Source of the DNA: Polaromonas sp. AER18D-145
Lineage (GTDB): Bacteria > Pseudomonadota > Gammaproteobacteria > Burkholderiales > Burkholderiaceae_C
DNA length: 64,000 bases
Reading direction: 5' to 3'
NCBI RefSeq assembly: GCF_002379095.1
Contig: NZ_NBZV01000002.1
Coordinates: 124,001 to 188,000 of the forward strand
The notes below the pieces were generated by a model, which was not told the DNA's origin, did no database searches, and saw only the letters and a program-made list of their open reading frames with translations. Shown piece after piece: positions 1-64,000 of this stretch (positions are counted from its first letter, which is position 1; every line of letters begins with the position of its first letter). Made by a program: the position numbers and the translations under genes.

Positions 1-846
1 GTGTCACTTTGGGTGGATTGGCTAGCTACGGAACGTGGGCGCGAACTGGCTGCAGTAAATCTCCAGGCGGTGCAGGAAAATCTGAAATCCGTAGACAAGC
101 GCAACCGCGCTGGTGACGCGTCGAAACTGGATATCAACCTCGCCGGGGCCGAGTTGGCAGAGCAAAAACGTATGGACAACGATGCTCGGACACAAGCATC
201 GGCTGCTTGGGCTCGACTGTCGGCTCGCTTCCCGGGCATCAACCGCCAAAGCGTGCTTCTGCCTTCCCCGGTGTTGATTGCTGAGGATGAGGCCCTGTGG
301 CGTGATCGAATCATTTCCGAAAGCGACGAGTTCAAGGTCGTGCAGACCCAGTTGCGCATAGCGCAAGCCCAAGCCGACCGTGCGCAGGCTGACCGGGTTC
401 CCGATCCGACCTTCGGCGTTTACACAGCCTCTGAGGTCGGTGGCCGCGAACGGATTTCCGGCATCACCATCAGCATTCCTCTGCCTGGCGGCTTGCGCGA
501 TTCACGCAGCGCCAAAGCCCTTGCGGCGGTTGAAGTGGCCCGTAATGCCGTTGACCTCAAGAAACGTGAACTCGAAACCGAGATCGCCTCGGCATTAGTC
601 ACTGCCCGGGGAACATATGAAAGCCTGCAGATTGCCAACGAGGGCGCGCTCGCCGTGCAGGAAAACGCCAAGCTGGTGCAACGCGCTTACGCGCTCGGTG
701 AGGGAGATTTGCAAACTTTGTTGCTCGCGCGCCGGCAGGTCACCGCTGCGATGAATAGCGCATTACTCGTACAAACGAACGCGTTGAAGGTTTATTACGG
801 TCTGCTTATCGACGCGCATTTTGTTTGGGGACTGGAAAATGACTAA
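1..846 (+). CDS. Outer membrane efflux protein, TolC/CzcC family (5' partial)
   Basis: The reading frame is open from the first base, so the 5' end of this gene lies outside the window; the GTG at base 1 is probably an internal codon. The visible 281 residues are helical and rich in Ala, Gln and Glu, with the heptad-like pattern of TolC-family outer membrane factors. The C-terminal half carries a typical second OEP repeat (alternating KxxLET, YxxLQ and YxLGExDL patterns around residues 190-245). Members form the outer-membrane exit duct of tripartite pumps. The short linker style resembles CzcC heavy-metal efflux ducts, but the pump genes would be upstream and unseen, so the substrate is unknown. 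The stop codon overlaps the next start in ATGACTAA, so the two genes are probably co-translated. Confidence 0.85.
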   Translation: MSLWVDWLATERGRELAAVNLQAVQENLKSVDKRNRAGDASKLDINLAGAELAEQKRMDNDARTQASAAWARLSARFPGINRQSVLLPSPVLIAEDEALWRDRIISESDEFKVVQTQLRIAQAQADRAQADRVPDPTFGVYTASEVGGRERISGITISIPLPGGLRDSRSAKALAAVEVARNAVDLKKRELETEIASALVTARGTYESLQIANEGALAVQENAKLVQRAYALGEGDLQTLLLARRQVTAAMNSALLVQTNALKVYYGLLIDAHFVWGLEND

Positions 847-1264
847 CAAAGCGATTTCACAAAGGGTATGTAGATTGCTGCTGGCAATGCCCTTATTGAT
901 CCTCACCGGTTGTCAGACTATCTATGAAGGTAAGTATGAATGGGACGCGGGTTGGCGTCCTGGCACGGTGCGCTCTGTCGGGTCCGCTGATCAAGTCACC
1001 AAGACACCTTTTCGCGACTGCCGCCTTGCCTTAAGCTCCGCGGAAAAAATTGCGCTTAAATTTGCAGTTGTCTCGTACTCGTTTCTCAATCGTCCGAAAA
1101 ATGCGGTTGTGCCCATTTCACCTGGATCGACGTGGACTGCCGGAAGCCCGGTGTATATCAACGTCACCAACTGCAGGACAGCATTAGAGCCGCGAGTGGT
1201 CCGTGCTGACCCCGGCAATAAGAAGAACGAATTACAACTGAAATTGATCGAACCACATGGTTAG
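839..1264 (+). CDS. Hypothetical lipoprotein downstream of efflux duct gene
   Basis: This 141-residue protein starts at the ATG at 839, which overlaps the end of the efflux gene by eight bases. An earlier in-frame start at 821 would add six residues inside the upstream gene and is less likely. Residues 1-25 form a lipoprotein signal: basic N-terminus, hydrophobic stretch and lipobox Leu-Thr-Gly-Cys with Cys25 as the predicted lipidated residue. The mature part has Trp/Tyr-rich and Arg-rich segments and two further cysteines (in FRDCRLAL and VTNCRTAL), which may pair. I do not recognise the family. Its position suggests an accessory of the upstream efflux complex, but this is inference. Confidence 0.7.
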   Translation: MTNKAISQRVCRLLLAMPLLILTGCQTIYEGKYEWDAGWRPGTVRSVGSADQVTKTPFRDCRLALSSAEKIALKFAVVSYSFLNRPKNAVVPISPGSTWTAGSPVYINVTNCRTALEPRVVRADPGNKKNELQLKLIEPHG

Positions 1265-1349
1265 CCTGATGAAGGCATAAGCACTCTAGGAGCTTTGCGG
1301 CAGAAGGAACGTCGGCTGCAAATCCGGCAAAAACTGTGTTCGCTGGAGC

Positions 1350-1440
1350 CACTTTTCGCTTCGACGCATTCTGCCGCCCAGACTCCAGACGGGCGCTGCG
1401 CCTGCGGCCCGGCGAAGCCGTTTCCGCGGCCCCGGCTGGC
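1350..1440. repeat. Decayed copy of a dispersed GC-rich intergenic repeat
   Basis: The sequence at 1391-1439 is almost identical to 60225-60273, inside the repeat at the start of otnK: both read through GCGCTGCGCCTGCGGCCCGG and on to GCGGCCCCGGCTGG with about two mismatches in 49 bases. The preceding 40 bases look like a degenerate version of the flank at 60185-60224. This lies in the 288-base gap between the lipoprotein gene and rpmE; the rest of that gap shows nothing else I can name. Confidence 0.7.
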
Positions 1441-1552
1441 ATAAAACCCTTCGAATCCGCGCTAAGTGCTTGATTTCATGGCATAATGCGAGGCTTCACG
1501 GAAAGTGCCCAGAACTGGTCTGGGTGGCTCCCGAAACGAACAAGGAAAGATC

Positions 1553-1834
1553 ATGAAAGAAGGCATTCACCCCAACTACCGCGAAGTTTGTTTCCTGGAC
1601 ATGTCCAACAACTTCAAGTTTGTGACCCGCTCCTGCGCCAACACCAAAGAAATGGTGAAGATGGAAGACGGCCGCGAACTGCCGCTGTACAAACTCGATA
1701 CGTCGAGCGAATCGCATCCGTTTTACACCGGCACACAGAAATCCGTGGACAACATGGGTGGCCGCGTCGAGAAATTCCGCAACCGTTTTGGCAAGACCGC
1801 TGCCAAAGACGCTGCAGCGCCTGCTGCCGAGTAA
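1553..1834 (+). CDS. rpmE2: 50S ribosomal protein L31, type B
   Basis: This 93-residue protein begins at ATG 1553, preceded by the purine-rich AAGGAAAG. It starts [10 protein letters not shown] and contains the L31 signature [10 protein letters not shown] followed by [12 protein letters not shown]. It lacks the paired CxxC zinc ligands of type A L31 and has the Leu/Tyr-rich middle of the zinc-independent type B form. It binds the central protuberance of the large ribosomal subunit. The last ten residues are an Ala-rich tail beyond the conserved fold. It appears monocistronic, with a strong terminator 26 bases after its stop. Confidence 0.95.
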
Positions 1835-1859
1835 GCTGCGAAACAGCTTCGGCCACACG

Positions 1860-1893
1860 AAAAAGCAGCCTGAATGTCAGGCTGCTTTTTTTT
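1860..1893 (+). terminator. Rho-independent terminator of rpmE2
   Basis: A perfect 10-base-pair stem, AGCAGCCTGA paired with TCAGGCTGCT across an ATG loop (1864-1886), is followed by an unbroken run of T to 1893. The A residues before the stem could make it act in both directions. Confidence 0.92.
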
Positions 1894-1930
1894 GCCCCAA
1901 AATCAGGGCTTCCGCTTCGCCTGACCTCCC

Positions 1931-3694
1931 TTGAACAAACCCTCGCCAGCCATCATTGCCCAGTCTGCAGTTCGCCGGTTGCCCCGGCTGGCGCTGCTGC
2001 TGTTCTGCCTGGCCTATATCCTGCCCGGCTTCCTGGGCCGCGGGCCCTGGAAAAATGCCGACATTGCGGCCTTTGGCACCATGCGCGAACTGGCGGCCGG
2101 CAACACCAGCTGGCTGCATCCGCAACTGCTGGGACAGGCCGGCGAGTTTGAAGGGCTGGCGCCTTACTGGTTGGGCGCTTTGGCGATCAAGGCGCTGCCC
2201 TTTTTTGACCCCGCTTTTGCAGCGCGGATACCGTTCGGCCTGCTGCTGGCACTGACGCTGCTGTGCACCTGGTACGCCGTTTATTACCTGGCGCGCAGCC
2301 CGCAGGCCCAGCCCGTGGCGTTTGCCTTTGGCGGAGAAGCCAGCCCGGTTGATTACGCCCGGGCCATTGCCGACGCCGCCCTGCTGGCATTGATCGCCAG
2401 TCTCGGCCTGGCCCAGCTCTCGCATGAAACCACCCCCGCCCTGGCGCAGCTCGGTTTCACGGCACTGGTTTTTTATGCCGTGGCGGCCAGCGCCTACCGC
2501 AACGCCTGGAAGGTGATGGGGCCGGCCCTCGGACTGGTGGTCGGACTGGCCGGACTGGCCCTGAGCGGCGCGCCCACGGTGGCAGCCCTCCTGGGCGCCG
2601 GCAGCATCCTGGTCGCGCTGGGCCGCGCGCAGAACACCCGGCCGGACAACAACCCTGCCCACGCCTGGCGCTGGGTGCTGCTGACCGGCGTCCTGACCCT
2701 GACGGTCGCCGCCCTGTCCTGGGCGCTGGATCTCTGGCGCTGGCGCATCGAAATTCCCGGCCTGGAAAGCCCGGCTGACCGCAAGGAATGGCGCAGCATG
2801 GCGCGCCTGCTGGTCTGGTTCACCTGGCCCACCTGGCCGCTGGCCGCCTGGACCCTGTGGCGCTGGCGCCGGCAACTGACCAGCCGGCACGTGGCCCTGC
2901 CGCTGTGGTTTGCGCTTGTGGCGCTGGCCGCCACGGTGACCACCACCGCGTCGGACCGCAGCCTGCTGCTGAGCCTGCCGCCGCTGGCGGCCCTGGCGGC
3001 CTTTGCCTTGCCCACCCTCAAGCGCAGCGTGGCCTCGCTGATTGACTGGTTCACGCTGCTGTTCTTCACCGGCTGCGCCATCATCATCTGGGTGATCTGG
3101 ATTGCGATGCAGACCGGCATGCCCAGGCAGCCAGCCGCCAACGTCGCCAAGCTGGCGCCTGGCTTTGAGCCCAGCTTTTCGTGGCTGGCCTTTCTGGCCG
3201 CGACGCTGGCCACCCTGGCCTGGGCCTGGCTGGTCAAGTGGCGGGCCGGCCGCCAGCGCGCGGCGGTGTGGAAATCCATGGTGCTGCCCGCCGGCGGCGC
3301 CACGCTGTGCTGGCTGCTGCTGATGACGCTGTGGCTGCCCCTGCTCGACTACGCCCGCAGCTACGCACCGCTCTCGCGGCAGGTCGCGGCGCGTGTCGAG
3401 CCCGGTGCCTGCGTCGAGGTGTACGGTCTGAACAGCGCCCAAGTGGCCGCCTTTCAGTACCACGGTCAGCTTGAACTGCGCCAGGCCGGTGCCAGGGCAG
3501 CCTGTCCCTACCTGGTGGTGGACGCCGATGCGCAGGACACGCTGAGCAAACACGTCAACCTGCCCGACTGGGCCTACCTGGCCACCTTGCGCCGGCCCAC
3601 CGACAAGAACGAAAACGTGGCGCTGTACAAGCGGGTCAGTGAAGCCCCCCCTGACACGGCGGCAGCACCGGGACCCGCTCGCCAGCGGCCGTGA
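1931..3694 (+). CDS. GT-C type integral membrane glycosyltransferase (ArnT/GT39-like)
   Basis: This 587-residue protein has about ten hydrophobic segments. The first periplasmic loop (residues about 35-80) contains GRGPWKNADIAAFG and a GLAPYWLGAL element, the layout of GT-C enzymes of the ArnT/protein-mannosyltransferase group, which use lipid-linked sugars and carry an acidic catalytic residue in this loop. A soluble C-terminal domain follows residue about 480 (PGACVEVYGLNSAQVAAF). The substrate is unknown; lipid A or glycolipid modification is possible. The only upstream start in frame is TTG 1931, without a clear ribosome site, so the start is uncertain. Its stop overlaps the MATE gene start (GTGA), implying coupling. 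Confidence 0.75.
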   Translation: MNKPSPAIIAQSAVRRLPRLALLLFCLAYILPGFLGRGPWKNADIAAFGTMRELAAGNTSWLHPQLLGQAGEFEGLAPYWLGALAIKALPFFDPAFAARIPFGLLLALTLLCTWYAVYYLARSPQAQPVAFAFGGEASPVDYARAIADAALLALIASLGLAQLSHETTPALAQLGFTALVFYAVAASAYRNAWKVMGPALGLVVGLAGLALSGAPTVAALLGAGSILVALGRAQNTRPDNNPAHAWRWVLLTGVLTLTVAALSWALDLWRWRIEIPGLESPADRKEWRSMARLLVWFTWPTWPLAAWTLWRWRRQLTSRHVALPLWFALVALAATVTTTASDRSLLLSLPPLAALAAFALPTLKRSVASLIDWFTLLFFTGCAIIIWVIWIAMQTGMPRQPAANVAKLAPGFEPSFSWLAFLAATLATLAWAWLVKWRAGRQRAAVWKSMVLPAGGATLCWLLLMTLWLPLLDYARSYAPLSRQVAARVEPGACVEVYGLNSAQVAAFQYHGQLELRQAGARAACPYLVVDADAQDTLSKHVNLPDWAYLATLRRPTDKNENVALYKRVSEAPPDTAAAPGPARQRP

Positions 3695-5064
3695 GCGAAC
3701 TCAAGGCCATAGGCCGGCATGCCGGTACGGTGCTGATCGGCCAACTGGCGGTCATGGCCTTTGGCATCGCCGACACGGTGATTGCCGGCCGCTACAGCGA
3801 CCAGGCCCTTGCCGCGTTGTCTGTTGGCGCGGCCATCTACATCAGCGTGTATGTCGGCCTGATCGGCATCGTGCAGGCGCTCCTGCCGATCTGGGCCGAG
3901 CTCCACGGTGCCCGACGACATGCCGCGCTGGGCCGCTCGCTGCGGCAAAGCCTATACCTGTGCGGCTTCATCGCGGCGGTGGGTATTGCCGCACTGCTGT
4001 TTCCGGGACCCCTGCTGCGCTGGGCGCAGGTGCCCGCCGGGATGCAGGACGACGTGCAGCGTTACCTCGCGATACTCGCCGCCGCCCTGGTGCCGTCCCT
4101 GCTGTTTCGCATCTACAGCAGCTTCAACCAGTCGCTGGGCAGGCCGTTGCTGGTCACCTGGTTGCAGGTCGGCGCACTGATGGTGAAGATCCCCCTGTCC
4201 GTGTGGCTGGTGGCAGGTGGCGCAGGCGTGCCAGCCCTGGGCGTGGCGGGTTGCGCCTGGGCCACGCTGGTGGTCAACTACGGTCTGCTGGTGGTGGCCG
4301 TGATCATGCTGCGTACCCAGGACATCTACCACCCCTACCGGCTTTGGGTGCGGATGGAGGCACCGCGCTGGCGCCAGATCGCCGAGTTTGCGCGGCTGGG
4401 CATTCCCGGCGGCCTGGCCTATCTGGTCGAAGTCACGTCGTTTACCCTGATGGCCCTGTTCATTGCCCGGCTGGGGACCGTGGCTTCGGCCAGCCACCAG
4501 ATTGCCGCCAGCGTGGCGTCGGTGCTGTACATGATGCCGCTGTCGATCGGGATTGCCTGCAGCGCCAGGGTGTCGTTCTGGATCGGCGCCGGCCAGCCGG
4601 AACGGGCCAGGCACGCGGCCTGGACAGGTTTTGGGCTTGCGACCTTTTTTGCGCTGGCCTTGGGAGCTATACTTTTAATAGCAAATCAGGTGCTCGCGGG
4701 TTTGTATTCGCGCAATCCGGCGGTCGTCAGCCTGGGCTCGGGCCTGCTGCTGTGGGTGGCGGTTTACCACCTTGCCGATGCGGTACAGGCCGTGTGCGCC
4801 TTTTTGCTGCGCTGTTACCGCGTCACCCTGGTGCCCTTGTTGCTGTACAGCATCCTGCTCTGGGGTCTGGGCCTGCTGGGTGGTTACGCGCTGGCCTACA
4901 AAGGCTGGGGTACCCACGAACCGACCCAGTCGGCCAGCAGTTTCTGGATCGCCAGCACGGGGGCCATCGCCCTGGTTGCCCTGTGTTTTACCGCCCTGCT
5001 CTGGAAGGCCGTCAGACACAGCCGGAAGGACGGGCTCAGGGCTGAACCGGTCGCACCCGCGTAG
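3691..5064 (+). CDS. MATE family multidrug/Na+ antiporter
   Basis: The 457-residue protein has the twelve hydrophobic segments of a MATE exporter in two similar halves (residues about 10-220 and 235-450). It matches NorM/DinF-like proteins in elements such as GRYSDQALAALSVG near the N-terminus and RLGTVASASHQIAASV at the start of the second half. These inner-membrane proteins expel cationic compounds using Na+ or H+. The start is GTG 3691, overlapping the upstream stop by four bases. Its 3' end runs 29 bases into the convergent phoR gene. A low-GC patch at 4666-4682 with the palindrome GCTAT/ATAGC encodes part of a membrane helix. Confidence 0.88.
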   Translation: MSELKAIGRHAGTVLIGQLAVMAFGIADTVIAGRYSDQALAALSVGAAIYISVYVGLIGIVQALLPIWAELHGARRHAALGRSLRQSLYLCGFIAAVGIAALLFPGPLLRWAQVPAGMQDDVQRYLAILAAALVPSLLFRIYSSFNQSLGRPLLVTWLQVGALMVKIPLSVWLVAGGAGVPALGVAGCAWATLVVNYGLLVVAVIMLRTQDIYHPYRLWVRMEAPRWRQIAEFARLGIPGGLAYLVEVTSFTLMALFIARLGTVASASHQIAASVASVLYMMPLSIGIACSARVSFWIGAGQPERARHAAWTGFGLATFFALALGAILLIANQVLAGLYSRNPAVVSLGSGLLLWVAVYHLADAVQAVCAFLLRCYRVTLVPLLLYSILLWGLGLLGGYALAYKGWGTHEPTQSASSFWIASTGAIALVALCFTALLWKAVRHSRKDGLRAEPVAPA

Positions 5065-6376
5065 CGGGAAAGACAATCGAAAATCGCGAGCCCTGGCCAG
5101 GCTGGCTTTCGATGCGAAGCTCGGCACCGTGGCGCTGTGTCACATGTTTGACAATCGCCAGGCCCAGCCCGGTGCCGCCGGTTTCACGCGAGCGGCTGCG
5201 ATCCACCCGGTAAAAACGTTCGGTCAGGCGCGGAATGTGTTCCGCAGCGATGCCTGGTCCGGTGTCCTGGACCTGGAATTCTCCCCGGCCATCGTCGAGC
5301 AGCCGCCAGCTGACCTTGATCAGGCCTGCGGGCGGGGTGTAACGCACGGCGTTGGTCACGAGGTTCGACATGGCGCTGAGAAGTTCGTTCTGCACGCCCG
5401 CCAGCTCGCAGGGTGGACCCGGTTCAAACTCCAGCCTGTGGCCCGCAGGGGCCAGCATGGCCGACAGCGAGCGCGCCTCCTGCTCGCATTGCGCCAGCAA
5501 GGCACCGGTCGTCACCCACTCAGCGGTATCGGGGAACGGGCTGCCCTCAAGCCGGGACAAGGTGAGCAGGTCGTTGACCAACGTCTGCATGCGCTGCGAC
5601 TGCTGCGCCATCAGGCCCAGGTACCTGACTCGCTCGGGCTCCTTGAGCGGCAGCGTCTGCAGCGTTTCAATAAAGCCCGACAACACCGTCAGCGGCGTGC
5701 GGATTTCATGTGACACATTCGCCACAAAATCGCGGCGCATGGCTTCTGCCAGCTCAAGCGCGGTGACGTCCCTCGACAGAAGCAGCTTGCGGTCCCTGCC
5801 GTAGGCATGCAGATGCACCGCCAGCCTGACGGGCCGCGCCGGCGTTGACCGGCCGCCAGGGATCATCACATCGCGCGAGAAGTTGCCCGAGCCCAGGTAG
5901 GCCGTAAAAGCGGGATCACGCACGAGGTTGGCAATATGCTGCATCACGTCGCGTTGAGCGTCAAAACCAAAATGCTGGGCGGCTGTCTGGTTGCACCATT
6001 CAATCCGCCCGTCAGCATCGAGCAGCACCACGCCGTTCGGCGAAGCCTGCATGGCCGCCAGGAATTCGTTGAGGCGTGTCTGGCTTTCCTGGTAATGGCG
6101 ATCACGGTTCTTCAGCATGCGACGGGTCCGGTCGGCGATTTCACCCCACACCCCGCCGGCTGGCGGAGATGCGCTGGGCAACGGGCCGGGTTCTTCAACG
6201 TTCTGCTCGGCTCGCAACCACTTCAGCAAACGCGTAGTCTGCAAGCTATCGATCAAGAGCCAGACATTGCTGGCAATCAGAAGTCCCGGCGCCATGCCAT
6301 CCTTGCCGCCCAACCACCAACCCAAGCCAGACCCGAGCAGCAGAAGGGCTGCAAAAGTTATCCAGCGATTGATCAT
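5036..6376 (-). CDS. phoR: Phosphate regulon sensor histidine kinase PhoR
   Basis: This 446-residue protein has two N-terminal membrane segments (residues about 5-45), a PAS domain (about 95-205), a HisKA domain with phosphoacceptor His223 in NVSHEIRTPLTVL, and a HATPase domain with N, G1 (DTGPGIA) and G2 (GGTGLGLAIVKH) boxes. It phosphorylates PhoB when phosphate is scarce and receives its signal from the PstSCAB transporter through PhoU. Its start overlaps the phoB stop in ATGA, so it is translated with phoB as the last gene of the pst-pho cluster. Its 3' end overlaps the convergent MATE gene by 29 bases. Confidence 0.95.
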   Translation of the reverse strand: MINRWITFAALLLLGSGLGWWLGGKDGMAPGLLIASNVWLLIDSLQTTRLLKWLRAEQNVEEPGPLPSASPPAGGVWGEIADRTRRMLKNRDRHYQESQTRLNEFLAAMQASPNGVVLLDADGRIEWCNQTAAQHFGFDAQRDVMQHIANLVRDPAFTAYLGSGNFSRDVMIPGGRSTPARPVRLAVHLHAYGRDRKLLLSRDVTALELAEAMRRDFVANVSHEIRTPLTVLSGFIETLQTLPLKEPERVRYLGLMAQQSQRMQTLVNDLLTLSRLEGSPFPDTAEWVTTGALLAQCEQEARSLSAMLAPAGHRLEFEPGPPCELAGVQNELLSAMSNLVTNAVRYTPPAGLIKVSWRLLDDGRGEFQVQDTGPGIAAEHIPRLTERFYRVDRSRSRETGGTGLGLAIVKHVTQRHGAELRIESQPGQGSRFSIVFPATRVRPVQP

Positions 6377-7098
6377 GTCCCGGATTGTGCCGCAGCGGGC
6401 TGACCGACCGTTGCCAGCGCTGTCAGCCTGTAACCCGCGCCGCGTACCGTTTCCACCATCGCACCGGCCGCGCCGAGCGCCTCGCGCAGGCGCTTGACGT
6501 GCACGTCCACCGTGCGTTCCTCGATGAACACGTGGTCGCCCCAGACCTTGTCCAGCAGCGTGCTGCGGCTGTGCACCCGCTCGGCATGTTTCATCAGGTA
6601 GTGCAGCAGCTTGAACTCCGTGGGGCCGAGCTTGAGCTCCTGACCCTGGAAGGAAATGCGGTGCGTGGCAGCGTCGAGCAACAGCTCGCCGACCGTCACA
6701 CTGTCGTTGACCGACTCCGGCGCACGCCGGCGCAGCACCGCGCGTATGCGGGCCAGCAACTCCTGCGTGGAAAAGGGCTTGGTGATGTAGTCGTCGGCGC
6801 CGGCATCCAGCCCGGCGACTTTGTCGGGTTCGTCTCCCTTGGCGGTCAGCATCAGGATCGGAATGCTTTTGGTACGGGCCTGTTTGCGCAGGTGCCGCGC
6901 CAGCGACAGCCCGCTTTGCCCGGGGAGCATCCAGTCCAGCAAAATCGCATCGGGAAGCACCGCATCGAGTTCGCGCTGCGCGGCCACGCTGTCGCCGGCA
7001 ATCACCGGGGAGAAGCCGCCGTGCGTCAGGTTCACTGCGATGAGCTCGGCAATCGCCGGTTCGTCCTCAACAATCAGTATGCGCGGCTGGTGTTTCAT
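6373..7098 (-). CDS. phoB: Phosphate regulon response regulator PhoB
   Basis: The 241-residue OmpR-type regulator starts at ATG 7098 (MKHQPRILIVEDEPAI); a longer frame to 7209 would run into phoU and has no family support. The receiver domain has the acidic pocket Glu11/Asp12, phosphoacceptor Asp55 (LLDWMLPG) and Lys107 (ITKPFS). The C-terminal winged helix (about 140-235) shows GPTEFKLLHYLM and ERTVDVHVKRLR. PhoB-P binds tandem CTGTCAT-type repeats; such sites are found here ahead of pstS, ppk and phoX. It lies 16 bases after phoU and overlaps phoR. Confidence 0.96.
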   Translation of the reverse strand: MKHQPRILIVEDEPAIAELIAVNLTHGGFSPVIAGDSVAAQRELDAVLPDAILLDWMLPGQSGLSLARHLRKQARTKSIPILMLTAKGDEPDKVAGLDAGADDYITKPFSTQELLARIRAVLRRRAPESVNDSVTVGELLLDAATHRISFQGQELKLGPTEFKLLHYLMKHAERVHSRSTLLDKVWGDHVFIEERTVDVHVKRLREALGAAGAMVETVRGAGYRLTALATVGQPAAAQSGT

Positions 7099-7114
7099 GT
7101 GCAGGTGAAGTCCA

Positions 7115-7816
7115 TTACTTGACCGCCGACTCGATCTGATCCATCGAGGTGTGCCGGACGTCGGCGCCCTTGACGATGTAAATGATGAACTCGGCAATGT
7201 TCTTGGCATGATCGCCGACGCGCTCGATGGCCTTGGCCACGAACAGCAGGTCCAGGCTCGGCGAAATGGTGCGCGGGTCTTCCATCATGTAGGTGATGAG
7301 CTTGCGCACGAAACCGTCAAACTCCCGGTCAATCAGGTCATCTTCCTTCAGGATCGAAACAGCCGCGGCCGTATCGAGACGGGCAAACGCATCCAGCGCC
7401 TTGCGCAGCAGCGCAGACGCAAGCTCTGCCGCCACATTCAGTTCTGAAGCAGGCAGGGCCCGCGAAGAACCGCTTTCAATGATGGACTTGACCATGCGGG
7501 CGATTTTTTCCGCCTCGTCACCGGCACGCTCCAGATTCGCCGTGGTTTTCGAAATCGCAATCAGCAGCCGCAGATCGCGTGCGGTCGGCTGGCGCCGCGC
7601 AATGATGGACGACAGATCACGGTCAATGTCGACTTCCATCGCATTGACCTGGGCCTCGGTCTCAATCACCTTGTTGGCGGTTTCGGCGCTGAACTGCGAC
7701 AGTGCATAAATGGCGTGGCGAATCTGGGATTCGACCAGCCCGCCAAGCTCCATCACGCGGGAGGATACGGTGTTGAGTTCGCTGTCGAACTGGGTAGACA
7801 AATGTTTTTCGGGCAT
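7115..7816 (-). CDS. phoU: Phosphate signalling protein PhoU
   Basis: The 233-residue protein is all-helical with two copies of the PhoU repeat (residues about 15-105 and 118-215). Each has an acidic E/DxxxD metal-cluster pattern, for example VMELGGLVESQI and RAGDEAEKIARM in the first copy and RVGDHAKNIAEFI in the second. PhoU links the Pst transporter to PhoR and keeps the Pho regulon off when phosphate is plentiful; its loss in related bacteria gives constitutive phosphate uptake. It sits between pstB (20-base gap) and phoB in the same transcription unit. Confidence 0.95.
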   Translation of the reverse strand: MPEKHLSTQFDSELNTVSSRVMELGGLVESQIRHAIYALSQFSAETANKVIETEAQVNAMEVDIDRDLSSIIARRQPTARDLRLLIAISKTTANLERAGDEAEKIARMVKSIIESGSSRALPASELNVAAELASALLRKALDAFARLDTAAAVSILKEDDLIDREFDGFVRKLITYMMEDPRTISPSLDLLFVAKAIERVGDHAKNIAEFIIYIVKGADVRHTSMDQIESAVK

Positions 7817-7836
7817 GGTGCGCTCCTGGTGTCTGG

Positions 7837-8619
7837 TCAGCCGAAACGGCCGGTGATGTAGTCTTCGGTTTCCTTGCGCTTGGGTTTGAAGAAGAGGTCT
7901 TCGGTCGCACCAAACTCGATCAGGTCGCCCAGGTACATGTAGGCCGTGTAGTCACTGCAGCGGGCCGCCTGCTGCATGTTGTGTGTCACGATGACGACCG
8001 TGTAGTCTTCCTTCAGTTCGGCAATCAGCTCTTCGATCTTGGCGGTCGACAGCGGATCAAGCGCCGAGCAGGGTTCGTCGAGCAACAGTACTTCCGGCTT
8101 GATCGCTATGCCGCGCGCGATACACAGGCGCTGTTGCTGGCCGCCCGACAGGCTGGCGCCGTTCTGGTTGAGTTTGTCCTTGACCTCATTCCACAGCGCG
8201 GCCTTGCCCAGCGCCCATTCGACGCGCTCGTCCATGTCGCTGGCGTTCAGGCTTTCGAACAGCTTCACACCATAGGCAATGTTGTCGTAAATGGACATGG
8301 GAAACGGCGTGGGTTTCTGGAACACCATGCCGATGCGCGCACGGATCAGCGAGACGTCTTCCTTGGACGTGATCATGTTCTCGCCGCCCATCATGACCTG
8401 GCCCTCGGCGCGCTGGTCGGGGTAAAGCTCATACATGCGGTTGAAGGTCCGCAACAGGGTGGATTTCCCGCAGCCCGAGGGGCCGATGAAAGCCGTGACC
8501 TTCTTTTCCGGAATGTCCAGGTTGACGTTCTTGATCGCGTGGAACTTGCCGTAGTAAAAATTCAGGTCGCGCACCGACATCTTGACCGTTTCATTGCGCG
8601 CCAGGGGAGTTGTTTGCAT
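7837..8619 (-). CDS. pstB: Phosphate ABC transporter ATP-binding protein PstB
   Basis: The 260-residue ATPase has Walker [10 protein letters not shown] (residues 46-54), the Q-loop in [11 protein letters not shown], the ABC signature LSGGQQQR, Walker B VLLLDEP and the H-loop in VIVTHN. The [12 protein letters not shown] element after the Q-loop is typical of PstB. It powers high-affinity phosphate import through PstCA. It is separated from pstA by 12 bases and from phoU by 20. Confidence 0.97.
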
Positions 8620-8631
8620 CTCGCTTCTTCC

Positions 8632-9507
8632 TCAATTCTTGTTTCTGAAAAGCACGCGTGCCAGGATGTTCAGCGCCAGCACACCCAGCGTGATCAGCAG
8701 CACGCCGGCCCAGGCCAGCTTCTGCCAGTTCTCGAACGGGCTCATGGCGAACTTGAATATCGTCACAGGCAGGCTGGCCATCGGCTGGCTCAGGTCGCTC
8801 GTCCAGAACTGGTTGGAAAGCGCGGTGAAGAGCAGCGGCGCGGTTTCACCGGCCACGCGAGCCACTGCCAGCAGCACACCGGTCACGACACCGGCCTGCG
8901 CGGCCCGCAGCGTGATGCCCATGATCACCTTCCACTTCGGGCTGCCCAGGGCATAGGCGGCTTCCCGCAGCGCGTTTGGAACCAGCTTGAGCATGTTGTC
9001 CGTGGTCCGAATGACCACGGGAATGATCAGCAGCGCCAGGGCAACCACACCGGCCCAACCTGAAAAGCTTTTGACCTGGGCAACAATCAAGGCATAAACA
9101 AACAGGCCGACAACGATGGACGGAGCCGACAGCAGGATGTCGTTCACAAAACCGGTCAGCTTGCCCAGGCGCGTGTGGGCGCCATATTCGGCGAGATAGA
9201 TGCCGGCCAGCACGCCGATCGGCGTGCCCAGCGCGGTCGCCAGCAACACCATGGTGAGCGAGCCGAAGATGGCGTTGGCCAGCCCGCCGGTTTCAGCATT
9301 GGGCGGCGGCGTCATTTCGGTGAACAGGGCGATGCTGAGCCCCCCCAGACCGAGGCGGAAGGTTTCGAAAAGAATCCACATCAGCCAGAAAAGGCCAAAG
9401 GCCATGGCCCCCAGCGAGAGCGTGATGGCGACGATGTTCACCGTCTTGCGGTGGCGAAACTTGGCCAGCCGGGCCTGCTGGGCGGGGTTTGTTCCTGCGC
9501 TGCTCAT
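8632..9507 (-). CDS. pstA: Phosphate ABC transporter permease PstA
   Basis: The 291-residue permease has six membrane segments and a BPD_transp_1 domain (about residues 75-285). The coupling-loop EAA region reads [27 protein letters not shown]. The start ATG overlaps the pstC stop in ATGA. It pairs with PstC to form the phosphate channel in the inner membrane. Confidence 0.96.
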
Positions 9508-10469
9508 GTTCGGACTCCCTCGCCCTTTTGCAGGCGTGACAGCAGCAGCTTGGACAGACTCAGGACCACGAAGGTAATGAAGAACAGGACCAGGCCCAGG
9601 TAAATCAGCGCGGCCTGGTGCAGACCTTCACTGGCTTCCGCAAACTCGTTAGCCAGTGCGGAGGTGATGCTGTTGGCCGCCTGAAACAGGGACAGGGAAT
9701 CGAGCTGGTTGAAATTGCCGATCACAAAAGTCACCGCCATGGTTTCGCCAAGCGCCCGACCCAGACCAAGCATGATGCCGCCGATCACGCCGGCCTTGGT
9801 ATAGGGCAACACAATCCTGAAAACAACTTCCCAGGTGGTGGCGCCCAGCGCATACGCCGACTCCTTGAGCATGGGCGGGGTGACCTCAAACACATCACGC
9901 ATGACCGAAGCAATGAACGGGATGATCATGATGGCCAGAATGATGCCTGCGGCCAGAATGCCAATGCCGACAGGCGGACCGGAGAACAGCGCGCCCAGAT
10001 AAGGCACATCGCCAAAAGCGGCCTGCAAAGGCGCCTGAACATAGGTGGCAAGGATGGGGCCAAAGACCAGCAGGCCCCACATGCCATAAACGATGGAGGG
10101 CACGGCCGCCAACAGTTCGATGGCCACGCCCAGCGGCCGCCTGAGCCAGCGCGGTGACAGCTCGGTCAGAAACAATGCAATTCCAAAACTCACTGGCACG
10201 GCAATCAGCAGCGCGACAAACGAGGTCATCAGCGTGCCGTAGATCATTACCAGGCCGCCGTATTTGTTCTGGACCGGGTCCCATTCAGAGGTCCACAGGA
10301 AACTCAGGCCGTATTCCCTGATGGCCGGCCAGGCGCCCACGACGAGTGCCAGGATGATGGCTGCCAGAAGCAACAAGGTGACCACAGCCGCCAGCCGCGC
10401 CATCCATTCAAAGACCAGATCGGCAGTCCGGCTTGATCGGCGCTTGGTTGGGGAAGGGGGAACTGACAT
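9504..10469 (-). CDS. pstC: Phosphate ABC transporter permease PstC
   Basis: The start is set at ATG 10469 ([15 protein letters not shown]), giving 321 residues; the longer frame to 10517 adds 16 unsupported residues. Six membrane segments are visible, with an EAA loop reading [22 protein letters not shown] long periplasmic loop after the first helix (residues about 45-85, [16 protein letters not shown]) is characteristic of PstC. It follows pstS after a strong hairpin (10540-10571), which probably lowers its expression relative to the binding protein. Confidence 0.95.
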
Positions 10470-10539
10470 GGTCGTTTCTCTGCTGCTGTATGAACTTGCA
10501 GGAAGTGTAGCTGCCACGGCAGACTCCTAAACAGATATG

Positions 10540-10571
10540 AAAAAAGGCGAAGCGACGCCCGTCGCTTCGCC
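10540..10571 (-). terminator. Hairpin with T-run between pstS and pstC (likely attenuator)
   Basis: Read on the minus strand, GGCGAAGCGAC pairs perfectly with GTCGCTTCGCC and is followed by six T. It lies 15 bases after the pstS stop and about 70 bases before pstC. Partial termination here would give more PstS than PstCAB, as is usual for binding-protein transporters; 3'-end protection of pstS mRNA is an alternative role. Confidence 0.88.
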
Positions 10572-10586
10572 CACTCCGAAGCGTAC

Positions 10587-11630
10587 TTACTTGACCGCAA
10601 CGGCCTTTCCGGAACCATCGGTGATCTTGCCCCAGGACTGGCGAATGACTGCCTTCACCGAGTCGGGCATCGGAACGTAGTCAAGGTCATCGGCCATCTT
10701 GTCACCGCTGCCGTAGGCCCAGTCGAAAAACTTCAGCGTCTGGGTGGCCTGGGCCGGCTTGTCCTGCTTGGCGTGCATCAGGATGAATGTCGCGCCGGTG
10801 ATGGGCCAGGAGTCCTTGCCTGGCTGCTCGGTCAGGATCTGGTAGAACGACTTGCTCCATGCGGCTCCTGCGGCGGCCGCCTTGAACGCCGTGTCGCTGG
10901 GCTGGACATAGCTGCCAGCTGCATTGCGCATCGCCACGTGGGTTTGCTTGTTCTGCTTGGCATAGGCGTACTCGACATAACCGATCGAATTGGGCAGACG
11001 CTGCACAAAAGCGGAGACGCCCTCGTTGCCTTTGCCGCCGGCACCGGTGGGCCAGTTCACCGCGGTACCCTCACCCACTTTGGCTTTCCACTCGGGGTTC
11101 ACCTTGGACAGGTAGTTGGTGAAGATGAAGCTGGTGCCGGAACCGTCGGCACGACGGACCACGGCAATCGCGGCGTCCGGCAACGGCACGCCGGGATTCA
11201 AGGCGGTGACGGCAGCATCATTCCACTTGGTGATCTTTCCGAGGTAGATATCGCCCAGCACGGCGCCCGTCAGCTTGATCTGGCCGGCGGCGACACCCTT
11301 GATATTGACAACGGGAACGACACCACCGATCACGGTCGGAAACTGCAGCAGGCCGTCTTTGGCCAATTCAGCATCGGTCAGCGGCGCATCGGAAGCACCG
11401 AAGTCAACGGTTTTGCCGCGGATCTGGCGAAGGCCGGCACCGGAGCCCACGGATTGGTAGTTGATCCGCACGCCGGTCGCCTTGTTGTAGGCGTCTGCCC
11501 ACTTGGCATAAATCGGCGCAGGGAAGGAGGCGCCGGCGCCGGTGACGTCCTGGGCACTTGCCACGGAGGCAAAAGAAAGAGCGGTCAGGGCCAGCACGCT
11601 GGCGACGGTCGCCTTGAAATTCAGATTCAT
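10587..11630 (-). CDS. pstS: Phosphate-binding periplasmic protein PstS
   Basis: The start is ATG 11630, preceded by AGGTG; the frame extends to 11705 but that part overlaps the Pho box. The 347-residue protein has a signal peptide ending at about Ala26 (FASVASA). The mature protein starts with the phosphate-site loop [14 protein letters not shown], and further binding residues are seen in GASDAPLT and [11 protein letters not shown]. It captures phosphate in the periplasm and delivers it to PstCA. It is the first gene of the pst-pho cluster, with a good PhoB box about 50 bases upstream. Confidence 0.97.
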
Positions 11631-11680
11631 TCGTACACCTCTTGAGTTGATGAAAGATGTAAGGACTGTAGGAGGCTTGT

Positions 11681-11698
11681 GTGACAGCTGTATGACAA
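11681..11698 (-). promoter_or_regulatory. PhoB binding site (Pho box) ahead of pstS
   Basis: On the minus strand this reads TTGTCATACAGCTGTCAC: two 7-base repeats (TTGTCAT, CTGTCAC) spaced by 11 bases, nearly identical to the consensus CTGTCATANATCTGTCAC. It is 51 bases upstream of the pstS start. Confidence 0.9.
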
Positions 11699-11760
11699 CC
11701 CCCATTCATCCGGCCGAGCCTGGCCGCCCAAACCCACGGGAGCCCCGGACGGTGCGGAGA

Positions 11761-11780
11761 GGTCACGGAATTGTCACGAA
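11761..11780 (+). promoter_or_regulatory. Possible weak Pho box ahead of the fasciclin gene
   Basis: GGTCACGGAAT is followed 11 bases later by TGTCACGAAA. Both units share GTCACG and the 11-base spacing of Pho box repeats, but the first has GGTCACG rather than CTGTCAT. It lies 44-63 bases upstream of the fasciclin start, facing away from pstS. Confidence 0.4.
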
Positions 11781-11823
11781 ACATCCCTACCATCACACTT
11801 GTTTTCTAACCAGGAGTAACACT

Positions 11824-12306
11824 ATGTTTCATCGCCGTCTGATTTTGATCGCCGCTGCAGCCGCCATGGTGGCCGGTTGCGCAACCCGGTCCGCGCCCGT
11901 GCCAGTGGCTGACACCATCGCAGCTACGCCATCACTGAGCACGCTCAACGGCCTGATCGCCAAATCGGGGCTGACCTCCACCCTGAACGGCACCGGCCCC
12001 TTCACGGTGTTTGCCCCCACCAACGAAGCGTTCAAGGCCGTGCCTGCCAAAACCATGGACGCCCTTGCAAAAGACCCGGCCATGCTCCGGAATGTGCTGA
12101 CCTACCACGTCCTTGCCGGAAAAGTGATGAGCGGTGACGTCAAGAACGGTTCCGTCAAAACCGTCAACGGCGCCAGCGTGGCACTGGCCAAGGCCGGCGA
12201 GTTCGTGACCGTTGAAGAATCCATGGTGCAGACCGCCAATATCGTTGCCAGCAACGGCGTGATCCACACCGTGGACCGCGTGATGATTCCCCCCGTCAAA
12301 AAATAA
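11824..12306 (+). CDS. Fasciclin-domain (FAS1) lipoprotein
   Basis: The gene starts at ATG 11824 after AGGAG at 11812-11816 and encodes 160 residues. Residues 1-20 form a lipoprotein signal with lipobox Val-Ala-Gly-Cys. The rest is one FAS1 domain: the H1 box reads GPFTVFAPTNEAF and the H2 region reads NGVIHTVDRVMIPP. FAS1 proteins mediate adhesion or cell-surface interactions and are often secreted or lipid-anchored. It is divergent from pstS and shares its 193-base upstream region, which holds a good Pho box facing pstS and a weak one facing this gene. A short hairpin without a T-run follows at 12319-12340. Confidence 0.88.
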   Translation: MFHRRLILIAAAAAMVAGCATRSAPVPVADTIAATPSLSTLNGLIAKSGLTSTLNGTGPFTVFAPTNEAFKAVPAKTMDALAKDPAMLRNVLTYHVLAGKVMSGDVKNGSVKTVNGASVALAKAGEFVTVEESMVQTANIVASNGVIHTVDRVMIPPVKK

Positions 12307-12464
12307 ACCATGTCCTGATCCGGCGGCGGCTGTCGCCGGACCTCCTGCTTTATTCCGATATTTTCGGTCTGCGCCCCCATCCAGCGGGCGTGAGCCGCTA
12401 CTCATTCAATAGCATTTCAAACCAGACGGTGACGCCACCAGGCTACGCCGTGGAGAAAAAAAAC

Positions 12465-13610
12465 ATGCATTACGACTCAAAGCTCCGGCGTCGCCAGATT
12501 TTACAGGGCATCGCCCTCTTGGCGGCGCAGGTCGCTGTGCCTGCTCTGGCCCAGCCCGGCAAGTCAGCGGGCAGCGCCCGCACCCTCAGCGTGGCGCAGG
12601 TGGTTGACTACTCGCTGGCTCAGCAGGATGTCTCCAAGGATTTCCTGATCGGATCGCGGGCGGCCTGGCAGGACATCAACGCCCGCGGTGGTCTGCGCGG
12701 CAAAACCGTGCGGCATCTGACGCTGGAAACCGACGGCACGGCCGCCAGCGTGCGCGCGGCGCTGGACAAAATCAAGGACGATCCCTCCTGCGTCGTGCTC
12801 TCCGGCACCGTCGGCGACCAGGTGGCCAGTCAGCTTGTCGCACAGCTGTCGCAAGACAAGCTGGCCATCGCCCATGCCGCCCCCTGGCTGCAAAACTCCA
12901 GCCTCGCCATCGACGACCAGACCTTCCCGATTTTCGCGGCCCGCCAGCAGCAAATCGCCCACGCACTGAAGAATTTGTCGTCGATGGGCCTGAAGGATCT
13001 CGGCGCCGTGTATGCCTCCGATCAGGACCAAACGGTTTATCGCGCTGACGTCGAACGCATCGCCAGCAGCATGGGGCTCAAGCTGCAGTCCTTTCGCGGT
13101 TCGGGTGACTTGGGCGTTCTGGGCCAAAAACTCACGCCGACCACCCCGGCCGTCCTGCTGTTTCTGGGCGGTACCCCCGAGCTGGCCCAGTTCACGCAGG
13201 GCCTCGGCAAACAGGCCCGCCAGCGCTATATTGTGGCGTTGGCCGATGTGAACATCCAGATCATGATGCAAATGGGCGGTGCAAAAACCACGCCAGTCAT
13301 CGCCACCCAGGTGGTGCCCCTGGTCAACGCCAGCCTGCCGGTGGTGCGTACCTATCGGGAAACGCTGGGCCGCCTGTTCGACGAGCCGCCGGTGCCGCTC
13401 AGCCTGGCGGGGTTCATCGCGGCCCGTTATACCCACGATGTTTTAAGCAGCGTCAATGGCCCGCTGACGCGCCAGACCGCACTGGCCGAGTTCCAGCGGC
13501 GCGCCGATGTCGATGTGGGCGGTTTCCGCATCAGCTATGACGCCCAGCGCCGCAGCGCAACCTATGTCACGCAAAGCATGACCACGGCGGACGGCCGTCT
13601 GGTCGGCTAG
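12465..13610 (+). CDS. ABC transporter periplasmic binding protein, branched-chain amino acid (LivK) type
   Basis: The start is placed at ATG 12465, after GGAG; the frame runs back to 12390 without support. The 381-residue protein has an N-terminal export signal with consecutive arginines (LRRRQILQG), which may use the Tat or Sec route, cut near ALAQ. The mature part follows the Peripla_BP_6 pattern: GSRAAWQDINARGGLRGKTV, then a ligand-loop region VLSGTVGDQVASQL. These proteins bind amino acids, amides or aromatic compounds. No permease or ATPase gene is adjacent, so it is an orphan binding protein whose ligand cannot be read from the sequence. Confidence 0.8.
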   Translation: MHYDSKLRRRQILQGIALLAAQVAVPALAQPGKSAGSARTLSVAQVVDYSLAQQDVSKDFLIGSRAAWQDINARGGLRGKTVRHLTLETDGTAASVRAALDKIKDDPSCVVLSGTVGDQVASQLVAQLSQDKLAIAHAAPWLQNSSLAIDDQTFPIFAARQQQIAHALKNLSSMGLKDLGAVYASDQDQTVYRADVERIASSMGLKLQSFRGSGDLGVLGQKLTPTTPAVLLFLGGTPELAQFTQGLGKQARQRYIVALADVNIQIMMQMGGAKTTPVIATQVVPLVNASLPVVRTYRETLGRLFDEPPVPLSLAGFIAARYTHDVLSSVNGPLTRQTALAEFQRRADVDVGGFRISYDAQRRSATYVTQSMTTADGRLVG

Positions 13611-13675
13611 GAGCGCCACCGCCGATGCGGGTGCCACGCGAGTGCTATGCTGAGCCTCCTCTCAGACGCTCACAC

Positions 13676-15169
13676 ATGCAAAATGGAACCCGCCTGGCTG
13701 CCGTGGACCTTGGGTCCAACAGTTATCGCCTCGAAATAGGCCGTCTCGATCACGGCCAGATCCACCGTACCGAATACCTCAAGGAAACCGTGCGCCAGGG
13801 CAACGGCCTGGATGAGGAGCGCAACCTCACGCCGGACGCCATGCAGCGCGGCTGGGACTGCCTTGCGCGGTTTGGCGAGCGCCTCGCCGGCTTCAGGAAG
13901 GGGGAGGTGCGCGCCGTCGCCACCCAGACCCTGCGCGAAGCCCGCAACCGCGACGTTTTTCTGCAGCGCGCCCACAAGGTGCTGGGCTTTCCCATCGACG
14001 TGATCTCGGGACGCGAGGAAGCCCGCCTGATCTACCAGGGTGTGGCGCACCTGCTGCCCCAGTCCGGTGAACGCCGCCTGGTCGTGGACATCGGGGGCCG
14101 GTCCACCGAAATGATCCTGGGCAAGGGTCTGGACGCAGTGACCATGGAATCCTACCGTGTCGGCAGCGTGGGCTGGTCCATGAAGTATTTCCCCGATGGC
14201 CAGTTCACTGCGCGGGCCTTCCAGGCGGCCGAGGTGGCGGCCAAGGCGGTTCTGGACGAAGCCATCAACCTTTACCGCGGCGGCTGGGACGTGGCCTACG
14301 GCTCGTCGGGCACCGTGGGCGCTGTCAGCGACGTGCTGGTGGCGGCGGGCTGGCCTCCGGGCCTGGTCACACGCGAAGGGCTGGACTGGCTGCTGGACCG
14401 GCTGCTCAAGGCCCAAAGCGCAGAACGCCTCAAGCTCGAGGGCATGAAGGACGACCGGCGTGCCGTGATTGGCGGCGGCGTCAGCGTGCTGCGCGCCGTG
14501 TTCGAGTTGATGGGTATTGACCAGATGCAGACCGCCCAGGGCGCCCTGCGCCATGGCGTGCTGTATGACCTGCTGGACCGCGAGGAAGAAACCACCGACC
14601 TGCGCTCGACCACCGTGCAGCGACTGACGCGAAAATTTGAAGTTGACACGGCGCAGGCCGAGCGCGTCAGCAAGGTCGCCCGCGCCCTCTTCGCGCAGGC
14701 CAGCACCGGCCTGTCGGCGGCCGAACTGGGGCGTGTCCAGCGCAAGCTCGATTGGGCCGCCCTGCTGCATGAAATCGGCAGCCATATCTCGCACAGCGAC
14801 TACCACAAGCACGGCGCCTACATCCTGGACAACGCCGATGCACCCGGTTTTACCCTGCAGGAACTGCACCGCCTGAGCCTGCTGGTGCTGGGCCACCGCG
14901 GCAAGCTGCGCAAGCTGGAAGCCGATTTCGACGACGAGGTTTTCGTGCTGCAGCTGCTCTGCCTGCGGCTGGCGGTGATTCTCTGCCATGCGCGCCGCGA
15001 GCCCGACGCCAGGGGCATGCAGATCGCCAGCGCAGGCCAACGCCAGTTTTCGCTGCTCTGCCGACCGGGCTGGGCCGAAGCCTTTCCCCAGTCAGCGCAC
15101 TTGTTGCGCGAAGAGGTCCTGGCCTGGCAGAAAACGCCGTGGACAGTGGCGCTGGCGGGCGTCTGGTGA
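13676..15169 (+). CDS. ppx: Exopolyphosphatase, Ppx/GppA family
   Basis: The start is ATG 13676 (MQNGTRLAAVDLGSNSYRL), giving 497 residues, the usual bacterial Ppx length. The actin-like ATPase fold is shown by DLGSNSYRLEIGR near residue 10 and VVDIGGRSTEMILG near residue 140. A C-terminal HD-like helical domain (from about residue 310) has HEIGSHISHSDYHKHGAYI. It removes terminal phosphate from polyphosphate or pppGpp. It is convergent with ppk-sixA, so the enzymes for making and breaking polyphosphate are side by side beside pst-pho. Confidence 0.93.
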   Translation: MQNGTRLAAVDLGSNSYRLEIGRLDHGQIHRTEYLKETVRQGNGLDEERNLTPDAMQRGWDCLARFGERLAGFRKGEVRAVATQTLREARNRDVFLQRAHKVLGFPIDVISGREEARLIYQGVAHLLPQSGERRLVVDIGGRSTEMILGKGLDAVTMESYRVGSVGWSMKYFPDGQFTARAFQAAEVAAKAVLDEAINLYRGGWDVAYGSSGTVGAVSDVLVAAGWPPGLVTREGLDWLLDRLLKAQSAERLKLEGMKDDRRAVIGGGVSVLRAVFELMGIDQMQTAQGALRHGVLYDLLDREEETTDLRSTTVQRLTRKFEVDTAQAERVSKVARALFAQASTGLSAAELGRVQRKLDWAALLHEIGSHISHSDYHKHGAYILDNADAPGFTLQELHRLSLLVLGHRGKLRKLEADFDDEVFVLQLLCLRLAVILCHARREPDARGMQIASAGQRQFSLLCRPGWAEAFPQSAHLLREEVLAWQKTPWTVALAGVW

Positions 15170-15194
15170 TTTTTTCGTCATTCATGACACCACA

Positions 15195-15292
15195 CCGTTC
15201 AAGCTGAGCCGCCCGTCCTGAGCCCGGTCGAAGGGGTCGAAGCCTGTGCTGCGCTTGACGAAGGGCCCTTCGACAGACTCAGGGCGAACGGA
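15195..15292. repeat. REP-like repeat cluster between ppx and sixA
   Basis: The stretch contains CCGTTCAAGCTGAGCC, GTCCTGAGCCCGGTCGAAGG and the inverted unit CCCTTCGACAGACTCAGGGC followed by GAACGG. These are degenerate units of the family seen again at 32496-32588 and 42031-42054. Opposite orientations allow stem-loops that may act as a two-way terminator between the convergent genes. Confidence 0.8.
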
Positions 15293-15363
15293 GGTTGGCC
15301 TGTCATGCTTTACGGGGTCTCTTGAGAATTGTCGCGGACTGGTACTTCGCCGGTTTAACCGGT

Positions 15364-15834
15364 TCAAAGAAGTTCCGGCGATTGCACCGTGACCAGCACG
15401 GTCTGCAACCCCCCTTCGCGTTCACGCGTGCGCAGCCACCAGAGCGCCCCCTTCTTCACGGCGCAATCGCTTTCCTGCAGGCCCAGCAACTGGGCAATGG
15501 TTTGCCCCAGCGTCGGCTGATGGCCGATCACCAAAATTGGCAGCTTGTTGACCGGCCATTGCACCAGTTCGAGAAGCTGCGACGGCGGCGCGTCGGGCCC
15601 CAGTTCCGCACGGATCTTGTACTTGCGCCCCAGCGCCAGCGCCGTCTGCTCGCAGCGGCGCGCCGGACTCACCAGAATACGCGCCCGTTCCGGCAACTGC
15701 CGGTCCAGCCAGCCGGCCATGCGGGCTGCCTGCTTCTCGCCTCTGGGCGTCAGTGAACGTTCGAGGTCGTTCCCGCTCTGCGCGTCGGCAGGCGACTCTT
15801 CAGCCTCTGCATGACGCCACAGGATCAGGTCCAT
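15364..15834 (-). CDS. sixA: SixA-type phosphohistidine phosphatase
   Basis: The 156-residue protein belongs to the histidine phosphatase branch with the short SixA fold. The catalytic motif is LWRHAEA (His8), followed by Arg at the start of SPARRCEQTA and the second His in VIGHQPTLG. SixA enzymes dephosphorylate phosphohistidine, for example on HPr-like proteins. The gene starts only two bases after the ppk stop, so it is in one transcript with ppk. A link to phosphohistidine chemistry of Ppk (which uses an active-site phosphohistidine) is attractive but untested. Confidence 0.88.
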   Translation of the reverse strand: MDLILWRHAEAEESPADAQSGNDLERSLTPRGEKQAARMAGWLDRQLPERARILVSPARRCEQTALALGRKYKIRAELGPDAPPSQLLELVQWPVNKLPILVIGHQPTLGQTIAQLLGLQESDCAVKKGALWWLRTREREGGLQTVLVTVQSPELL

Positions 15835-15836
15835 CG

Positions 15837-17975
15837 CTAGGCTGCCAACACGGCGCCGCCAGCCGAGTAGCGGGCCATCAGCGCGGCCTGCGCCCCGTTC
15901 TGCTCACCCTGAGGCGACGCACCGGCCCGCAGGTAACTTCCATCGGGCTGCAGGTCCCAGGCGTCCTGGCTGTCATGCAGGTAGGCGACCAGGCACTCGT
16001 CAATGATGCGCTGGCGCAGCACGGGATCGGTCACCGACCAGACCAGCTCGACGCGCCGCAGCATGTTGCGGTTCATCCAGTCGGCGCTGGACAGGTACAG
16101 GGTTTCCTCCCCGTCACAGCGGAAATAGAACACGCGTGAATGCTCCAGGAAGCGGCCGATGATGGAACGCACGCGGATGTTGTCCGTCACTCCCGGAACG
16201 CCGGCAGGCAGCATGCAGGCGCCGCGCACCACCAGGTCAATTTTCACGCCGCGCTGCCCTGCCTTGACCAGGGCCAGCATCAGGCTCTCGTCGGTCAGGG
16301 CGTTCATCTTGGCCACCAGGCGCGTGTCCTTGCCGAGCGCAGCGGCTTCCGCCAGGGCATCGATTTTCTCGATCAGCTTGCGGTGCAGCTGAAACGGCGC
16401 CACCAGCAGGCGCTGCAGCCGGGGCAATTTACTCTGGCTGGCCAGATGCCCGAAGACGCTGTCGATCTCCGCGGTCAGTTCCGGGTCGCCGGTCAGGTAA
16501 CTCACATCGGTGTACAGGCGCGCGGTGGTCGGGTTGTAGTTGCCGGTGGAAAGATGGGCGTAACGCACCAGTTGCCGACCTTCACGCCGTGTCACCAGCA
16601 GCATCTTGGCGTGGGTCTTGAGCCCGACCACGCCATAGACCACCTGCGCCCCGATCGACTCCAGCATCTCGGCCCAGTTGATGTTGGCTTCCTCGTCAAA
16701 GCGCGCCTTGAGCTCGAGCACCACCGTAACTTCCTTGCCGCGACGCACCGCCTCGCGCAGCAGGACCATGAGTTCGGAGTCGGGCCCGGTGCGGTAAATG
16801 GTCTGCCGGATGGCCAGCACCTGCGGGTCGTTCACCGCCTCGCGCAGGAAATCGAGCACACCGTTGAAACTCTCGAAAGGCTGGTGGATGGACACGTCGC
16901 CCTGCTTGAGCCGCTCGAAAAACGACTGCCCCGGCACCAGCTGCGTCGGGTAACAGGCCTTGTAGGGCGGAAAAAGCAGCTTCGGGTCATTGACCAGGTC
17001 CACCAGCTGGGTCAGGCGCACCAGGTTGACCGGGCCATGCACCCGGTACAAGGCTTCTGCAGGCAGGCTGAACTGGCCCAGCAGAAAGTCCGACAGGTGT
17101 TTGGAGCAGCCGGCCGACACCTCCAGGCGCACCGCCTGCCCGTAATGACGCTGCTCCAGGCCCAGACGCAGCGCGGTGCGCAGGTTTTTCACGTCGTCCT
17201 CATCCACCGCCAGGTCGGAATGACGCGTCACGCGAAACTGCGAAAACTCCCCGACTTGGCGGCCCGGAAACAGGTCGGCCAGGTGCGCCCGGATGATGCT
17301 CGACAGCGAGACAAACAGCAGCTTCTTCTGCGAGCCCTTGTCGGGCATGTGGATCAGGCGCGGCAATACCCGCGGCACCTTGACGATCGCAATGTCGTTC
17401 TCGCGGCCGAAGGCATCCCGCCCGCCGAGCCGGACAATGAAATTCAGTGACTTGTTGGCCACCTGGGGAAACGGGTGCGAAGGGTCCAGCCCGACCGGAA
17501 TCAACAGCGGCCGAACCTCACGCTCGAAGTAGGCCTTGACCCAGCGGCGCTGCGCCGCACTGCGGTCGCCGTGGGAAACAATCCGTATGCCCTGCTTCGC
17601 GAACTCGGGCATCAATTCGTCGTTGTACAGCGCGTACTGGCGCGCCACCATGTCGTGGGCGGCGGCAGACAGTGCCTTGAAAGACTCGGTCGAGTAAGGG
17701 GCCTTCTGTTCCTGATTGAGCGCAGCCGTCAGATGCAGCGCAGCGCGCACTTCGAAAAACTCGTCCAGGTTGGACGAAACAATGCACAGGAAGCGCAGCC
17801 GCTCCAGCAGCGGCACGTCGGGCCGCCTGGCCCAGTCCAGCACCCGCTCGTTGAACGCCAGGATGCTGTGATCCCGGTCCAGGAACTGGACCGCTGCAGC
17901 CGCGGCAGATGCGCTCGCAGCCGGGGGCGAATTGGCAGAATTTTGAAACATTCGGTCCGAGCTGGTAATTGTCAT
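15837..17975 (-). CDS. ppk1: Polyphosphate kinase Ppk1
   Basis: The 712-residue protein covers the four Ppk1 domains. The N-terminal domain begins LDRDHSILAFNERVLDWA, and the head domain includes LRFLCIVSSNLDEFFEVR. The two catalytic C-terminal domains carry GLKTHAKMLLVTRR, with the phosphorylated His, and LYLSSADWMNRN. Ppk1 makes polyphosphate from ATP. An Ala/Ser-rich stretch of about 20 residues precedes the conserved start, so ATG 17951 is an alternative start. Three Pho box repeats lie 31-59 bases upstream, and sixA follows at once. Confidence 0.96.
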   Translation of the reverse strand: MTITSSDRMFQNSANSPPAASASAAAAAVQFLDRDHSILAFNERVLDWARRPDVPLLERLRFLCIVSSNLDEFFEVRAALHLTAALNQEQKAPYSTESFKALSAAAHDMVARQYALYNDELMPEFAKQGIRIVSHGDRSAAQRRWVKAYFEREVRPLLIPVGLDPSHPFPQVANKSLNFIVRLGGRDAFGRENDIAIVKVPRVLPRLIHMPDKGSQKKLLFVSLSSIIRAHLADLFPGRQVGEFSQFRVTRHSDLAVDEDDVKNLRTALRLGLEQRHYGQAVRLEVSAGCSKHLSDFLLGQFSLPAEALYRVHGPVNLVRLTQLVDLVNDPKLLFPPYKACYPTQLVPGQSFFERLKQGDVSIHQPFESFNGVLDFLREAVNDPQVLAIRQTIYRTGPDSELMVLLREAVRRGKEVTVVLELKARFDEEANINWAEMLESIGAQVVYGVVGLKTHAKMLLVTRREGRQLVRYAHLSTGNYNPTTARLYTDVSYLTGDPELTAEIDSVFGHLASQSKLPRLQRLLVAPFQLHRKLIEKIDALAEAAALGKDTRLVAKMNALTDESLMLALVKAGQRGVKIDLVVRGACMLPAGVPGVTDNIRVRSIIGRFLEHSRVFYFRCDGEETLYLSSADWMNRNMLRRVELVWSVTDPVLRQRIIDECLVAYLHDSQDAWDLQPDGSYLRAGASPQGEQNGAQAALMARYSAGGAVLAA

Positions 17976-18005
17976 GAATCTGACTTGTCAGTGTGCGCGG
18001 ATTTG

Positions 18006-18034
18006 ATGACAGAAGCGTGACAACATCATGACAA
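18006..18034 (-). promoter_or_regulatory. Three-unit Pho box ahead of ppk1
   Basis: Read on the minus strand, the units TTGTCAT, TTGTCAC and CTGTCAT occur at exact 11-base spacing, which is one and a half overlapping PhoB sites. The only gene downstream in this direction is ppk1, whose start is 31 bases away. Confidence 0.9.
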
Positions 18035-18039
18035 ATGTT

Positions 18040-19107
18040 TCAGGCTGCGGCTTGCGCCGTCACCTGGGGACTGGCGACCTGGCCACGTACCGGCACCAGA
18101 TACCCTTCGAACAGCTGGGCGGCATGCGCCCAGCTGAAGTCCAGCGAACGGATACGGGCTTCATGGCGCGGCACCGCCATCGCGCTGTAACAGGCGCGCT
18201 TCAGGTCCTCATCCAGCACACCGCCCTGGCGGCTGCCGTCTGGCTTGCCCAGCACCTCCAGCGGGCCGTCGACCGGGTAGGCCGCGACCGGCGTGCCGCT
18301 GGCCATGGCTTCCAGCATCACCAGGCCGAAGGTTTCCGACCGGCTGGGGAAAACAAACACATCGGCGGCGGCGTACACCCGGGCCAGTTCGTCCCGCGGC
18401 AGCACACCGAGCCAGCGCACCTGCGGATAACGCTCCTTGAGGGATGCCTCCAGCGGCCCGACGCCGCAGACCACCTTGCTCCCCGGAATGTCCAGGGCCA
18501 GGAAGGCCTCGATGTTTTTCTCATACGACACGCGGCCGACAAACAGCGACACCGGCCGCACCAAGGTGCCCATGCGGGGGTAAAGCCGCGCCTCGGGATG
18601 AAACGGGAACAAGGCGGTGTCCACCCCATGCGTCCAGCTGCGCAGCTGGCGAAAACCGCGCTGCTGCAGCATGCGCAACACGCCGTGGGTGGGAACCATG
18701 ACCCCGGAGGAGGCCTTGTGAAAATGACGGAACAGCGCATACCCCCAGGACAGCGGTATTTTCAGCGCGGCATGGAGGATTTCCGGAAACTTGGTGTGGA
18801 AAGCGGTGGTGAAACGCTGACCCCGCTTCAGGCAGTAGCTGCGCGCCGCCCAGCCGAGCGGGCCTTCGGTGGCGATGTGGATGGCTTCGGGTGCAAACGC
18901 ATCGAGCCGGGCGGTCAGCAAGGCTTTCGGACGCACGGCCAGGTCGATGCCGGCATAACCCGGGCAGGGCCGCGTCCTGAACAGGCCAGGATGGATGACT
19001 TCCACCGTGTGCCCCAGGACCTGCAGTTCACGCACCAGCTCCACCAGCGTGGTGACCACGCCGTTGACCTGCGGCTGCCAGGCGTCGGTAACCAGGGCAA
19101 TCTTCAT
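18040..19107 (-). CDS. Family 4 glycosyltransferase, probable glycolipid synthase (Agt-like)
   Basis: The start is ATG 19107 (MKIALVTDAWQPQVNGVV), overlapping the upstream gene by four bases; the longer frame lies inside that gene. The 355-residue protein has a GT-B fold: N-terminal glycine-rich acceptor loop, then a C-terminal nucleotide-sugar site with LFVGRVSYEKNIEAFL, GVGPLEASLKE and the EX7E motif in FPSRSETFGLVMLEAMASG. In alphaproteobacteria a glycosyltransferase (Agt) beside PlcP makes glucosyl- or glucuronosyl-diacylglycerol during phosphate starvation. The same arrangement here suggests the same job. The sugar donor cannot be told from sequence. Confidence 0.8.
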   Translation of the reverse strand: MKIALVTDAWQPQVNGVVTTLVELVRELQVLGHTVEVIHPGLFRTRPCPGYAGIDLAVRPKALLTARLDAFAPEAIHIATEGPLGWAARSYCLKRGQRFTTAFHTKFPEILHAALKIPLSWGYALFRHFHKASSGVMVPTHGVLRMLQQRGFRQLRSWTHGVDTALFPFHPEARLYPRMGTLVRPVSLFVGRVSYEKNIEAFLALDIPGSKVVCGVGPLEASLKERYPQVRWLGVLPRDELARVYAAADVFVFPSRSETFGLVMLEAMASGTPVAAYPVDGPLEVLGKPDGSRQGGVLDEDLKRACYSAMAVPRHEARIRSLDFSWAHAAQLFEGYLVPVRGQVASPQVTAQAAA

Positions 19108-19967
19108 GCGGCCACCGTGCCCGCCACATGGCCGCGGCCCTGCGTTTCGTGGGCAGGCGCCCAGTGCAGCAGCTCCAGCTTGCCGTCGTAGTGTTCCACC
19201 AGCGCGGTGCGGCTTTCGACCCAGTCGCCGTCGTTGCAATACAGAACGCCGTTGATGTCGCGCATCTCGGCGCGGTGGATGTGGCCACAAACCACCCCCT
19301 GGTGGCCGCGCCGGCGCGCCTCGTTGGCCACCGCAACTTCAAAGTCGGTGACGTAGTTCAACGCGCTCTTGACCTTGTGTTTGAGGTAGGCCGAGAGCGA
19401 CCAGTACGGCAGGCCCATGCGCGCGCGCAGGCTGTTGAGGTGGCGGTTGAGCTTGAGCGTGAATTCATAGAGGTTGTCGCCCACATAGGCCAGCCAGCGG
19501 GCGCACTGCACGACAGCGTCGAAATAGTCGCCGTGGACGATCCACAGGCGGCGGCCATCGGCCGTGACGTGGACCGCTTCTTCCATGACCTCGATGCCGC
19601 CGAACTGGTGGCCGATAAATTCACGCGCAAACTCATCGTGGTTGCCGGGCACGTAGACAATCCGGCAGCCCTTGCGTGCGCGCCGCAGCAGCTTTTGCAC
19701 CACGTCGTTGTGCGACTGCGGCCAGTACCATTTGCGCCGCAGTTGCCAGCCGTCCACGATGTCGCCCACCAGGTAGAGGTAGTCGCTGGGGTGTGCCCGC
19801 AGGAAGTCCAGCAGCGCCGCGGCCTGGCAGCCGGGCGTGCCCAGGTGCAGGTCGGAGATGAAGATGCTGCGGTAGCGCTTGCGCAGCCCGGCGTCGTCAT
19901 GCGCATCCTCCTCACCCGGTGGGAGACCCGGGTTGAGCGAGCCGAGCTTGTCGAACAGCGTGCGCAT
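19104..19967 (-). CDS. Calcineurin-like phosphoesterase, PlcP/LpxH family
   Basis: The 287-residue protein has the full metallophosphoesterase motif set: SDLHLG (residue 39 onward), GDIVDGW, GNHDE, VHGDYFD and GHIH. It resembles UDP-2,3-diacylglucosamine hydrolase, but the extended forms RKWYWPQSHNDVVQKLLR and VCGHIHRAEMR match the PlcP branch. PlcP is a phospholipase C that releases diacylglycerol from membrane phospholipids under phosphate limitation. It starts within the stop of the upstream acyltransferase gene (TGATG) and overlaps the glycosyltransferase gene by four bases, so the three are translationally coupled. A role in lipid A synthesis is the alternative, though the neighbours argue against it. 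Confidence 0.82.
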   Translation of the reverse strand: MRTLFDKLGSLNPGLPPGEEDAHDDAGLRKRYRSIFISDLHLGTPGCQAAALLDFLRAHPSDYLYLVGDIVDGWQLRRKWYWPQSHNDVVQKLLRRARKGCRIVYVPGNHDEFAREFIGHQFGGIEVMEEAVHVTADGRRLWIVHGDYFDAVVQCARWLAYVGDNLYEFTLKLNRHLNSLRARMGLPYWSLSAYLKHKVKSALNYVTDFEVAVANEARRRGHQGVVCGHIHRAEMRDINGVLYCNDGDWVESRTALVEHYDGKLELLHWAPAHETQGRGHVAGTVAA

Positions 19968-20821
19968 CAGTTCCCCCGCGCGGAAAAATGCTTGCGATAC
20001 CGCGGCGGCAGGTCGGCAATGCGCATCATCATGGGCAGGTCGGCCGAATTGAAGTCAGGGTCCCAGGCCGGTGCGCCCAGCACCCTGGCGCCCAGGCGCA
20101 GGTAACCCTTGATCAGCGCGGGCGGCTCGACGTCCAGCGAGTCGTCGAGCTGCTCGACCGGCAGGGCCAGGCGCGGCGTCACGTGGTATTCGATGGCTGC
20201 GAGGTGGCTTTGCCGCACCTGGCGCCAGATGCTGGCCGCGGCATGCCCGCTGCCGTATTCCGGATGGCCGCTGTGCTGCATCGGAATGCTGGCGCAGCCA
20301 ATCATGGTGTCGAGCTGGTTGCGCGCCATGAACTCGGCCAGAGCGCCCCACAAGGCCAGGATCACACCGCCGTGGCGATGCTCGGCATGCACACAGCTGC
20401 GCCCCAGCTCGACCATGCGTTCGCGCAGAGCGCGCAGGCGCGTCAGGTCAAACTCGGTGTCGCTGTAGGTGCTGCCCACGCGTTTGGCCTGGGTCGGCGT
20501 GAGCACGCGGTAAGTGCCTATGACTTCCTGGCTGGCTTCGTCGCGCACCAGCAGGTGTTCGCAGAAATCGTCGAACAGGTCGATGTCGTGGCCCGGCACC
20601 GTGCTTGGCAGCGTCGCCCCCATCTCCAGCGCGAAGACCTGGTACCTCAGCCGCTGCGCCTGCCGGACCTCGTCCTGGTGCCTGGCCCAGCCTACCTGGA
20701 TTTTCCCCGGCGCAGCCCCTTGAACAGCGACCGGATCGGCAGCATGAGAGCTTTGATGAAGTGACCCCCGTGGCATTGCGACTGGCGACAATGCAAAGGT
20801 GGGATTGGGCAGTTCTTTCAT
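19967..20821 (-). CDS. OlsB-like GNAT N-acyltransferase (ornithine lipid synthesis family)
   Basis: The start is ATG 20821, after AGGAG; an unsupported extension reaches 21160 inside phoX. The 284-residue protein has the autoinducer-synthase-like acyltransferase fold of OlsB. Recognisable segments are RLRYQVFALEMGA, DLFDDFCEHLLVRD, VIGTYRVLTP, RMVELGRSCVHAEHR and GCASIP. OlsB transfers a 3-hydroxyacyl group to ornithine, the first step towards phosphorus-free ornithine lipids. Its partner OlsA is not in the window. Grouping with PlcP- and Agt-like genes behind phoX supports a role in phosphate-starvation lipid exchange. Confidence 0.75.
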   Translation of the reverse strand: MKELPNPTFALSPVAMPRGSLHQSSHAADPVAVQGAAPGKIQVGWARHQDEVRQAQRLRYQVFALEMGATLPSTVPGHDIDLFDDFCEHLLVRDEASQEVIGTYRVLTPTQAKRVGSTYSDTEFDLTRLRALRERMVELGRSCVHAEHRHGGVILALWGALAEFMARNQLDTMIGCASIPMQHSGHPEYGSGHAAASIWRQVRQSHLAAIEYHVTPRLALPVEQLDDSLDVEPPALIKGYLRLGARVLGAPAWDPDFNSADLPMMMRIADLPPRYRKHFSARGN

Positions 20822-20864
20822 GGTGGACTCCTGGTTGTCTTCCGAAAATTCGCTCAAACGCTGC

Positions 20865-20890
20865 AAAAAAGCCCCGTTGCAGGGGCTTTT
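20865..20890 (-). terminator. Terminator/attenuator between phoX and the olsB-like gene
   Basis: On the minus strand AAAAGCCCC pairs with GGGGCTTTT across TGCAAC and ends in a six-T run. It lies 12 bases after the phoX stop and about 45 bases before the next start. No separate Pho box fits in the remaining gap, so downstream genes may depend on read-through. Confidence 0.9.
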
Positions 20891-20901
20891 GAACTGACTG
20901 A

Positions 20902-22854
20902 CTAGGTACCGACGACGCCGCCATCCTTGCGCCGGATGACGACGGTGGCCGAGCGCGGCCGCCCGCCCGCCGGGCCGTCCGGCCAATGGCTCACCGCCTT
21001 CGGCTGGGCCGGGTCGCCGCGTTCGCTGGCGGTCTCGCCGGGGTGCTGGATGTTGATGAACACCGCGCGGCGGTCCGGCGTGAAGCTCACCCCGGTGATC
21101 TCGCAGCCTGCCGGGCCCGTCAAAAAGCGTTTGGTCTCGCCGGTCGCCGGATCGGCGCACAGCATCATGTTGTTGCCCATGCCCTGGTAGGCGCCCTTGT
21201 GCATGGCCGAGGTCGAAATGTCGGTCTGTATCCAGAGCAGGCCGCCGGCGTCGAACTGCAGGCCGTCGGGGCTGCCGTACATGTCGCCCTTGATGGTGCC
21301 GCGGTATTCGGTCTTGCCGGCATTCGGGTCGCCGGCCAGCGCAAAGTGCATCCAGCGGAACTCGGTGGCGCTGGCGTCGCCGTCGAGCCGGCTGACAGCG
21401 CTGTCCTGACGGCTCTTGCCTTCGCGCCAGCGGATGATGTGGCCCATGATGTTGTCATTGCGCGGGTTGGCCGCGTCGGCCATGCGGCCGTCCTTGCCGC
21501 GGTTGCTGTTGTTGGTCAGCGTGACAAACACCTCGCCGGTGTTGGGGTGCACCGCCACCCATTCGGGGCGGTCCATCTTGGTGGCACCCACCACGTCTGC
21601 CGCCTGGCGGCACTTCACCACCACGTCGGCCTGGCTGGCAAAGCCGGCGGCGGCATTCAGGCCGCCCTCGCCATGCACCAGCGGCAACCAGCGGCCATAA
21701 CCCTGCTCGTCAAAACGTGCCACATACAGCGTGCCGTGGTCCAGAATGTCCTGGTTGGCGCGGTAACCGCCGGGTTTGACCTTGTCACGACTGACAAACT
21801 TGTAGATGTACTCAAACCGTTCGTCGTCGCCCATGTAAACCACCGCGCGGCCGTCGCGGCTCAAGGTTGTCGTTGCCCCTTCGTGTTTGATGCGGCCCAG
21901 CGCCGTGCGCTTGATCGGGGTCTGTGTCGGGTCCTGCGGATCGATTTCCACCACCCAGCCAAAGCGATGCGGCTCATTCGGGTGTTTGGCCGCGTCAAAA
22001 CGCTCGTCAAACTCGTGCCAGCGGTAACCGAACCCCTTGGCGCGCAGGCCATAACGCGCCTCGTCCGGGTTCGGCTTGTCCTGCGCCGAGAAGTAACCGT
22101 TCCAGTTTTCCTCGCAGGTCAGGAAGGTGCCCCAGGGCGTCTGGCCGGCGGCGCAATTGTTCAGCGTGCCCAGCGGCCGCATGCCCTCGGGATCGGCCGA
22201 TGTTTTCAGCAGCGCGTGTCCGGCGGCCGGGCCGCTGAACAGCATGGGTGTGTTGCCGGTGATGCGGCGCGCATAACGCGAGTTGGGCATCACGCGCCAC
22301 ACGCCGGCGCGTTCCACCACCTCGATCACGCTGACGCCGTGCGCCGCCTGCGACTTGCGTACTTTCTCGGCGGTCCAGGTCTTCATGCCGTCGCTGTGCA
22401 GCAGGCCGTCGTCGGTGTATTCGTGGTTGATGGCGAGCAGGCCATGGCGCGGGTTCCTGTCCAGCGGGAAATACTCCATGCCGTCGTGGTGCATGCCCGA
22501 CTGCAGCAACTGCTCCTGCCAGCTGTTGGACGCATCGGCACTGAAGGCCGGCGCCGCCGATCCGGCCATGCCGGTCGCGTCACCCCAGCGGTAAAGCACC
22601 TGGGCTTCGTACTCGGGCGGCACCACCAGCGCGTCGGCACTGGACACCGGCACCCCGGTAAAACCCAGCGGTTTGCCTTTGGCCACCGTGGCGGCGCTGG
22701 CCGTGAGGGTGTGCGAGCCCATCAGCAACGCCACCGCGGCCGTCGTGCAACGCAGCACATGGCGGCGCTCGCCGTCTACTTCATGAATGAAGGGATTGGA
22801 CGTCGTGTTGACGCCTTCACCCTGCTCGTAATCCTTGCCGAAACCCTGTCCCAT
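20902..22854 (-). CDS. phoX: PhoX-family alkaline phosphatase
   Basis: The start is ATG 22854 (MGQGFGKDYEQ), giving 650 residues; the frame beyond overlaps the Pho boxes. A twin-arginine signal (GERRHVLRC then a hydrophobic run to ASAA, residues about 28-56) predicts Tat export of a folded, metal-loaded enzyme. The DUF839 body includes LLAINHEYTDDGLLH, TFLTCEENWNGYF, RFGWVVEIDP and PEWVAVHPNTGEVFVTLTNN, matching Ca/Fe-dependent PhoX. It releases phosphate from organic esters in the periplasm or outside. Four Pho repeats lie just upstream, and a terminator follows. Confidence 0.94.
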   Translation of the reverse strand: MGQGFGKDYEQGEGVNTTSNPFIHEVDGERRHVLRCTTAAVALLMGSHTLTASAATVAKGKPLGFTGVPVSSADALVVPPEYEAQVLYRWGDATGMAGSAAPAFSADASNSWQEQLLQSGMHHDGMEYFPLDRNPRHGLLAINHEYTDDGLLHSDGMKTWTAEKVRKSQAAHGVSVIEVVERAGVWRVMPNSRYARRITGNTPMLFSGPAAGHALLKTSADPEGMRPLGTLNNCAAGQTPWGTFLTCEENWNGYFSAQDKPNPDEARYGLRAKGFGYRWHEFDERFDAAKHPNEPHRFGWVVEIDPQDPTQTPIKRTALGRIKHEGATTTLSRDGRAVVYMGDDERFEYIYKFVSRDKVKPGGYRANQDILDHGTLYVARFDEQGYGRWLPLVHGEGGLNAAAGFASQADVVVKCRQAADVVGATKMDRPEWVAVHPNTGEVFVTLTNNSNRGKDGRMADAANPRNDNIMGHIIRWREGKSRQDSAVSRLDGDASATEFRWMHFALAGDPNAGKTEYRGTIKGDMYGSPDGLQFDAGGLLWIQTDISTSAMHKGAYQGMGNNMMLCADPATGETKRFLTGPAGCEITGVSFTPDRRAVFINIQHPGETASERGDPAQPKAVSHWPDGPAGGRPRSATVVIRRKDGGVVGT

Positions 22855-22906
22855 GATCCACTCTCCATCGTGTATTTGACTGATGCGGTGATTCTGGAAG
22901 CGCGTG

Positions 22907-22946
22907 GTGACGTGTTCATGTCGGTTTGATGGCAGTTTGATGACAG
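22907..22946 (-). promoter_or_regulatory. Four-unit tandem Pho box ahead of phoX
   Basis: On the minus strand the units CTGTCAT, CTGCCAT, CCGACAT and ACGTCAC start at 22946, 22935, 22924 and 22913, exactly 11 bases apart. The first two are close to consensus and the last two are weaker. The phoX start is 53 bases away. Confidence 0.9.
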
Positions 22947-23092
22947 CCGGCACCGGCTTTGGGCCCCTTCCAGCCATCGACCAACTGCGAAACCGGACAT
23001 TCGAAAACTACGGTCGCCGATTCAACTGCTGCCGTTCTAACGACGTTCTGAACTGACTTTTTGCTGCTGAGAACAGTGGCTGCAGCCTATGC

Positions 23093-24043
23093 TCAGGACT
23101 GCGCCTGCTTGATGAACAGCTCCCATAGGAACTCAGCGGCTCCCTCCTGGGACAGGTGGTCGTCGCGGCCACCACCCCAGGCCATCCCCATCGCCTTGAA
23201 GTGAAGAGACTGGTCACCGGGCTCTGGGATCAGCATTTCGTTGTATGAACCAAGCGAGGCCGACAAGTCGTATGAGAACGCGACTCCCTTGCTGTGCCCG
23301 AGCGAATCGAGCCGAACCGAACACTCTGCAATCTTCCTCCCGCTGCGGTATAGGACGGTCGCCATGCGGCGAGAGTCGATGCGGTCGAACGTGCCAGTGA
23401 CGTCTGGATTGCGTTCGCCAATGGCCTGGACCGAGCCCTCGAAGAACCTGCAGATGAAGTCGAAGCCCAAGCGCAAGAAATCGTCCGCATCCTTCTCCGT
23501 AAACTCCTGCTTGAGGCGCAGGTTGCTCGACCGAGGAAGACTCGATGCGCCAGTGGACCGCCCCGACACACCGGGGCTGGCCTTTGCAGGCTTCGCGGCC
23601 GCTGCTCCCGTCGCCTCGACAGCCTGACGAACCTGCCTTGCCACGTCGGCAAGCGCCTCATCACGGTCGGGCCATGAGGCGACGGGCTTGCCATCGCGAG
23701 GGGCGGCCAAGAGCTTGCCGAAGGGAGCCCTGCTCCAGTCGCAGTGGCGCAAGATGACCGGGATAACCCGCGCCTGTCCGGCGTGATGACGCTCCATGGC
23801 TCGTGCCATTTCTCGCGAATAACAGTAGGCCGAGTTGATAAAGTCCGAACTCACGAGCAGCAAGATGATGTCCGCCGTCTCGAGCTGGCAGAAGATGGCG
23901 TCATCGACCTCGTCCCCGGCAAAGATCCGACGGTCATGCCATGCTTTGACCAGACCCTCGTGCTTGAGCAAGGCGAGGTGAGCTTCGAGTTCGTTGCGAA
24001 GGACCTCGTCCTTGTGGCTGTACGAGAAAAAGATGGTTGCCAT
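23093..24043 (-). CDS. TIR-domain protein, probable NAD-consuming defence effector
   Basis: The start is ATG 24043; upstream frame to 24175 overlaps another gene. The 316-residue protein has an N-terminal TIR domain (residues 1-140): IFFSYSHKDE strand and loop, AWHDRRIFAGDE, LLLVSSDFINSAYC, and putative catalytic Glu78 in CYSREM. After a Pro/Ser linker (145-175) comes a second domain (about 178-312) with FLRLGFDFICRFFEGSVQ and FDRIDSRRMATVLYRSG, a C-terminal extension I have seen in other bacterial TIR proteins but whose function I do not know. Bacterial TIRs cleave NAD or make cyclic ADP-ribose signals on infection. It follows a small membrane-protein gene and is divergent from a nuclease-STAND gene. 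Confidence 0.88.
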   Translation of the reverse strand: MATIFFSYSHKDEVLRNELEAHLALLKHEGLVKAWHDRRIFAGDEVDDAIFCQLETADIILLLVSSDFINSAYCYSREMARAMERHHAGQARVIPVILRHCDWSRAPFGKLLAAPRDGKPVASWPDRDEALADVARQVRQAVEATGAAAAKPAKASPGVSGRSTGASSLPRSSNLRLKQEFTEKDADDFLRLGFDFICRFFEGSVQAIGERNPDVTGTFDRIDSRRMATVLYRSGRKIAECSVRLDSLGHSKGVAFSYDLSASLGSYNEMLIPEPGDQSLHFKAMGMAWGGGRDDHLSQEGAAEFLWELFIKQAQS

Positions 24044-24075
24044 ACGTTCGCCAATCCAGCGGTAAATGCCTTGTG

Positions 24076-24309
24076 TTAGATGCGCCCAAGCATTCGAGCG
24101 ATAAATCCGACCATGCTGCCGGCGGGCGTGTAAATCGCAAGCGTGACGAGGCCCACCACCGTGACCAACCGGCAACCCACGATGCGGAGGTCACGGGACA
24201 CGAGCGCGTTGCGGCGCTCGCGGTCATCCTTGAACTCGCAGTACGGGTCGTCAGCCGAGGCGCGGCTTGGCACACCCCTTCCGTAGTTCGAGCTTGGGTT
24301 TTGCGCCAT
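24076..24309 (-). CDS. Small single-pass membrane protein beside the TIR gene
   Basis: This 77-residue protein starts at ATG 24309 with GGAGG six bases upstream, a better ribosome site than most genes nearby. The first 45 residues are polar with several Arg/Asp. Residues about 46-70 form one hydrophobic segment (VTVVGLVTLAIYTPAG and on). The family is unknown to me. It is 32 bases upstream of the TIR gene on the same strand and 87 bases from the divergent nuclease-STAND gene. A membrane partner or immunity-type role is possible but unproven. Confidence 0.55.
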   Translation of the reverse strand: MAQNPSSNYGRGVPSRASADDPYCEFKDDRERRNALVSRDLRIVGCRLVTVVGLVTLAIYTPAGSMVGFIARMLGRI

Positions 24310-24358
24310 GGCGCCTCCGACAAGTGAAGATTACAGAACCGAAAAGTATGCAAGAATG

Positions 24359-24378
24359 ATACACTATTTTATGTGTAT
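24359..24378. promoter_or_regulatory. Palindrome in the divergent promoter, candidate XRE operator
   Basis: ATACAC (24359-24364) and GTGTAT (24373-24378) form a perfect 6-base inverted repeat with an 8-base AT-rich spacer. It lies in the only AT-rich patch of the locus, 18 bases before ATG 24397. An XRE-type helix-turn-helix is encoded at the start of that gene, so self-regulation is likely. Confidence 0.45.
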
Positions 24379-24396
24379 GTAAATAGGTACAATAAA

Positions 24397-27300
24397 ATGC
24401 AAGCAACCCGTACGCCCGTACCCTACCTAGCCTTTGGCGAACTTCTGATTCGACTTCGCGTTGCCGCGGGGTACACCAAGCAGCAAGAGCTGGCGACCGC
24501 TCTTGGTGTCACCCAGCAGTCGGTGAGCCGTTGGGAGAAGGGACTTGCGCGCCCGCGGTCGAACGACATCCCGGCGCTGGAGCGGCTGGTGCGGGCCAAG
24601 GACAACGAACTCCTAGTGGCCGCCGGGTACCAAGCGGCACCGGCGGCCACTCGCGCCGAGACCGCCACCTCGCATGACCGGCCTCTGCCGCTTTCTGCCC
24701 TGCCGCCGGAGACGTTTGAGAGCTTCTGCGCCGCCCTCTTACACCGGATGTACCAGCCCAGCGGAGGCACGGTGCATCGCTATGGGGGCACAGGTCACAA
24801 GCAGCACGGCATCGACATCTTCGCCACCGGCCCCTTCGGCACCCACTCGTTTCAGTGCAAGCGCGTCAATGAGTTCGGCGCCCAGAAGGTCCATACCGCG
24901 GTGGCCGAGCAGACCTACTCCGCAGACCTCAAGGTGCTTCTGTTGTCCAGCGTTGCTAGCCCAAGTTCTCGCGATGCGATGGCAGCGCACGCTGGCTGGG
25001 AGTTGTGGGACCGAGAGGACATCACCCGACGGCTTCACGACCTGCCGTTGGTCGACCGCCTGGACTTGGTCGACCGTTACTTCAGTGGCCAGCGCCTCGA
25101 CCTGCTTGGCATTGAGGAGCCCGGCCCTATCCAGAGTCCTGAGGACTTCTTCAAGCCGTTTCTGGTTTCCGACCGCTTCTTCAACCACTCCTGGGCGCTC
25201 GTCGGTCGCGCCGAGGAAGTCTCACAGGTTGTTGACTGCGTCCAAGACGAGTCTGTCGTTCTAACGTGTCTCGTCGGTGCACCCGGGTCTGGCAAGAGTC
25301 GCGTTCTACGTGGAGTGATCCAACGGCTTGCGCAGAGCACTCCCCTGCATGTTCGGTTTGTGTCGCCAACCGAAGAGGTCAAGGCCCACCATCTAGATAG
25401 GCTGCGCGACAGCCGAGGCGCCGTGACGCTACTCGTCGTCGATGATGCGCACGAACGCGAAGACCTTGGCATCCTCCTCAGGTATGCGGCCGTTCCCGAG
25501 AACCGCACGCGATTACTCTTATCGCTTCGCCCCTATGGGAAAGAGGCGCTGCGGCTGCAGGCTGCCGACGTAAGCCTCTCTGGGCCTTCGGTCCGATTTG
25601 CTGACATGCGTCCGCAGACTCGGGAGCAAGCTCAAGCACTGGCCGAATCCGTCCTCGCCGAATGCAAGGCGCCTCCAGCAGCGGCTGTCGAGATCGCGCG
25701 CGCAACGTACACCACGCCGCTTGTCACTGTCTTGGCAGCGCAGTTGGTCGCACGCAATGGTGTGTCCCTCGCGCTTCTTGGCAATGCAGAGGAGTTCCGT
25801 ACCTATGTGCTGAGAAGCCTTCAGGACGTCATCACCGTTGCCTTGGTTACAGGGCAAGACGTTCCAAGGCTGAGGGCAATCCTGCGCGTAATCGCACTTC
25901 TTCAACCCATCATTCCGGACGACCCAGGCCTGCTCAACATCCTGTTGAAAACCGAAGGGATAGAGCAGCCGGACGCCAGTCGCCTGATGCGACTTCTTGG
26001 AGAGTCCGGCGTCCTGTTCAAGCGTGGGCTTCGCTCTAGGCTCGCTCCAGACCTGTTGGCCGATGAAATCATTCGCTCGAACTACCTCAACGCGGATGGC
26101 GTAGCCAACGAGCGCGTCACCCAAGTCTTCGACCTCGCCGGCGCGGACCACCTGAAAAACTTGTTCGTCAATCTCGGCCGTCTGGACTGGCGCCTGCGCG
26201 AGGGCAAGACAGATGACAGCGCGCTACTGACCAGTCTTGGCCCCAAGCTGCGTTGGGGTGAGCGGTACAGCAATCCCCACGTGGAGGCAGTCGAGGCCGT
26301 TGCGTACTACCAGCCCAGATTTGCGCTGGACTTCGCAAAGCGGCTCATCGCCGAGGGGCATGGGGACAACTCTTCTGTGTGCAACATGGTGCGCTACGCG
26401 GCATACACCTATGACCACGTCCAAGAAGCATGTCAGTTGCTGTGGACTGCGGGACGCAACGACGCCCGCGCGCTTCACCAGCAGCCCAGCCACGGCATCC
26501 GAATCCTCAAGGAACTGGCCGGATTTCAGTTGAACAAGCCAATCGAGTACGTGCGCGAGGTCGTTAGCTTCGCGCTCGCCCTTCTGGAAAGGCCCGCCTC
26601 GCTAACTTCGACCTATACGCCCTTCTCCATTCTGGAAGGAGCGCTGCGCACTGAGATGGAGACGATGAGTTCCTCTCGCTCGACCATGACCATTACCCGC
26701 TACCAACTGCCGTTGGAATGGGCCCAAAAAGTCAGGGACGACGTAACTGGTGCATTGCTCACGTACTTGCGGGAGGGGCCTCCCCGACGAGCGTTTCTCT
26801 CGGCGCAGACGATGGCCCAGGCCCTGCGGGGGCCTATGCGCGGCGACACGCCCGACCATGCTTGGAAGCGACAGCAAGTAAAACTATTGCGAGAACTCAA
26901 GGTTGTTCTGAACGAAGTTCACGTGTCGCCCGTCGTCCTAGTTCGGCTCGCGCAGTCCATCTCCTGGCATGCGTTTCACGGCTGGCCGGAGACCTCAGTT
27001 GAGGCTCAAGCCATCTTGGCCTTGTTGAACAGAGACCTTCGGACCCGACTCACACGCGCACTCGTAGACGGCTGGGGGACGGAGACGTGGAAGCTAAGCG
27101 AGGCTCTCGAACGCGAAGAACACGTGAAGGACCGTCAACTCCTCACGGTAGACCTCATTGCCGCGTTCCCTGAGTCAAGCCGCCTGTTGGACGAACTGCA
27201 TGCCTCTTTGGAGGAAACTGCCACCGTCGCACACGACGGATATGGGTCGTCGTTCCTTCTCGTGAATCATCTACTCGCTTCGGTACAGGGCCTTGCTACC

Positions 27301-28446
27301 GAACTTCTCTTGAGGAACAACGAGGGCCGAGCCGGTCGCCTCGACCAGTACGTAGGCGCGGCACTGAGCGCGGTCGTTGAGGCCGGCGACTCCAGTCTCG
27401 TGAACGAATACGTCATCCGCTCGGAGGGGTCCGCCAAGGTGTTGGCGCAGCTCGCTGAGGCGTACCTGAGGTTCGAGTCCTCCCGACCCTACACGCCGCA
27501 AGAAGTGGAGCTGTTCAAGCGCATCTTTGAGTCGAAGGACCCGACCGTTCTGATGGTCGCGTCGAACCTTACTCGCCAGGTGGCCAGCAGAAGTCCAGCG
27601 CTGGCCGTCGAGCTCATTTGTTTGGCGGACTTTGAGGTCAACGCGCGCGCAACTCACGACATGTTCATGTGGCTCTCCGGCGACAAGGCCATTCCGGAGG
27701 CTGACGTCGCGAGCAAGCAGAACGAGTTGCTGAGGAAGCTAGTTGTGCTGAAGGAGCTAGACGACTACTGGATCCGTGCGTTCCTCGCAGCATCAATCAA
27801 GAAGGACCCAGTCTCGGTCGTCGCGCTGGTTATGGCAAGACTCGTGGAAGCGAAACGACGAAACGATTGGTCTTTTGAGCCGCTGAGCAAGGAGCACAAC
27901 GGAGAGGGCCTTGGCCTGATGGAAGTCGAGGCCGGGCCACGGCTACTGCGGGACTTCCTCGACTGGGCCCTCGAAGAGTCGAAGGACATTCCGAGCGCAC
28001 GGCGCGTTGGCGAGGCAGTCTCCGGCCTTTGCGGAGACTACGGTCAAGCTCTGCTCGACCTTCTGCTCGATTGGATGTCCTCGGGCACGCAAGCCCATGC
28101 CACGCTGGTTGCCAGAGTGCTGCAGGATAGTCGGCCAGCTCTCATCTATGAACATTCGAAGTTCATCCGGGATATCCTCAACGCGGCCGAACTCGTTGGC
28201 GAGGAAGCTCTGGATGAGATTCGCTCGGCAATCGCCGCGGCAACACACTCCGGAGTTCGTGGAGGAACTCCCGGGGAGCCGTTCCCGGAGGACCTCCGGA
28301 TGGAACAGCACTGCGAGCAGATGTTGGCGTCGCTTAGCCGAGCCGAACCAGCGTTCGACCTATACGACGGACTGCTCAAGGACGCTCGCTATGCGATAGC
28401 GCGTCAGCGCAAGTCAAAGGAAGCTCTTGAGGAAGAAGATGACTAA
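24397..28446 (+). CDS. XRE HTH - Mrr-like nuclease - STAND-like ATPase defence protein
   Basis: I place the start at ATG 24397 (1349 residues); GTG 24373 would overlap the palindrome. Residues about 13-53 are an XRE helix-turn-helix (ELATALGVTQQSVSRWEKG). Residues about 105-214 look like an Mrr-type PD-(D/E)xK nuclease, with GIDIF (Asp140) followed by FQCKR (Gln153-x-Lys155). A P-loop NTPase follows: Walker A GAPGSGKS (294-301) and Walker B LLVVDD (345-350). The remaining 950 residues are helical, with no repeat family I can name. The order effector, NTPase, long sensor resembles Avs-type STAND antiphage proteins, but the added DNA-binding domain is unusual. It stands divergent from the TIR gene. 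Sensor ligand unknown; chromosomal regulation is an alternative. Confidence 0.75.
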   Translation: MQATRTPVPYLAFGELLIRLRVAAGYTKQQELATALGVTQQSVSRWEKGLARPRSNDIPALERLVRAKDNELLVAAGYQAAPAATRAETATSHDRPLPLSALPPETFESFCAALLHRMYQPSGGTVHRYGGTGHKQHGIDIFATGPFGTHSFQCKRVNEFGAQKVHTAVAEQTYSADLKVLLLSSVASPSSRDAMAAHAGWELWDREDITRRLHDLPLVDRLDLVDRYFSGQRLDLLGIEEPGPIQSPEDFFKPFLVSDRFFNHSWALVGRAEEVSQVVDCVQDESVVLTCLVGAPGSGKSRVLRGVIQRLAQSTPLHVRFVSPTEEVKAHHLDRLRDSRGAVTLLVVDDAHEREDLGILLRYAAVPENRTRLLLSLRPYGKEALRLQAADVSLSGPSVRFADMRPQTREQAQALAESVLAECKAPPAAAVEIARATYTTPLVTVLAAQLVARNGVSLALLGNAEEFRTYVLRSLQDVITVALVTGQDVPRLRAILRVIALLQPIIPDDPGLLNILLKTEGIEQPDASRLMRLLGESGVLFKRGLRSRLAPDLLADEIIRSNYLNADGVANERVTQVFDLAGADHLKNLFVNLGRLDWRLREGKTDDSALLTSLGPKLRWGERYSNPHVEAVEAVAYYQPRFALDFAKRLIAEGHGDNSSVCNMVRYAAYTYDHVQEACQLLWTAGRNDARALHQQPSHGIRILKELAGFQLNKPIEYVREVVSFALALLERPASLTSTYTPFSILEGALRTEMETMSSSRSTMTITRYQLPLEWAQKVRDDVTGALLTYLREGPPRRAFLSAQTMAQALRGPMRGDTPDHAWKRQQVKLLRELKVVLNEVHVSPVVLVRLAQSISWHAFHGWPETSVEAQAILALLNRDLRTRLTRALVDGWGTETWKLSEALEREEHVKDRQLLTVDLIAAFPESSRLLDELHASLEETATVAHDGYGSSFLLVNHLLASVQGLATELLLRNNEGRAGRLDQYVGAALSAVVEAGDSSLVNEYVIRSEGSAKVLAQLAEAYLRFESSRPYTPQEVELFKRIFESKDPTVLMVASNLTRQVASRSPALAVELICLADFEVNARATHDMFMWLSGDKAIPEADVASKQNELLRKLVVLKELDDYWIRAFLAASIKKDPVSVVALVMARLVEAKRRNDWSFEPLSKEHNGEGLGLMEVEAGPRLLRDFLDWALEESKDIPSARRVGEAVSGLCGDYGQALLDLLLDWMSSGTQAHATLVARVLQDSRPALIYEHSKFIRDILNAAELVGEEALDEIRSAIAAATHSGVRGGTPGEPFPEDLRMEQHCEQMLASLSRAEPAFDLYDGLLKDARYAIARQRKSKEALEEEDD

Positions 28447-28659
28447 CCGAGAGCCGAGCCGATGGCACCGCTTGGCCGCCAGGTATCGCCGTGCAAGAAG
28501 CGTCGCCGCGAGAGCGTCCGCTTTGAGGTGGGCATGCGAAAGACCGTTCATGACCGAAAGCAGCTATCGCAGCTAACTATCGACAAGTTCTCATTGCCGC
28601 GGCTCGTCGCTGTAGCCAAAGACTTCAGAGAAAAGTGCGCGGCCATTCGCTACCAGTTC

Positions 28660-28706
28660 AATAGCAGCATGCGCCCATCCCCAATGGGCCAGAGGCCTAT
28701 TTGATT
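28660..28706. repeat. Dispersed intergenic repeat, copy A
   Basis: It has the core ATAGCAGCATGCGC, then a spacer, then GGGCCAGAGGCCTATTTGA. The same layout occurs at 48479-48527 and 58010-58055. It lies between the nuclease-STAND gene and the arsH remnant; an 80-codon frame across it (28462-28704) is not convincing. Confidence 0.65.
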
Positions 28707-28714
28707 CATATAAC

Positions 28715-28862
28715 TCACAGGCTCCGCTGATTCACCCTTTTTGACAGCGCCTCGGCGCTCTCCCGGCGCTCGCTGTACCTGTCCACCAGGTAGGGAGCCA
28801 CATCGCATGTGACCAGCGTGAACGTCACGAGTCAGCTCTTCCAACACATCGACCACCCATGC
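28715..28862 (-). pseudogene. Frameshifted 3' remnant of a second arsH
   Basis: About 148 bases align with the end of the intact arsH at 29675-29822, including the stop. The minus strand encodes VVDVLEEL, then after a one-base shift [20 protein letters not shown], and ends with LSKRVNQRSL; the intact gene has [30 protein letters not shown] and [10 protein letters not shown]. The rest of the gene is missing. Many silent differences show it is an old paralogue rather than a recent copy. The 499 bases from 28447 to 28945 hold only this and repeat copy A. Confidence 0.85.
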
Positions 28863-28945
28863 AGTCGTCATGCGCAGCAGCAAGCCCTGCCCGCGCACCG
28901 ATCAGGCGCTATGCCCGTGTCCAGGGCCTGGAGATCTCCATCCGC

Positions 28946-29482
28946 TCAACGAATGCTGTCGATGGAAAACTTTTTCTCGTTCACCTGCGGCGTGATCAGG
29001 GCGTAGCCGCGGTTTTGCCAGTGCATGAGCTCGGTGATGGCCGACGGCGTTACCTCCACAAAATCCTGCATGTCGCTGGCGCTGTACTGGTAGTCCTGCA
29101 GCGCCAGGCCGCAGACCTTGAACTTCACGCCCATCTCGGCGTAGTAGCGCATGCGTTGCACCACCTCGGTGTACTTGGCTTCGTTCTTTCGCGCCAGCGT
29201 CACGATCTCGGTGCCGTGCAGCAAGACGATGATGCTCATGTCTTCGGAAAACATGCTGTAGGGCGCTTCGGTCAGCGGATTGACCAAGCTGCGCAACCAG
29301 TACAGCGCCGACGCGAGTTTGGCCGGATCGTCGAGATAGATGTCCACGAGCGCCTTGGGGTTCTGGTAAGGCGTCTGTATGAATTTCGCCTGCGCCATGA
29401 CGGGCGTGCTGGCCAAGCCGCACAGCAGGGCTGCCGTTGCGCACAGGCCGGCAAGCAGGCCGCGGGGGGTGGGTTGTCGCAA
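28946..29482 (-). CDS. Secreted DsrE-like protein
   Basis: The 178-residue protein uses TTG 29482 as start, with AGGAG six bases upstream; the ATG at 29487 is in another frame. A signal peptide spans residues 1-30 (LLAGLCATAALLCGLASTPVMAQ). The mature part follows the DsrE/DsrF fold: FSEDMSIIVLLHGTEIVTLAR, then MGVKFKVCGLALQDYQY with a conserved-looking Cys, and a C-terminal helix ending IDSIR. DsrE-like proteins act in sulfur transfer or redox roles. Position next to arsH suggests a thiol-related role in the periplasm, but this is inference. Confidence 0.8.
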   Translation of the reverse strand: MRQPTPRGLLAGLCATAALLCGLASTPVMAQAKFIQTPYQNPKALVDIYLDDPAKLASALYWLRSLVNPLTEAPYSMFSEDMSIIVLLHGTEIVTLARKNEAKYTEVVQRMRYYAEMGVKFKVCGLALQDYQYSASDMQDFVEVTPSAITELMHWQNRGYALITPQVNEKKFSIDSIR

Positions 29483-29674
29483 AGCATTCTCCTAGGGACT
29501 GGAAATCTGGATCTGTCGCCTGCCTCTCAGGCTGGTCAGTCAGTTCAGTTTAATGCCGCCGAGCCGGCCGCTTGGCGCAAGGCCAGGGATGCCGGGACCT
29601 GCGTGCCATGCCGGCGGGATGTCGCGCTCGCAGCCCTCCCGCAAAGGGCCAGAAACCAATCTTGCGTGTAAAAC

Positions 29675-30412
29675 TCACAAGCCCCGCTGATTCACCCGCA
29701 AGGACAACGCCTCCGCACTCTCCTTGCGCTCGCTGTACCGGTCCACCAGATAAGGCGACACATCCCGCGTCAGCAAGGTGAACTTCACCAGTTCCTCCAT
29801 CACATCAACCACCCGGTCGTAAAACGCCGAGGGCTTCATGCGCCCGGCTTCGTCGAACTCCAGAAACGCCTTGGCCACCGACGACTGATTCGGAATCGTC
29901 AGCATGCGCATCCAGCGCCCCAGCACGCGCAGCTGGTTCACGGCGTTGAAAGACTGCGAGCCGCCGCTGACCTGCATCACGGCCAGGGTTTTGCCCTGGG
30001 TCGGCCGCACCGCGCCGTCGGCCAGCGGAATCCAGTCGATCTGCGACTTCATGATGCCGGTCATGGCGCCGTGCCGTTCGGGCGATGTCCAGACCATGCC
30101 CTCGGCCCACTGCGCGAGTTGCCGCAGCTCTTGCACCTTGGGGTGAGTGTCGGGCGCGTCGTCGGGCAGCGGCAGACCGCTCGGGTCAAAGGTTTTGGTT
30201 TCGGCGCCCATGGCCTGCAGCAGACAGGCGGCTTCTTCGCTGAGCAGGCGGCTGTAGGAGCGCTCGCGCACCGAGCCATACAGCAGCAGGATGCGCGGCG
30301 CATGCGCGGACGGCCGAAACGCCTGCAGTGCGCTTGTCGTGGGCAGCGCGAACAGGGTTGGATCGAGGTTGGGCAGGTCGTCAAGCACCGGCAACACGTT
30401 CTCCTTTGTCAT
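29675..30412 (-). CDS. arsH: Arsenical resistance protein ArsH (NADPH:FMN oxidoreductase)
   Basis: The 245-residue protein has the flavodoxin-like ArsH pattern: [18 protein letters not shown] (FMN phosphate loop), [19 protein letters not shown] and [19 protein letters not shown]. ArsH oxidises trivalent organoarsenicals with FMN and NADPH. The ATG at 30412 lies within arsC, overlapping it by 32 bases. An AAGGAG just after this ATG points to TTG 30394 as a possible true start. It is co-transcribed with arsC, divergent from arsR. Confidence 0.93.
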
Positions 30413-30812
30413 TGATGAGCTGTTCGCCGTCTTCCTTGGTGAAGGCGCCGCGCTGCGGCGCAGGCAGGATGTCGAGCACCGCTTCGGACGGCCGGCACAG
30501 GCGCGTGCCCAGGGGCGTCACAACGATGGGGCGGTTGATCAGGATCGGGTGGGCCAACATGGCGTCCAGCAGCTGCTCGTCGGTCAGCGCCGGGTTGTCG
30601 AGCTGAAGTTCGGCGTAGTGCTTTTCCTTGCTGCGGATCAGCGCACGCACCGGCTGCCCGGTCCGGGCCACCAGCGCGACCAGGGTTTCGCGGCTGGGCG
30701 GGTACTGGAGGTACTCGATGACTTCGGGTTCGGCCCCGCTGTTGCGGATCAGCGCCAGCGTGTTGCGCGAGGTGCCGCACTGGGGGTTGTGGTAAATCGT
30801 GATGTCGGCCAT
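30381..30812 (-). CDS. arsC: Arsenate reductase, glutaredoxin-dependent ArsC
   Basis: The 143-residue protein has the thioredoxin-fold ArsC active site HNPQCGTSR with Cys12, and the three arginines expected to hold arsenate are plausible in [18 protein letters not shown] and TRLCRPSE. It reduces As(V) to As(III) with glutathione and glutaredoxin. AAGGA precedes its ATG. It is the first gene of the minus-strand ars unit, 66 bases from divergent arsR. Confidence 0.95.
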
Positions 30813-30851
30813 ATCCTTTTTCCTTGTTTGATTGCTTCAATGATTGCCTCA

Positions 30852-30876
30852 ATTCAATTGTTCAATTATATTTGAA
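30852..30876. promoter_or_regulatory. ArsR operator candidate in the arsC-arsR divergent region
   Basis: TTCAA (30861-30865) and TTGAA (30872-30876) form an inverted repeat across six A/T bases, and a further ATTCAATTG lies just upstream. ArsR repressors bind TTCAA-type dyads. The site ends three bases before the arsR start and could silence both directions. Confidence 0.7.
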
Positions 30877-30878
30877 CT

Positions 30879-31199
30879 ATGGAAATAAAAACCTTTGACG
30901 AAGTTGCGGCGGTTCGCGCGCTGGCCGCGCTGGCCCAGGCCCAGCGCCTGCGCACCTTCCGCGCCCTGGTGGTGGCCGGCCCCGACGGGCTGACACCGGG
31001 GGCCATCGCCGAACTGCTGGAAGTTGCACCCAGCGCCTTGTCTTTCCACCTGAAAGAACTCGCGCATTCCGGCCTGGTCAGCAGCGAGCCGCGTGGCCGC
31101 AACCTGATTTACCGCGCCAACTTCGAGCAGATGACAGCCCTGCTGGGCTACCTGACCGAACACTGTTGCCAGGGCGAAAGCTGCGGCGTGAACTGCTGA
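30879..31199 (+). CDS. arsR: ArsR family arsenite-responsive repressor
   Basis: The 106-residue winged-helix protein has recognition-helix region LTPGAIAELLEVAPSALSFHLKEL and wing GLVSSEPRGRNLIYRANF. The C-terminal end is rich in cysteine (HCC, then SCG and NC at the end), the As(III)-binding position of the C-terminal-Cys class of ArsR rather than the classical ELCVCDL helix. It represses the two ars units until arsenite binds. It is followed two bases later by the ATP-grasp-like gene. Confidence 0.94.
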   Translation: MEIKTFDEVAAVRALAALAQAQRLRTFRALVVAGPDGLTPGAIAELLEVAPSALSFHLKELAHSGLVSSEPRGRNLIYRANFEQMTALLGYLTEHCCQGESCGVNC

Positions 31200-31201
31200 C
31201 C

Positions 31202-32596
31202 ATGAACCTTGCCGAGACCCTCAATCTGGGTTGCCTGTGCCGCACCCTGAACCCCGAGCGCCTGCGCCAGCAGTTGGAAACCGACCCCAGCCTGCAAGGC
31301 ATGCTGGCCGCTCTAGCCACCACCCACCCGCACCTGTTCTCCGAGACGGCGGTGTTTCTGGACCCGGCCATCCGCGCGACGCTGGGCCAGGCGATTGCCG
31401 CCATCGAAGGCGTGATCGCCCTGCCCGCCTACCAGCAAGCGGCGCTGGCCCAGGCGCCCGACATTGCCCGCCATGATTTCGGCCCCGCCGGCGTGTTCAT
31501 GGCCTATGACTTTCACCTGGGCGCCGATGGCCCGCGCCTGATCGAAATCAACACCAACGCCGGTGGCGCGCTGCTCAACGCCGCGCTGGCACGTGCGCAC
31601 CGCGACTGCTGCGAACCCATGCAGGGACTGATGGATGCGGCCAGCGACCTGACGCGGCTGGATGAAACCTTTGTCGCCATGTTCCGCGCCGAGTGGCAGG
31701 CCCAGCGCGGCGCGCAGCCGCTGCGCAGCGTGCTGATCACCGACGATGCGCCGGAGGCGCAATACCTCGCGCCTGAATTCACGCTTGCACGGCAGTTGTT
31801 CCTCGCGCACGGCATCACGGCCGCCGTGGGCGACGCGCGTGAGTTGCAATGGAGAGACGGCGCGCTGTGGCACCCCGCCCTGCCTGCGGGCTTGGCGGTG
31901 GACCTGGTCTACAACCGCCTGACCGATTTCAGCCTGGCCGAACCCAGCCACGCCGCCCTGCGCAGCGCCTATGTGGCTGGCGCGGCCGTGGTGACGCCGC
32001 ACCCGCGCGCGCACGCACTGTTTGCCGACAAACGCAACCTCATCACGCTGGGCAACGATGCGCTGCTGGCCTCCTGGGGCGTGTCGGCTGAAGACCGGCG
32101 CCTACTACAGGCTGTGGTTCCGCACACGGAGCTGGTCAGCGCCGACCATGCCGACGACCTCTGGGCGCGCCGCCGCCAGCTCTTCTTCAAACCGGTGGCG
32201 GGTTACGGCGCCAAGGCCGCCTACCGCGGCGACAAACTCACACGTGGTGTGTGGAGCAACATCCTGGCCGGTGGCTTTATCGCCCAGTCGCTGGTGCCGC
32301 CCAGTGAACGCCTGGTCGATGTCGATGGCGTGCCCACCCGGCTGAAGCTGGACATACGCGCCTACACCTACCGCGGCCAGGTGCAGCTGCTGGCGGCGCG
32401 CACCTACACCGGCCAGACCACTAACTTCCGCACCGCCGGGGGCGGCTTTTCGCCGGTGGTGGTGCTGCCTCTTGAGCCCAACACTGTTCGCCTGACCGTT
32501 CGCCCTGAGCTTGTCGAAGGGGCGTCTCAAAGCCAAGAGGCTTCGCCCCTTCGACAAGCTCAGGACAGGCCAAGCTCAGCCCGAACGGACTTGTAG
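31202..32596 (+). CDS. ATP-grasp-like protein of the ars operon, function unknown
   Basis: The start is ATG 31202, two bases after arsR. The 464-residue protein shows ATP-grasp-like elements: LIEINTNAGGALLN (about 113-126), KPVAGYGAKAAYRGDK (about 333), and a C-terminal block DIRAYTYRGQVQLLAARTYTG ending TNFRTAGGGFSPV. These suggest a carboxylate-amine ligase fold related to glutathionylspermidine-type ligases. Its setting between arsR and a second arsC points to arsenic detoxification, perhaps by making or attaching a thiol peptide, but I know of no proven function. The last 35 residues are encoded by a REP-like repeat (RPELVEG, LRQAQD) and are probably not native. Confidence 0.65.
   Translation: MNLAETLNLGCLCRTLNPERLRQQLETDPSLQGMLAALATTHPHLFSETAVFLDPAIRATLGQAIAAIEGVIALPAYQQAALAQAPDIARHDFGPAGVFMAYDFHLGADGPRLIEINTNAGGALLNAALARAHRDCCEPMQGLMDAASDLTRLDETFVAMFRAEWQAQRGAQPLRSVLITDDAPEAQYLAPEFTLARQLFLAHGITAAVGDARELQWRDGALWHPALPAGLAVDLVYNRLTDFSLAEPSHAALRSAYVAGAAVVTPHPRAHALFADKRNLITLGNDALLASWGVSAEDRRLLQAVVPHTELVSADHADDLWARRRQLFFKPVAGYGAKAAYRGDKLTRGVWSNILAGGFIAQSLVPPSERLVDVDGVPTRLKLDIRAYTYRGQVQLLAARTYTGQTTNFRTAGGGFSPVVVLPLEPNTVRLTVRPELVEGASQSQEASPLRQAQDRPSSARTDL
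32496..32588. repeat. REP-like inverted repeat pair reaching into the ATP-grasp gene
   Basis: CCGTTCGCCCTGAGCTTGTC with GAAGGGG faces CCCCTTCGACAAGCTCAGGA, with a following half unit CAAGCTCAGCCCGAACGG. The two arms can pair into a long stem. It supplies the last 31 or so codons and lies eight bases before the stop of the upstream gene. Confidence 0.88.
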
Positions 32597-32673
32597 CGCC
32601 TACCTGAGCAGCCTGGCCCTTTGGTCCGTTTCATCAAAAATCCAAACCCACACCATCGCCCCGGAGAACCTTC

Positions 32674-33174
32674 ATGTCTGAGCGACCCGTCAACGTCCTG
32701 TTTTTATGCACCCACAATTCGGCCCGCAGCATCCTGGCCGAGGCCACGCTCAACCACATCGGCAAGGGGCGCTTCAAGGCTTTCTCGGCAGGCAGCAGCC
32801 CACGCGACAACCAGCAGCCCAACCCGCTGGGCCTGCAGGCGCTCAAGAACGCAGGCATTTCAACCGAAGGCCTGCGCAGCAAGAGCTGGGACGAGTTTGC
32901 CGCGGCTGATGCACCGCACATGGATCTGGTGATCACCGTCTGCGACAACGCCGCCGGCGAGGTCTGCCCCTACTGGCCCGGCCAGCCGGCCACCGCGCAC
33001 TGGGGTTACGCCGATCCGTCGGAGGTCGAGGGTGATGAGGCCAAAAAAAGCGAGGCCTTCCGCCAGACCCTGCTGGCCATACGCCGCCGCATCGATCTGC
33101 TGATCAACCTGCCGCCCGAAAAACTGGAACGGGCCATGGTGCAGCAAACAGCGCGGGACCTGTCCCGCTCCTGA
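32674..33174 (+). CDS. Arsenate reductase, low-molecular-weight phosphatase type
   Basis: The 166-residue protein starts at ATG 32674 after GGAG. It carries the LMW-PTP P-loop LCTHNSARS (nucleophile Cys12) and the general acid region HWGYADPSEVEGDE near residue 110. It is the thioredoxin- or mycothiol-type arsenate reductase family, unrelated to the glutaredoxin ArsC encoded on the other side of arsR. Having both in one locus is redundant but not rare. It is followed 50 bases later by arsB. Confidence 0.92.
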   Translation: MSERPVNVLFLCTHNSARSILAEATLNHIGKGRFKAFSAGSSPRDNQQPNPLGLQALKNAGISTEGLRSKSWDEFAAADAPHMDLVITVCDNAAGEVCPYWPGQPATAHWGYADPSEVEGDEAKKSEAFRQTLLAIRRRIDLLINLPPEKLERAMVQQTARDLSRS

Positions 33175-33224
33175 AGTCCTTTGCCTGAAGCCTCCCAGCC
33201 CCCACACAAAAAAAGCGAAACAAC

Positions 33225-34514
33225 ATGCTAGTCGCCCTGCTGATCTTTGCCGCCACCCTTGTTCTTGTGATCTGGCAGCCGCGCGGCCTCGGCATCGGCT
33301 GGAGCGCCTCGCTGGGCGCCGTGGCGGCGCTGCTGGCGGGTGTGGTGCAACTCGCCGACATCGCGACGGTCTGGCACATCGTCTGGAACGCGACCGCCAC
33401 CTTCATCGCCGTGATCATCATCAGCCTGCTGCTCGACGAAGCCGGTTTTTTTGAATGGGCGGCGCTGCATGTGGCGCGCTGGGGCGGCGGCCGCGGCAAG
33501 AGGCTGTTCGCATTGATCATCCTGCTGGGCGCCGCGGTCGCGGCGCTGTTTGCCAACGACGGTGCGGCGCTGATCCTTACGCCCATCGTCATGGCCATGC
33601 TGGTGGCGCTGGGCTTCACGCCGGCGGCCACACTCGCCTTTGTGATGGCGGCCGGTTTTATTGCCGACGTGGCCAGCTTGCCGCTGGTGGTCTCCAACCT
33701 GGTCAACATCGTGTCGGCCGACTTCTTCAACATCGGCTTCAACGACTATGCCGCCGTGATGATTCCAGTAAATGTTGTCGCGGTGGCGTCCGCGCTGGCC
33801 ATGCTGCTGCTTTACTTTGGCAAGAGCATTCCTGCGCACTATGACGCAACCCAGCTCCAACAGCCGAATGCGGCGATTCGGGATGCTGCCACCTTCCGCA
33901 TGGGCTGGGTGGTGCTGGCGCTGCTGCTGGTCGGCTTCTTCGGCCTGGAGCCGCTGGGCGTGCCGGTCAGCGCGACGGCCGCCGCCGGGGCGCTGCTGCT
34001 GCTGGGCGTGGCGGCGCGCGGCCACATCATCAGCACACGCAAGGTGCTGCGCGAGGCGCCCTGGCAGATTGTGGTGTTCTCGCTGGGCATGTACCTGGTG
34101 GTGTACGGTTTGCGCAACCAGGGCCTGACCGCTTCCATCACCCGCCTGCTCGATTATTTTGCCGAAGGCGGCATCTGGGGCGCGGCGCTGGGCACCGGCC
34201 TGCTGACCGCGCTGCTGTCCTCGGTGATGAACAACATGCCGACGGTGCTGGTCGGCGCGCTCTCCATCGATGCCACCCACGCAACCGGCGTTGTCAGGGA
34301 CGCGATGATTTATGCCAATGTGATCGGCAGCGACCTCGGTCCTAAAATCACGCCCATCGGCTCATTGGCAACCCTGCTGTGGCTGCATGTGCTGGAACGC
34401 AAGGGCATGAAAATCACCTGGGGCTACTACTTCAGGGTCGGCATCGTGCTGACCGTGCCGGTGCTGCTGCTCACGCTGGCCGCGCTGGCCCTTCGCCTGG
34501 GTTTGAGCGCATGA
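33225..34514 (+). CDS. arsB: Arsenite efflux membrane protein ArsB
   Basis: The 429-residue protein has about twelve membrane segments. It shows ArsB-type segments [34 protein letters not shown] and the C-terminal [14 protein letters not shown] followed by [19 protein letters not shown]. These duplicate features are typical of the ArsB ion-transporter superfamily. It exports arsenite from the cytoplasm in exchange for protons. Confidence 0.95.
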
Positions 34515-34560
34515 CCGTTTCACACCCGGCGCATCCCTCGGCATCTGCTGCCGGCGGCTG

Positions 34561-35793
34561 ATGCGCCCCTCTCGTACCCTCACCGTCGCCAGCCTGGGCG
34601 TTGCCCAGACACTGGCCTGGGCGTCCAGCTACTACCTGCCGGCCATGCTGGCGAACTCGATGGCGCGCGACCTCGGCGTCGGCACGCCGACGGTGTTTCT
34701 CGGGTTTTCGCTGGCACTGGTGGTGTCTGCCCTGCTCGGCCCCTTCGCCGGCAAGGCGATTGACCGGTATGGCGGCCGGCCGGTGCTGGCCGCCACGAGT
34801 TTCATCTTTGCGGCCGGGCTGGCAGCCCTGGCCTTCGCGCAGGGGCCGGTCGGTCTGTTTGTGGCTTGGGCCATCCTAGGCGTGGCCATGGCCGCCGGCC
34901 TGTACGAAGCCGCCTTTGCCACACTGGTCCACCTGTACGGCAAGGACGCGCGCGGTGCCATCACCGGCATCACGCTGCTGGCCGGTTTTGCCAGCACCGT
35001 GGGCTGGCCGCTGTCGGCCTGGCTGGAACTCGAATGGGGCTGGCGCGTCGCCTGCGGGGTGTGGGCCGGCCTGCACCTGCTGGTGGCGCTGCCGCTGAAC
35101 TGGATGTTGCCTTCGACGCCTGCATCGCCTGCCTCACCCCTATCGCCGGTATCGCCGGCCGCGCACGCCGTGCCGATGGTGCGGGCAACGACAGCCACCG
35201 CGCCCGCGCCTGAACGAGAACCTGCGCAGAGCTCGGCATACACGGCGGCGCTGCTGGCCTTTGTGTTTGCCGTGACCTGGTTCATCAGCACCGCCATGGC
35301 TGCACACCTGCCGCGCCTGCTGCAGGTCCACGGCGTGCCGCTGGCCACCGCGCTGGTGTTTGCCGGGCTGGTCGGCCCGGCGCAGGTGGCCGGTCGGCTG
35401 CTGGAGTACGGACTGCTGCGCAACATCCACCCGCTGGTTTCGGCACGCGTCGCCGGGGCCATGCACACGCTGGGTGCCCTGGTGTTCCTGTTTGTCGGTG
35501 TGCCGGCCGGGGCCGTGTTCACCGTGCTGCACGGTGCCGGCAACGGTGTGCTGACGATTGCCAAGGGCACGCTGCCGCTGGTGCTGTTCGGCGCGAAGGA
35601 CTATGGCGCGCGCCAGGGCCTGCTGATGGTGCCGGCGCGCTTTGCGCAGGCCCTGTCGCCCTGGCTGTTTGGCCTGGCGATTGACCGCTTTGGCGCGGGC
35701 GCGCTGTGGTTCTCCGCCGCGCTGGGCGGTCTGGGCCTGGCGGCCCTGATGCTGCTGCAAGGCCCGCGCGGGACACAGGTCCGGCCCGCCTGA
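34561..35793 (+). CDS. MFS transporter of the ars operon
   Basis: The 410-residue protein has two sets of six membrane segments joined by a Pro/Ala/Ser linker (about residues 183-220). The MFS loop motif is seen as GKAIDRYGGRPVLAATSF. It follows arsB by 46 bases on the same strand, so it is probably part of the arsenic operon. ArsK- and ArsJ-type MFS efflux proteins are known in ars clusters; ArsJ is unlikely because the gapdh partner is absent. The substrate cannot be set from sequence. Confidence 0.82.
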   Translation: MRPSRTLTVASLGVAQTLAWASSYYLPAMLANSMARDLGVGTPTVFLGFSLALVVSALLGPFAGKAIDRYGGRPVLAATSFIFAAGLAALAFAQGPVGLFVAWAILGVAMAAGLYEAAFATLVHLYGKDARGAITGITLLAGFASTVGWPLSAWLELEWGWRVACGVWAGLHLLVALPLNWMLPSTPASPASPLSPVSPAAHAVPMVRATTATAPAPEREPAQSSAYTAALLAFVFAVTWFISTAMAAHLPRLLQVHGVPLATALVFAGLVGPAQVAGRLLEYGLLRNIHPLVSARVAGAMHTLGALVFLFVGVPAGAVFTVLHGAGNGVLTIAKGTLPLVLFGAKDYGARQGLLMVPARFAQALSPWLFGLAIDRFGAGALWFSAALGGLGLAALMLLQGPRGTQVRPA

Positions 35794-35805
35794 TTCAGCG
35801 CGCCC

Positions 35806-36309
35806 TCAGGCCAGCCACTTCTGCAGAAACTGCGCCTGACCCATGGCCGGGTCGAGTTGGTAGCCGGCAAAACCCACACGCTCGTACAGCCGGATGGCGG
35901 GCGCATTGCCCTGCAGCACTTCCAGCGTCAGCTTGCAGGCACCACGTTCACGCGCGATGGCCTCGACCTCGGCCAGCATCAACTCGCCGACACGCCGGCC
36001 GCGGTGGCTGGCCAGCACCACCACGTCGTGCACATTGACCAGCGGGCGGCAGGCGAAGGTTGAAAAACCCTCGATGCAGTTGACCAACCCGACCGGCTGG
36101 GTACCGTCGAAGGCCAGCACGCTGAAAGCCTGGGGCCGCGCGGCCAGTTCCGCCACCAGGTGGGTTCTGGCGAACTCGCTCAGGGGCTGGCCGCCGCCGG
36201 CCGGGTCCCGCGCGTAGGCGTCAAGCAGGAAAACCAGCGCGTCGGCATGTGCGGGGTCGCGGTAGTCAGCGCGGCTGATGCGCAGGCCGGAAGCGGCGAT
36301 ATTGGTCAT
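35806..36309 (-). CDS. GNAT family N-acetyltransferase
   Basis: The 167-residue protein has the GNAT core: acetyl-CoA loop VVVLASHRGRRVGELML (motif A, R/QxxGxG-like) and motif B KLTLEVLQGNAPAIRLYERVGF. The family acetylates small molecules or protein amino groups; the target is unknown. It is convergent with the MFS gene, 12 bases away, and is probably not part of the ars system. Confidence 0.9.
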   Translation of the reverse strand: MTNIAASGLRISRADYRDPAHADALVFLLDAYARDPAGGGQPLSEFARTHLVAELAARPQAFSVLAFDGTQPVGLVNCIEGFSTFACRPLVNVHDVVVLASHRGRRVGELMLAEVEAIARERGACKLTLEVLQGNAPAIRLYERVGFAGYQLDPAMGQAQFLQKWLA

Positions 36310-36701
36310 GGGGACGTGCCCTGTGGAAAAGTGGATGCGGTGATTCTAAGCAGCGGGCCCGCGCCCCGACCGCAACGCCCTCTCCGAAGTTACACAGCAA
36401 AACGGCCTCCAGCCCAGACAGGCAAATCGCCAACAGCTATCAAAAACAGAGCAATGTGCGCTGACAGACAGTCGCCGCCGAGACTTTGCGCCGTGGCGGA
36501 CGCCGGGCCGCCGCTCTTTACCGGACATTTACGCAGCCCTTTCCGGCGCTACACCTGCCTGCGAAGCCTTGCAGTGATAATTCTTTGGCGAGCTGAAAAA
36601 ATACACGCTGGCAGCGCCAGGGCGCCGCTGGTGACAACACCCATCAAACACAAAAAAGTGCCGCGCCAGACCGCTGGTGCGGTGGGCAACAAGGACAGCT
36701 G
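36310..36701. other. 392-base intergenic region, no gene seen
   Basis: Between the acetyltransferase and the efflux adaptor I see no convincing gene, repeat or terminator. It should hold the promoter of the efflux operon. An AT-rich patch at 36568-36610 (TGATAATTCTTTGG and following) is the best place for it, but I cannot assign -35 and -10 boxes. Confidence 0.4.
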
Positions 36702-38267
36702 ATGGACCCGAAATCTGAGGCGCCGACCGCCGGCCCCGAGACCCTCCCCCGCAAACGCCTGAGCCGCCGCGCCATCCTGATTGGCAGCGCCATCGCGGTG
36801 ATCGCGCTGGCCGGCACCGGCTGGCTCGCCTGGCACCTGACCCATCCCGCCGCAGACAGCAGCAGCACCGCCCCCGGCGGCGGCGCCCGCCGCGGCCCGC
36901 CGCCCACCACGGTCGGCGTCGCCACCGCCGAACGGGCCAGCATTCCCATCCTTCTGGACGCCCTGGGCACGGTCACACCGCAAGCCACGGTCAAGGTGCG
37001 CCCGCAGGTCTCCGGCGTGCTGCAGAAAGTGCTGTTCAAGGAAGGCCAGATGCTGCGCGCCGGCGAACTCATGGCCACCATCGACCCGCGCCAGTTTGAA
37101 CTCGCCCTGCAGCAGGCCAGCGGCCAGCGCCAGCGCGACGAGGCCCAGCTTGACAGCGCACGTGTCACGCTGCAGCGTTTCAGGACCCTGCTGGCGCAGG
37201 ACTCGATCGCCCGCCAGGAGGTTGACTCCCAGGCCGCGCTGGTCAAGCAGCTCGAGGGCACGGTCGTGATCGACAAGGCCAACGAAGGCGCGGCCCGCCT
37301 GAACCTGAGCTACACCCGGGTGGTCGCGCCGGTCAGCGGCCGCGTCGGCCTGCGCGCCGTGGACGTCGGCAATGTGGTGAGTCCCAGCGATGCCAATGGC
37401 ATTGCCCTGATCACCCAGGTCACCCCGATTGACGTGGTGTTTTCCATTCCGCAGGACCAGGTCGGCGAATTGCAGCAGGCCGTCAGCGCCGGCACCGCAA
37501 TGAAGGTCACCGCGCTCGACCGCACCCGCTCGGGCACGCTGGACACCGGCGTGTTTGCCTCGCTCGACAACCAGATCGACACCACCACCGGCACGGTCAA
37601 GGCCAAGGCGCGTTTTGCCAACAGCCAGCTCACGCTGTTTCCCAGCCAGTTCGTCAATGTGCAGCTGCTGGTCCGCACCATCGACAACGCGGTGGTGGTG
37701 CCGGTCACCGCCGTGCGCCTGGGCAGCAGGGGCGACTATGTGTATGTGCTCAATGCGGCCGAGCGCACCGTGAGCCTGCGACCGGTCAAACGCGGACCGG
37801 CCACGGTGGACAAAATCGTGATCGCCTCCGGCCTGCAGGTGGGCGAACGCGTCATCACCGAGGGCGCCGACCGGCTCAAGGACGGCGCGCGCGTGGTGCT
37901 GCCGGGCGATGCCCCGGGCGGCGGCGGGCGTGCCGCGGGTGCGCGCCGGCCCCAGGGCGCGGCGTCGGCCCCGCGCGGCGACGCCAGTGCGCCCGCCGGC
38001 GCGGCCATGCCGCAAGCCAGCGCCTCTGCACCGGCAGGCACTCCCGCTGTGGCAGCGCAAACGCCGGCCGCAGCGGCCGCTGCGGGCACCCCGCCTTCCG
38101 CGCAGCAGCGCCAGCGTTTTCTCGACCAGGTGAAGGACGACCCGGAGGCGCTGGCCCGTCGCCAGGCCCTGCTTGCGCAAATCGACCGCGGCGACCCGGC
38201 CGCACTGGCACGCTGGCAGCAGATCATGGAACGTCGGCGCCAGGGCGCCCAGGCGCCGGCGCAATGA
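36702..38267 (+). CDS. RND efflux periplasmic adaptor, MdtA-like
   Basis: The 521-residue membrane fusion protein has a membrane anchor at about 26-48, then a biotinyl-lipoyl half motif (VKVRPQVSGVLQKVLFKEGQ), an alpha-hairpin (about 130-190), a second lipoyl half (YTRVVAPVSGRVGLRAVDVG) and a beta-barrel domain. The order and GLRAVDVGNVVSP match MdtA. The C-terminal 120 residues are a Pro/Ala-rich tail ending in a charged helix, longer than in E. coli MdtA (about 415 residues). It links the inner-membrane pumps to the outer-membrane duct encoded downstream. Confidence 0.92.
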   Translation: MDPKSEAPTAGPETLPRKRLSRRAILIGSAIAVIALAGTGWLAWHLTHPAADSSSTAPGGGARRGPPPTTVGVATAERASIPILLDALGTVTPQATVKVRPQVSGVLQKVLFKEGQMLRAGELMATIDPRQFELALQQASGQRQRDEAQLDSARVTLQRFRTLLAQDSIARQEVDSQAALVKQLEGTVVIDKANEGAARLNLSYTRVVAPVSGRVGLRAVDVGNVVSPSDANGIALITQVTPIDVVFSIPQDQVGELQQAVSAGTAMKVTALDRTRSGTLDTGVFASLDNQIDTTTGTVKAKARFANSQLTLFPSQFVNVQLLVRTIDNAVVVPVTAVRLGSRGDYVYVLNAAERTVSLRPVKRGPATVDKIVIASGLQVGERVITEGADRLKDGARVVLPGDAPGGGGRAAGARRPQGAASAPRGDASAPAGAAMPQASASAPAGTPAVAAQTPAAAAAAGTPPSAQQRQRFLDQVKDDPEALARRQALLAQIDRGDPAALARWQQIMERRRQGAQAPAQ

Positions 38268-38289
38268 CAGCCCCCAGGCGACTGCCCGC

Positions 38290-41200
38290 ATGAGCCCGTC
38301 GAGTCCTTTCATCCAGCGGCCGGTCGCCACCGCGCTGCTGATGGTGGCCATCGTTCTGGCCGGCCTGGTCGGTTTCAAGTTTTTGCCGCTATCGGCCCTG
38401 CCGCAGGTGGACTACCCGACCATCCAGGTCCAGACGCTGTACCCCGGCGCCAGCCCAGAGGTCATGGCGCAGACCGTGACGGCGCCGCTGGAGCGCCAGT
38501 TCGGCCAGATGGCCGGGCTGCAGCGCCTGAGTTCGACCAGCGCAGCCGGCGTCTCCATCGTCACCTTGCAGTTCGGTCTGGGCTTGGGCCTGGACGTGGC
38601 CGAGCAGCAGGTGCAGGCGGCCATCAATGCCGGCGGCTCGCTGCTGCCGGCCGACCTGCCGGCGCCGCCGGTGTATGCCAAGGTCAACCCCGCCGACGCG
38701 CCAGTGCTCACGCTGGCGATCACCTCCGACAGCCTGCCGCTCACGGAAGTGCAGAACATCGTCAACACCCGCCTCGCGCTCAAGATCAGCCAGGTCAGCG
38801 GCGTGGGTCTGGTCTCGCTCAGCGGCGGCCAGCGGCCCGCCGTGCGCATCCAGGCGGACACGCGCGCGCTGGCCTCCTACGGTCTCGGGCTCGATTCGTT
38901 GCGCACGGCGATTGCGGCGGCCAATGCCAACGGCGCCAAGGGCAGCATCGACGGGCCGACACGTTCGTATTCCATCAACTCCAACGACCAGCTGCTGGCA
39001 GCAAGCGAGTACAAAAACCTGGTCATCGCCTTTCGCAACGGCGCGGCGGTGCGTGTTGCCGATGTGGCGCAGGTGGTTGACAGCGCTGAAAACGTCAAGC
39101 TCGGCGCCTGGTCGGGCCTGAAACCGGCCATCATCCTGAACGTGCAGCGCCAACCCGGCGCCAACGTGATTGCCACCGTGGACGCCATCAAGGCACGCCT
39201 GCCCGAGCTGCAGGCCGGCCTGCCGACAGCCATGAAGGTCGATGTGCTGAGCGACCGCACCACCGGCATACGCGCCTCGGTGCTGCATGTCGAGATCGAG
39301 CTGCTGCTGGCCGTGGTCATGGTGGTGCTGGTGATTTTTGCGTTTCTGCGCAACCTCCGCGCCACCGTGATTGCCAGCCTGGCGGTGCCGATTTCACTGA
39401 TCGGCACCTGCGGCGCCATGTATTTGCTGGGCTACAGCCTGAACAACCTGAGCCTGATGGCACTCACCATTGCCACCGGTTTTGTGGTGGACGACGCCAT
39501 CGTCATGATAGAAAACATCTCGCGCTACATCGAAAAAGGCGAGGCCCCGATGGCCGCCGCGCTCAAGGGCGCGCAGCAGATCGGCTTCACCATCATCTCG
39601 CTGACGGTTTCGCTGATCGCCGTGCTGATCCCGCTGCTCTTCATGGGCGACGTGGTCGGCCGGCTGTTTCGCGAGTTCGCGGTCACGCTGGCCATCACCA
39701 TCCTGATCTCGGCGGTGGTGTCGCTAACGCTGGTGCCCATGATGTCGGCCAGATGGCTCAAGCATGAACCGGACACCGGCGGCAGCCCGACCGGCGCGAA
39801 ACTGCAGCAATTTTTTGACGGCGTGATCACGCGTTACGACGGCTGGCTCAGCTGGGTGCTGCGGCACCAGGGCGCCACCCTGCTGGTGGCACTGGCCACT
39901 CTGGTGCTCACCGTGTTGCTGTATGTGTTGATTCCCAAGGGCCTGTTCCCGACGCAGGACACGGGCCAGTTGCAGGCCCGCATCGAGACCTCCCAGTCCG
40001 TCTCGTATGCGCGCATGGCCGAGTTGCAGCAGGCCGCGGCCAAAGCCATCCTGGAAGACCCCGATGTGGACACCCTGAGTTCCTTCATCGGCGTGGACGC
40101 GGCCAACAACACCATGCTGCACACCGGCCGCATGCTGATCAACCTCAAGCGCACGCGCAGCACCAGCCAGCAGGAAACCATGGACCGGCTGCAACGCCGG
40201 GCCGGCGCGGTGGCCGGCGTCACCATGTACCTGCAGCCCACGCAGGACCTGACCATCGACGCCGAAACCGGCCCGACGCAATTCCGCGTCTCGCTGGAGG
40301 GTTCGGACACGGCCACGGTGGCGCTGTGGGCCAACAAGCTGGCGCAGCAAATGCAGGCGTTGCCGGCGCTGCGCAACATCGCCTCGGACGCCGGCGCCAC
40401 CGGCACCTCGGCCTACATCTCGGTGGACCGCGACACCGCCTCGCGCGTCGGCGTGACGACCTCGGCGATCGACGACGCGTTGTACAGCGCTTTTGGCCAG
40501 CGTATCGTCTCGACGATTTTCACCGAGACCAACCAGTACCGCGTGATCCTCGAGGCCCTGCCCGACCCCCTGATGACCGCGGCCTCGCTGGGCAACCTGC
40601 CGCTCAAGACCGGCTCGGGCGTCACCACCCCGCTGGCCAGCATCGCCACCATCACCGAGCAGCCGGCACCGCTGCAGATCACCCGCGTGGCCCAGTACCC
40701 GGCCACCACGCTGGGCTTCGACACGGCACCGGGTGTGTCCCTCGGCAAGGCGGTGGGCGAGGTCAAACAGGCAGCGCAGGACATCGCCCTGCCCGCCAGC
40801 GTGACCCTGACCTTCCTGGGCGCGGCGGGTGCCTACCAGACCTCGCTGTCCAGCCAGTTGTGGCTGATCCTGGCGGCGCTGATCTGCGTCTACATCGTGC
40901 TCGGCGTGCTGTATGAAAGTTATATCCACCCGCTGACGATTCTCTCGACCCTGCCTTCGGCCGGCGTCGGCGCGCTGCTGATGCTGATGATCAGCGGCTC
41001 CGACCTCGGGGTGATCGGCATCATCGGCATCATCCTCCTGATCGGCATCGTGAAAAAGAACGCGATCATGATGATCGACTTCGCCATCGACGCCGAGCGC
41101 AGCGAAGGCAAGTCGCCGCAGGAAGCGATTCACCAGGCAGCACTGCTGCGCTTCCGGCCGATTCTCATGACCACCCTGGCCGCCCTGTTTGCCGCGGTAC

Positions 41201-41367
41201 CGCTGATGCTGGGCTGGGGCGAAGGGGCCGAGTTGCGACGGCCGCTGGGCCTGGCCATCTTCGGCGGGCTCATCGTCAGCCAGGTGCTCACGCTGTTCAC
41301 GACGCCGGTTATTTATCTGGCGTTTGACAGGATGGGGCAGAGGTTTGGGCGGAGGGCTTCGGTGTGA
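38290..41367 (+). CDS. RND efflux pump subunit, MdtB-like
   Basis: The start is ATG 38290 (MSPSSPFIQRPVATALL), giving 1025 residues; the frame runs back into the adaptor gene. It is an HAE1-type RND pump: N-terminal helix, porter loops, and the proton-relay helix region GFVVDDAIVMIENISRYIE. The C-terminal half repeats the layout and has GIVKKNAIMMIDFAIDAER. MdtB forms a heterotrimer with MdtC and uses the proton gradient to export drugs, bile salts or novobiocin-like compounds. It lies 22 bases after the adaptor gene. Confidence 0.93.
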   Translation: MSPSSPFIQRPVATALLMVAIVLAGLVGFKFLPLSALPQVDYPTIQVQTLYPGASPEVMAQTVTAPLERQFGQMAGLQRLSSTSAAGVSIVTLQFGLGLGLDVAEQQVQAAINAGGSLLPADLPAPPVYAKVNPADAPVLTLAITSDSLPLTEVQNIVNTRLALKISQVSGVGLVSLSGGQRPAVRIQADTRALASYGLGLDSLRTAIAAANANGAKGSIDGPTRSYSINSNDQLLAASEYKNLVIAFRNGAAVRVADVAQVVDSAENVKLGAWSGLKPAIILNVQRQPGANVIATVDAIKARLPELQAGLPTAMKVDVLSDRTTGIRASVLHVEIELLLAVVMVVLVIFAFLRNLRATVIASLAVPISLIGTCGAMYLLGYSLNNLSLMALTIATGFVVDDAIVMIENISRYIEKGEAPMAAALKGAQQIGFTIISLTVSLIAVLIPLLFMGDVVGRLFREFAVTLAITILISAVVSLTLVPMMSARWLKHEPDTGGSPTGAKLQQFFDGVITRYDGWLSWVLRHQGATLLVALATLVLTVLLYVLIPKGLFPTQDTGQLQARIETSQSVSYARMAELQQAAAKAILEDPDVDTLSSFIGVDAANNTMLHTGRMLINLKRTRSTSQQETMDRLQRRAGAVAGVTMYLQPTQDLTIDAETGPTQFRVSLEGSDTATVALWANKLAQQMQALPALRNIASDAGATGTSAYISVDRDTASRVGVTTSAIDDALYSAFGQRIVSTIFTETNQYRVILEALPDPLMTAASLGNLPLKTGSGVTTPLASIATITEQPAPLQITRVAQYPATTLGFDTAPGVSLGKAVGEVKQAAQDIALPASVTLTFLGAAGAYQTSLSSQLWLILAALICVYIVLGVLYESYIHPLTILSTLPSAGVGALLMLMISGSDLGVIGIIGIILLIGIVKKNAIMMIDFAIDAERSEGKSPQEAIHQAALLRFRPILMTTLAALFAAVPLMLGWGEGAELRRPLGLAIFGGLIVSQVLTLFTTPVIYLAFDRMGQRFGRRASV

Positions 41368-41427
41368 AACCCTCCTGCGTTCGGGCCGGACTTGTTGAAG
41401 CCTTCTGTGCTTCGGCGGTTCGTGGTT

Positions 41428-42005
41428 TGCCTGCAAGCCGGGGGTTGCCCGGCGGCAACTCACTTTTCTTTTGCGCCGCCAAAAGAAAAGTAAGCAAAAG
41501 AAAAGGCGACCCTACTGTCTGCGACCCCTGCGCTACGCTCCGGGGCAACCTGCGGTGCTCGGTCCAGCCGGGGCCGGGCTCGAACTCGCTTCGCTCAGAC
41601 AATCGCCCGTCCTTATCCGTCTGGACCTCCGCTCCTCGGCGCAGCCAGAAGGGGCGTGGGGACAGGATCGGAAGCGGAGCCGGATTCGGGACCGGAATCG
41701 GGCTCCGGCGAGGACGCGCAAAGCGCGTCCTCGCCTCCCCGCACCAGCACCCGAACCCGAACCCGAATTTATTCCCCCACCCGTTAGGCTGGACCGAGGA
41801 GCGCAGGCAAAAGCGGATCAGGGCTCGCGATTGTCTGAGCCGAAGGCGAGTTCGAGCGAGACCCCGCTTTTGCCGAGCACCGCAGGTTGCCCGCAGCGAA
41901 GCGCAGGGACCCAGACTGTCGGGTCGCCTTTTCTTTGGTGACTTACTTTTGGCGACGCAAAAGAAAGTTACTTGCCGCCGGGCAACCCCCGGCTTGCTGG
42001 CGAAC
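41428..42005. repeat. Long imperfect inverted repeat between the two RND pump genes
   Basis: The left arm (about 41428-41642) and right arm (about 41798-42005) are inverted copies about 200 bases long. Shared blocks include GCAAGCCGGGGGTTGCCCGG, CGCCAAAAG, AGAAAAGGCGACCC, GGCAACCTGCGGTGCTCGG and CTCAGACAATCGC. The 155-base centre holds a perfect hairpin. No coding frame in it looks real. It fills most of the 781-base gap, so the gap is not ordinary operon spacing. Confidence 0.88.
41708..41734. repeat. Perfect hairpin at the centre of the long inverted repeat
   Basis: GCGAGGACGCGC pairs with GCGCGTCCTCGC over an AAA loop: twelve base pairs, all matched. It is not followed by a T-run, so it is not a standard terminator. 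A GGATTCGGGACCGGAATCGG stretch and ACCCGA tandem units flank it. Confidence 0.85.
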
Positions 42006-42030
42006 CACCGCCCGTGGAATCAAGAGACGG

Positions 42031-42054
42031 CTTCGACAGGCTCAGCCCGAACGG
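42031..42054. repeat. Single REP-like unit
   Basis: CTTCGACAGGCTCAGCCCGA followed by ACGG matches one arm of the pair at 32496-32588. It is 95 bases before the second pump gene. Confidence 0.8.
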
Positions 42055-42148
42055 TTGAAAGGGCAACCCTCGGCCATCAAACATTGCCATCACTACCAAA
42101 ACTGCTTCAACGCGCAAGCGCCCTGCCGGCAACACGGGGAGCCGGCAA

Positions 42149-45100
42149 GTGAACCTCTCCGAACCCTTCGTCCGCCGCCCGGTAGCCACGGTGCTACTGA
42201 CGATAGGCCTGGCCCTGGCCGGCATAGGTGCGTTCTTCGTGCTGCCGGTGTCGCCACTGCCGCAGGTGGACTTCCCGACGATTTCGGTCAGCGCGTCGCT
42301 GCCGGGTGCCAGCCCCTCGACCATGGCCAGCAGTGTGGCGACGCCTCTGGAGCGGCGGCTGGGCACAATTGCGGGTGTCAACGAAATGACGTCCAGCAGC
42401 GGCACGGGCTCGACCCGCATCAGCCTGCAGTTCGACCTGAACCGCAAGATCGACGCCGCGGCGCGCGAAGTGCAGGCCGCCATCAACGCCTCGCGCGTGG
42501 ACCTGCCCGCCACGCTGCGCAGCAACCCGACCTACCGCAAGGCGAACCCGGCCGCGGCGCCGGTCATCATCCTGGCGCTGACCTCCAAAACCCGGTCGCC
42601 GGGCCAGATCTACGACGAAGTTTCCAACCTGGTGCAGCAGAAAATCGCCCAGGTTCCGGGCGTCGGCGACGTCGAGCTCGGCGGCGGCTCGCTGCCGGCC
42701 GTGCGGGTGGACCTGCTGCCGTTTGCGCTGAACCGCTACGGCGTCAGCATGGAAGACGTGCGCGCCGCCCTGCAGGCGTCCAACGCCAACCGGCCCAAGG
42801 GGGCGATTGAAGGCAACGGCCAGCGCCTGCAGATCTACTCGGGCGCCAGCACGGCCAGCGGTGGGCGCAAGGCGGCTGACTACCGCGACCTGGTGGTGGC
42901 CTGGCGCAACAATGCGGCGATCCGCCTGCGCGACGTGGCCGAGGTGGTGGACGGAGTGGAGAACATCAACACCTTGGGCCTGTTCAATGGCGAGCCGGCC
43001 GTGATCGTGCTGGTCACGCGCCAGCCCGATGCCAACGTGATTGCCACGGTGGACGGCGTGCGCGCCCTGCTGCCCGAGCTGCAGGCCCAGTTGCCGCAGG
43101 ATGTGGTGCTGCAAGTCGCGTCGGACCGCACCAACTCGATACGCGCCTCGCTCAAGGAGATCGAAATCACGCTGCTGATCTCGATTGCGCTGGTGGTGCT
43201 GGTGGTCAGCGCCTTTCTGCGCAGCGCGCGCGCCACCGTGATTCCGGCCGTGGCCACCGTGGTCTCGCTGCTCGGCACCTTCGGCGTGATGTATTTCCTC
43301 GGTTTCAGCCTGAACAACCTGAGCCTGATGGCGCTGACGGTGGCCACCGGTTTTGTGGTGGACGACGCCATCGTGGTGCTGGAAAACACCAGCCGCCACA
43401 TCGAGGCCGGCATGGACCGTTTCAAGGCCGCGCTGCTGGGCGCGCGCGAGGTGGGCTTTACCGTGCTGTCCATCAGCCTGTCGCTGGTGGCGGTGTTCAT
43501 CCCGCTGCTCTTCATGGGCGGCCAAACCGGCCGGCTGTTCCGCGAGTTTGCGGTGACGCTGTCGGCGGCGGTGCTGATCTCGCTGCTGATCTCGCTGACC
43601 ACCACCCCCATGATGTGCGCCTGGCTGCTCAAGCCCGACGCACACACGACGCCGCCCGGGCGGGTGGCGCGCTGGTTCGAGGCGGCGTTCAGGCGCCTGC
43701 ACCGCGGCTACGAGATCAGCCTGGACTGGGCGCTGGCCAGCCGGGTGATCGTGATGCTGAGCCTGCTGGCCGTCATTGCGCTCAATGTCTACCTGTTCGT
43801 CGCCATCCCCAAGGGCTACTTTCCGCAGCAGGACACCGGGCAGATCAGCGGCGGCATACGCGCGGACCGCAGCATTTCCTTCCAAGCCATGCAGAGCAAG
43901 CTCAAGGCGCTGGTGGACATCATCCGCGCCGACCCGGCGGTCGATACCGTGGTCGGTTTTACCGGCGGCTCGCGCGCCGGCGGCGGCTTCATGTTCATCA
44001 ACCTCAAGCCGGTGAGCCAGCGCACGGACAAGGGCCAGGCGGTGATCGCGCGGCTGCGCCCGCAGTTGGCGCAGATCACCGGCATCACCCTGTTTCTGAA
44101 CCCGGTGCAGGACCTGCGCGGTGGTGGGCGGGCCAGCAACTCCACCTACCAGTACACCCTCAAGAGCGACAACGCCGCCGACCTGAAGGTCTGGGCGACA
44201 CGCCTGGCCGAGCAGATGAAACTGCAACCGGCGCTGACCGACGTGGACACCGACCAGCAGGAAAACGGCGTGGAGACCATGGTCACCGTGGACAAGGACA
44301 GCGCAGCGCGGCTGGGCATCAGTTCGCGGGATGTGGACAACGCGCTGTACAACGGCTTCGGCCAGCGCCAGGTCGCCACCATTTATGCCGACCTGAACCA
44401 GTACAAGGTCATCATGGGCGTGGCGCCGCGTTACATCCAGAGCCCGGAATCGTTGAAGGACATTTATGTTCCCGCACGCGGCGGCAGCGGCACAACACTC
44501 GCCGCGGCCGCCCCGGCCACCAGTACCAGCGTGGTCAACCCGGCGCTGCGCGATCCCTCCTCGGGCCAGGCGCTGAGCGCTGCGGTCACCACCATGGTGC
44601 CGCTCTCGGCGATTGCGAGCTTCAGCGAAAACCCGACGGCTGCATCGATCAGCCACGAAGACGGCGAACTCTCCACCACCGTGTCTTTCAACCTCGCCGA
44701 GGGCATCCCGCTCAGCCAGGCCCAGGACGCCGTCAAACAGGCCGAGGCCGAGATCCGCCTGCCCAACAACGTGCGCGGCAGTTTTTCAGGGACAGCACTC
44801 AGCGCCCAGCAATCGCAAAACGAGCAGCCGCTGCTGATCCTGGCGGCGCTGATCGTGATCTACATCGTGCTCGGCATCCTGTACGAAAGCCTGGTCCACC
44901 CGATCACGGTGCTGTCCACCCTGCCCTCGGCCGGCGTGGGCGCGGTGCTCGCGCTGATGCTGTTCAAGATGGAGTTTTCCATCATCGCGCTGATCGGTGT
45001 CTTTCTGCTGATCGGCATCGTCAAGAAAAATGCCATCCTGATCATCGACTTCGCGATCGAGGCCGAGCGCTCGCGCGGCCTGTCGGCCGTCGATGCGGTG

Positions 45101-45394
45101 CGCGAGGCCTGCCTGCTGCGCTTCCGGCCCATCCTGATGACCACGCTGGCCGCCATCCTGGGCGCGCTGCCGCTGGCCATCGGTTTTGGCGAAGGTGCCG
45201 AGCTGCGCCGACCGCTGGGCATCTCCATCATCGGCGGCCTGATTGCCAGCCAGCTGCTCACGCTGCTGACCACGCCGGTGGTCTATATCCTGCTCGACAA
45301 GCTGCGCCGCCGCAGCCCGTCCGAGCGCCACCTGAGCCGTCATCCCGATGATGCCAGCGCGCCACCGCCCGGTGTGCCGCTGCAACTGCAATGA
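42149..45394 (+). CDS. RND efflux pump subunit, MdtC-like
   Basis: The 1081-residue pump starts at GTG 42149. It has RRPVATVLLTIGLALAG at the first membrane helix, GFVVDDAIVVLENTSRHIEAG in helix 4, and GIVKKNAILIIDFAIEAERS near the end. It is longer than MdtC of E. coli (1025) because of an Ala/Thr/Ser-rich insertion around residue 775-810 (TTLAAAAPATSTSVV) in the second porter loop. It should pair with the MdtB-like subunit. Its stop overlaps the outer-membrane factor start in ATGA. Confidence 0.93.
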   Translation: MNLSEPFVRRPVATVLLTIGLALAGIGAFFVLPVSPLPQVDFPTISVSASLPGASPSTMASSVATPLERRLGTIAGVNEMTSSSGTGSTRISLQFDLNRKIDAAAREVQAAINASRVDLPATLRSNPTYRKANPAAAPVIILALTSKTRSPGQIYDEVSNLVQQKIAQVPGVGDVELGGGSLPAVRVDLLPFALNRYGVSMEDVRAALQASNANRPKGAIEGNGQRLQIYSGASTASGGRKAADYRDLVVAWRNNAAIRLRDVAEVVDGVENINTLGLFNGEPAVIVLVTRQPDANVIATVDGVRALLPELQAQLPQDVVLQVASDRTNSIRASLKEIEITLLISIALVVLVVSAFLRSARATVIPAVATVVSLLGTFGVMYFLGFSLNNLSLMALTVATGFVVDDAIVVLENTSRHIEAGMDRFKAALLGAREVGFTVLSISLSLVAVFIPLLFMGGQTGRLFREFAVTLSAAVLISLLISLTTTPMMCAWLLKPDAHTTPPGRVARWFEAAFRRLHRGYEISLDWALASRVIVMLSLLAVIALNVYLFVAIPKGYFPQQDTGQISGGIRADRSISFQAMQSKLKALVDIIRADPAVDTVVGFTGGSRAGGGFMFINLKPVSQRTDKGQAVIARLRPQLAQITGITLFLNPVQDLRGGGRASNSTYQYTLKSDNAADLKVWATRLAEQMKLQPALTDVDTDQQENGVETMVTVDKDSAARLGISSRDVDNALYNGFGQRQVATIYADLNQYKVIMGVAPRYIQSPESLKDIYVPARGGSGTTLAAAAPATSTSVVNPALRDPSSGQALSAAVTTMVPLSAIASFSENPTAASISHEDGELSTTVSFNLAEGIPLSQAQDAVKQAEAEIRLPNNVRGSFSGTALSAQQSQNEQPLLILAALIVIYIVLGILYESLVHPITVLSTLPSAGVGAVLALMLFKMEFSIIALIGVFLLIGIVKKNAILIIDFAIEAERSRGLSAVDAVREACLLRFRPILMTTLAAILGALPLAIGFGEGAELRRPLGISIIGGLIASQLLTLLTTPVVYILLDKLRRRSPSERHLSRHPDDASAPPPGVPLQLQ

Positions 45395-46839
45395 GGCCCG
45401 CCATGCGATCCAGATTCACGCTTTACCCCATCGCCGCTGCGCTTGTCGTCCTGCTCGGCGGCTGCGCCGTTGGCCCCACCTACCAGCGGCCGCTCACGCC
45501 AGAGGTCAGCAGCTACAAGGAAGCCGAAGGCTGGGTGCCCGCCGCACCGGCCGATGCGCTGGAACGTGGCCCCTGGTGGTCGCTGTTCGGTGACCCGGTG
45601 CTCGACCAGCTGGCCGCGCGGGTCGAGGTGTCCAACCAGAACGTCGCCGCCGCCGTCGCCGCCTACGCCCAGGCCCGTGCCCTGGTGCGCGAGCAGCGCG
45701 CGTCCCTCTTTCCGGCGGTCACGCTGGGCAGTGGCGCCACCCGCTCCGGCAGCAGTGGCAGCAGTAGCGGCAGCACAAGCACGACCAGCAGCTCTGGCGG
45801 GCGTGCCGGCAACAACTACCAGCTCAGCATAGGCGGCAGCTGGGAGCCCGACGTCTGGGGCCGTCTTGGCCGTGCGGTCGATGGCGCCAGCGCGGGCGCC
45901 CAGGCCAGCGCGGCCGACCTGGCCTCGGCCAAGCTGTCGGCGCAAGGCGAGCTGGCCATCAACTACTTTTCGCTGCGCCAGCTGGACGCGCAAAAAGGCC
46001 TGCTCGAGGACACCCTCAAGGGCTACCAACGCGCGCTGGAAATTGCACAGAACCGCTACAACGCCGGCATTGTCGGCAAGACCGATGTGCTCCAGGCACA
46101 AACCCAGCTGGCCAATGCCCAGGCCGACGATGCCGGCCTGGTGCGGCAACGCGCGCAGCTCGAGCATGCGATCGCGGTGCTGGTCGGTGAGGCCCCGGGC
46201 AATTTCTCGCTCGCCCGTGCGGCGTGGAAGCCTTCCGTGCCCGAGGTTCCGGTGGGTGTGCCGTCAACGCTGCTGCAGCGCCGGCCCGACATCGCCGCGG
46301 CCGAACGCCGCGTGGCGGCCGCCAACGAGCAGATCGGCATCGCCAAAAGCGCCTATTACCCCAAGCTGTCCCTGAGTGCCTCCTATGGCCTGGGCGCCAG
46401 CCGCGTGGCGGACCTGTTCAGCGCGTCCAGCACGGTCTGGTCGCTGGGCCTGTCGGCCGCGCAGGTGCTGTTCAATGCCGGGGCCACGGGCGCCCGCGTG
46501 GAAGGCAGTGAGGCGGCCCACGCACAAACCGTGGCACGTTACCGGCAAACCGTGCTGGCCGCCTTCCAGGATGTAGAGGACCAGCTGGCCGCCACCCGCG
46601 TGCTGCTCACCCAGCAGGAGCTGCGCCGCCAGGCCTCCGCATCGGCCGACCAGGTCGAGCAGCAGGTGCTCAACCGCTACCGCAGCGGCCAGGTCGGCTA
46701 CACCGAAGTCATTGCCGCGCAGGCCACCGCTTTGAGCGCGCGCCGCGCACTGGTGCAGGCCATGGCCGACCGCCAGACCACCGCCGTGGCGCTGATCCAG
46801 TCGCTCGGCGGCGGCTGGCAGGCGGAGCCATCCCCCTGA
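45391..46839 (+). CDS. Outer membrane efflux lipoprotein, NodT/OprM family
   Basis: The 482-residue protein begins with a lipoprotein signal ending Leu-Gly-Gly-Cys (Cys25), followed by AVGPTYQRP, the usual start of NodT/OprM ducts. Two OEP repeats follow, with QIGIAKSAYYPKLSLSASYG starting the second half. A Ser/Gly/Thr-only stretch (about 119-136) lies in the region of the first surface loop. It completes the tripartite pump. ATG 45391 overlaps the pump stop; ATG 45403 is an alternative start. Confidence 0.93.
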   Translation: MRPAMRSRFTLYPIAAALVVLLGGCAVGPTYQRPLTPEVSSYKEAEGWVPAAPADALERGPWWSLFGDPVLDQLAARVEVSNQNVAAAVAAYAQARALVREQRASLFPAVTLGSGATRSGSSGSSSGSTSTTSSSGGRAGNNYQLSIGGSWEPDVWGRLGRAVDGASAGAQASAADLASAKLSAQGELAINYFSLRQLDAQKGLLEDTLKGYQRALEIAQNRYNAGIVGKTDVLQAQTQLANAQADDAGLVRQRAQLEHAIAVLVGEAPGNFSLARAAWKPSVPEVPVGVPSTLLQRRPDIAAAERRVAAANEQIGIAKSAYYPKLSLSASYGLGASRVADLFSASSTVWSLGLSAAQVLFNAGATGARVEGSEAAHAQTVARYRQTVLAAFQDVEDQLAATRVLLTQQELRRQASASADQVEQQVLNRYRSGQVGYTEVIAAQATALSARRALVQAMADRQTTAVALIQSLGGGWQAEPSP

Positions 46840-47029
46840 GTGATCCGGCCACGCTCCGTTTTCAGTAGCACCCAGCGCACGTCGTCATTTGGCTGCAGGC
46901 CTGAACCTTATAAGGATCAACACGGATCCCGGGCCTGGAAGGCGGCTTCAGGCACACATTGTTGACGTGCGTCAGTATGTGTTTCAGGCCGGCAGGCCAT
47001 AGTGGCAGCACTACCAAGGAGCGACCACC

Positions 47030-47173
47030 ATGAAATTGTTGACTGACCTGTTCTCCACCGACTACGGCATCATGACCGTGATCGGCATTGCCTTCATGAT
47101 TGGCATGGGCGTGTTTTTCTTCATGCTGTTCATGGGCAAGATGGATCAGGACGCCAAACGCGCCGGTAAATAG
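47030..47173 (+). CDS. Small membrane protein, DUF3149-like
   Basis: ATG 47030 follows AAGGAG (47016-47021) at eight bases. It encodes 47 residues: MKLLTDLFSTDYGIMTVIG, then a hydrophobic Met/Phe-rich helix (about 15-36, including GVFFFMLFMG) and a charged end KMDQDAKRAGK. The size, the LFSTDYG start and the Met-rich helix match the small DUF3149 proteins of betaproteobacteria, whose function is unknown to me. The 190 bases upstream (46840-47029) hold no other gene. Confidence 0.75.
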   Translation: MKLLTDLFSTDYGIMTVIGIAFMIGMGVFFFMLFMGKMDQDAKRAGK

Positions 47174-47209
47174 ACTTTGGGGCCGAGGTGCGGCCCTGAA
47201 GAAAAGCAG

Positions 47210-47842
47210 CTACATCGCCATGTAGCGGCCGGGCCGGTGGTTGATGGCCAGGGCCAGGTTCAGCACCACGGCGCCCAGCACCGACAGCGCCACCCGCTGC
47301 CAGTCGGTCACCCACAGCGCACCCAGCACGATCAGGCCGTCCATGACCATCTGCACCTTGCCGGCGCGCCAGCCCAGGCGGTCCTGCAGGTAAAGCACCA
47401 CGATGTTCAGCCCGCCCAGGCTGGCACCATGGCGAAACACGATGAGCATGCCCGCGCCGCAGAGCAGTCCACCGAGTACCGCCGCCAGCGCGGGTGACAG
47501 GTAGCCGAAGGCCAGCCCCTGCGGCAGGACCCAGGTAAACAGCGACAGCAGGCCCACGGCCGCAAAGGTCTTGAGGGTGAAGGCCAGCCCCATGCGCCGC
47601 CAGGCAAAGAAATAAAAGGGCAGGTTCACCAAAAAAAACGCGAGGCTGAAACTCAGGCCGGTGGCGTAGTGAATCAGGAAAGCGATGCCGGCCGTGCCGC
47701 CCGTCAACAATCCGGCATGGCCAAACATGACCACGCCCAGCGCCACAAACAGGGTGCCCGTGGTGAGGGCCTGCACATCCTCGTGCAGGCGGTGCCGCGG
47801 TACGCCCATGGTGCCGGCCGCAGCGGCAGGCGCGGTGCTCAT
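47210..47842 (-). CDS. YitT family membrane protein
   Basis: The start is ATG 47842, overlapping the hemerythrin stop by four bases; the frame extends further only inside that gene. The 210-residue protein has about five membrane segments with the YitT/DUF161 pattern LTGGTAGIAFLIHYATG and GASLGGLNIVVLYLQD, where a glycine-rich turn follows each GG. The function of the family is not established. Translational coupling to a bacteriohemerythrin suggests a shared oxygen- or redox-linked role. Confidence 0.85.
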   Translation of the reverse strand: MSTAPAAAAGTMGVPRHRLHEDVQALTTGTLFVALGVVMFGHAGLLTGGTAGIAFLIHYATGLSFSLAFFLVNLPFYFFAWRRMGLAFTLKTFAAVGLLSLFTWVLPQGLAFGYLSPALAAVLGGLLCGAGMLIVFRHGASLGGLNIVVLYLQDRLGWRAGKVQMVMDGLIVLGALWVTDWQRVALSVLGAVVLNLALAINHRPGRYMAM

Positions 47843-48351
47843 GCCGCCTGGGCGGTGGCTGCGGGCGCCTGGGTATCGGTGCAACTGGCGCCGCCGCAGC
47901 CGTGAATGATGTCCCTGGGCAAGGCCGCGGGCATGGCCACCACGCCCGTGACCGGGTCGTAACCGATGCCGCGCAGGTGCAGGGCCAGCGCCGCATCCAT
48001 GGTCTGGGCATGCTGGGGAAACCAGAGCCCAAGTTCACGCGCCATGTCGCGCAGCATGCCGAGCTTGCCGGCCTCGCCGCCGGCCAGGCCTTCACGCATG
48101 ACCTGCAGCACAACCTTGTGCTGCACGCTGTGGCAGTTGGACGATGAAAACCGCGTGTCCTGCATCCAGCGGTCTTCACGGCCGAAATGTTCATCGGTGT
48201 GGTCCAGCAAGACGCGCCAGTGGGCCAGCAGCGCGTGGTCTGCGGCGTTTTCCACCTGCGCCAGCAGGTCGACAAATTCCCGGTGGGTGTCATCCATCGC
48301 GGGCAGGTCGAGCGCCAGCGCGTCAGACCATTCAAGATTCGGCATGTTCAT
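47839..48351 (-). CDS. Bacteriohemerythrin
   Basis: The 170-residue protein has the diiron ligand pattern of hemerythrins: His23 in DDTHREF, H-x3-H-x3-E in LLDHTDEHFGRED, H-x3-H in CHSVQHKVV, and H-x4-D in FPQHAQTMDAAL. It would bind O2 at a non-haem diiron site in the cytoplasm. A C-terminal extension (residues about 125-170) contains HGCGGASCTD, three cysteines or histidines that hint at an extra metal or redox site. It is followed by the coupled yitT-like gene and preceded by an FNR-like site. Confidence 0.92.
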   Translation of the reverse strand: MNMPNLEWSDALALDLPAMDDTHREFVDLLAQVENAADHALLAHWRVLLDHTDEHFGREDRWMQDTRFSSSNCHSVQHKVVLQVMREGLAGGEAGKLGMLRDMARELGLWFPQHAQTMDAALALHLRGIGYDPVTGVVAMPAALPRDIIHGCGGASCTDTQAPAATAQAA

Positions 48352-48401
48352 GGCTCCGGCAGGGGTAAAGCGCCAGCTTACGCAAACCTGCCTGAAAAAA
48401 T

Positions 48402-48419
48402 TTGATCCATGTCATGGAT
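48402..48419 (-). promoter_or_regulatory. FNR/Anr-like site ahead of the hemerythrin gene
   Basis: TTGATCCATGTCATGGAT contains TTGAT-N4-GTCAT, close to the FNR dyad TTGAT-N4-ATCAA, and also the 7-base palindrome ATCCATG/CATGGAT with one base between. It is centred about 57 bases from the hemerythrin start, a workable activator distance. Confidence 0.45.
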
Positions 48420-48478
48420 TCATGTGCTGGACACAATCAATCCCTGCGCCTGCAGAGGAGACGCGTCACTATGCTTTT

Positions 48479-48527
48479 TATAGCTGCTTGAGCCCGGCTA
48501 CTCTGGGCCAGAGGCACTATTGATTCA
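48479..48527. repeat. Dispersed intergenic repeat, copy B
   Basis: It reads TATAGCTGCTTGAGCC, spacer, then GGGCCAGAGGCACTATTGA, the same layout as copies at 28660 and 58010. It lies just after the glmM stop. Confidence 0.65.
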
Positions 48528-48538
48528 AAAAAACGGGG

Positions 48539-49870
48539 TCAGCGCCTGACCGTCTCCGCCACCCGCTCGGCACAGGCCAGGGCCTGCGCGGCGTCGCGCG
48601 CCTCCACCATGACGCGCAGCAGCGGCTCGGTGCCGCTGGCGCGGATCAGCAGCCGGCCGCTGTCGCCAAGCTCGGCTTCGACGGTGCGGCTCATGTCTGC
48701 CAGGGCTGCGCTGCTTTTCCAGTCCTGCCCGGGCTGCAAGCGCACGTTGATCAGGGTCTGGGGAAACAGCGTGACGTCGGCCAGCAGTTGCGCCAGGCTT
48801 TTGCCGCTGCGCACACAGGCCTGCAAGACCTGCAGCGCGCTGATCAGGCCGTCGCCGGTGCTGTGTTTGTCCAGCGCCAGCAGATGGCCCGAGCCTTCGC
48901 CGCCGAGCAGCCAGCCGTGTTTCTCCAGTTCTTCCAGCACGTAGCGGTCACCGACCTTGGCGCGCACAAACTCGACGCCTCGCGCTTTCAGGGCCACTTC
49001 GACGGCCATGTTGGTCATCAGGGTACCGACGGCGCCAGGCACCTTCTCGCCGCGCGCCAGGCGTTCGGCCACCATCAGGTACAGCACTTCGTCGCCATTG
49101 AAAAGACGGCCCTGGGCGTCCACCAGCTGCAGCCGGTCGGCGTCGCCGTCCAGCGCCACGCCGTAATCCGCCCCATAGGCTGTGACGGCCTTGATCAGCG
49201 CCTCGGGATGGGTCGCGCCGACCTCGTGGTTGATGTTCATGCCGTCGGGTGCGCAGCCGATGGCAATGACCTCGGCCCCCAGCTCATGAAAGACTTCCGG
49301 TGCAATGTGGTAGGCCGCACCGTGCGCCGCATCAACGACGATCTTCATGCCCTTGAGCGTCAGGTCATGGGCAAAGGTGCTTTTGCAGAACTCGATGTAG
49401 CGGCCGGCGGCATCGTCGAGCCGGCGCGTCTTGCCGAGGTTGGGCGAATCCGCCCACACCGGCGCCTGTTCCAGCACGGCTTCGACTTCCTGCTCCCAGG
49501 CGTCCGGCAGCTTGGCGCCCTGGGCGCTGAAAAACTTGATGCCGTTGTCGGGAAAGGGGTTGTGGCTGGCACTGATCACCACGCCCAGGCTGGCACGCTG
49601 CGTGCGCGTGAGGTAGGCCACGCCCGGTGTCGGCAAGGGCCCGAGCAATACCACGTCAACACCCGCAGAGTTGAAACCCGACTCCAGCGCACTCTCGAGC
49701 ATGTAGCCGGAAATGCGGGTGTCCTTGCCAATCAGAACGGTGGGCCGGGCCTCGGTCTTTTTCAGCACGCGGCCGACCGCATGCGCCAGGCGGAGCACAA
49801 AATCGGGCGTGATCGGCGCCTGGCCCACCGTGCCGCGAATGCCGTCGGTGCCGAAGTATGTTCTGGTCAT
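48539..49870 (-). CDS. glmM: Phosphoglucosamine mutase
   Basis: The start is ATG 49870 ([16 protein letters not shown]), giving 443 residues. Domain 1 holds the catalytic serine loop [13 protein letters not shown], the metal loop is LDGDADRL, the sugar loop is GEGSGH, and the phosphate loop is [12 protein letters not shown]. It interconverts glucosamine-6-phosphate and glucosamine-1-phosphate for peptidoglycan and lipopolysaccharide. It follows folP and ftsH in the order rlmE-ftsH-folP-glmM, as in E. coli. Confidence 0.97.
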
Positions 49871-49920
49871 GGATGGATGTCCCTGGATGATCTGTGTCGA
49901 AGTCGCTGTGAACGGAAATT

Positions 49921-50814
49921 CTAAGGTGCGCCGACCGGCCCGCTTGTAGGCTGCGGCGCCGTGGCAGCCAGCCAAACCTTCAGTGCCTGCACGGTTTCGC
50001 GCACATCGTGGACCCGCACCACCCGCGCACCGCGGTCCACGGCCAGCACGGCGGCGGTGACGCTGGGCACCATGCGGTCGATGATGTCGAGCTGGGCCAC
50101 CTGGGCCAGCGAGCTGCTGCTCACAGCGGCCAGCGAGGACTTGCGCGACCAGCCGGCCAGCAGCGGATAACCGGCCGCCAGCAGCTCGCGCTGGCGCGCC
50201 AGCAAGGCGAAATTCTGCGCCACCGTCTTGCCGAAACCGATGCCCGGGTCCAGCACGATGCGGTCGGCAGCAACGCCCAGCGCGCGCAGCTCAGCGGCGG
50301 CCTGGGCCAGAAAAGCCAGCACCTGCGGCACCACGTCGCCTTCCATGGGTGCGGCCTGCATGGTCTGCGGTTCACGGTGCATGTGCATCAGGCAAACGCC
50401 ACACGTGGGATGCGCGGCCACGACGGCGGCTGCGCCGGGCTGGCGCAGCGCCCAGATGTCGTTGATGACGTCAGCCCCCAGGTCCAGCACCGCGGCCATG
50501 ACTTCGGACTTGTAGGTGTCCACCGAGACCGGCACGCCCAGGGTCACCGCATGGCGCACGACCGGCAGCACGCGAGCCAGCTCTTCGTCGAGCGGCACAG
50601 GCGGTGCCCCGGGACGGGTGGACTCGCCGCCGATGTCCAGCATGTCGGCGCCGTGCTTGACAAGCTGCTCGCAATGCACAAACGCGGACCGCTGCGCACC
50701 TCCCACCGAGAAGTATTTACCGCCGTCCGAGAACGAATCAGGGGTGACGTTGACGATGCCCATCACGCGGGGCTGGTCAAGGTCGATTTGAAAGCGCGAG
50801 GTTTGCCAGAGCAT
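49921..50814 (-). CDS. folP: Dihydropteroate synthase
   Basis: I place the start at ATG 50814 ([12 protein letters not shown], 297 residues); a TTG at 50832 is possible. The TIM-barrel signatures are [35 protein letters not shown] (usually DIsal/DVSG) and DPGIGFGKT, with GWSRKSSLA and ARVVRVHDV near the end. It joins p-aminobenzoate to the pterin in folate synthesis and is the sulfonamide target. It lies between ftsH and glmM; a terminator separates it from ftsH. Confidence 0.96.
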
Positions 50815-50834
50815 TGGGTATTTTCGAGCCAAAG

Positions 50835-50858
50835 AAAAACCGGGGACGTGCCCCGGTT
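50835..50858 (-). terminator. Terminator downstream of ftsH
   Basis: On the minus strand AACCGGGG pairs with CCCCGGTT over CACGT and is followed by five T. It lies between ftsH (stop 50878) and folP (start 50814), so folP may need read-through or its own promoter. Confidence 0.85.
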
Positions 50859-50877
50859 GTCATGTGGATGGCGGCGC

Positions 50878-52800
<1,923 letters not shown>

Positions 52801-52933
52801 GGATGTCTCCGATAGAGGAACACAAGGCACATGCGCCTGATTTTAGGCGTTTCAAGGGCAAAAGCCGCATAACAAACCTGGGACACCCCTTGGTTTGAAG
52901 CGGGATTGCGGTATTTATTGCGTTTCAGCAAGC

Positions 52934-53620
52934 TCAGGCCGTTTCGGCCGGCCTGTTTTTGAGCCCCATGCCGACCAGAAAGGTTTCCGACGACTCCGAA
53001 CGCGAGGCCTTGGGCTTGACGGGTTTGACGACCTTGAAGGTCTCCTTGAACAGCTTGACCAGCGGGCTGTAGGCCCCGCCGTGGAAGAGCTTGACCACCA
53101 GCGCACCCTCGGGCTTGAGGTGCTGCACGGAAAAGTCCACCGCCAGCTCCACCAGGTGGGCAATGCGGGCGGCGTCGGCCGATTCAATGCCCGAGAGGTT
53201 CGGCGCCATGTCGGAAATCACCACGTCAACCTTGGTAAAGCCTTTGTCGGCGGCTAAAGTCTGCTCCAGAATCTGTAGCACCTCCGGCTCCCGGAAGTCC
53301 CCCTGGATGAACACCACCCCCTCGACCGGGTCCATCGGCAGGATGTCGAGCGCGATGATGCGCCCATTGAGTTCGCCGGCCGCCGCGCCCGCTGGCGAGA
53401 GCTTGCGGCGCGCGTACTGGCTCCAGGCGCCGGGCACGCTGCCCAGGTCCACCACACAGTGGCCGGGCTTGATCAGGCCCAGTGTTTCATCGATTTCCTT
53501 GAGCTTGTAGGCCGCGCGGGCCCGATAACCCTCTCTTTTGGCCAGCTTGACGTAGGTATCGTTGACGTGGTCATTCAGCCACGCTTTGTTGACCTTTTTG
53601 CTTTGGGTTTTTACTTTCAT
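52934..53620 (-). CDS. rlmE: 23S rRNA (uridine-2'-O) methyltransferase RlmE
   Basis: The 228-residue protein matches RrmJ/FtsJ: catalytic Lys in [19 protein letters not shown]-binding [15 protein letters not shown], catalytic Asp in [12 protein letters not shown], and the second Lys in [10 protein letters not shown]. It methylates U2552 of 23S rRNA. A Gly/Ala insertion ([10 protein letters not shown]) lies after the SAM loop. It is upstream of ftsH, the conserved order, and divergent from yhbY. Confidence 0.96.
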
Positions 53621-53709
53621 GCCCGTATTGTCCTCTTACCGAAAGCCGGGCGCTGCGGCATCCGCAACGATAAATCAACGGCAGCGGCGGCTTCTAGGAT
53701 AATCAGGGC

Positions 53710-54186
53710 ATGGCTCAAATACTACTTACCCCTGCCCAGCGCAAAGACCACCGCGCCGAAGCGCACCACCTGGACCCCGTCGTGATGGTCGGCTCGGACG
53801 GCCTGACCGCCGCTGTCAAAAGGGAAATCGACCTGGCCCTGAAGGCGCACGGCCTGATCAAGGTCCGCGTGCAGTCGGACGACCGCCCCGCACGAGAGGC
53901 CATGTTCCAGGCCCTGGCCGACGAGCTCGGCGCCGCGCCCATCCAGCACATCGGCAAGCTGCTGGTGTTGTGGCGCCCGATGCCTGAAAAGGAAAAAAAG
54001 GTCAACGAGGACCGCATGCCGGGCCCGCGCGACGTCAAGGTGCTGAAAAACAGCGCGCGTTACGGCCAGCGCCCCGAAGTCAAGACCCTGCGCGTGCTGG
54101 GCAACCAGCGCCTGACGCCGGGCGGCACCGTCAAACGTGCGAAACCGAAAAAGCAGCAAAGCGCCAAAAAACGCGCCCAGGGCTGA
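53710..54186 (+). CDS. yhbY: YhbY-type ribosome assembly RNA-binding protein
   Basis: The 158-residue protein has the CRS1-YhbY fold in residues 1-97: AHHLDPVVMVGSDGLT, EIDLALKAHGLIKVRVQ and a GxxG-like region. It binds pre-50S particles. The C-terminal 60 residues are basic (RAKPKKQQSAKKRAQG), an extension absent from the 97-residue E. coli protein and likely to bind RNA. It is divergent from rlmE, the conserved arrangement. Confidence 0.93.
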   Translation: MAQILLTPAQRKDHRAEAHHLDPVVMVGSDGLTAAVKREIDLALKAHGLIKVRVQSDDRPAREAMFQALADELGAAPIQHIGKLLVLWRPMPEKEKKVNEDRMPGPRDVKVLKNSARYGQRPEVKTLRVLGNQRLTPGGTVKRAKPKKQQSAKKRAQG

Positions 54187-54210
54187 GCCGGCAGCGGCGT
54201 GATCCGCCCG

Positions 54211-54241
54211 GCCCTTGGCCCTTGGCCCTTGGCCCCTGGCC
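54211..54241. repeat. Short tandem repeat (GCCCTTG)n
   Basis: Four head-to-tail seven-base units, GCCCTTG three times then GCCCCTG, lie 24 bases after the yhbY stop and 70 bases before prlC. Confidence 0.8.
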
Positions 54242-54310
54242 GCCCAGCGCGGCATTTCCTTTTTTGTCGCGCGCTTCCCCCTTTAGATTGGGTGCCTGCG
54301 CCCACAACTG

Positions 54311-56440
54311 ATGGACATGACCACCTTGACCACATTGAACGCCTCCAACCCGCTTCTCGATTTCTCCGGCCTTCCCTTGTTTGACCGCATCGCGCCCGAG
54401 CATGTGGGCCCTGCGGTCGACGTGTTGCTGGCACAGGCCGAAACTGCACTCGAACGCGTCACCGCGCCGGACTTTCCGGCGCGCTGGGCGGACATTGCCG
54501 GTGTGCTGGACGTGGCCACCGAAAACCTGGGCCGGGCTTGGGGCGCGGTCAGCCACCTCAACAGCGTGGCGGACACCCCCGAACTGCGCGCCGCCTACAA
54601 CGCCGCCCTGCCGCGCGTCACCGAGTTCTGGACCCGCCTGGGCGCCGATGAACGGCTTTATGCCAAGTACAAGGCCATCGATGTGGCGCCGCTGAACCCC
54701 GAACAGCGCCAGGCACACAAAAATGCCGTGCGCAACTTCGTGCTGTCGGGCGCCGAGCTGGTGGGCGCGGCCAAGGAACGGTTTGCCGCCATCCAGGAGC
54801 GCCAGGCCGAACTGAGCCAGAAATTCAGCGAAAACGCGCTCGACGCCACCGATGCTTACGCCTACTACGCCCGGGAAGACGAACTCGCCGGTGTGCCCGC
54901 CGACGTGCTCCAGACGGCCCGCGCGCAGGCCGAAGCCGAGGGCAAGGAAGGTTACAAGCTCACGCTCAAGATGCCCTGCTACCTGCCGGTCATGCAGTTT
55001 GCCGACAGTTCCGCCTTGCGCGAAACCCTGTACAAGGCCTACAGCACGCGCGCCAGCGACCAGTCGCCGCCGGAATTCAGCCGCTTCGACAACAGTGCCG
55101 TGATGCAGGAAATCCTCGCGCTGCGGCTCGAGGAAGCGCAGTTGCTCGGTTACCGCAATTTCGGCGAGGTCTCGGTGGTCCCCAAGATGGCCGATTCGCC
55201 CGAGCAGGTGATCAGCTTCCTGCGTGACCTGGGCCAGCGTGCCAAGCCTTACGGCCTCAAGGACGTGGCCGACCTGCGCACCTTTGCCGCGGAAAAGCTG
55301 GGCCTGAAAGACCCGCAGCCCTGGGACTTCACCTGGATCGGTGAAAAACTCAAGGAAGCGCGTTACGCCTTCAGCGAGCAGGAAGTCAAACAATATTTCA
55401 CCGCCCCCAAGGTGCTGGCCGGCCTGTTCAGGATTGTCGAAACGCTGTTCGAGGTGGCGATCCGTCCCGACACCGCTCCCGTGTGGACGCCCGGCGTCGA
55501 GTTTTACCGCATCGAGCGCTACCCGGAAGCAACAAGCGACCGCTCGTTGCCGGGCGAACTGGTGGGGCAGTTCTACCTGGACCGTCCGGCGCGCACCGGC
55601 AAACGCGGCGGCGCCTGGATGGATGATGTGCGTGCCCGCTGGCTGCGCCCCGACACCGGCACGCTGCAGACGCCGGTGGCCCACCTGGTCTGCAACTTTG
55701 CCGACGGCGTGGGCGGCAAGCCCGCCCTGCTGACACACGACGACGTGACCACGCTGTTCCACGAATTCGGCCACGGCCTGCACCACATGCTGACCCAGGT
55801 CAACGAGCGCGATGTGTCCGGCATCAGCGGCGTCGAATGGGACGCGGTCGAGCTGCCCAGCCAGTTCATGGAAAACTTCTGCTGGGAATGGGATGTGCTC
55901 AAACACATGACCGCCCATGTGGACACCGGTGAGCCGCTGCCGCGCGTCCTGTTCGACCGGATGCTGGCGGCCAAAAACTTCCAGAGCGGCATGCAGACCC
56001 TGCGCCAGATCGAGTTTTCGCTGTTCGACATGCTACTGCATACCGAGTGGCAACCGGGCGGCGACGTGATGGCGCTGCTGGCCGGCGTGCGCGAGGAATA
56101 CGCCGTGATCACCCCGCCGCCCTACAGCCGCACCGCGCATACATTCAGCCACATTTTTTCCGGTGGTTATGCAGCCGGCTATTACAGCTACAAATGGGCC
56201 GAAGTCCTCTCTGCCGACGCCTATGCGGCCTTCGAGGAAAGTGCACAAAGCGCCACACCTGCAGGTATAAACACCGACGCCGATGCCGGGTCCAGCCCCG
56301 TTAATCTGGAAACTGGCAGAAAATACCGCCAGGCCATTCTGGAGGCCGGCGGCAGCCGCCCGGCGATGGAGTCGTTCAAGGCCTTCCGCGGCCGCGAGCC
56401 TTCCATCGACGCGCTGCTGCGGCACCAGGGCATGGCGTGA
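54311..56440 (+). CDS. prlC: Oligopeptidase A (M3 family metallopeptidase)
   Basis: The 709-residue cytosolic peptidase has the zinc site HEFGHGLHHML (HExxH) with the third ligand in GVEWDAVELPSQFMENF, and the C-terminal substrate Tyr region FSHIFSGGYAAGYYSY. It degrades short peptides, including signal peptides. It is about 30 residues longer than E. coli OpdA, with an insertion near residue 650 (KSATPAGINTDADAGSSPVN region). ATG 54317 is an alternative start. Confidence 0.95.
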   Translation: MDMTTLTTLNASNPLLDFSGLPLFDRIAPEHVGPAVDVLLAQAETALERVTAPDFPARWADIAGVLDVATENLGRAWGAVSHLNSVADTPELRAAYNAALPRVTEFWTRLGADERLYAKYKAIDVAPLNPEQRQAHKNAVRNFVLSGAELVGAAKERFAAIQERQAELSQKFSENALDATDAYAYYAREDELAGVPADVLQTARAQAEAEGKEGYKLTLKMPCYLPVMQFADSSALRETLYKAYSTRASDQSPPEFSRFDNSAVMQEILALRLEEAQLLGYRNFGEVSVVPKMADSPEQVISFLRDLGQRAKPYGLKDVADLRTFAAEKLGLKDPQPWDFTWIGEKLKEARYAFSEQEVKQYFTAPKVLAGLFRIVETLFEVAIRPDTAPVWTPGVEFYRIERYPEATSDRSLPGELVGQFYLDRPARTGKRGGAWMDDVRARWLRPDTGTLQTPVAHLVCNFADGVGGKPALLTHDDVTTLFHEFGHGLHHMLTQVNERDVSGISGVEWDAVELPSQFMENFCWEWDVLKHMTAHVDTGEPLPRVLFDRMLAAKNFQSGMQTLRQIEFSLFDMLLHTEWQPGGDVMALLAGVREEYAVITPPPYSRTAHTFSHIFSGGYAAGYYSYKWAEVLSADAYAAFEESAQSATPAGINTDADAGSSPVNLETGRKYRQAILEAGGSRPAMESFKAFRGREPSIDALLRHQGMA

Positions 56441-56462
56441 GTGACCTCAAACGGAGTGATGC

Positions 56463-57116
56463 ATGACCTCGAACGCTATCAAATTTGCAGCAGTTAGCGC
56501 AGTATTGACGCTGGCTGCCGGCACATTTTCTTCTCTTTCCCAGGCCCAGCCGGTCTACCGCATCGTCGGCCCGGACGGCAAGGTGACCTTTTCCGACAAG
56601 CCGCCCCCAGCGACGAGCAATGCCAGGGTGACGGCAGCCGGTGCCGACGGCGCCCGTGGCGTCGCCACGGCCTCGCTGCCGTTCGAGCTGCGCAAGGTGG
56701 CCGGCCAGTACCCGGTCACGCTGTATACGAGCGAGAACTGCGGCCCCTGCGCCTCGGCCCGTTCCCTGCTGACCACGCGCGGGGTTCCCTTCACGGAAAA
56801 AACCGTCTCGACCAATGAAGACGCTCAGGCGCTGCAGCGCATCAGCGGCGACAGCTCCCTGCCCTTTCTGACCATAGGCAGCCAGCAGCTCAAGGGTTTC
56901 TCGGATGCGGAATGGACGCAGTTCCTCGACGCGGCGGGTTACCCCAAATCGTCGGTGCTGCCGGCCAGCTACCGCCAGGCCCCGGCCACCCCCCTGGTGA
57001 CGGTGGCGCCGACGCCCGCACCGGCCACCACCACGGCAGCGCGCCCCGCCACGCCGGCCGCGCCTTCCACCCCGGTGACCCCTCCGCCGAGCAATCCTGC
57101 CGGCATCCGCTTTTAA
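56463..57116 (+). CDS. Exported glutaredoxin-domain protein with DUF4124-like N-terminus
   Basis: The 217-residue protein has a signal peptide (about 1-28, cut after SQA). Residues 30-50 (VYRIVGPDGKVTFSDKPPP) match the DUF4124 beta motif. A glutaredoxin-like domain follows (about 83-160) with active site Cys93-Gly-Pro-Cys96 and the cis-Pro in SLPFLTIG. The last 50 residues are Pro/Thr/Ala-rich, perhaps spanning the cell wall. A glutaredoxin-type fold outside the cytoplasm would need a different reductant from glutathione reductase. It lies 22 bases after prlC. Confidence 0.88.
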   Translation: MTSNAIKFAAVSAVLTLAAGTFSSLSQAQPVYRIVGPDGKVTFSDKPPPATSNARVTAAGADGARGVATASLPFELRKVAGQYPVTLYTSENCGPCASARSLLTTRGVPFTEKTVSTNEDAQALQRISGDSSLPFLTIGSQQLKGFSDAEWTQFLDAAGYPKSSVLPASYRQAPATPLVTVAPTPAPATTTAARPATPAAPSTPVTPPPSNPAGIRF

Positions 57117-57146
57117 CGATTCAACGGGACACCGCACCGGTGGCGG

Positions 57147-57980
57147 TCAGCGAAGCAGCCAGCCGAGGCCTGCCGACGTGCCGCCGGGCTGGCCGCCCTG
57201 TTTCGGCTTGTATTCGCAGCCTATCCAGCCGTCCCAGCCGCAGGCCGCGGAGACCTCGTCGATCACAGCGAACAGATACGGGTAGTTGAGCTCCCCGATG
57301 TCGGGCTCGTGCCGCTCGGGCACACCGGCGATCTGGAAATGGCCGACGGCCCCGGTCGGCAGGTAGTGGCGGATCTTGGTCGCCACATCCCCCTCGACGA
57401 TCTGGCAGTGGTACAGGTCCATCTGCACCTTGAGGTTGGGCGCACCCACCTCGGCAACGATCTCGTGCGCATGGTCCTGCCGGTTCAGGAAAAATCGCGG
57501 CACATCGCGCGTGTTGATCGGTTCGATCAACACGTCACGCCCGTGTTTCGCCGCCTCGGCCGCCGCCCAGCGCAGGTTGGCCACATAGACCGGCCGCAGA
57601 TCCTCGCGCTCCTGCCCTGCGGCGACCAGGCCGGCCATGAGGTGAATGCGCGGGCAGTCCAGCGCCTCGGCATAGGCCAGGGCCAGCAGCACACCGGCGC
57701 GGAATTCCGCCTCGCGGCCCGGCACGGCGGCCGTCCCCTTGTCGCCGGCCTTCTCCCAGGCCTGCGCGATGGACGCTGCATCGGTGCCGCCCGGCGGCGC
57801 GTTGAACAACACCTGCTGCAGGCCGTTGCCTTTCAGGCGTGCGGCCAGTTCATCCTTGCTGAAGGCATAAGGAAAAAGAAACTCCACCGCCTTGAAACCG
57901 TCTTTCGCGGCCGCTTCAAAACGGTCCAGGAACGGCAACTCGGGGTACATCATGGACAGGTTGGCGGCGAATTTCGGCAT
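57147..57980 (-). CDS. otnI: 2-oxo-tetronate isomerase / hydroxypyruvate isomerase family
   Basis: The 277-residue TIM-barrel protein begins [21 protein letters not shown], with VEFLFPYAF and metal-site residues in [50 protein letters not shown] and GCEYKP, all typical of the Hyi/OtnI family. In the tetronate pathway OtnI interconverts 2-oxo- and 3-oxo-tetronate. It is last in the ltnD-otnK-otnC-otnI unit, 87 bases after otnC, with a repeat in the gap. Confidence 0.9.
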
Positions 57981-58009
57981 GGTCGTCTTCTTGAAAATGC
58001 TAGGGAATG

Positions 58010-58055
58010 AATAGCTGCTTGCGCAGGTAGATAAAGGGCTACAGGTCGATTTGAC
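58010..58055. repeat. Dispersed intergenic repeat, copy C
   Basis: AATAGCTGCTTGCGCAGG, spacer, then GGGCTACAGGTCGATTTGA. It is the best match to the layout shared with 28660-28706 and 48479-48527, and sits between otnC and otnI. Confidence 0.7.
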
Positions 58056-58067
58056 TCAACAAATGAA

Positions 58068-58751
58068 TTACCAGCGGGCACCGAAGGTCTGGCGCAGTTC
58101 GTCGATCTGCGCAGCGCTCAAAGGCTGGACCGGGGCGCCGTCCAGGCACAGGAGCCGGGCGGTTTCCTCGAGTTCTTCCAGCACGGCCATGGCCGCGGCG
58201 GGGCTGTGGTGCCAGACATTGGGCCCCAGCCGCGCCAGCATCACCGCGCGCAGCGGTGTGCCCCGCCGGCCGTAACGCGTGATGGCCTGCGCCACCAGCG
58301 CCGCCGCCACCGGGTCGCCCGGCCGGTGGTAGTCGATGACAGGCACATGGCCGACCTTCATCACGAAATAAGGCGTGAGTGCCGGCAGCAACTCCTCGCC
58401 GCTGGCACGCAGGCTCAGCGCCACGCAATGGGTGCTGTGGGTGTGGATCACGCAGCGCGTCGCCGGGTCAAATGCGGAGGCTGCCGCGTAAATGCCGGCA
58501 TGCAGCGCGATGGTCTTGCTCGCGGTGTCGCCGCTGAGCTGCTTTGCATCGGCATCGAGCCGGGCCAGCCGCGCCGGGTCGAGGAAACCCAGGCAGGCAT
58601 CGGTCGACGTGATCAGGAAACCACCCCCCGCCGAGGCGTCGAGCCGCACGCTGATGTTGCCGGCCGTGGCATGCACATAACCGCGGTCGAACAGGCTTTT
58701 ACCGACGCGGCAGATCTCTTCCCGGGCCTGGTTTTCGGTCAATACAGTCAT
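58068..58751 (-). CDS. otnC: 3-oxo-tetronate 4-phosphate decarboxylase (class II aldolase family)
   Basis: The start is ATG 58751 (MTVLTENQAREEICRVG), giving 227 residues; the longer frame to 58991 is repeat sequence. The class II aldolase fold has HATAGNISVRLD, zinc ligands in VIHTHSTHCVALS and a later His in NVWHHSPAAAM. OtnC decarboxylates 3-oxo-tetronate 4-phosphate to dihydroxyacetone phosphate. The bases directly before the ATG are part of a GC-rich repeat, so no clear ribosome site is seen. Confidence 0.92.
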   Translation of the reverse strand: MTVLTENQAREEICRVGKSLFDRGYVHATAGNISVRLDASAGGGFLITSTDACLGFLDPARLARLDADAKQLSGDTASKTIALHAGIYAAASAFDPATRCVIHTHSTHCVALSLRASGEELLPALTPYFVMKVGHVPVIDYHRPGDPVAAALVAQAITRYGRRGTPLRAVMLARLGPNVWHHSPAAAMAVLEELEETARLLCLDGAPVQPLSAAQIDELRQTFGARW

Positions 58752-58756
58752 GCCGC

Positions 58757-58832
58757 CCGCCGGGCCGCCCCAAGGGGGGCATAGGCCCCCTTGGGGGGCA
58801 GTGCAGCCGCAGCGCGGCAAACGTGGGGGTCG
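58757..58832. repeat. GC-rich repeat copy between otnK and otnC
   Basis: GCCGGGCCGCCCCAAGG, then CCCCCTTGGGGGGCAGTG, then CGTGGGGGTCGTAGTTCATG. It shares its two ends and palindromes with the copies at 58940 and 60177. Confidence 0.85.
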
Positions 58833-58836
58833 TAGT

Positions 58837-60345
58837 TCATGCCAGCATCGTAAAGGCTTTGGTGAAGAAGTCGTCGGTGCCGAAGTTGCCCGACTTGAGT
58901 GCAAGGTGCAGACCGTCATCGCCGGACATGGCCGACGACCGCCGGGCCGCCCCAAGGTCGGCGACGCCCCCTTGGGGGGCAGCGAGGACACGCAGTGCCG
59001 AGCGTGGGGGCTCTATTCCAGCATGACACCAGGGCACACCGGGATCGATCTGCGGGCCGATCTGCATCTGCGTGATGCCCAGCGCCTGCACGCAGGCACC
59101 CGCGGTTTCACCGCCGGCCACCACCAGTTGCCGCACGCCCAGTTGCACCAGGCCGCGCGCCACCGCGGCCAGTGTGCGTTCGACCATGGCGCCGGCTTCT
59201 TCCACCCCGAGGCGGCCCTGCACCGCCTTCACGTCGCCGCTGTCGACGGTGGAATACACCAGCACCGGGCCACGCGCGAGCAAAGGCTGGGCCCAGGCGA
59301 GTACCTCAGCCGCCACATCGGCGCCCGAGGCGATGCGCAGCGGGTCGATCGCCAGGGTGGGATGGCCCTGCTTCATGAAGTCCAGCACCTGCCGGTTGGT
59401 CGCCAGCGAGCAACTGCCCGACACCACCGCCTGCAGGCCGCGGGCGGCCGGCAAACGGCTGGCCTGGTCCGATGGCGTGATGCCGAAATTGGCCGGCAGG
59501 CCGATGGCCACACCGGAGCCGGCCGTGACCAGCGGCATGCCCTGGAATGCCGGACCCAGGCGCAGCAGGTCCTCATTGGACACCGCGTCCACGATGGCCA
59601 CGCCCACACCTTCTGCCTGCAGCTGCGCCATGCGCTCGCGCACCGCCGCCGCGCCGCGCGCCACGACCTTGTGGTCGATCAGGCCGACACGCCGTTTTGT
59701 CTGCGACTGCAGCACCCGCACCAGGTTCGCGTCCACCATCGGCGTCAGCGGGTGGTTCTGCATGCCGCTTTCATTGAGCAGCACATCACCAACGAACAAA
59801 TAACCCTTGAACACCGTGCGCTGGTTGTCGGGGAAAGCCGGCGTGGCGATCGTGAAGCCGGTGTTCAGCGCGTCCATCAGCGCTTCGGTCACCGGGCCGA
59901 TGTTGCCGCGGGCCGTGCTGTCGAAGGTCGAGCAGTACTTGAAATAGATCTGCTGCGCGCCCTGGGCCTGCAGCCAGGCCAAGGCGGCCAGAGATTCGGC
60001 CACGGCCTGGTCGGGCAGTACCGTGCGCGACTTCAGCGCGACCACCACGGCATCCACGTCAGCGCCCAAGGGCCCGGCAGGAACGCCAATGGTCTGGACC
60101 ACCCGCATGCCGGCACGCACGAGGTTGTTGGCCAGATCGGTCGCGCCCGTGAAATCGTCCGCAATACAGCCTAAACATAGAGCCCCCACGCTCGCCACTT
60201 CGTGTGCGTCGCTGCCCCCCGAGGGGGCGCTGCGCCTGCGGCCCGGCAAAGCCGGTTCCGCGGCCCCGGCTGGTGGGGAGGGAGCCTCAACGCTCGCCAC
60301 TTCGTGTGCTTGGGGCGGCCCGGCGCGGCGCTCGATCTTGCTCAT
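58837..60345 (-). CDS. otnK: 3-oxo-tetronate kinase
   Basis: The frame encodes 502 residues; relatives have about 425. The conserved start GCIADDFTGATDLANNLV lies at about residue 59, and the end GLHLALKSGNFGTDDFFTKAF is intact. The excess maps to two repeat insertions: residues about 5-55 from the copy at 60177-60330, and about 34 residues (GIEPPRSALRV onward) from the copy at 58940-59018. Both keep the frame. ATG 60345 overlaps the ltnD stop; GTG 60189, near residue 53, is an alternative start that would skip the first insertion. The enzyme phosphorylates 3-oxo-tetronate with ATP. Confidence 0.88.
   Translation of the reverse strand: MSKIERRAGPPQAHEVASVEAPSPPAGAAEPALPGRRRSAPSGGSDAHEVASVGALCLGCIADDFTGATDLANNLVRAGMRVVQTIGVPAGPLGADVDAVVVALKSRTVLPDQAVAESLAALAWLQAQGAQQIYFKYCSTFDSTARGNIGPVTEALMDALNTGFTIATPAFPDNQRTVFKGYLFVGDVLLNESGMQNHPLTPMVDANLVRVLQSQTKRRVGLIDHKVVARGAAAVRERMAQLQAEGVGVAIVDAVSNEDLLRLGPAFQGMPLVTAGSGVAIGLPANFGITPSDQASRLPAARGLQAVVSGSCSLATNRQVLDFMKQGHPTLAIDPLRIASGADVAAEVLAWAQPLLARGPVLVYSTVDSGDVKAVQGRLGVEEAGAMVERTLAAVARGLVQLGVRQLVVAGGETAGACVQALGITQMQIGPQIDPGVPWCHAGIEPPRSALRVLAAPQGGVADLGAARRSSAMSGDDGLHLALKSGNFGTDDFFTKAFTMLA
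58940..59018. repeat. GC-rich repeat inserted in frame near the otnK 3' end
   Basis: GCCGGGCCGCCCCAAGG through CTTGGGGGGCAGCGAGG to GAGCGTGGGGGCTCTATT. It matches the 60177 copy in inverted orientation and lies between codons for VPWCHA and GLHLAL, which adjoin each other in relatives as far as I recall. Confidence 0.85.
60177..60330. repeat. GC-rich repeat inserted at the otnK start
   Basis: On the plus strand it runs TAGAGCCCCCACGCTCGCCA to TTGGGGCGGCCCGGC, with the unit CGCTCGCCACTTCGTGTG occurring twice (60190 and 60291 regions). It is the longest copy in the window and contains the block shared with 1391-1439. Confidence 0.85.
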
Positions 60346-61235
60346 GGTTTTTTCGGCAGTTCAATGCCCGGAAAAATCTTGATCACCGCGCTGTCGTCCT
60401 CTTTCGCAAAACCGGCCGTCGAGGCCTGCATGAACATCTGGTGCGCGGTTGATGACAGCGGCAGCGGAAACTTGCTGGCGCGCGCCATGTCGAGCACGAT
60501 GCCGAGGTCTTTCACGAAGATGTCCACCGCCGACAGCGGCGTGTAGTCGGCCGCCAGCACATGGGCCATGCGGTTTTCAAACATCCAGCTGTTGCCCGCG
60601 CTGTGCGTGATCACCTCGTACAGCGCGGCCGGGTCCACCCCTTCGCGCAGGCCCAGCGCCATGGCTTCGGCGGCCGCGGCGATGTGCACGCCCGCCAGCA
60701 GCTGGTTGATGATCTTGACCTTGCTGCCGGCGCCGGCCGCGTCACCGAGCTTGTAGACCTTGGCGGCCATGGCATTGAGCACCGGTTCGGCCTTCGCATA
60801 CGCTACCGGCGCACCGGAGGTCATCATCGTCATCTCGCCGCTGGCGGCCTTGGCCGCGCCGCCGGAGATCGGGGCATCGATGTAGAGCAGGCCGAGGTCG
60901 GCCAGACGTTTTTCCTGCGCCATGGACCAATTGGCGTCCACCGTGGAGCACATCACAAACACGCTGCCGGGCTTCATGGCCGCCGCGCAGCCCCCGGGGC
61001 CGTACAACACGGCCTCGGTCTGCGCCGCATTGACCACCACCGACACCAGCACGTCGCAGGCCGCCGCCAGTTCGGCCAGTGAGGCACAGGCCACACCGCC
61101 GCCTTCGGCAAAGGCCTGCGCCGCCCCGGGCCGCACGTCAAACACATGCACCCGATAACCGGCGCGGCGCAACGATTGCGCCATGCCGCTGCCCATGGCA
61201 CCGAGACCGATCACACCTGCTACAAGACTCATCAC
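60342..61235 (-). CDS. ltnD: L-threonate dehydrogenase (3-hydroxyisobutyrate dehydrogenase family)
   Basis: The 297-residue protein has the NAD site GVIGLGAMGSGMAQSL, the substrate loop DAPISGGAAKAASGEMTMM and the catalytic Lys region GSKVKIINQLLAG. The family includes tartronate semialdehyde reductase and LtnD; the otnK-otnC-otnI neighbours favour LtnD, which oxidises L-threonate to 2-oxo-tetronate. It is the first gene of the unit, with a possible GntR-type site 138-156 bases upstream. Confidence 0.88.
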   Translation of the reverse strand: MMSLVAGVIGLGAMGSGMAQSLRRAGYRVHVFDVRPGAAQAFAEGGGVACASLAELAAACDVLVSVVVNAAQTEAVLYGPGGCAAAMKPGSVFVMCSTVDANWSMAQEKRLADLGLLYIDAPISGGAAKAASGEMTMMTSGAPVAYAKAEPVLNAMAAKVYKLGDAAGAGSKVKIINQLLAGVHIAAAAEAMALGLREGVDPAALYEVITHSAGNSWMFENRMAHVLAADYTPLSAVDIFVKDLGIVLDMARASKFPLPLSSTAHQMFMQASTAGFAKEDDSAVIKIFPGIELPKKP

Positions 61236-61372
61236 ATCGCTCCTTCAGCCCAGGTCATTTTTGAATTTTGAAATCCGCTGCACGCGTTCAGGTTGTCGCG
61301 TCGGCCGCCATGAAGGCGCCCACAGGGTCTGCGGCCAAGAAGCCGACAGGACCTCGAACGCAGGACATATTT

Positions 61373-61391
61373 ATATGGTCATCATACAACT
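61373..61391. promoter_or_regulatory. Candidate GntR operator ahead of ltnD
   Basis: TATG (61374-61377) and CATA (61383-61386) form a dyad. The minus strand reads GTTGTATGATGACCATAT, sharing TTGTAYGA with the palindrome ahead of the regulator gene. It lies in the 209-base gap upstream of ltnD, in its only AT-rich part. Confidence 0.4.
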
Positions 61392-61444
61392 TGCCCGCAA
61401 TTGATCCTCTTCAGGTTTTCCCGAGTCAGGACCAGGCGAACGGC

Positions 61445-62218
61445 TCAGTGCCGAAGGGCGTCGGAAAGAAGGGCGCTGGCCAGCTGCACGCCCTCCTGCT
61501 GCCAGAAAGCCGGGTCGGCCTGCTCGATGCGGCGGATCGCGTTGTCCATGTGGCGGGCGGCGGCCTGGCGCGCCTGCAAGGGGTCGCCGGCCTCGATCGC
61601 CTGGGTAATGGCTTCGTGCTCCTCGCGCACCTGCCCGGCAAAGTCGGCCCGGCGCGCCTCGTTGGCCCGGGTGACCCGCGTGACGCCGCGCAGGAACTGG
61701 CGCAGGTAGTCCAGCGTGCTGATCAGAAACGGGTTTTGCGCCGCGTCGGCAATCGCGCGGTGGTAGTCCACGTCTTCGTCGGCACCGTCGCCGCCGGCCT
61801 TGACCGCCTTGTCGAGGGCGGACATCGCCTGGCGGATGCGCTTGATATCGGCCGCCGTGCGGCGCTGCGCGGCCAGCGCGGCGACCTCGGCCTCCAGCGC
61901 GCGGCGCACCTCCACCATCTGGATGACCGCCTGCATGGACGCGGCCGAACGGGTGTCGAAGTTCAGCGGCGCAAAGGCGGCCCGCTTCACAAACACCCCG
62001 CTGCCCTGACGTGATTCCACCAGACCCAGCGACTTCAGGCGCGAGACGGCCTCGCGCACTACGGTGCGGCTGACTGCGAATTGCTCGACCAGCGCGGCCT
62101 CGGTCGGCAGCTTGTCGCCCGCCGCCGGCCGGCCGGCGCGAATTTCGGCCGACAGGGCCTCGGCGACCTGTTCGGACAAGTGAACGCCGGGCGTGATGGA
62201 CTGGAAACGGTGGCTCAT
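61445..62218 (-). CDS. GntR family regulator, FadR/FCD subfamily
   Basis: The 257-residue protein has an N-terminal winged helix (about 10-78: LPTEAALVEQFAVSRTVVREAVSRLKSLG) and an all-helical FCD ligand domain (about 95-235) with the metal His pattern in DVDYHRAIADAAQNP and REEHEAITQAIEAGD. It probably represses the ltnD-otnKCI unit and itself, released by a sugar acid. It is on the same strand, 209 bases upstream of ltnD. Confidence 0.9.
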   Translation of the reverse strand: MSHRFQSITPGVHLSEQVAEALSAEIRAGRPAAGDKLPTEAALVEQFAVSRTVVREAVSRLKSLGLVESRQGSGVFVKRAAFAPLNFDTRSAASMQAVIQMVEVRRALEAEVAALAAQRRTAADIKRIRQAMSALDKAVKAGGDGADEDVDYHRAIADAAQNPFLISTLDYLRQFLRGVTRVTRANEARRADFAGQVREEHEAITQAIEAGDPLQARQAAARHMDNAIRRIEQADPAFWQQEGVQLASALLSDALRH

Positions 62219-62233
62219 GGTGATCCGGAAAAT

Positions 62234-62244
62234 TTGTCGTACAA
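62234..62244. promoter_or_regulatory. Palindromic GntR operator ahead of the regulator gene
   Basis: TTGTCGTACAA is a TTGT-N3-ACAA palindrome, the layout bound by FadR-type regulators. It is 15 bases before the ATG, well placed to block its own expression. Confidence 0.65.
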
Positions 62245-62278
62245 CTCTACAACATCCGGCCCGCCGCTTCCGCGAGAT

Positions 62279-62950
62279 TTAAAACACCAGGGTCTTGACA
62301 CCCACCTCCGTGCCCAGCAGGCAGACATGCGCCTTCTGGAAGGCAAACACCCCGACCGTCACCACCCCGGGCCACTGGTTGACCTCGGACTCGAAGGCCA
62401 GCGGCTCGGTGATCTTCAGGCCGGTCACGTCCAGAATGTGCTGGCCGTTGTCGGTGACCAGCGGCGCGCCGTTTTTCAGCCGCAGGGTGGCGCTGCCGCC
62501 CAGCGCCGCAAACTGGCGCCGGATGCGCTGCGCCGCCATCGGAATGACTTCCACCGGCACCGGGTAGTCGCCCAGCGTCTGCACCAGCTTGGATTCGTCG
62601 GCAATGCAGACAAACTTGCGCGACTGGGCGGCCACGATTTTCTCGCGCGTCAGCGCCGCGCCGCCACCCTTGATCATGTAGCCGGCGCGGTCGATCTCGT
62701 CGGCGCCGTCGATGTAGACCGCCAGTTCCTCGACATCGGCCGCCTCAAACACCGTGATGCCGAGCGCCTGTAGGCGTTCGGTGGAGGCCACCGAGCTGGA
62801 CACCGCGCCGGCAATCGTGTCCTTGATGCCGGCCAGCGCGTCAATGAACTTGTTGACCGTGGAGCCGGTACCGACACCAACAATGCTGCCGGGTTCGACA
62901 TAGGCCAGGGCGGCCTGGCCAACCAGTGTTTTGAGTTCGTCTTGGGTCAT
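62279..62950 (-). CDS. rpiA: Ribose-5-phosphate isomerase A
   Basis: The start is ATG 62950 ([18 protein letters not shown]), giving 223 residues. Signatures are [39 protein letters not shown] with the active-site residues, and the C-terminal GVVTVGVFA. It interconverts ribose-5-phosphate and ribulose-5-phosphate. It is divergent from pyrD, 76 bases away. Confidence 0.96.
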
Positions 62951-63026
62951 GTCGGTCCGGAAATGAAAGGGATGAATGGGGTTTGCGACAATGGGGGCTG
63001 CCGCACAGAACAACACAAATTATCCA

Positions 63027-64000
63027 ATGTCCCTGCTCCCCTACGCCCTCGCCCGCCCTTTTTTATTTGGGCTGGATCCGGAAACCGCCCATGAACTGAC
63101 CATGGCCTCGCTGGCCGGCACGCAACGCACGCCGCTGGCGCTGGCCTACTGCTCGGGCCGCGTGGACGACCCCCTCACCCTGGCCGGCCTGAAGTTTCCC
63201 AACCGCGTCGGGCTGGCCGCCGGGCTCGACAAGAATGCGCGCTGCATTGACGGGCTGGCCGCCATGGGTTTCGGGTTTGTCGAAGTCGGCACCGTCACGC
63301 CGAAAGCGCAGCCGGGCAACCCCAAGCCACGCATGTTCCGCCTGCCGCAGGCCAATGCACTGATCAACCGGCTCGGCTTCAACAACGACGGGCTGGACGC
63401 CTTCCTCGCCAATGTGCAGAAGTCCACGTTCCGCCGCCAGCGCGGCGCCAGCCCGCTGCTGCTGGGCCTGAACATTGGCAAGAATGCCGCCACGCCGATA
63501 GAGAACGCGGTGGACGACTACCTGATCTGTCTCGATGGCGTCTACCCGCATGCCGACTACGTGACCGTCAACATCTCCAGCCCCAACACCAAAAACCTGC
63601 GTGCGCTGCAAAGCGACGAGGCGCTGGACGCCCTGCTGGGCCGCATTGCCGAGCGCCGCGAAGCCCTCGCCCGGCAGCATGGCAAACACGTGCCGATTTT
63701 TGTGAAGATTGCGCCCGACCTCGACGAGGCGCAGGTCGAGGTGATTGCCGCCACCCTGAAACGCCACGGCATGGACGGCGTGGTGGCCACCAACACGACG
63801 CTGAGCCGCGACGCCGTCAGGGGCATGCCACATGCCGAAGAAGCCGGCGGCCTCAGCGGTGCGCCGGTGCTGGCCGCCAGCAACCGCGTCATCCGCCAGC
63901 TGCGCGCGGCGCTTGGCAAGGGTTTCCCCATCATCGGCGTGGGCGGCATCATGAGCGGCCGGGACGCCGTCTCCAAGATCGAGGCCGGCGCCGACGTGGT
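63027..64000 (+). CDS. pyrD: Dihydroorotate dehydrogenase (quinone), class 2 (3' partial)
   Basis: The gene starts at ATG 63027 ([19 protein letters not shown]) and runs off the window end after 324 codons; about 20-25 residues are missing. Class 2 features are an N-terminal membrane-associated helix, [14 protein letters not shown], the FMN and substrate region [31 protein letters not shown], and [11 protein letters not shown] with the catalytic Ser. It oxidises dihydroorotate to orotate in pyrimidine synthesis, passing electrons to quinone. Confidence 0.96.

Follow-up and report, generated by a model that had tools for sequence, protein, structure and literature searches.

In the literature consulted, work on the replacement of membrane phospholipids by glycolipids and aminolipids centres on marine alphaproteobacteria, rhizobia, methanotrophs, and Pseudomonas. 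In P. aeruginosa, a Pho box has been described ahead of the plcP-agt pair (PMC8528852), and the marine plcP neighbourhood types 1-6 of PMC4796936 also combine plcP with agt and with Pho boxes. Among betaproteobacteria, predicted Pho boxes accompany olsB in Burkholderia sensu lato, where a first matrix recovered them in 21 of 43 genomes and a second in all 43 (PMC7814305). Phosphate-responsive aminolipid synthesis is also described for the olsB-olsA genes of Streptomyces coelicolor (PMC4686642), and A. baumannii carries a Pho-regulated olsB together with an olsA that is unlinked and not Pho-regulated (PMC11828411).

The 64-kb stretch of Polaromonas DNA analyzed here, referred to as the window, very probably contains an operon of the PlcP-Agt kind that remodels membrane lipids under PhoB control, joined to the first gene of aminolipid synthesis and situated inside a Pho superlocus that recurs in many Comamonadaceae. 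This reading draws on the sequence, namely on family-level gene identities, gene overlaps, a Pho box, a hairpin, and a conserved order and regulatory layout. Four genes lie head to tail on the minus strand. The head gene, phoX (20902..22854), encodes a PhoX-family alkaline phosphatase with a full-length domain (PF05787, 563 bits, profile positions 2-515 of 515) and predicted export; ATG 22854 was taken as its start because a longer frame from 22977 runs through the Pho box and the relatives have a similarly short N-terminus. It is followed by genes for an OlsB-like amino-acid N-acyltransferase (19967..20821; start ATG 20821 with a GGAG site ahead), a PlcP-like phospholipase C of the calcineurin superfamily (19104..19967), and an Agt-like GT4 glycosyltransferase (18040..19107). 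The overlaps TGATG and ATGA, from which the earlier note read these three genes as coupled, are confirmed: the olsB stop and plcP start share 1 base, and the plcP stop and agt start 4 bases. Among the 102 family loci (own included), the 4-base overlap is found in 36 of 47 plcP-agt junctions and the 1-base overlap in 16 of 42 olsB-plcP junctions, both counts being approximate, with starts taken from the alignment.

The cluster adjoins ppk, encoding polyphosphate kinase 1 (15837..17975, minus strand, PP_kinase domains), which is preceded by a second Pho box of three repeats on the same strand (18002..18034; 23.6 by the 4-unit model over 18002-18045). Further along lie a sixA-like histidine phosphatase gene (15364..15834, minus strand; PF00300, 43 bits), the exopolyphosphatase gene ppx on the plus strand (13625..15169; Ppx-GppA, 245 bits), and a minus-strand block of pstS, pstC, pstA, pstB, phoU, phoB, and phoR (5036..11705), in which pstC and pstA were assigned by position, the order being conserved, and the others by domain. 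Both this continuation into ppk-sixA-ppx-pst-phoBR and the hairpin between phoX and olsB go beyond the earlier note.

The setting recurs widely. In a census of 102 loci (own included; the family hits G041, G048, G100, and G104 of 106 were left out), the order olsB-plcP-agt is found in 34, usually with ppk, and ppk lies near plcP on the same strand in at least 48; flanks measure about 1.5 kb or less in 22 of the 102, and counts of phoX and ppk are lower bounds. The cluster often falls within a phoBR-pst-ppx-ppk block in relatives, and of 11 further stretches from relatives, hand-picked among loci with ppk, 8 have it linked to sixA, ppx, pst, and phoBR, while a contig end cuts one more short. 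A compact version in a betaproteobacterium, as previously proposed, is present but not single: the arrangement is common to many Comamonadaceae and extends to ppk, often to pst-phoBR.

The phosphoesterase carries the metal motifs of the calcineurin fold (GDIVD, GNHD, and GHIH by pattern, SDLHLG by eye) and is 53.5% identical to S. meliloti PlcP over 254 aligned residues (49.8% over a longer tblastn alignment) and 56.3% identical to P. aeruginosa PlcP over 238 (53.7% over the longer one). These two references, which share 46.6% identity, were taken as the proven enzymes on the basis of their gene neighbours and the published figure of 46% for the pair (PMC8528852). That the protein is instead an LpxH-like metallophosphatase acting in lipid A synthesis is highly improbable. 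Its relatives are named "UDP-2,3-diacylglucosamine diphosphatase" in 24 of the 30 records listed, the other 6 having no annotation, and the solved structures nearest to it by sequence are LpxH; against this, the references from S. meliloti and P. aeruginosa bear the same LpxH-type annotation, and a true LpxH is encoded elsewhere in the genome. On the LpxH model this latter protein, with GNRD in place of GNHD, scores 190 bits, compared with 43 for the window protein, 38.9 for S. meliloti PlcP, and 44.5 for P. aeruginosa PlcP. The LpxH reading was accordingly rejected, and the PlcP type claimed earlier is upheld by identity, model scores, and a tree that, with LpxH alone as outgroup, is small and weakly resolved around the two references. 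Such names, carried by the S. meliloti and P. aeruginosa proteins as well, can cause surveys to miss the trait.

The Agt-type call likewise stands: across 338 aligned columns the protein shares 48.8% identity with P. aeruginosa Agt1, compared with 35% for Agt2. The gene directly follows plcP in family loci, and its product contains GT4 domains. An NCBIfam search of the protein returned no Agt model, the best model reaching 67 bits, far under its cut-off, as was also the case for P. aeruginosa Agt1. The enzyme would add a sugar to diacylglycerol, the reaction expected of an Agt being transfer of glucose or glucuronate.

For the acyltransferase (Acetyltransf_5, 124 bits), the best NCBIfam models are OlsB, with 154 and 148 bits against cut-offs of 350 and 320, and it is the sole match in the genome to model NF052554. 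The presumed olsB of A. baumannii also falls below these cut-offs, with 77 and 54 bits; a Kitasatospora OlsB-like protein, whose gene adjoins one of OlsA type, scores 143 bits on the OlsB model. Identities amount to 46% with the Kitasatospora protein, 34% with S. meliloti OlsB, and 24% with A. baumannii OlsB, and the OlsB tree is small with most forks unresolved. The OlsB type proposed in the earlier note thus holds as to the best models and a score above that of Acinetobacter OlsB, but is tempered by scores below the equivalog cut-offs and the 34% identity to S. meliloti OlsB; the protein is therefore called OlsB-like rather than filed as that equivalog. Its substrate is probably ornithine, although lysine or a different amino acid is possible. 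We regard it as rather unlikely that the enzyme makes a different amino lipid (of the lysine, glutamine, glycine, or taurine type) or an N-acyl amino acid signal instead of ornithine lipid. The sub-cut-off scores, weak matches to FeeM (24 bits) and exosortase-acyltransferase (36 bits), and the production of both ornithine and lysine lipids by A. baumannii OlsB, as described in PMC11828411, would fit such a role, but OlsF, the NCBIfam model next in rank at 43 bits, trails the OlsB models by more than 100 bits, and the enzyme is 46% identical to an actinobacterial OlsB-like protein whose gene has an OlsA-like neighbour. An olsA gene is absent from the olsB-plcP-agt cluster. An OlsA-like candidate, unlinked to the cluster, reaches 123.5 bits where the cut-off is 300 and falls short of both OlsA cut-offs; the general PlsC model gives it 86.8 bits. 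The next acyltransferase in the genome has 37 bits on the OlsA search. By eye, the candidate sits behind pyr-like genes.

Ahead of phoX, and 48 bases from its start, lies a minus-strand Pho box of four 11-base repeats, CTGTCATCAAA CTGCCATCAAA CCGACATGAAC ACGTCACCACG, read from 22946 to 22903. An automatic repeat finder detected no direct repeats at 22903-22946, and matrix scoring was therefore used instead. With a score of 33.7, the four repeats noted previously at phoX are the top match on either strand of the 64-kb window, followed by the box before ppk (23.6) and a site where the pstS frame begins (13.3). For comparison, 1232 dinucleotide shuffles of upstream regions reached 12.3 at most, with 7.0 as the 99th percentile. 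Since training of the matrix used 32 olsB upstream regions lacking phoX, the passing of 28 of these 32 is circular. Among sets outside the training, a Pho box is present at all six phoX heads (own included), in 37 of 60 plcP-first loci (none in 23), and, at the 99% level, in 10 of 47 ppk upstream regions; none of nine phoX-headed family loci has one before olsB at that level, one passing 95%. Regulatory layout was further compared in 80 named loci. Being the best 80 of 579 stretches that were confirmed, they are biased to close kin; 4 of them were passed over for their short flanks, and 11 have no olsB before plcP. Of 49 headless loci in this set, 45 carry a box no more than 300 bases from olsB, 40 of these within about 130 bases, a proportion that is not fully independent since some genomes are shared with the training set (e.g., loci behind L160 and L044); no box was found at the headless loci L169, L173, L198, and L203. 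At headed loci the box lies at the head gene, either phoX or a small ORF, in 15 of 15 testable cases. Other exceptions are L073, the phoX-headed L206 with its box near olsB, and L174, whose box is 219 bases upstream with a hairpin between. Tandem 11-base repeats thus stand before the first gene and are kept in relatives, as in a Pho regulon unit, and the comparative Pho boxes support Pho control of the cluster, in which PhoB would bind these repeats.

The phoX-olsB junction contains a terminator-like hairpin with a T run (20865..20890, minus strand, -15.3 kcal/mol), which could stop most transcription from phoX. Taken alone it is weak evidence (z -2.0, with 9 of 200 shuffles equally good; 7 such sites in 6 kb versus 4.8, sd 2.0, in shuffles). 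A hairpin stem recurs at six of nine phoX-olsB junctions in family loci, and five of these six have a run of 5 T or more. Among the best 80 of 579 stretches, 9 of 16 headed loci have a terminator-like hairpin between head gene and olsB, as in the window. A promoter scan of 6 kb found no site anywhere, including upstream of phoX, and is uninformative either way. It is conceivable, but improbable, that phoX transcription ends at the hairpin and that olsB-plcP-agt is transcribed from a separate, unrecognized promoter, perhaps outside PhoB, which would make the cluster a neighbourhood rather than one unit. The hairpin with its T run, and the lack of a 99%-level box before olsB in all nine phoX-headed family loci, are what such a promoter would predict; however, loss of Pho control in headed loci alone would be odd because headless relatives carry the box at olsB, merely 43 bases lie between the T run and the olsB start, and three of the nine junctions have no such hairpin. 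Expression of olsB-plcP-agt from phoX by read-through is the reading we prefer. The fusion to phosphatase expression suggested in the earlier note must be qualified: phoX heads the cluster with its Pho box, but the junction bears a hairpin, and a head phoX is absent from some loci even within the genus Polaromonas. With the box at the head gene and a hairpin before olsB, the three genes probably depend on read-through. The alternative head gene is an undescribed small ORF with the core LRILRCTA...SPGGLRFKAGTRPWL, which takes this position instead of phoX in the record of Polaromonas JS666; its interpretation as a phoX remnant was not accepted, a weak collinear match (E 0.002, 10-sequence set) being the sole indication.

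Under this PhoB-controlled scheme, scarcity of phosphate would lead PhoB to bind the repeats before phoX, and exported PhoX would strip phosphate from outside organic phosphorus. Part of the transcripts would pass the hairpin into olsB-plcP-agt, expressed as one translationally coupled unit. PlcP would then cut phospholipids to diacylglycerol, to which Agt attaches a sugar, and OlsB would make a lyso-aminolipid, probably of ornithine, for completion by the unlinked OlsA-like acyltransferase. More tentatively, and as a speculation we would not favour at present, the exchangeable head gene and a hairpin that meters read-through may form a two-step Pho switch, by which outside phosphorus is scavenged first and the cell's own phospholipids are dismantled later or less strongly, and by which Ppk, encoded alongside, could store the phosphate released. 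Graded output within one Pho unit becomes testable here through the hairpin and the exchangeable head gene. The scheme predicts a swap of phospholipid for glycolipid and aminolipid under one Pho switch in Polaromonas, Acidovorax, Ramlibacter, Limnohabitans, Curvibacter, and relatives.

Among the described systems, P. aeruginosa PlcP-Agt1 (PA3219-PA3218; PMC8528852) is alike in that agt also directly follows plcP and the proteins are 56% and 49% identical to those of the window, but no olsB, phoX, or ppk lies within the 10.8-kb stretch around that pair. The descriptions of marine types in PMC4796936 name btaAB, agt, and other glycosyltransferases beside plcP, and neither olsB nor ppk, while the account of Burkholderia sensu lato in PMC7814305, as far as it was available, does not report plcP or agt with olsB. 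In S. coelicolor, olsA is adjacent to olsB according to PMC4686642, in contrast to the window cluster. The A. baumannii gene, at 24% identity, differs in that the 6.7-kb stretch around the matching gene contains argB and others, without plcP or agt. The enzymes are of known kinds, whereas the gene set, its arrangement, and its regulation look little described and are common to many relatives.

On the minus strand, a phoX gene covering the whole PhoX domain (20902-22854) is followed by olsB-like (19967-20821), plcP-like (19104-19967) and agt-like (18040-19107) genes, the last succeeded by ppk (15837-17975). The last three of these genes overlap, olsB with plcP by 1 base and plcP with agt by 4. 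Four tandem 11-base PhoB-type repeats (a Pho box, 22903-22946) lie 48 bases upstream of the phoX start, a second box with three repeats lies upstream of ppk, and a terminator-like hairpin with a T run (20865-20890) separates phoX from olsB. The first box scores 33.7 on a matrix built from relatives, the highest value in the window, against a maximum of 12.3 in 1232 shuffled upstream regions. Gene calls, domain matches and this score bear out the ordered, overlapping genes and four repeats described in an earlier note, in which the hairpin does not appear.

The phosphoesterase is 98% and 85% identical to the PlcPs of Polaromonas sp. AET17H-212 and JS666, respectively, from which we place the host in Polaromonas, within the Comamonadaceae. 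Its kinship extends to references from S. meliloti (53.5% identity over 254 aligned residues, 49.8% over a longer alignment) and P. aeruginosa (56.3% over 238, 53.7% over a longer alignment), which we take to be PlcPs since their neighbours fit published PlcP loci. On the LpxH model the window protein scores 43 bits and the two references 38.9 and 44.5, compared with 190 for the host's own LpxH, and the PlcPs carry GNHD where this LpxH has GNRD. A 14-row tree groups the window protein with the PlcPs, far from LpxH, with weak inner support near the references, in agreement with the PlcP type proposed earlier. The two references share 46.6% identity, matching the published 46% (PMC8528852). Among the matches listed, 24 of 30 records of PlcP relatives bear the name UDP-2,3-diacylglucosamine diphosphatase, and the S. 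meliloti and P. aeruginosa proteins are among them. The P. aeruginosa plcP-agt1 pair and its neighbours lie on a plasmid record (L146, NZ_CP137508.1), which appears to have captured this segment from a chromosome.

The glycosyltransferase shares 48.8% identity with P. aeruginosa Agt1 and 35% with the enzyme beside a plcH-plcR pair, which we take as the Agt2 reference; the former value supports its predicted Agt type. For the acyltransferase, OlsB models are the best match (154 and 148 bits), under their cut-offs of 350 and 320, and the OlsB type suggested earlier is favoured at the level of an OlsB-like protein. On the same models, the A. baumannii gene presumed to encode the OlsB of a mutant study reaches only 77 and 54 bits. 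The protein shares 46% identity with an OlsB-like protein of Kitasatospora, whose gene adjoins an OlsA-like gene, versus 34% with S. meliloti OlsB, and no other protein of the host genome matches OlsB model NF052554. The function of A. baumannii OlsB was demonstrated through mutants (PMC11828411). The top OlsA candidate, unlinked to the cluster and behind pyr-like genes, scores 123.5 bits (cut-off 300; next acyltransferase 37), and may instead be a general PlsC, on whose model it reaches 86.8 bits (cut-off 102.95).

PlcP relatives were detected in 106 of 150 family genomes at E 1e-20 (own included) and, at E 1e-25, in 149 of 398 genomes from a phylum-wide sample that contains family members as well. 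Within 102 family loci holding a PlcP relative, olsB immediately precedes plcP in 42 and the complete olsB-plcP-agt order occurs in 34; a same-strand agt (>40% identity) lies near plcP in 47 and ppk in 48; in 35, none of the other four cluster genes was detected nearby on the plcP strand. The intact triad was also found in 52 of a second set of named loci, the best 80 of 579 confirmed stretches, in genera including Polaromonas, Curvibacter, Ramlibacter, Acidovorax, Rhodoferax, Limnohabitans and Ottowia. In 11 further stretches from hand-picked relatives, the sixA-ppx-pstSCAB-phoU-phoB-phoR block lies beyond ppk, as in the window, in 8, is absent in 2, and one stretch ends at a contig edge.

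Placement of the Pho box follows the gene at the head of the unit. Counted at the 99% level of shuffles, family loci without phoX before olsB have a box at olsB in 28 of 32 cases, this being the matrix training set; among the four failures, L010 and L027 have the box before a small ORF and L031 passes after start correction. Among phoX-headed family loci, none of 9 has the box at olsB (one passes at the 95% level), and all 6 that could be tested have it at phoX. Loci with plcP first have one in 37 of 60; upstream of ppk it occurs in 10 of 47. Of the second set, 45 of 49 headless loci carry a box within 300 bases of olsB (40 within about 130), versus 2 of 16 headed loci (6 phoX, 10 small ORF; Fisher p 5e-9, kinship between loci uncorrected), which have it at the head gene in 15/15 testable cases.

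The Pho-headed small ORF occupying the head position before olsB has the core LRILRCTA..SPGGLRFKAGTRPWL (L127:4018-4275; L128:3807-4034; also L149-L153, L182, L184, L204, L205 and L208). Two of the 150 family genomes have it, each at that position. The two copies tested gave no Pfam match, and the ORF weakly resembles two parts of PhoX in collinear order. Ahead of its Pho box in L128 lies a divergent gene for a CYTH-CHAD protein (2147-3652); CHAD domains bind polyphosphate.

Taken alone, the window hairpin would say little (z -2.0, with folds as good in 9 of 200 shuffles), and a 6 kb terminator scan gave 7 sites versus 4.8 (sd 2.0) in shuffles. Its weight comes from comparison across relatives: such a hairpin precedes olsB in 9 of 16 headed loci and, among the headless ones, in 2 of 49 (Fisher p 1.5e-5, kinship uncorrected), and a stem is present at 6 of 9 phoX-olsB junctions in the family loci, 5 of these also having 5 or more consecutive T. 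The simplest reading of these patterns is that the head gene's Pho promoter still controls the lipid genes, with the hairpin limiting read-through. Possibly a separate, unseen promoter drives olsB-plcP-agt; a promoter scan found no site anywhere in the 6 kb and is therefore uninformative on this. The coupling to phoX claimed earlier accordingly needs a qualifier for the hairpin between phoX and olsB.

Based on established work on these families, PhoB would activate the unit, PhoX would be exported, PlcP would cleave phospholipids, Agt would glycosylate and OlsB would N-acylate. Induction in this host, read-through past the hairpin, the lipid products and a polyphosphate link are what we infer.

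Adjoining phoX is a TIR protein gene (23093-24175; PADLOC Thoeris ThsB model, 491 bits). Divergent from it, a gene at 24373-28446 encodes a protein of 1357 residues, possibly a defence partner, in which helix-turn-helix and Mrr-like nuclease domains are joined by a STAND-NTPase match under cut-off.

On sequence evidence, the earlier description of the cluster as a Pho-controlled unit for phosphorus-free membrane lipids is right, save the qualifier on phoX coupling. Among the matches listed in the open-licence literature, no title or abstract opening dealt with olsB-plcP-agt as an operon or with lipid replacement among Comamonadaceae, and no paper combined 'ornithine lipid' with 'Comamonadaceae'. 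Published plcP-agt units are described with Pho boxes in marine bacteria (PMC4796936) and P. aeruginosa (PMC8528852), and in methanotrophs (PMC9239053); Pho boxes are predicted upstream of olsB in Burkholderia sensu lato (PMC7814305), and a Baltic metatranscriptome assigns Betaproteobacteria a membrane-remodelling category, mostly glpC (PMC13086504). In Pseudomonas putida BIRD-1, the PlcP, OlsA, OlsB and PhoX proteins are Pho-dependent, and the locus numbers of olsA-olsB, phoX and plcP are widely separated (PMC5082522). The enzymes and their phosphate response are already known; what is new is the variant in which aminolipid and glycolipid genes are joined in one operon within a Pho superlocus, together with a hairpin and a head gene that can be exchanged.
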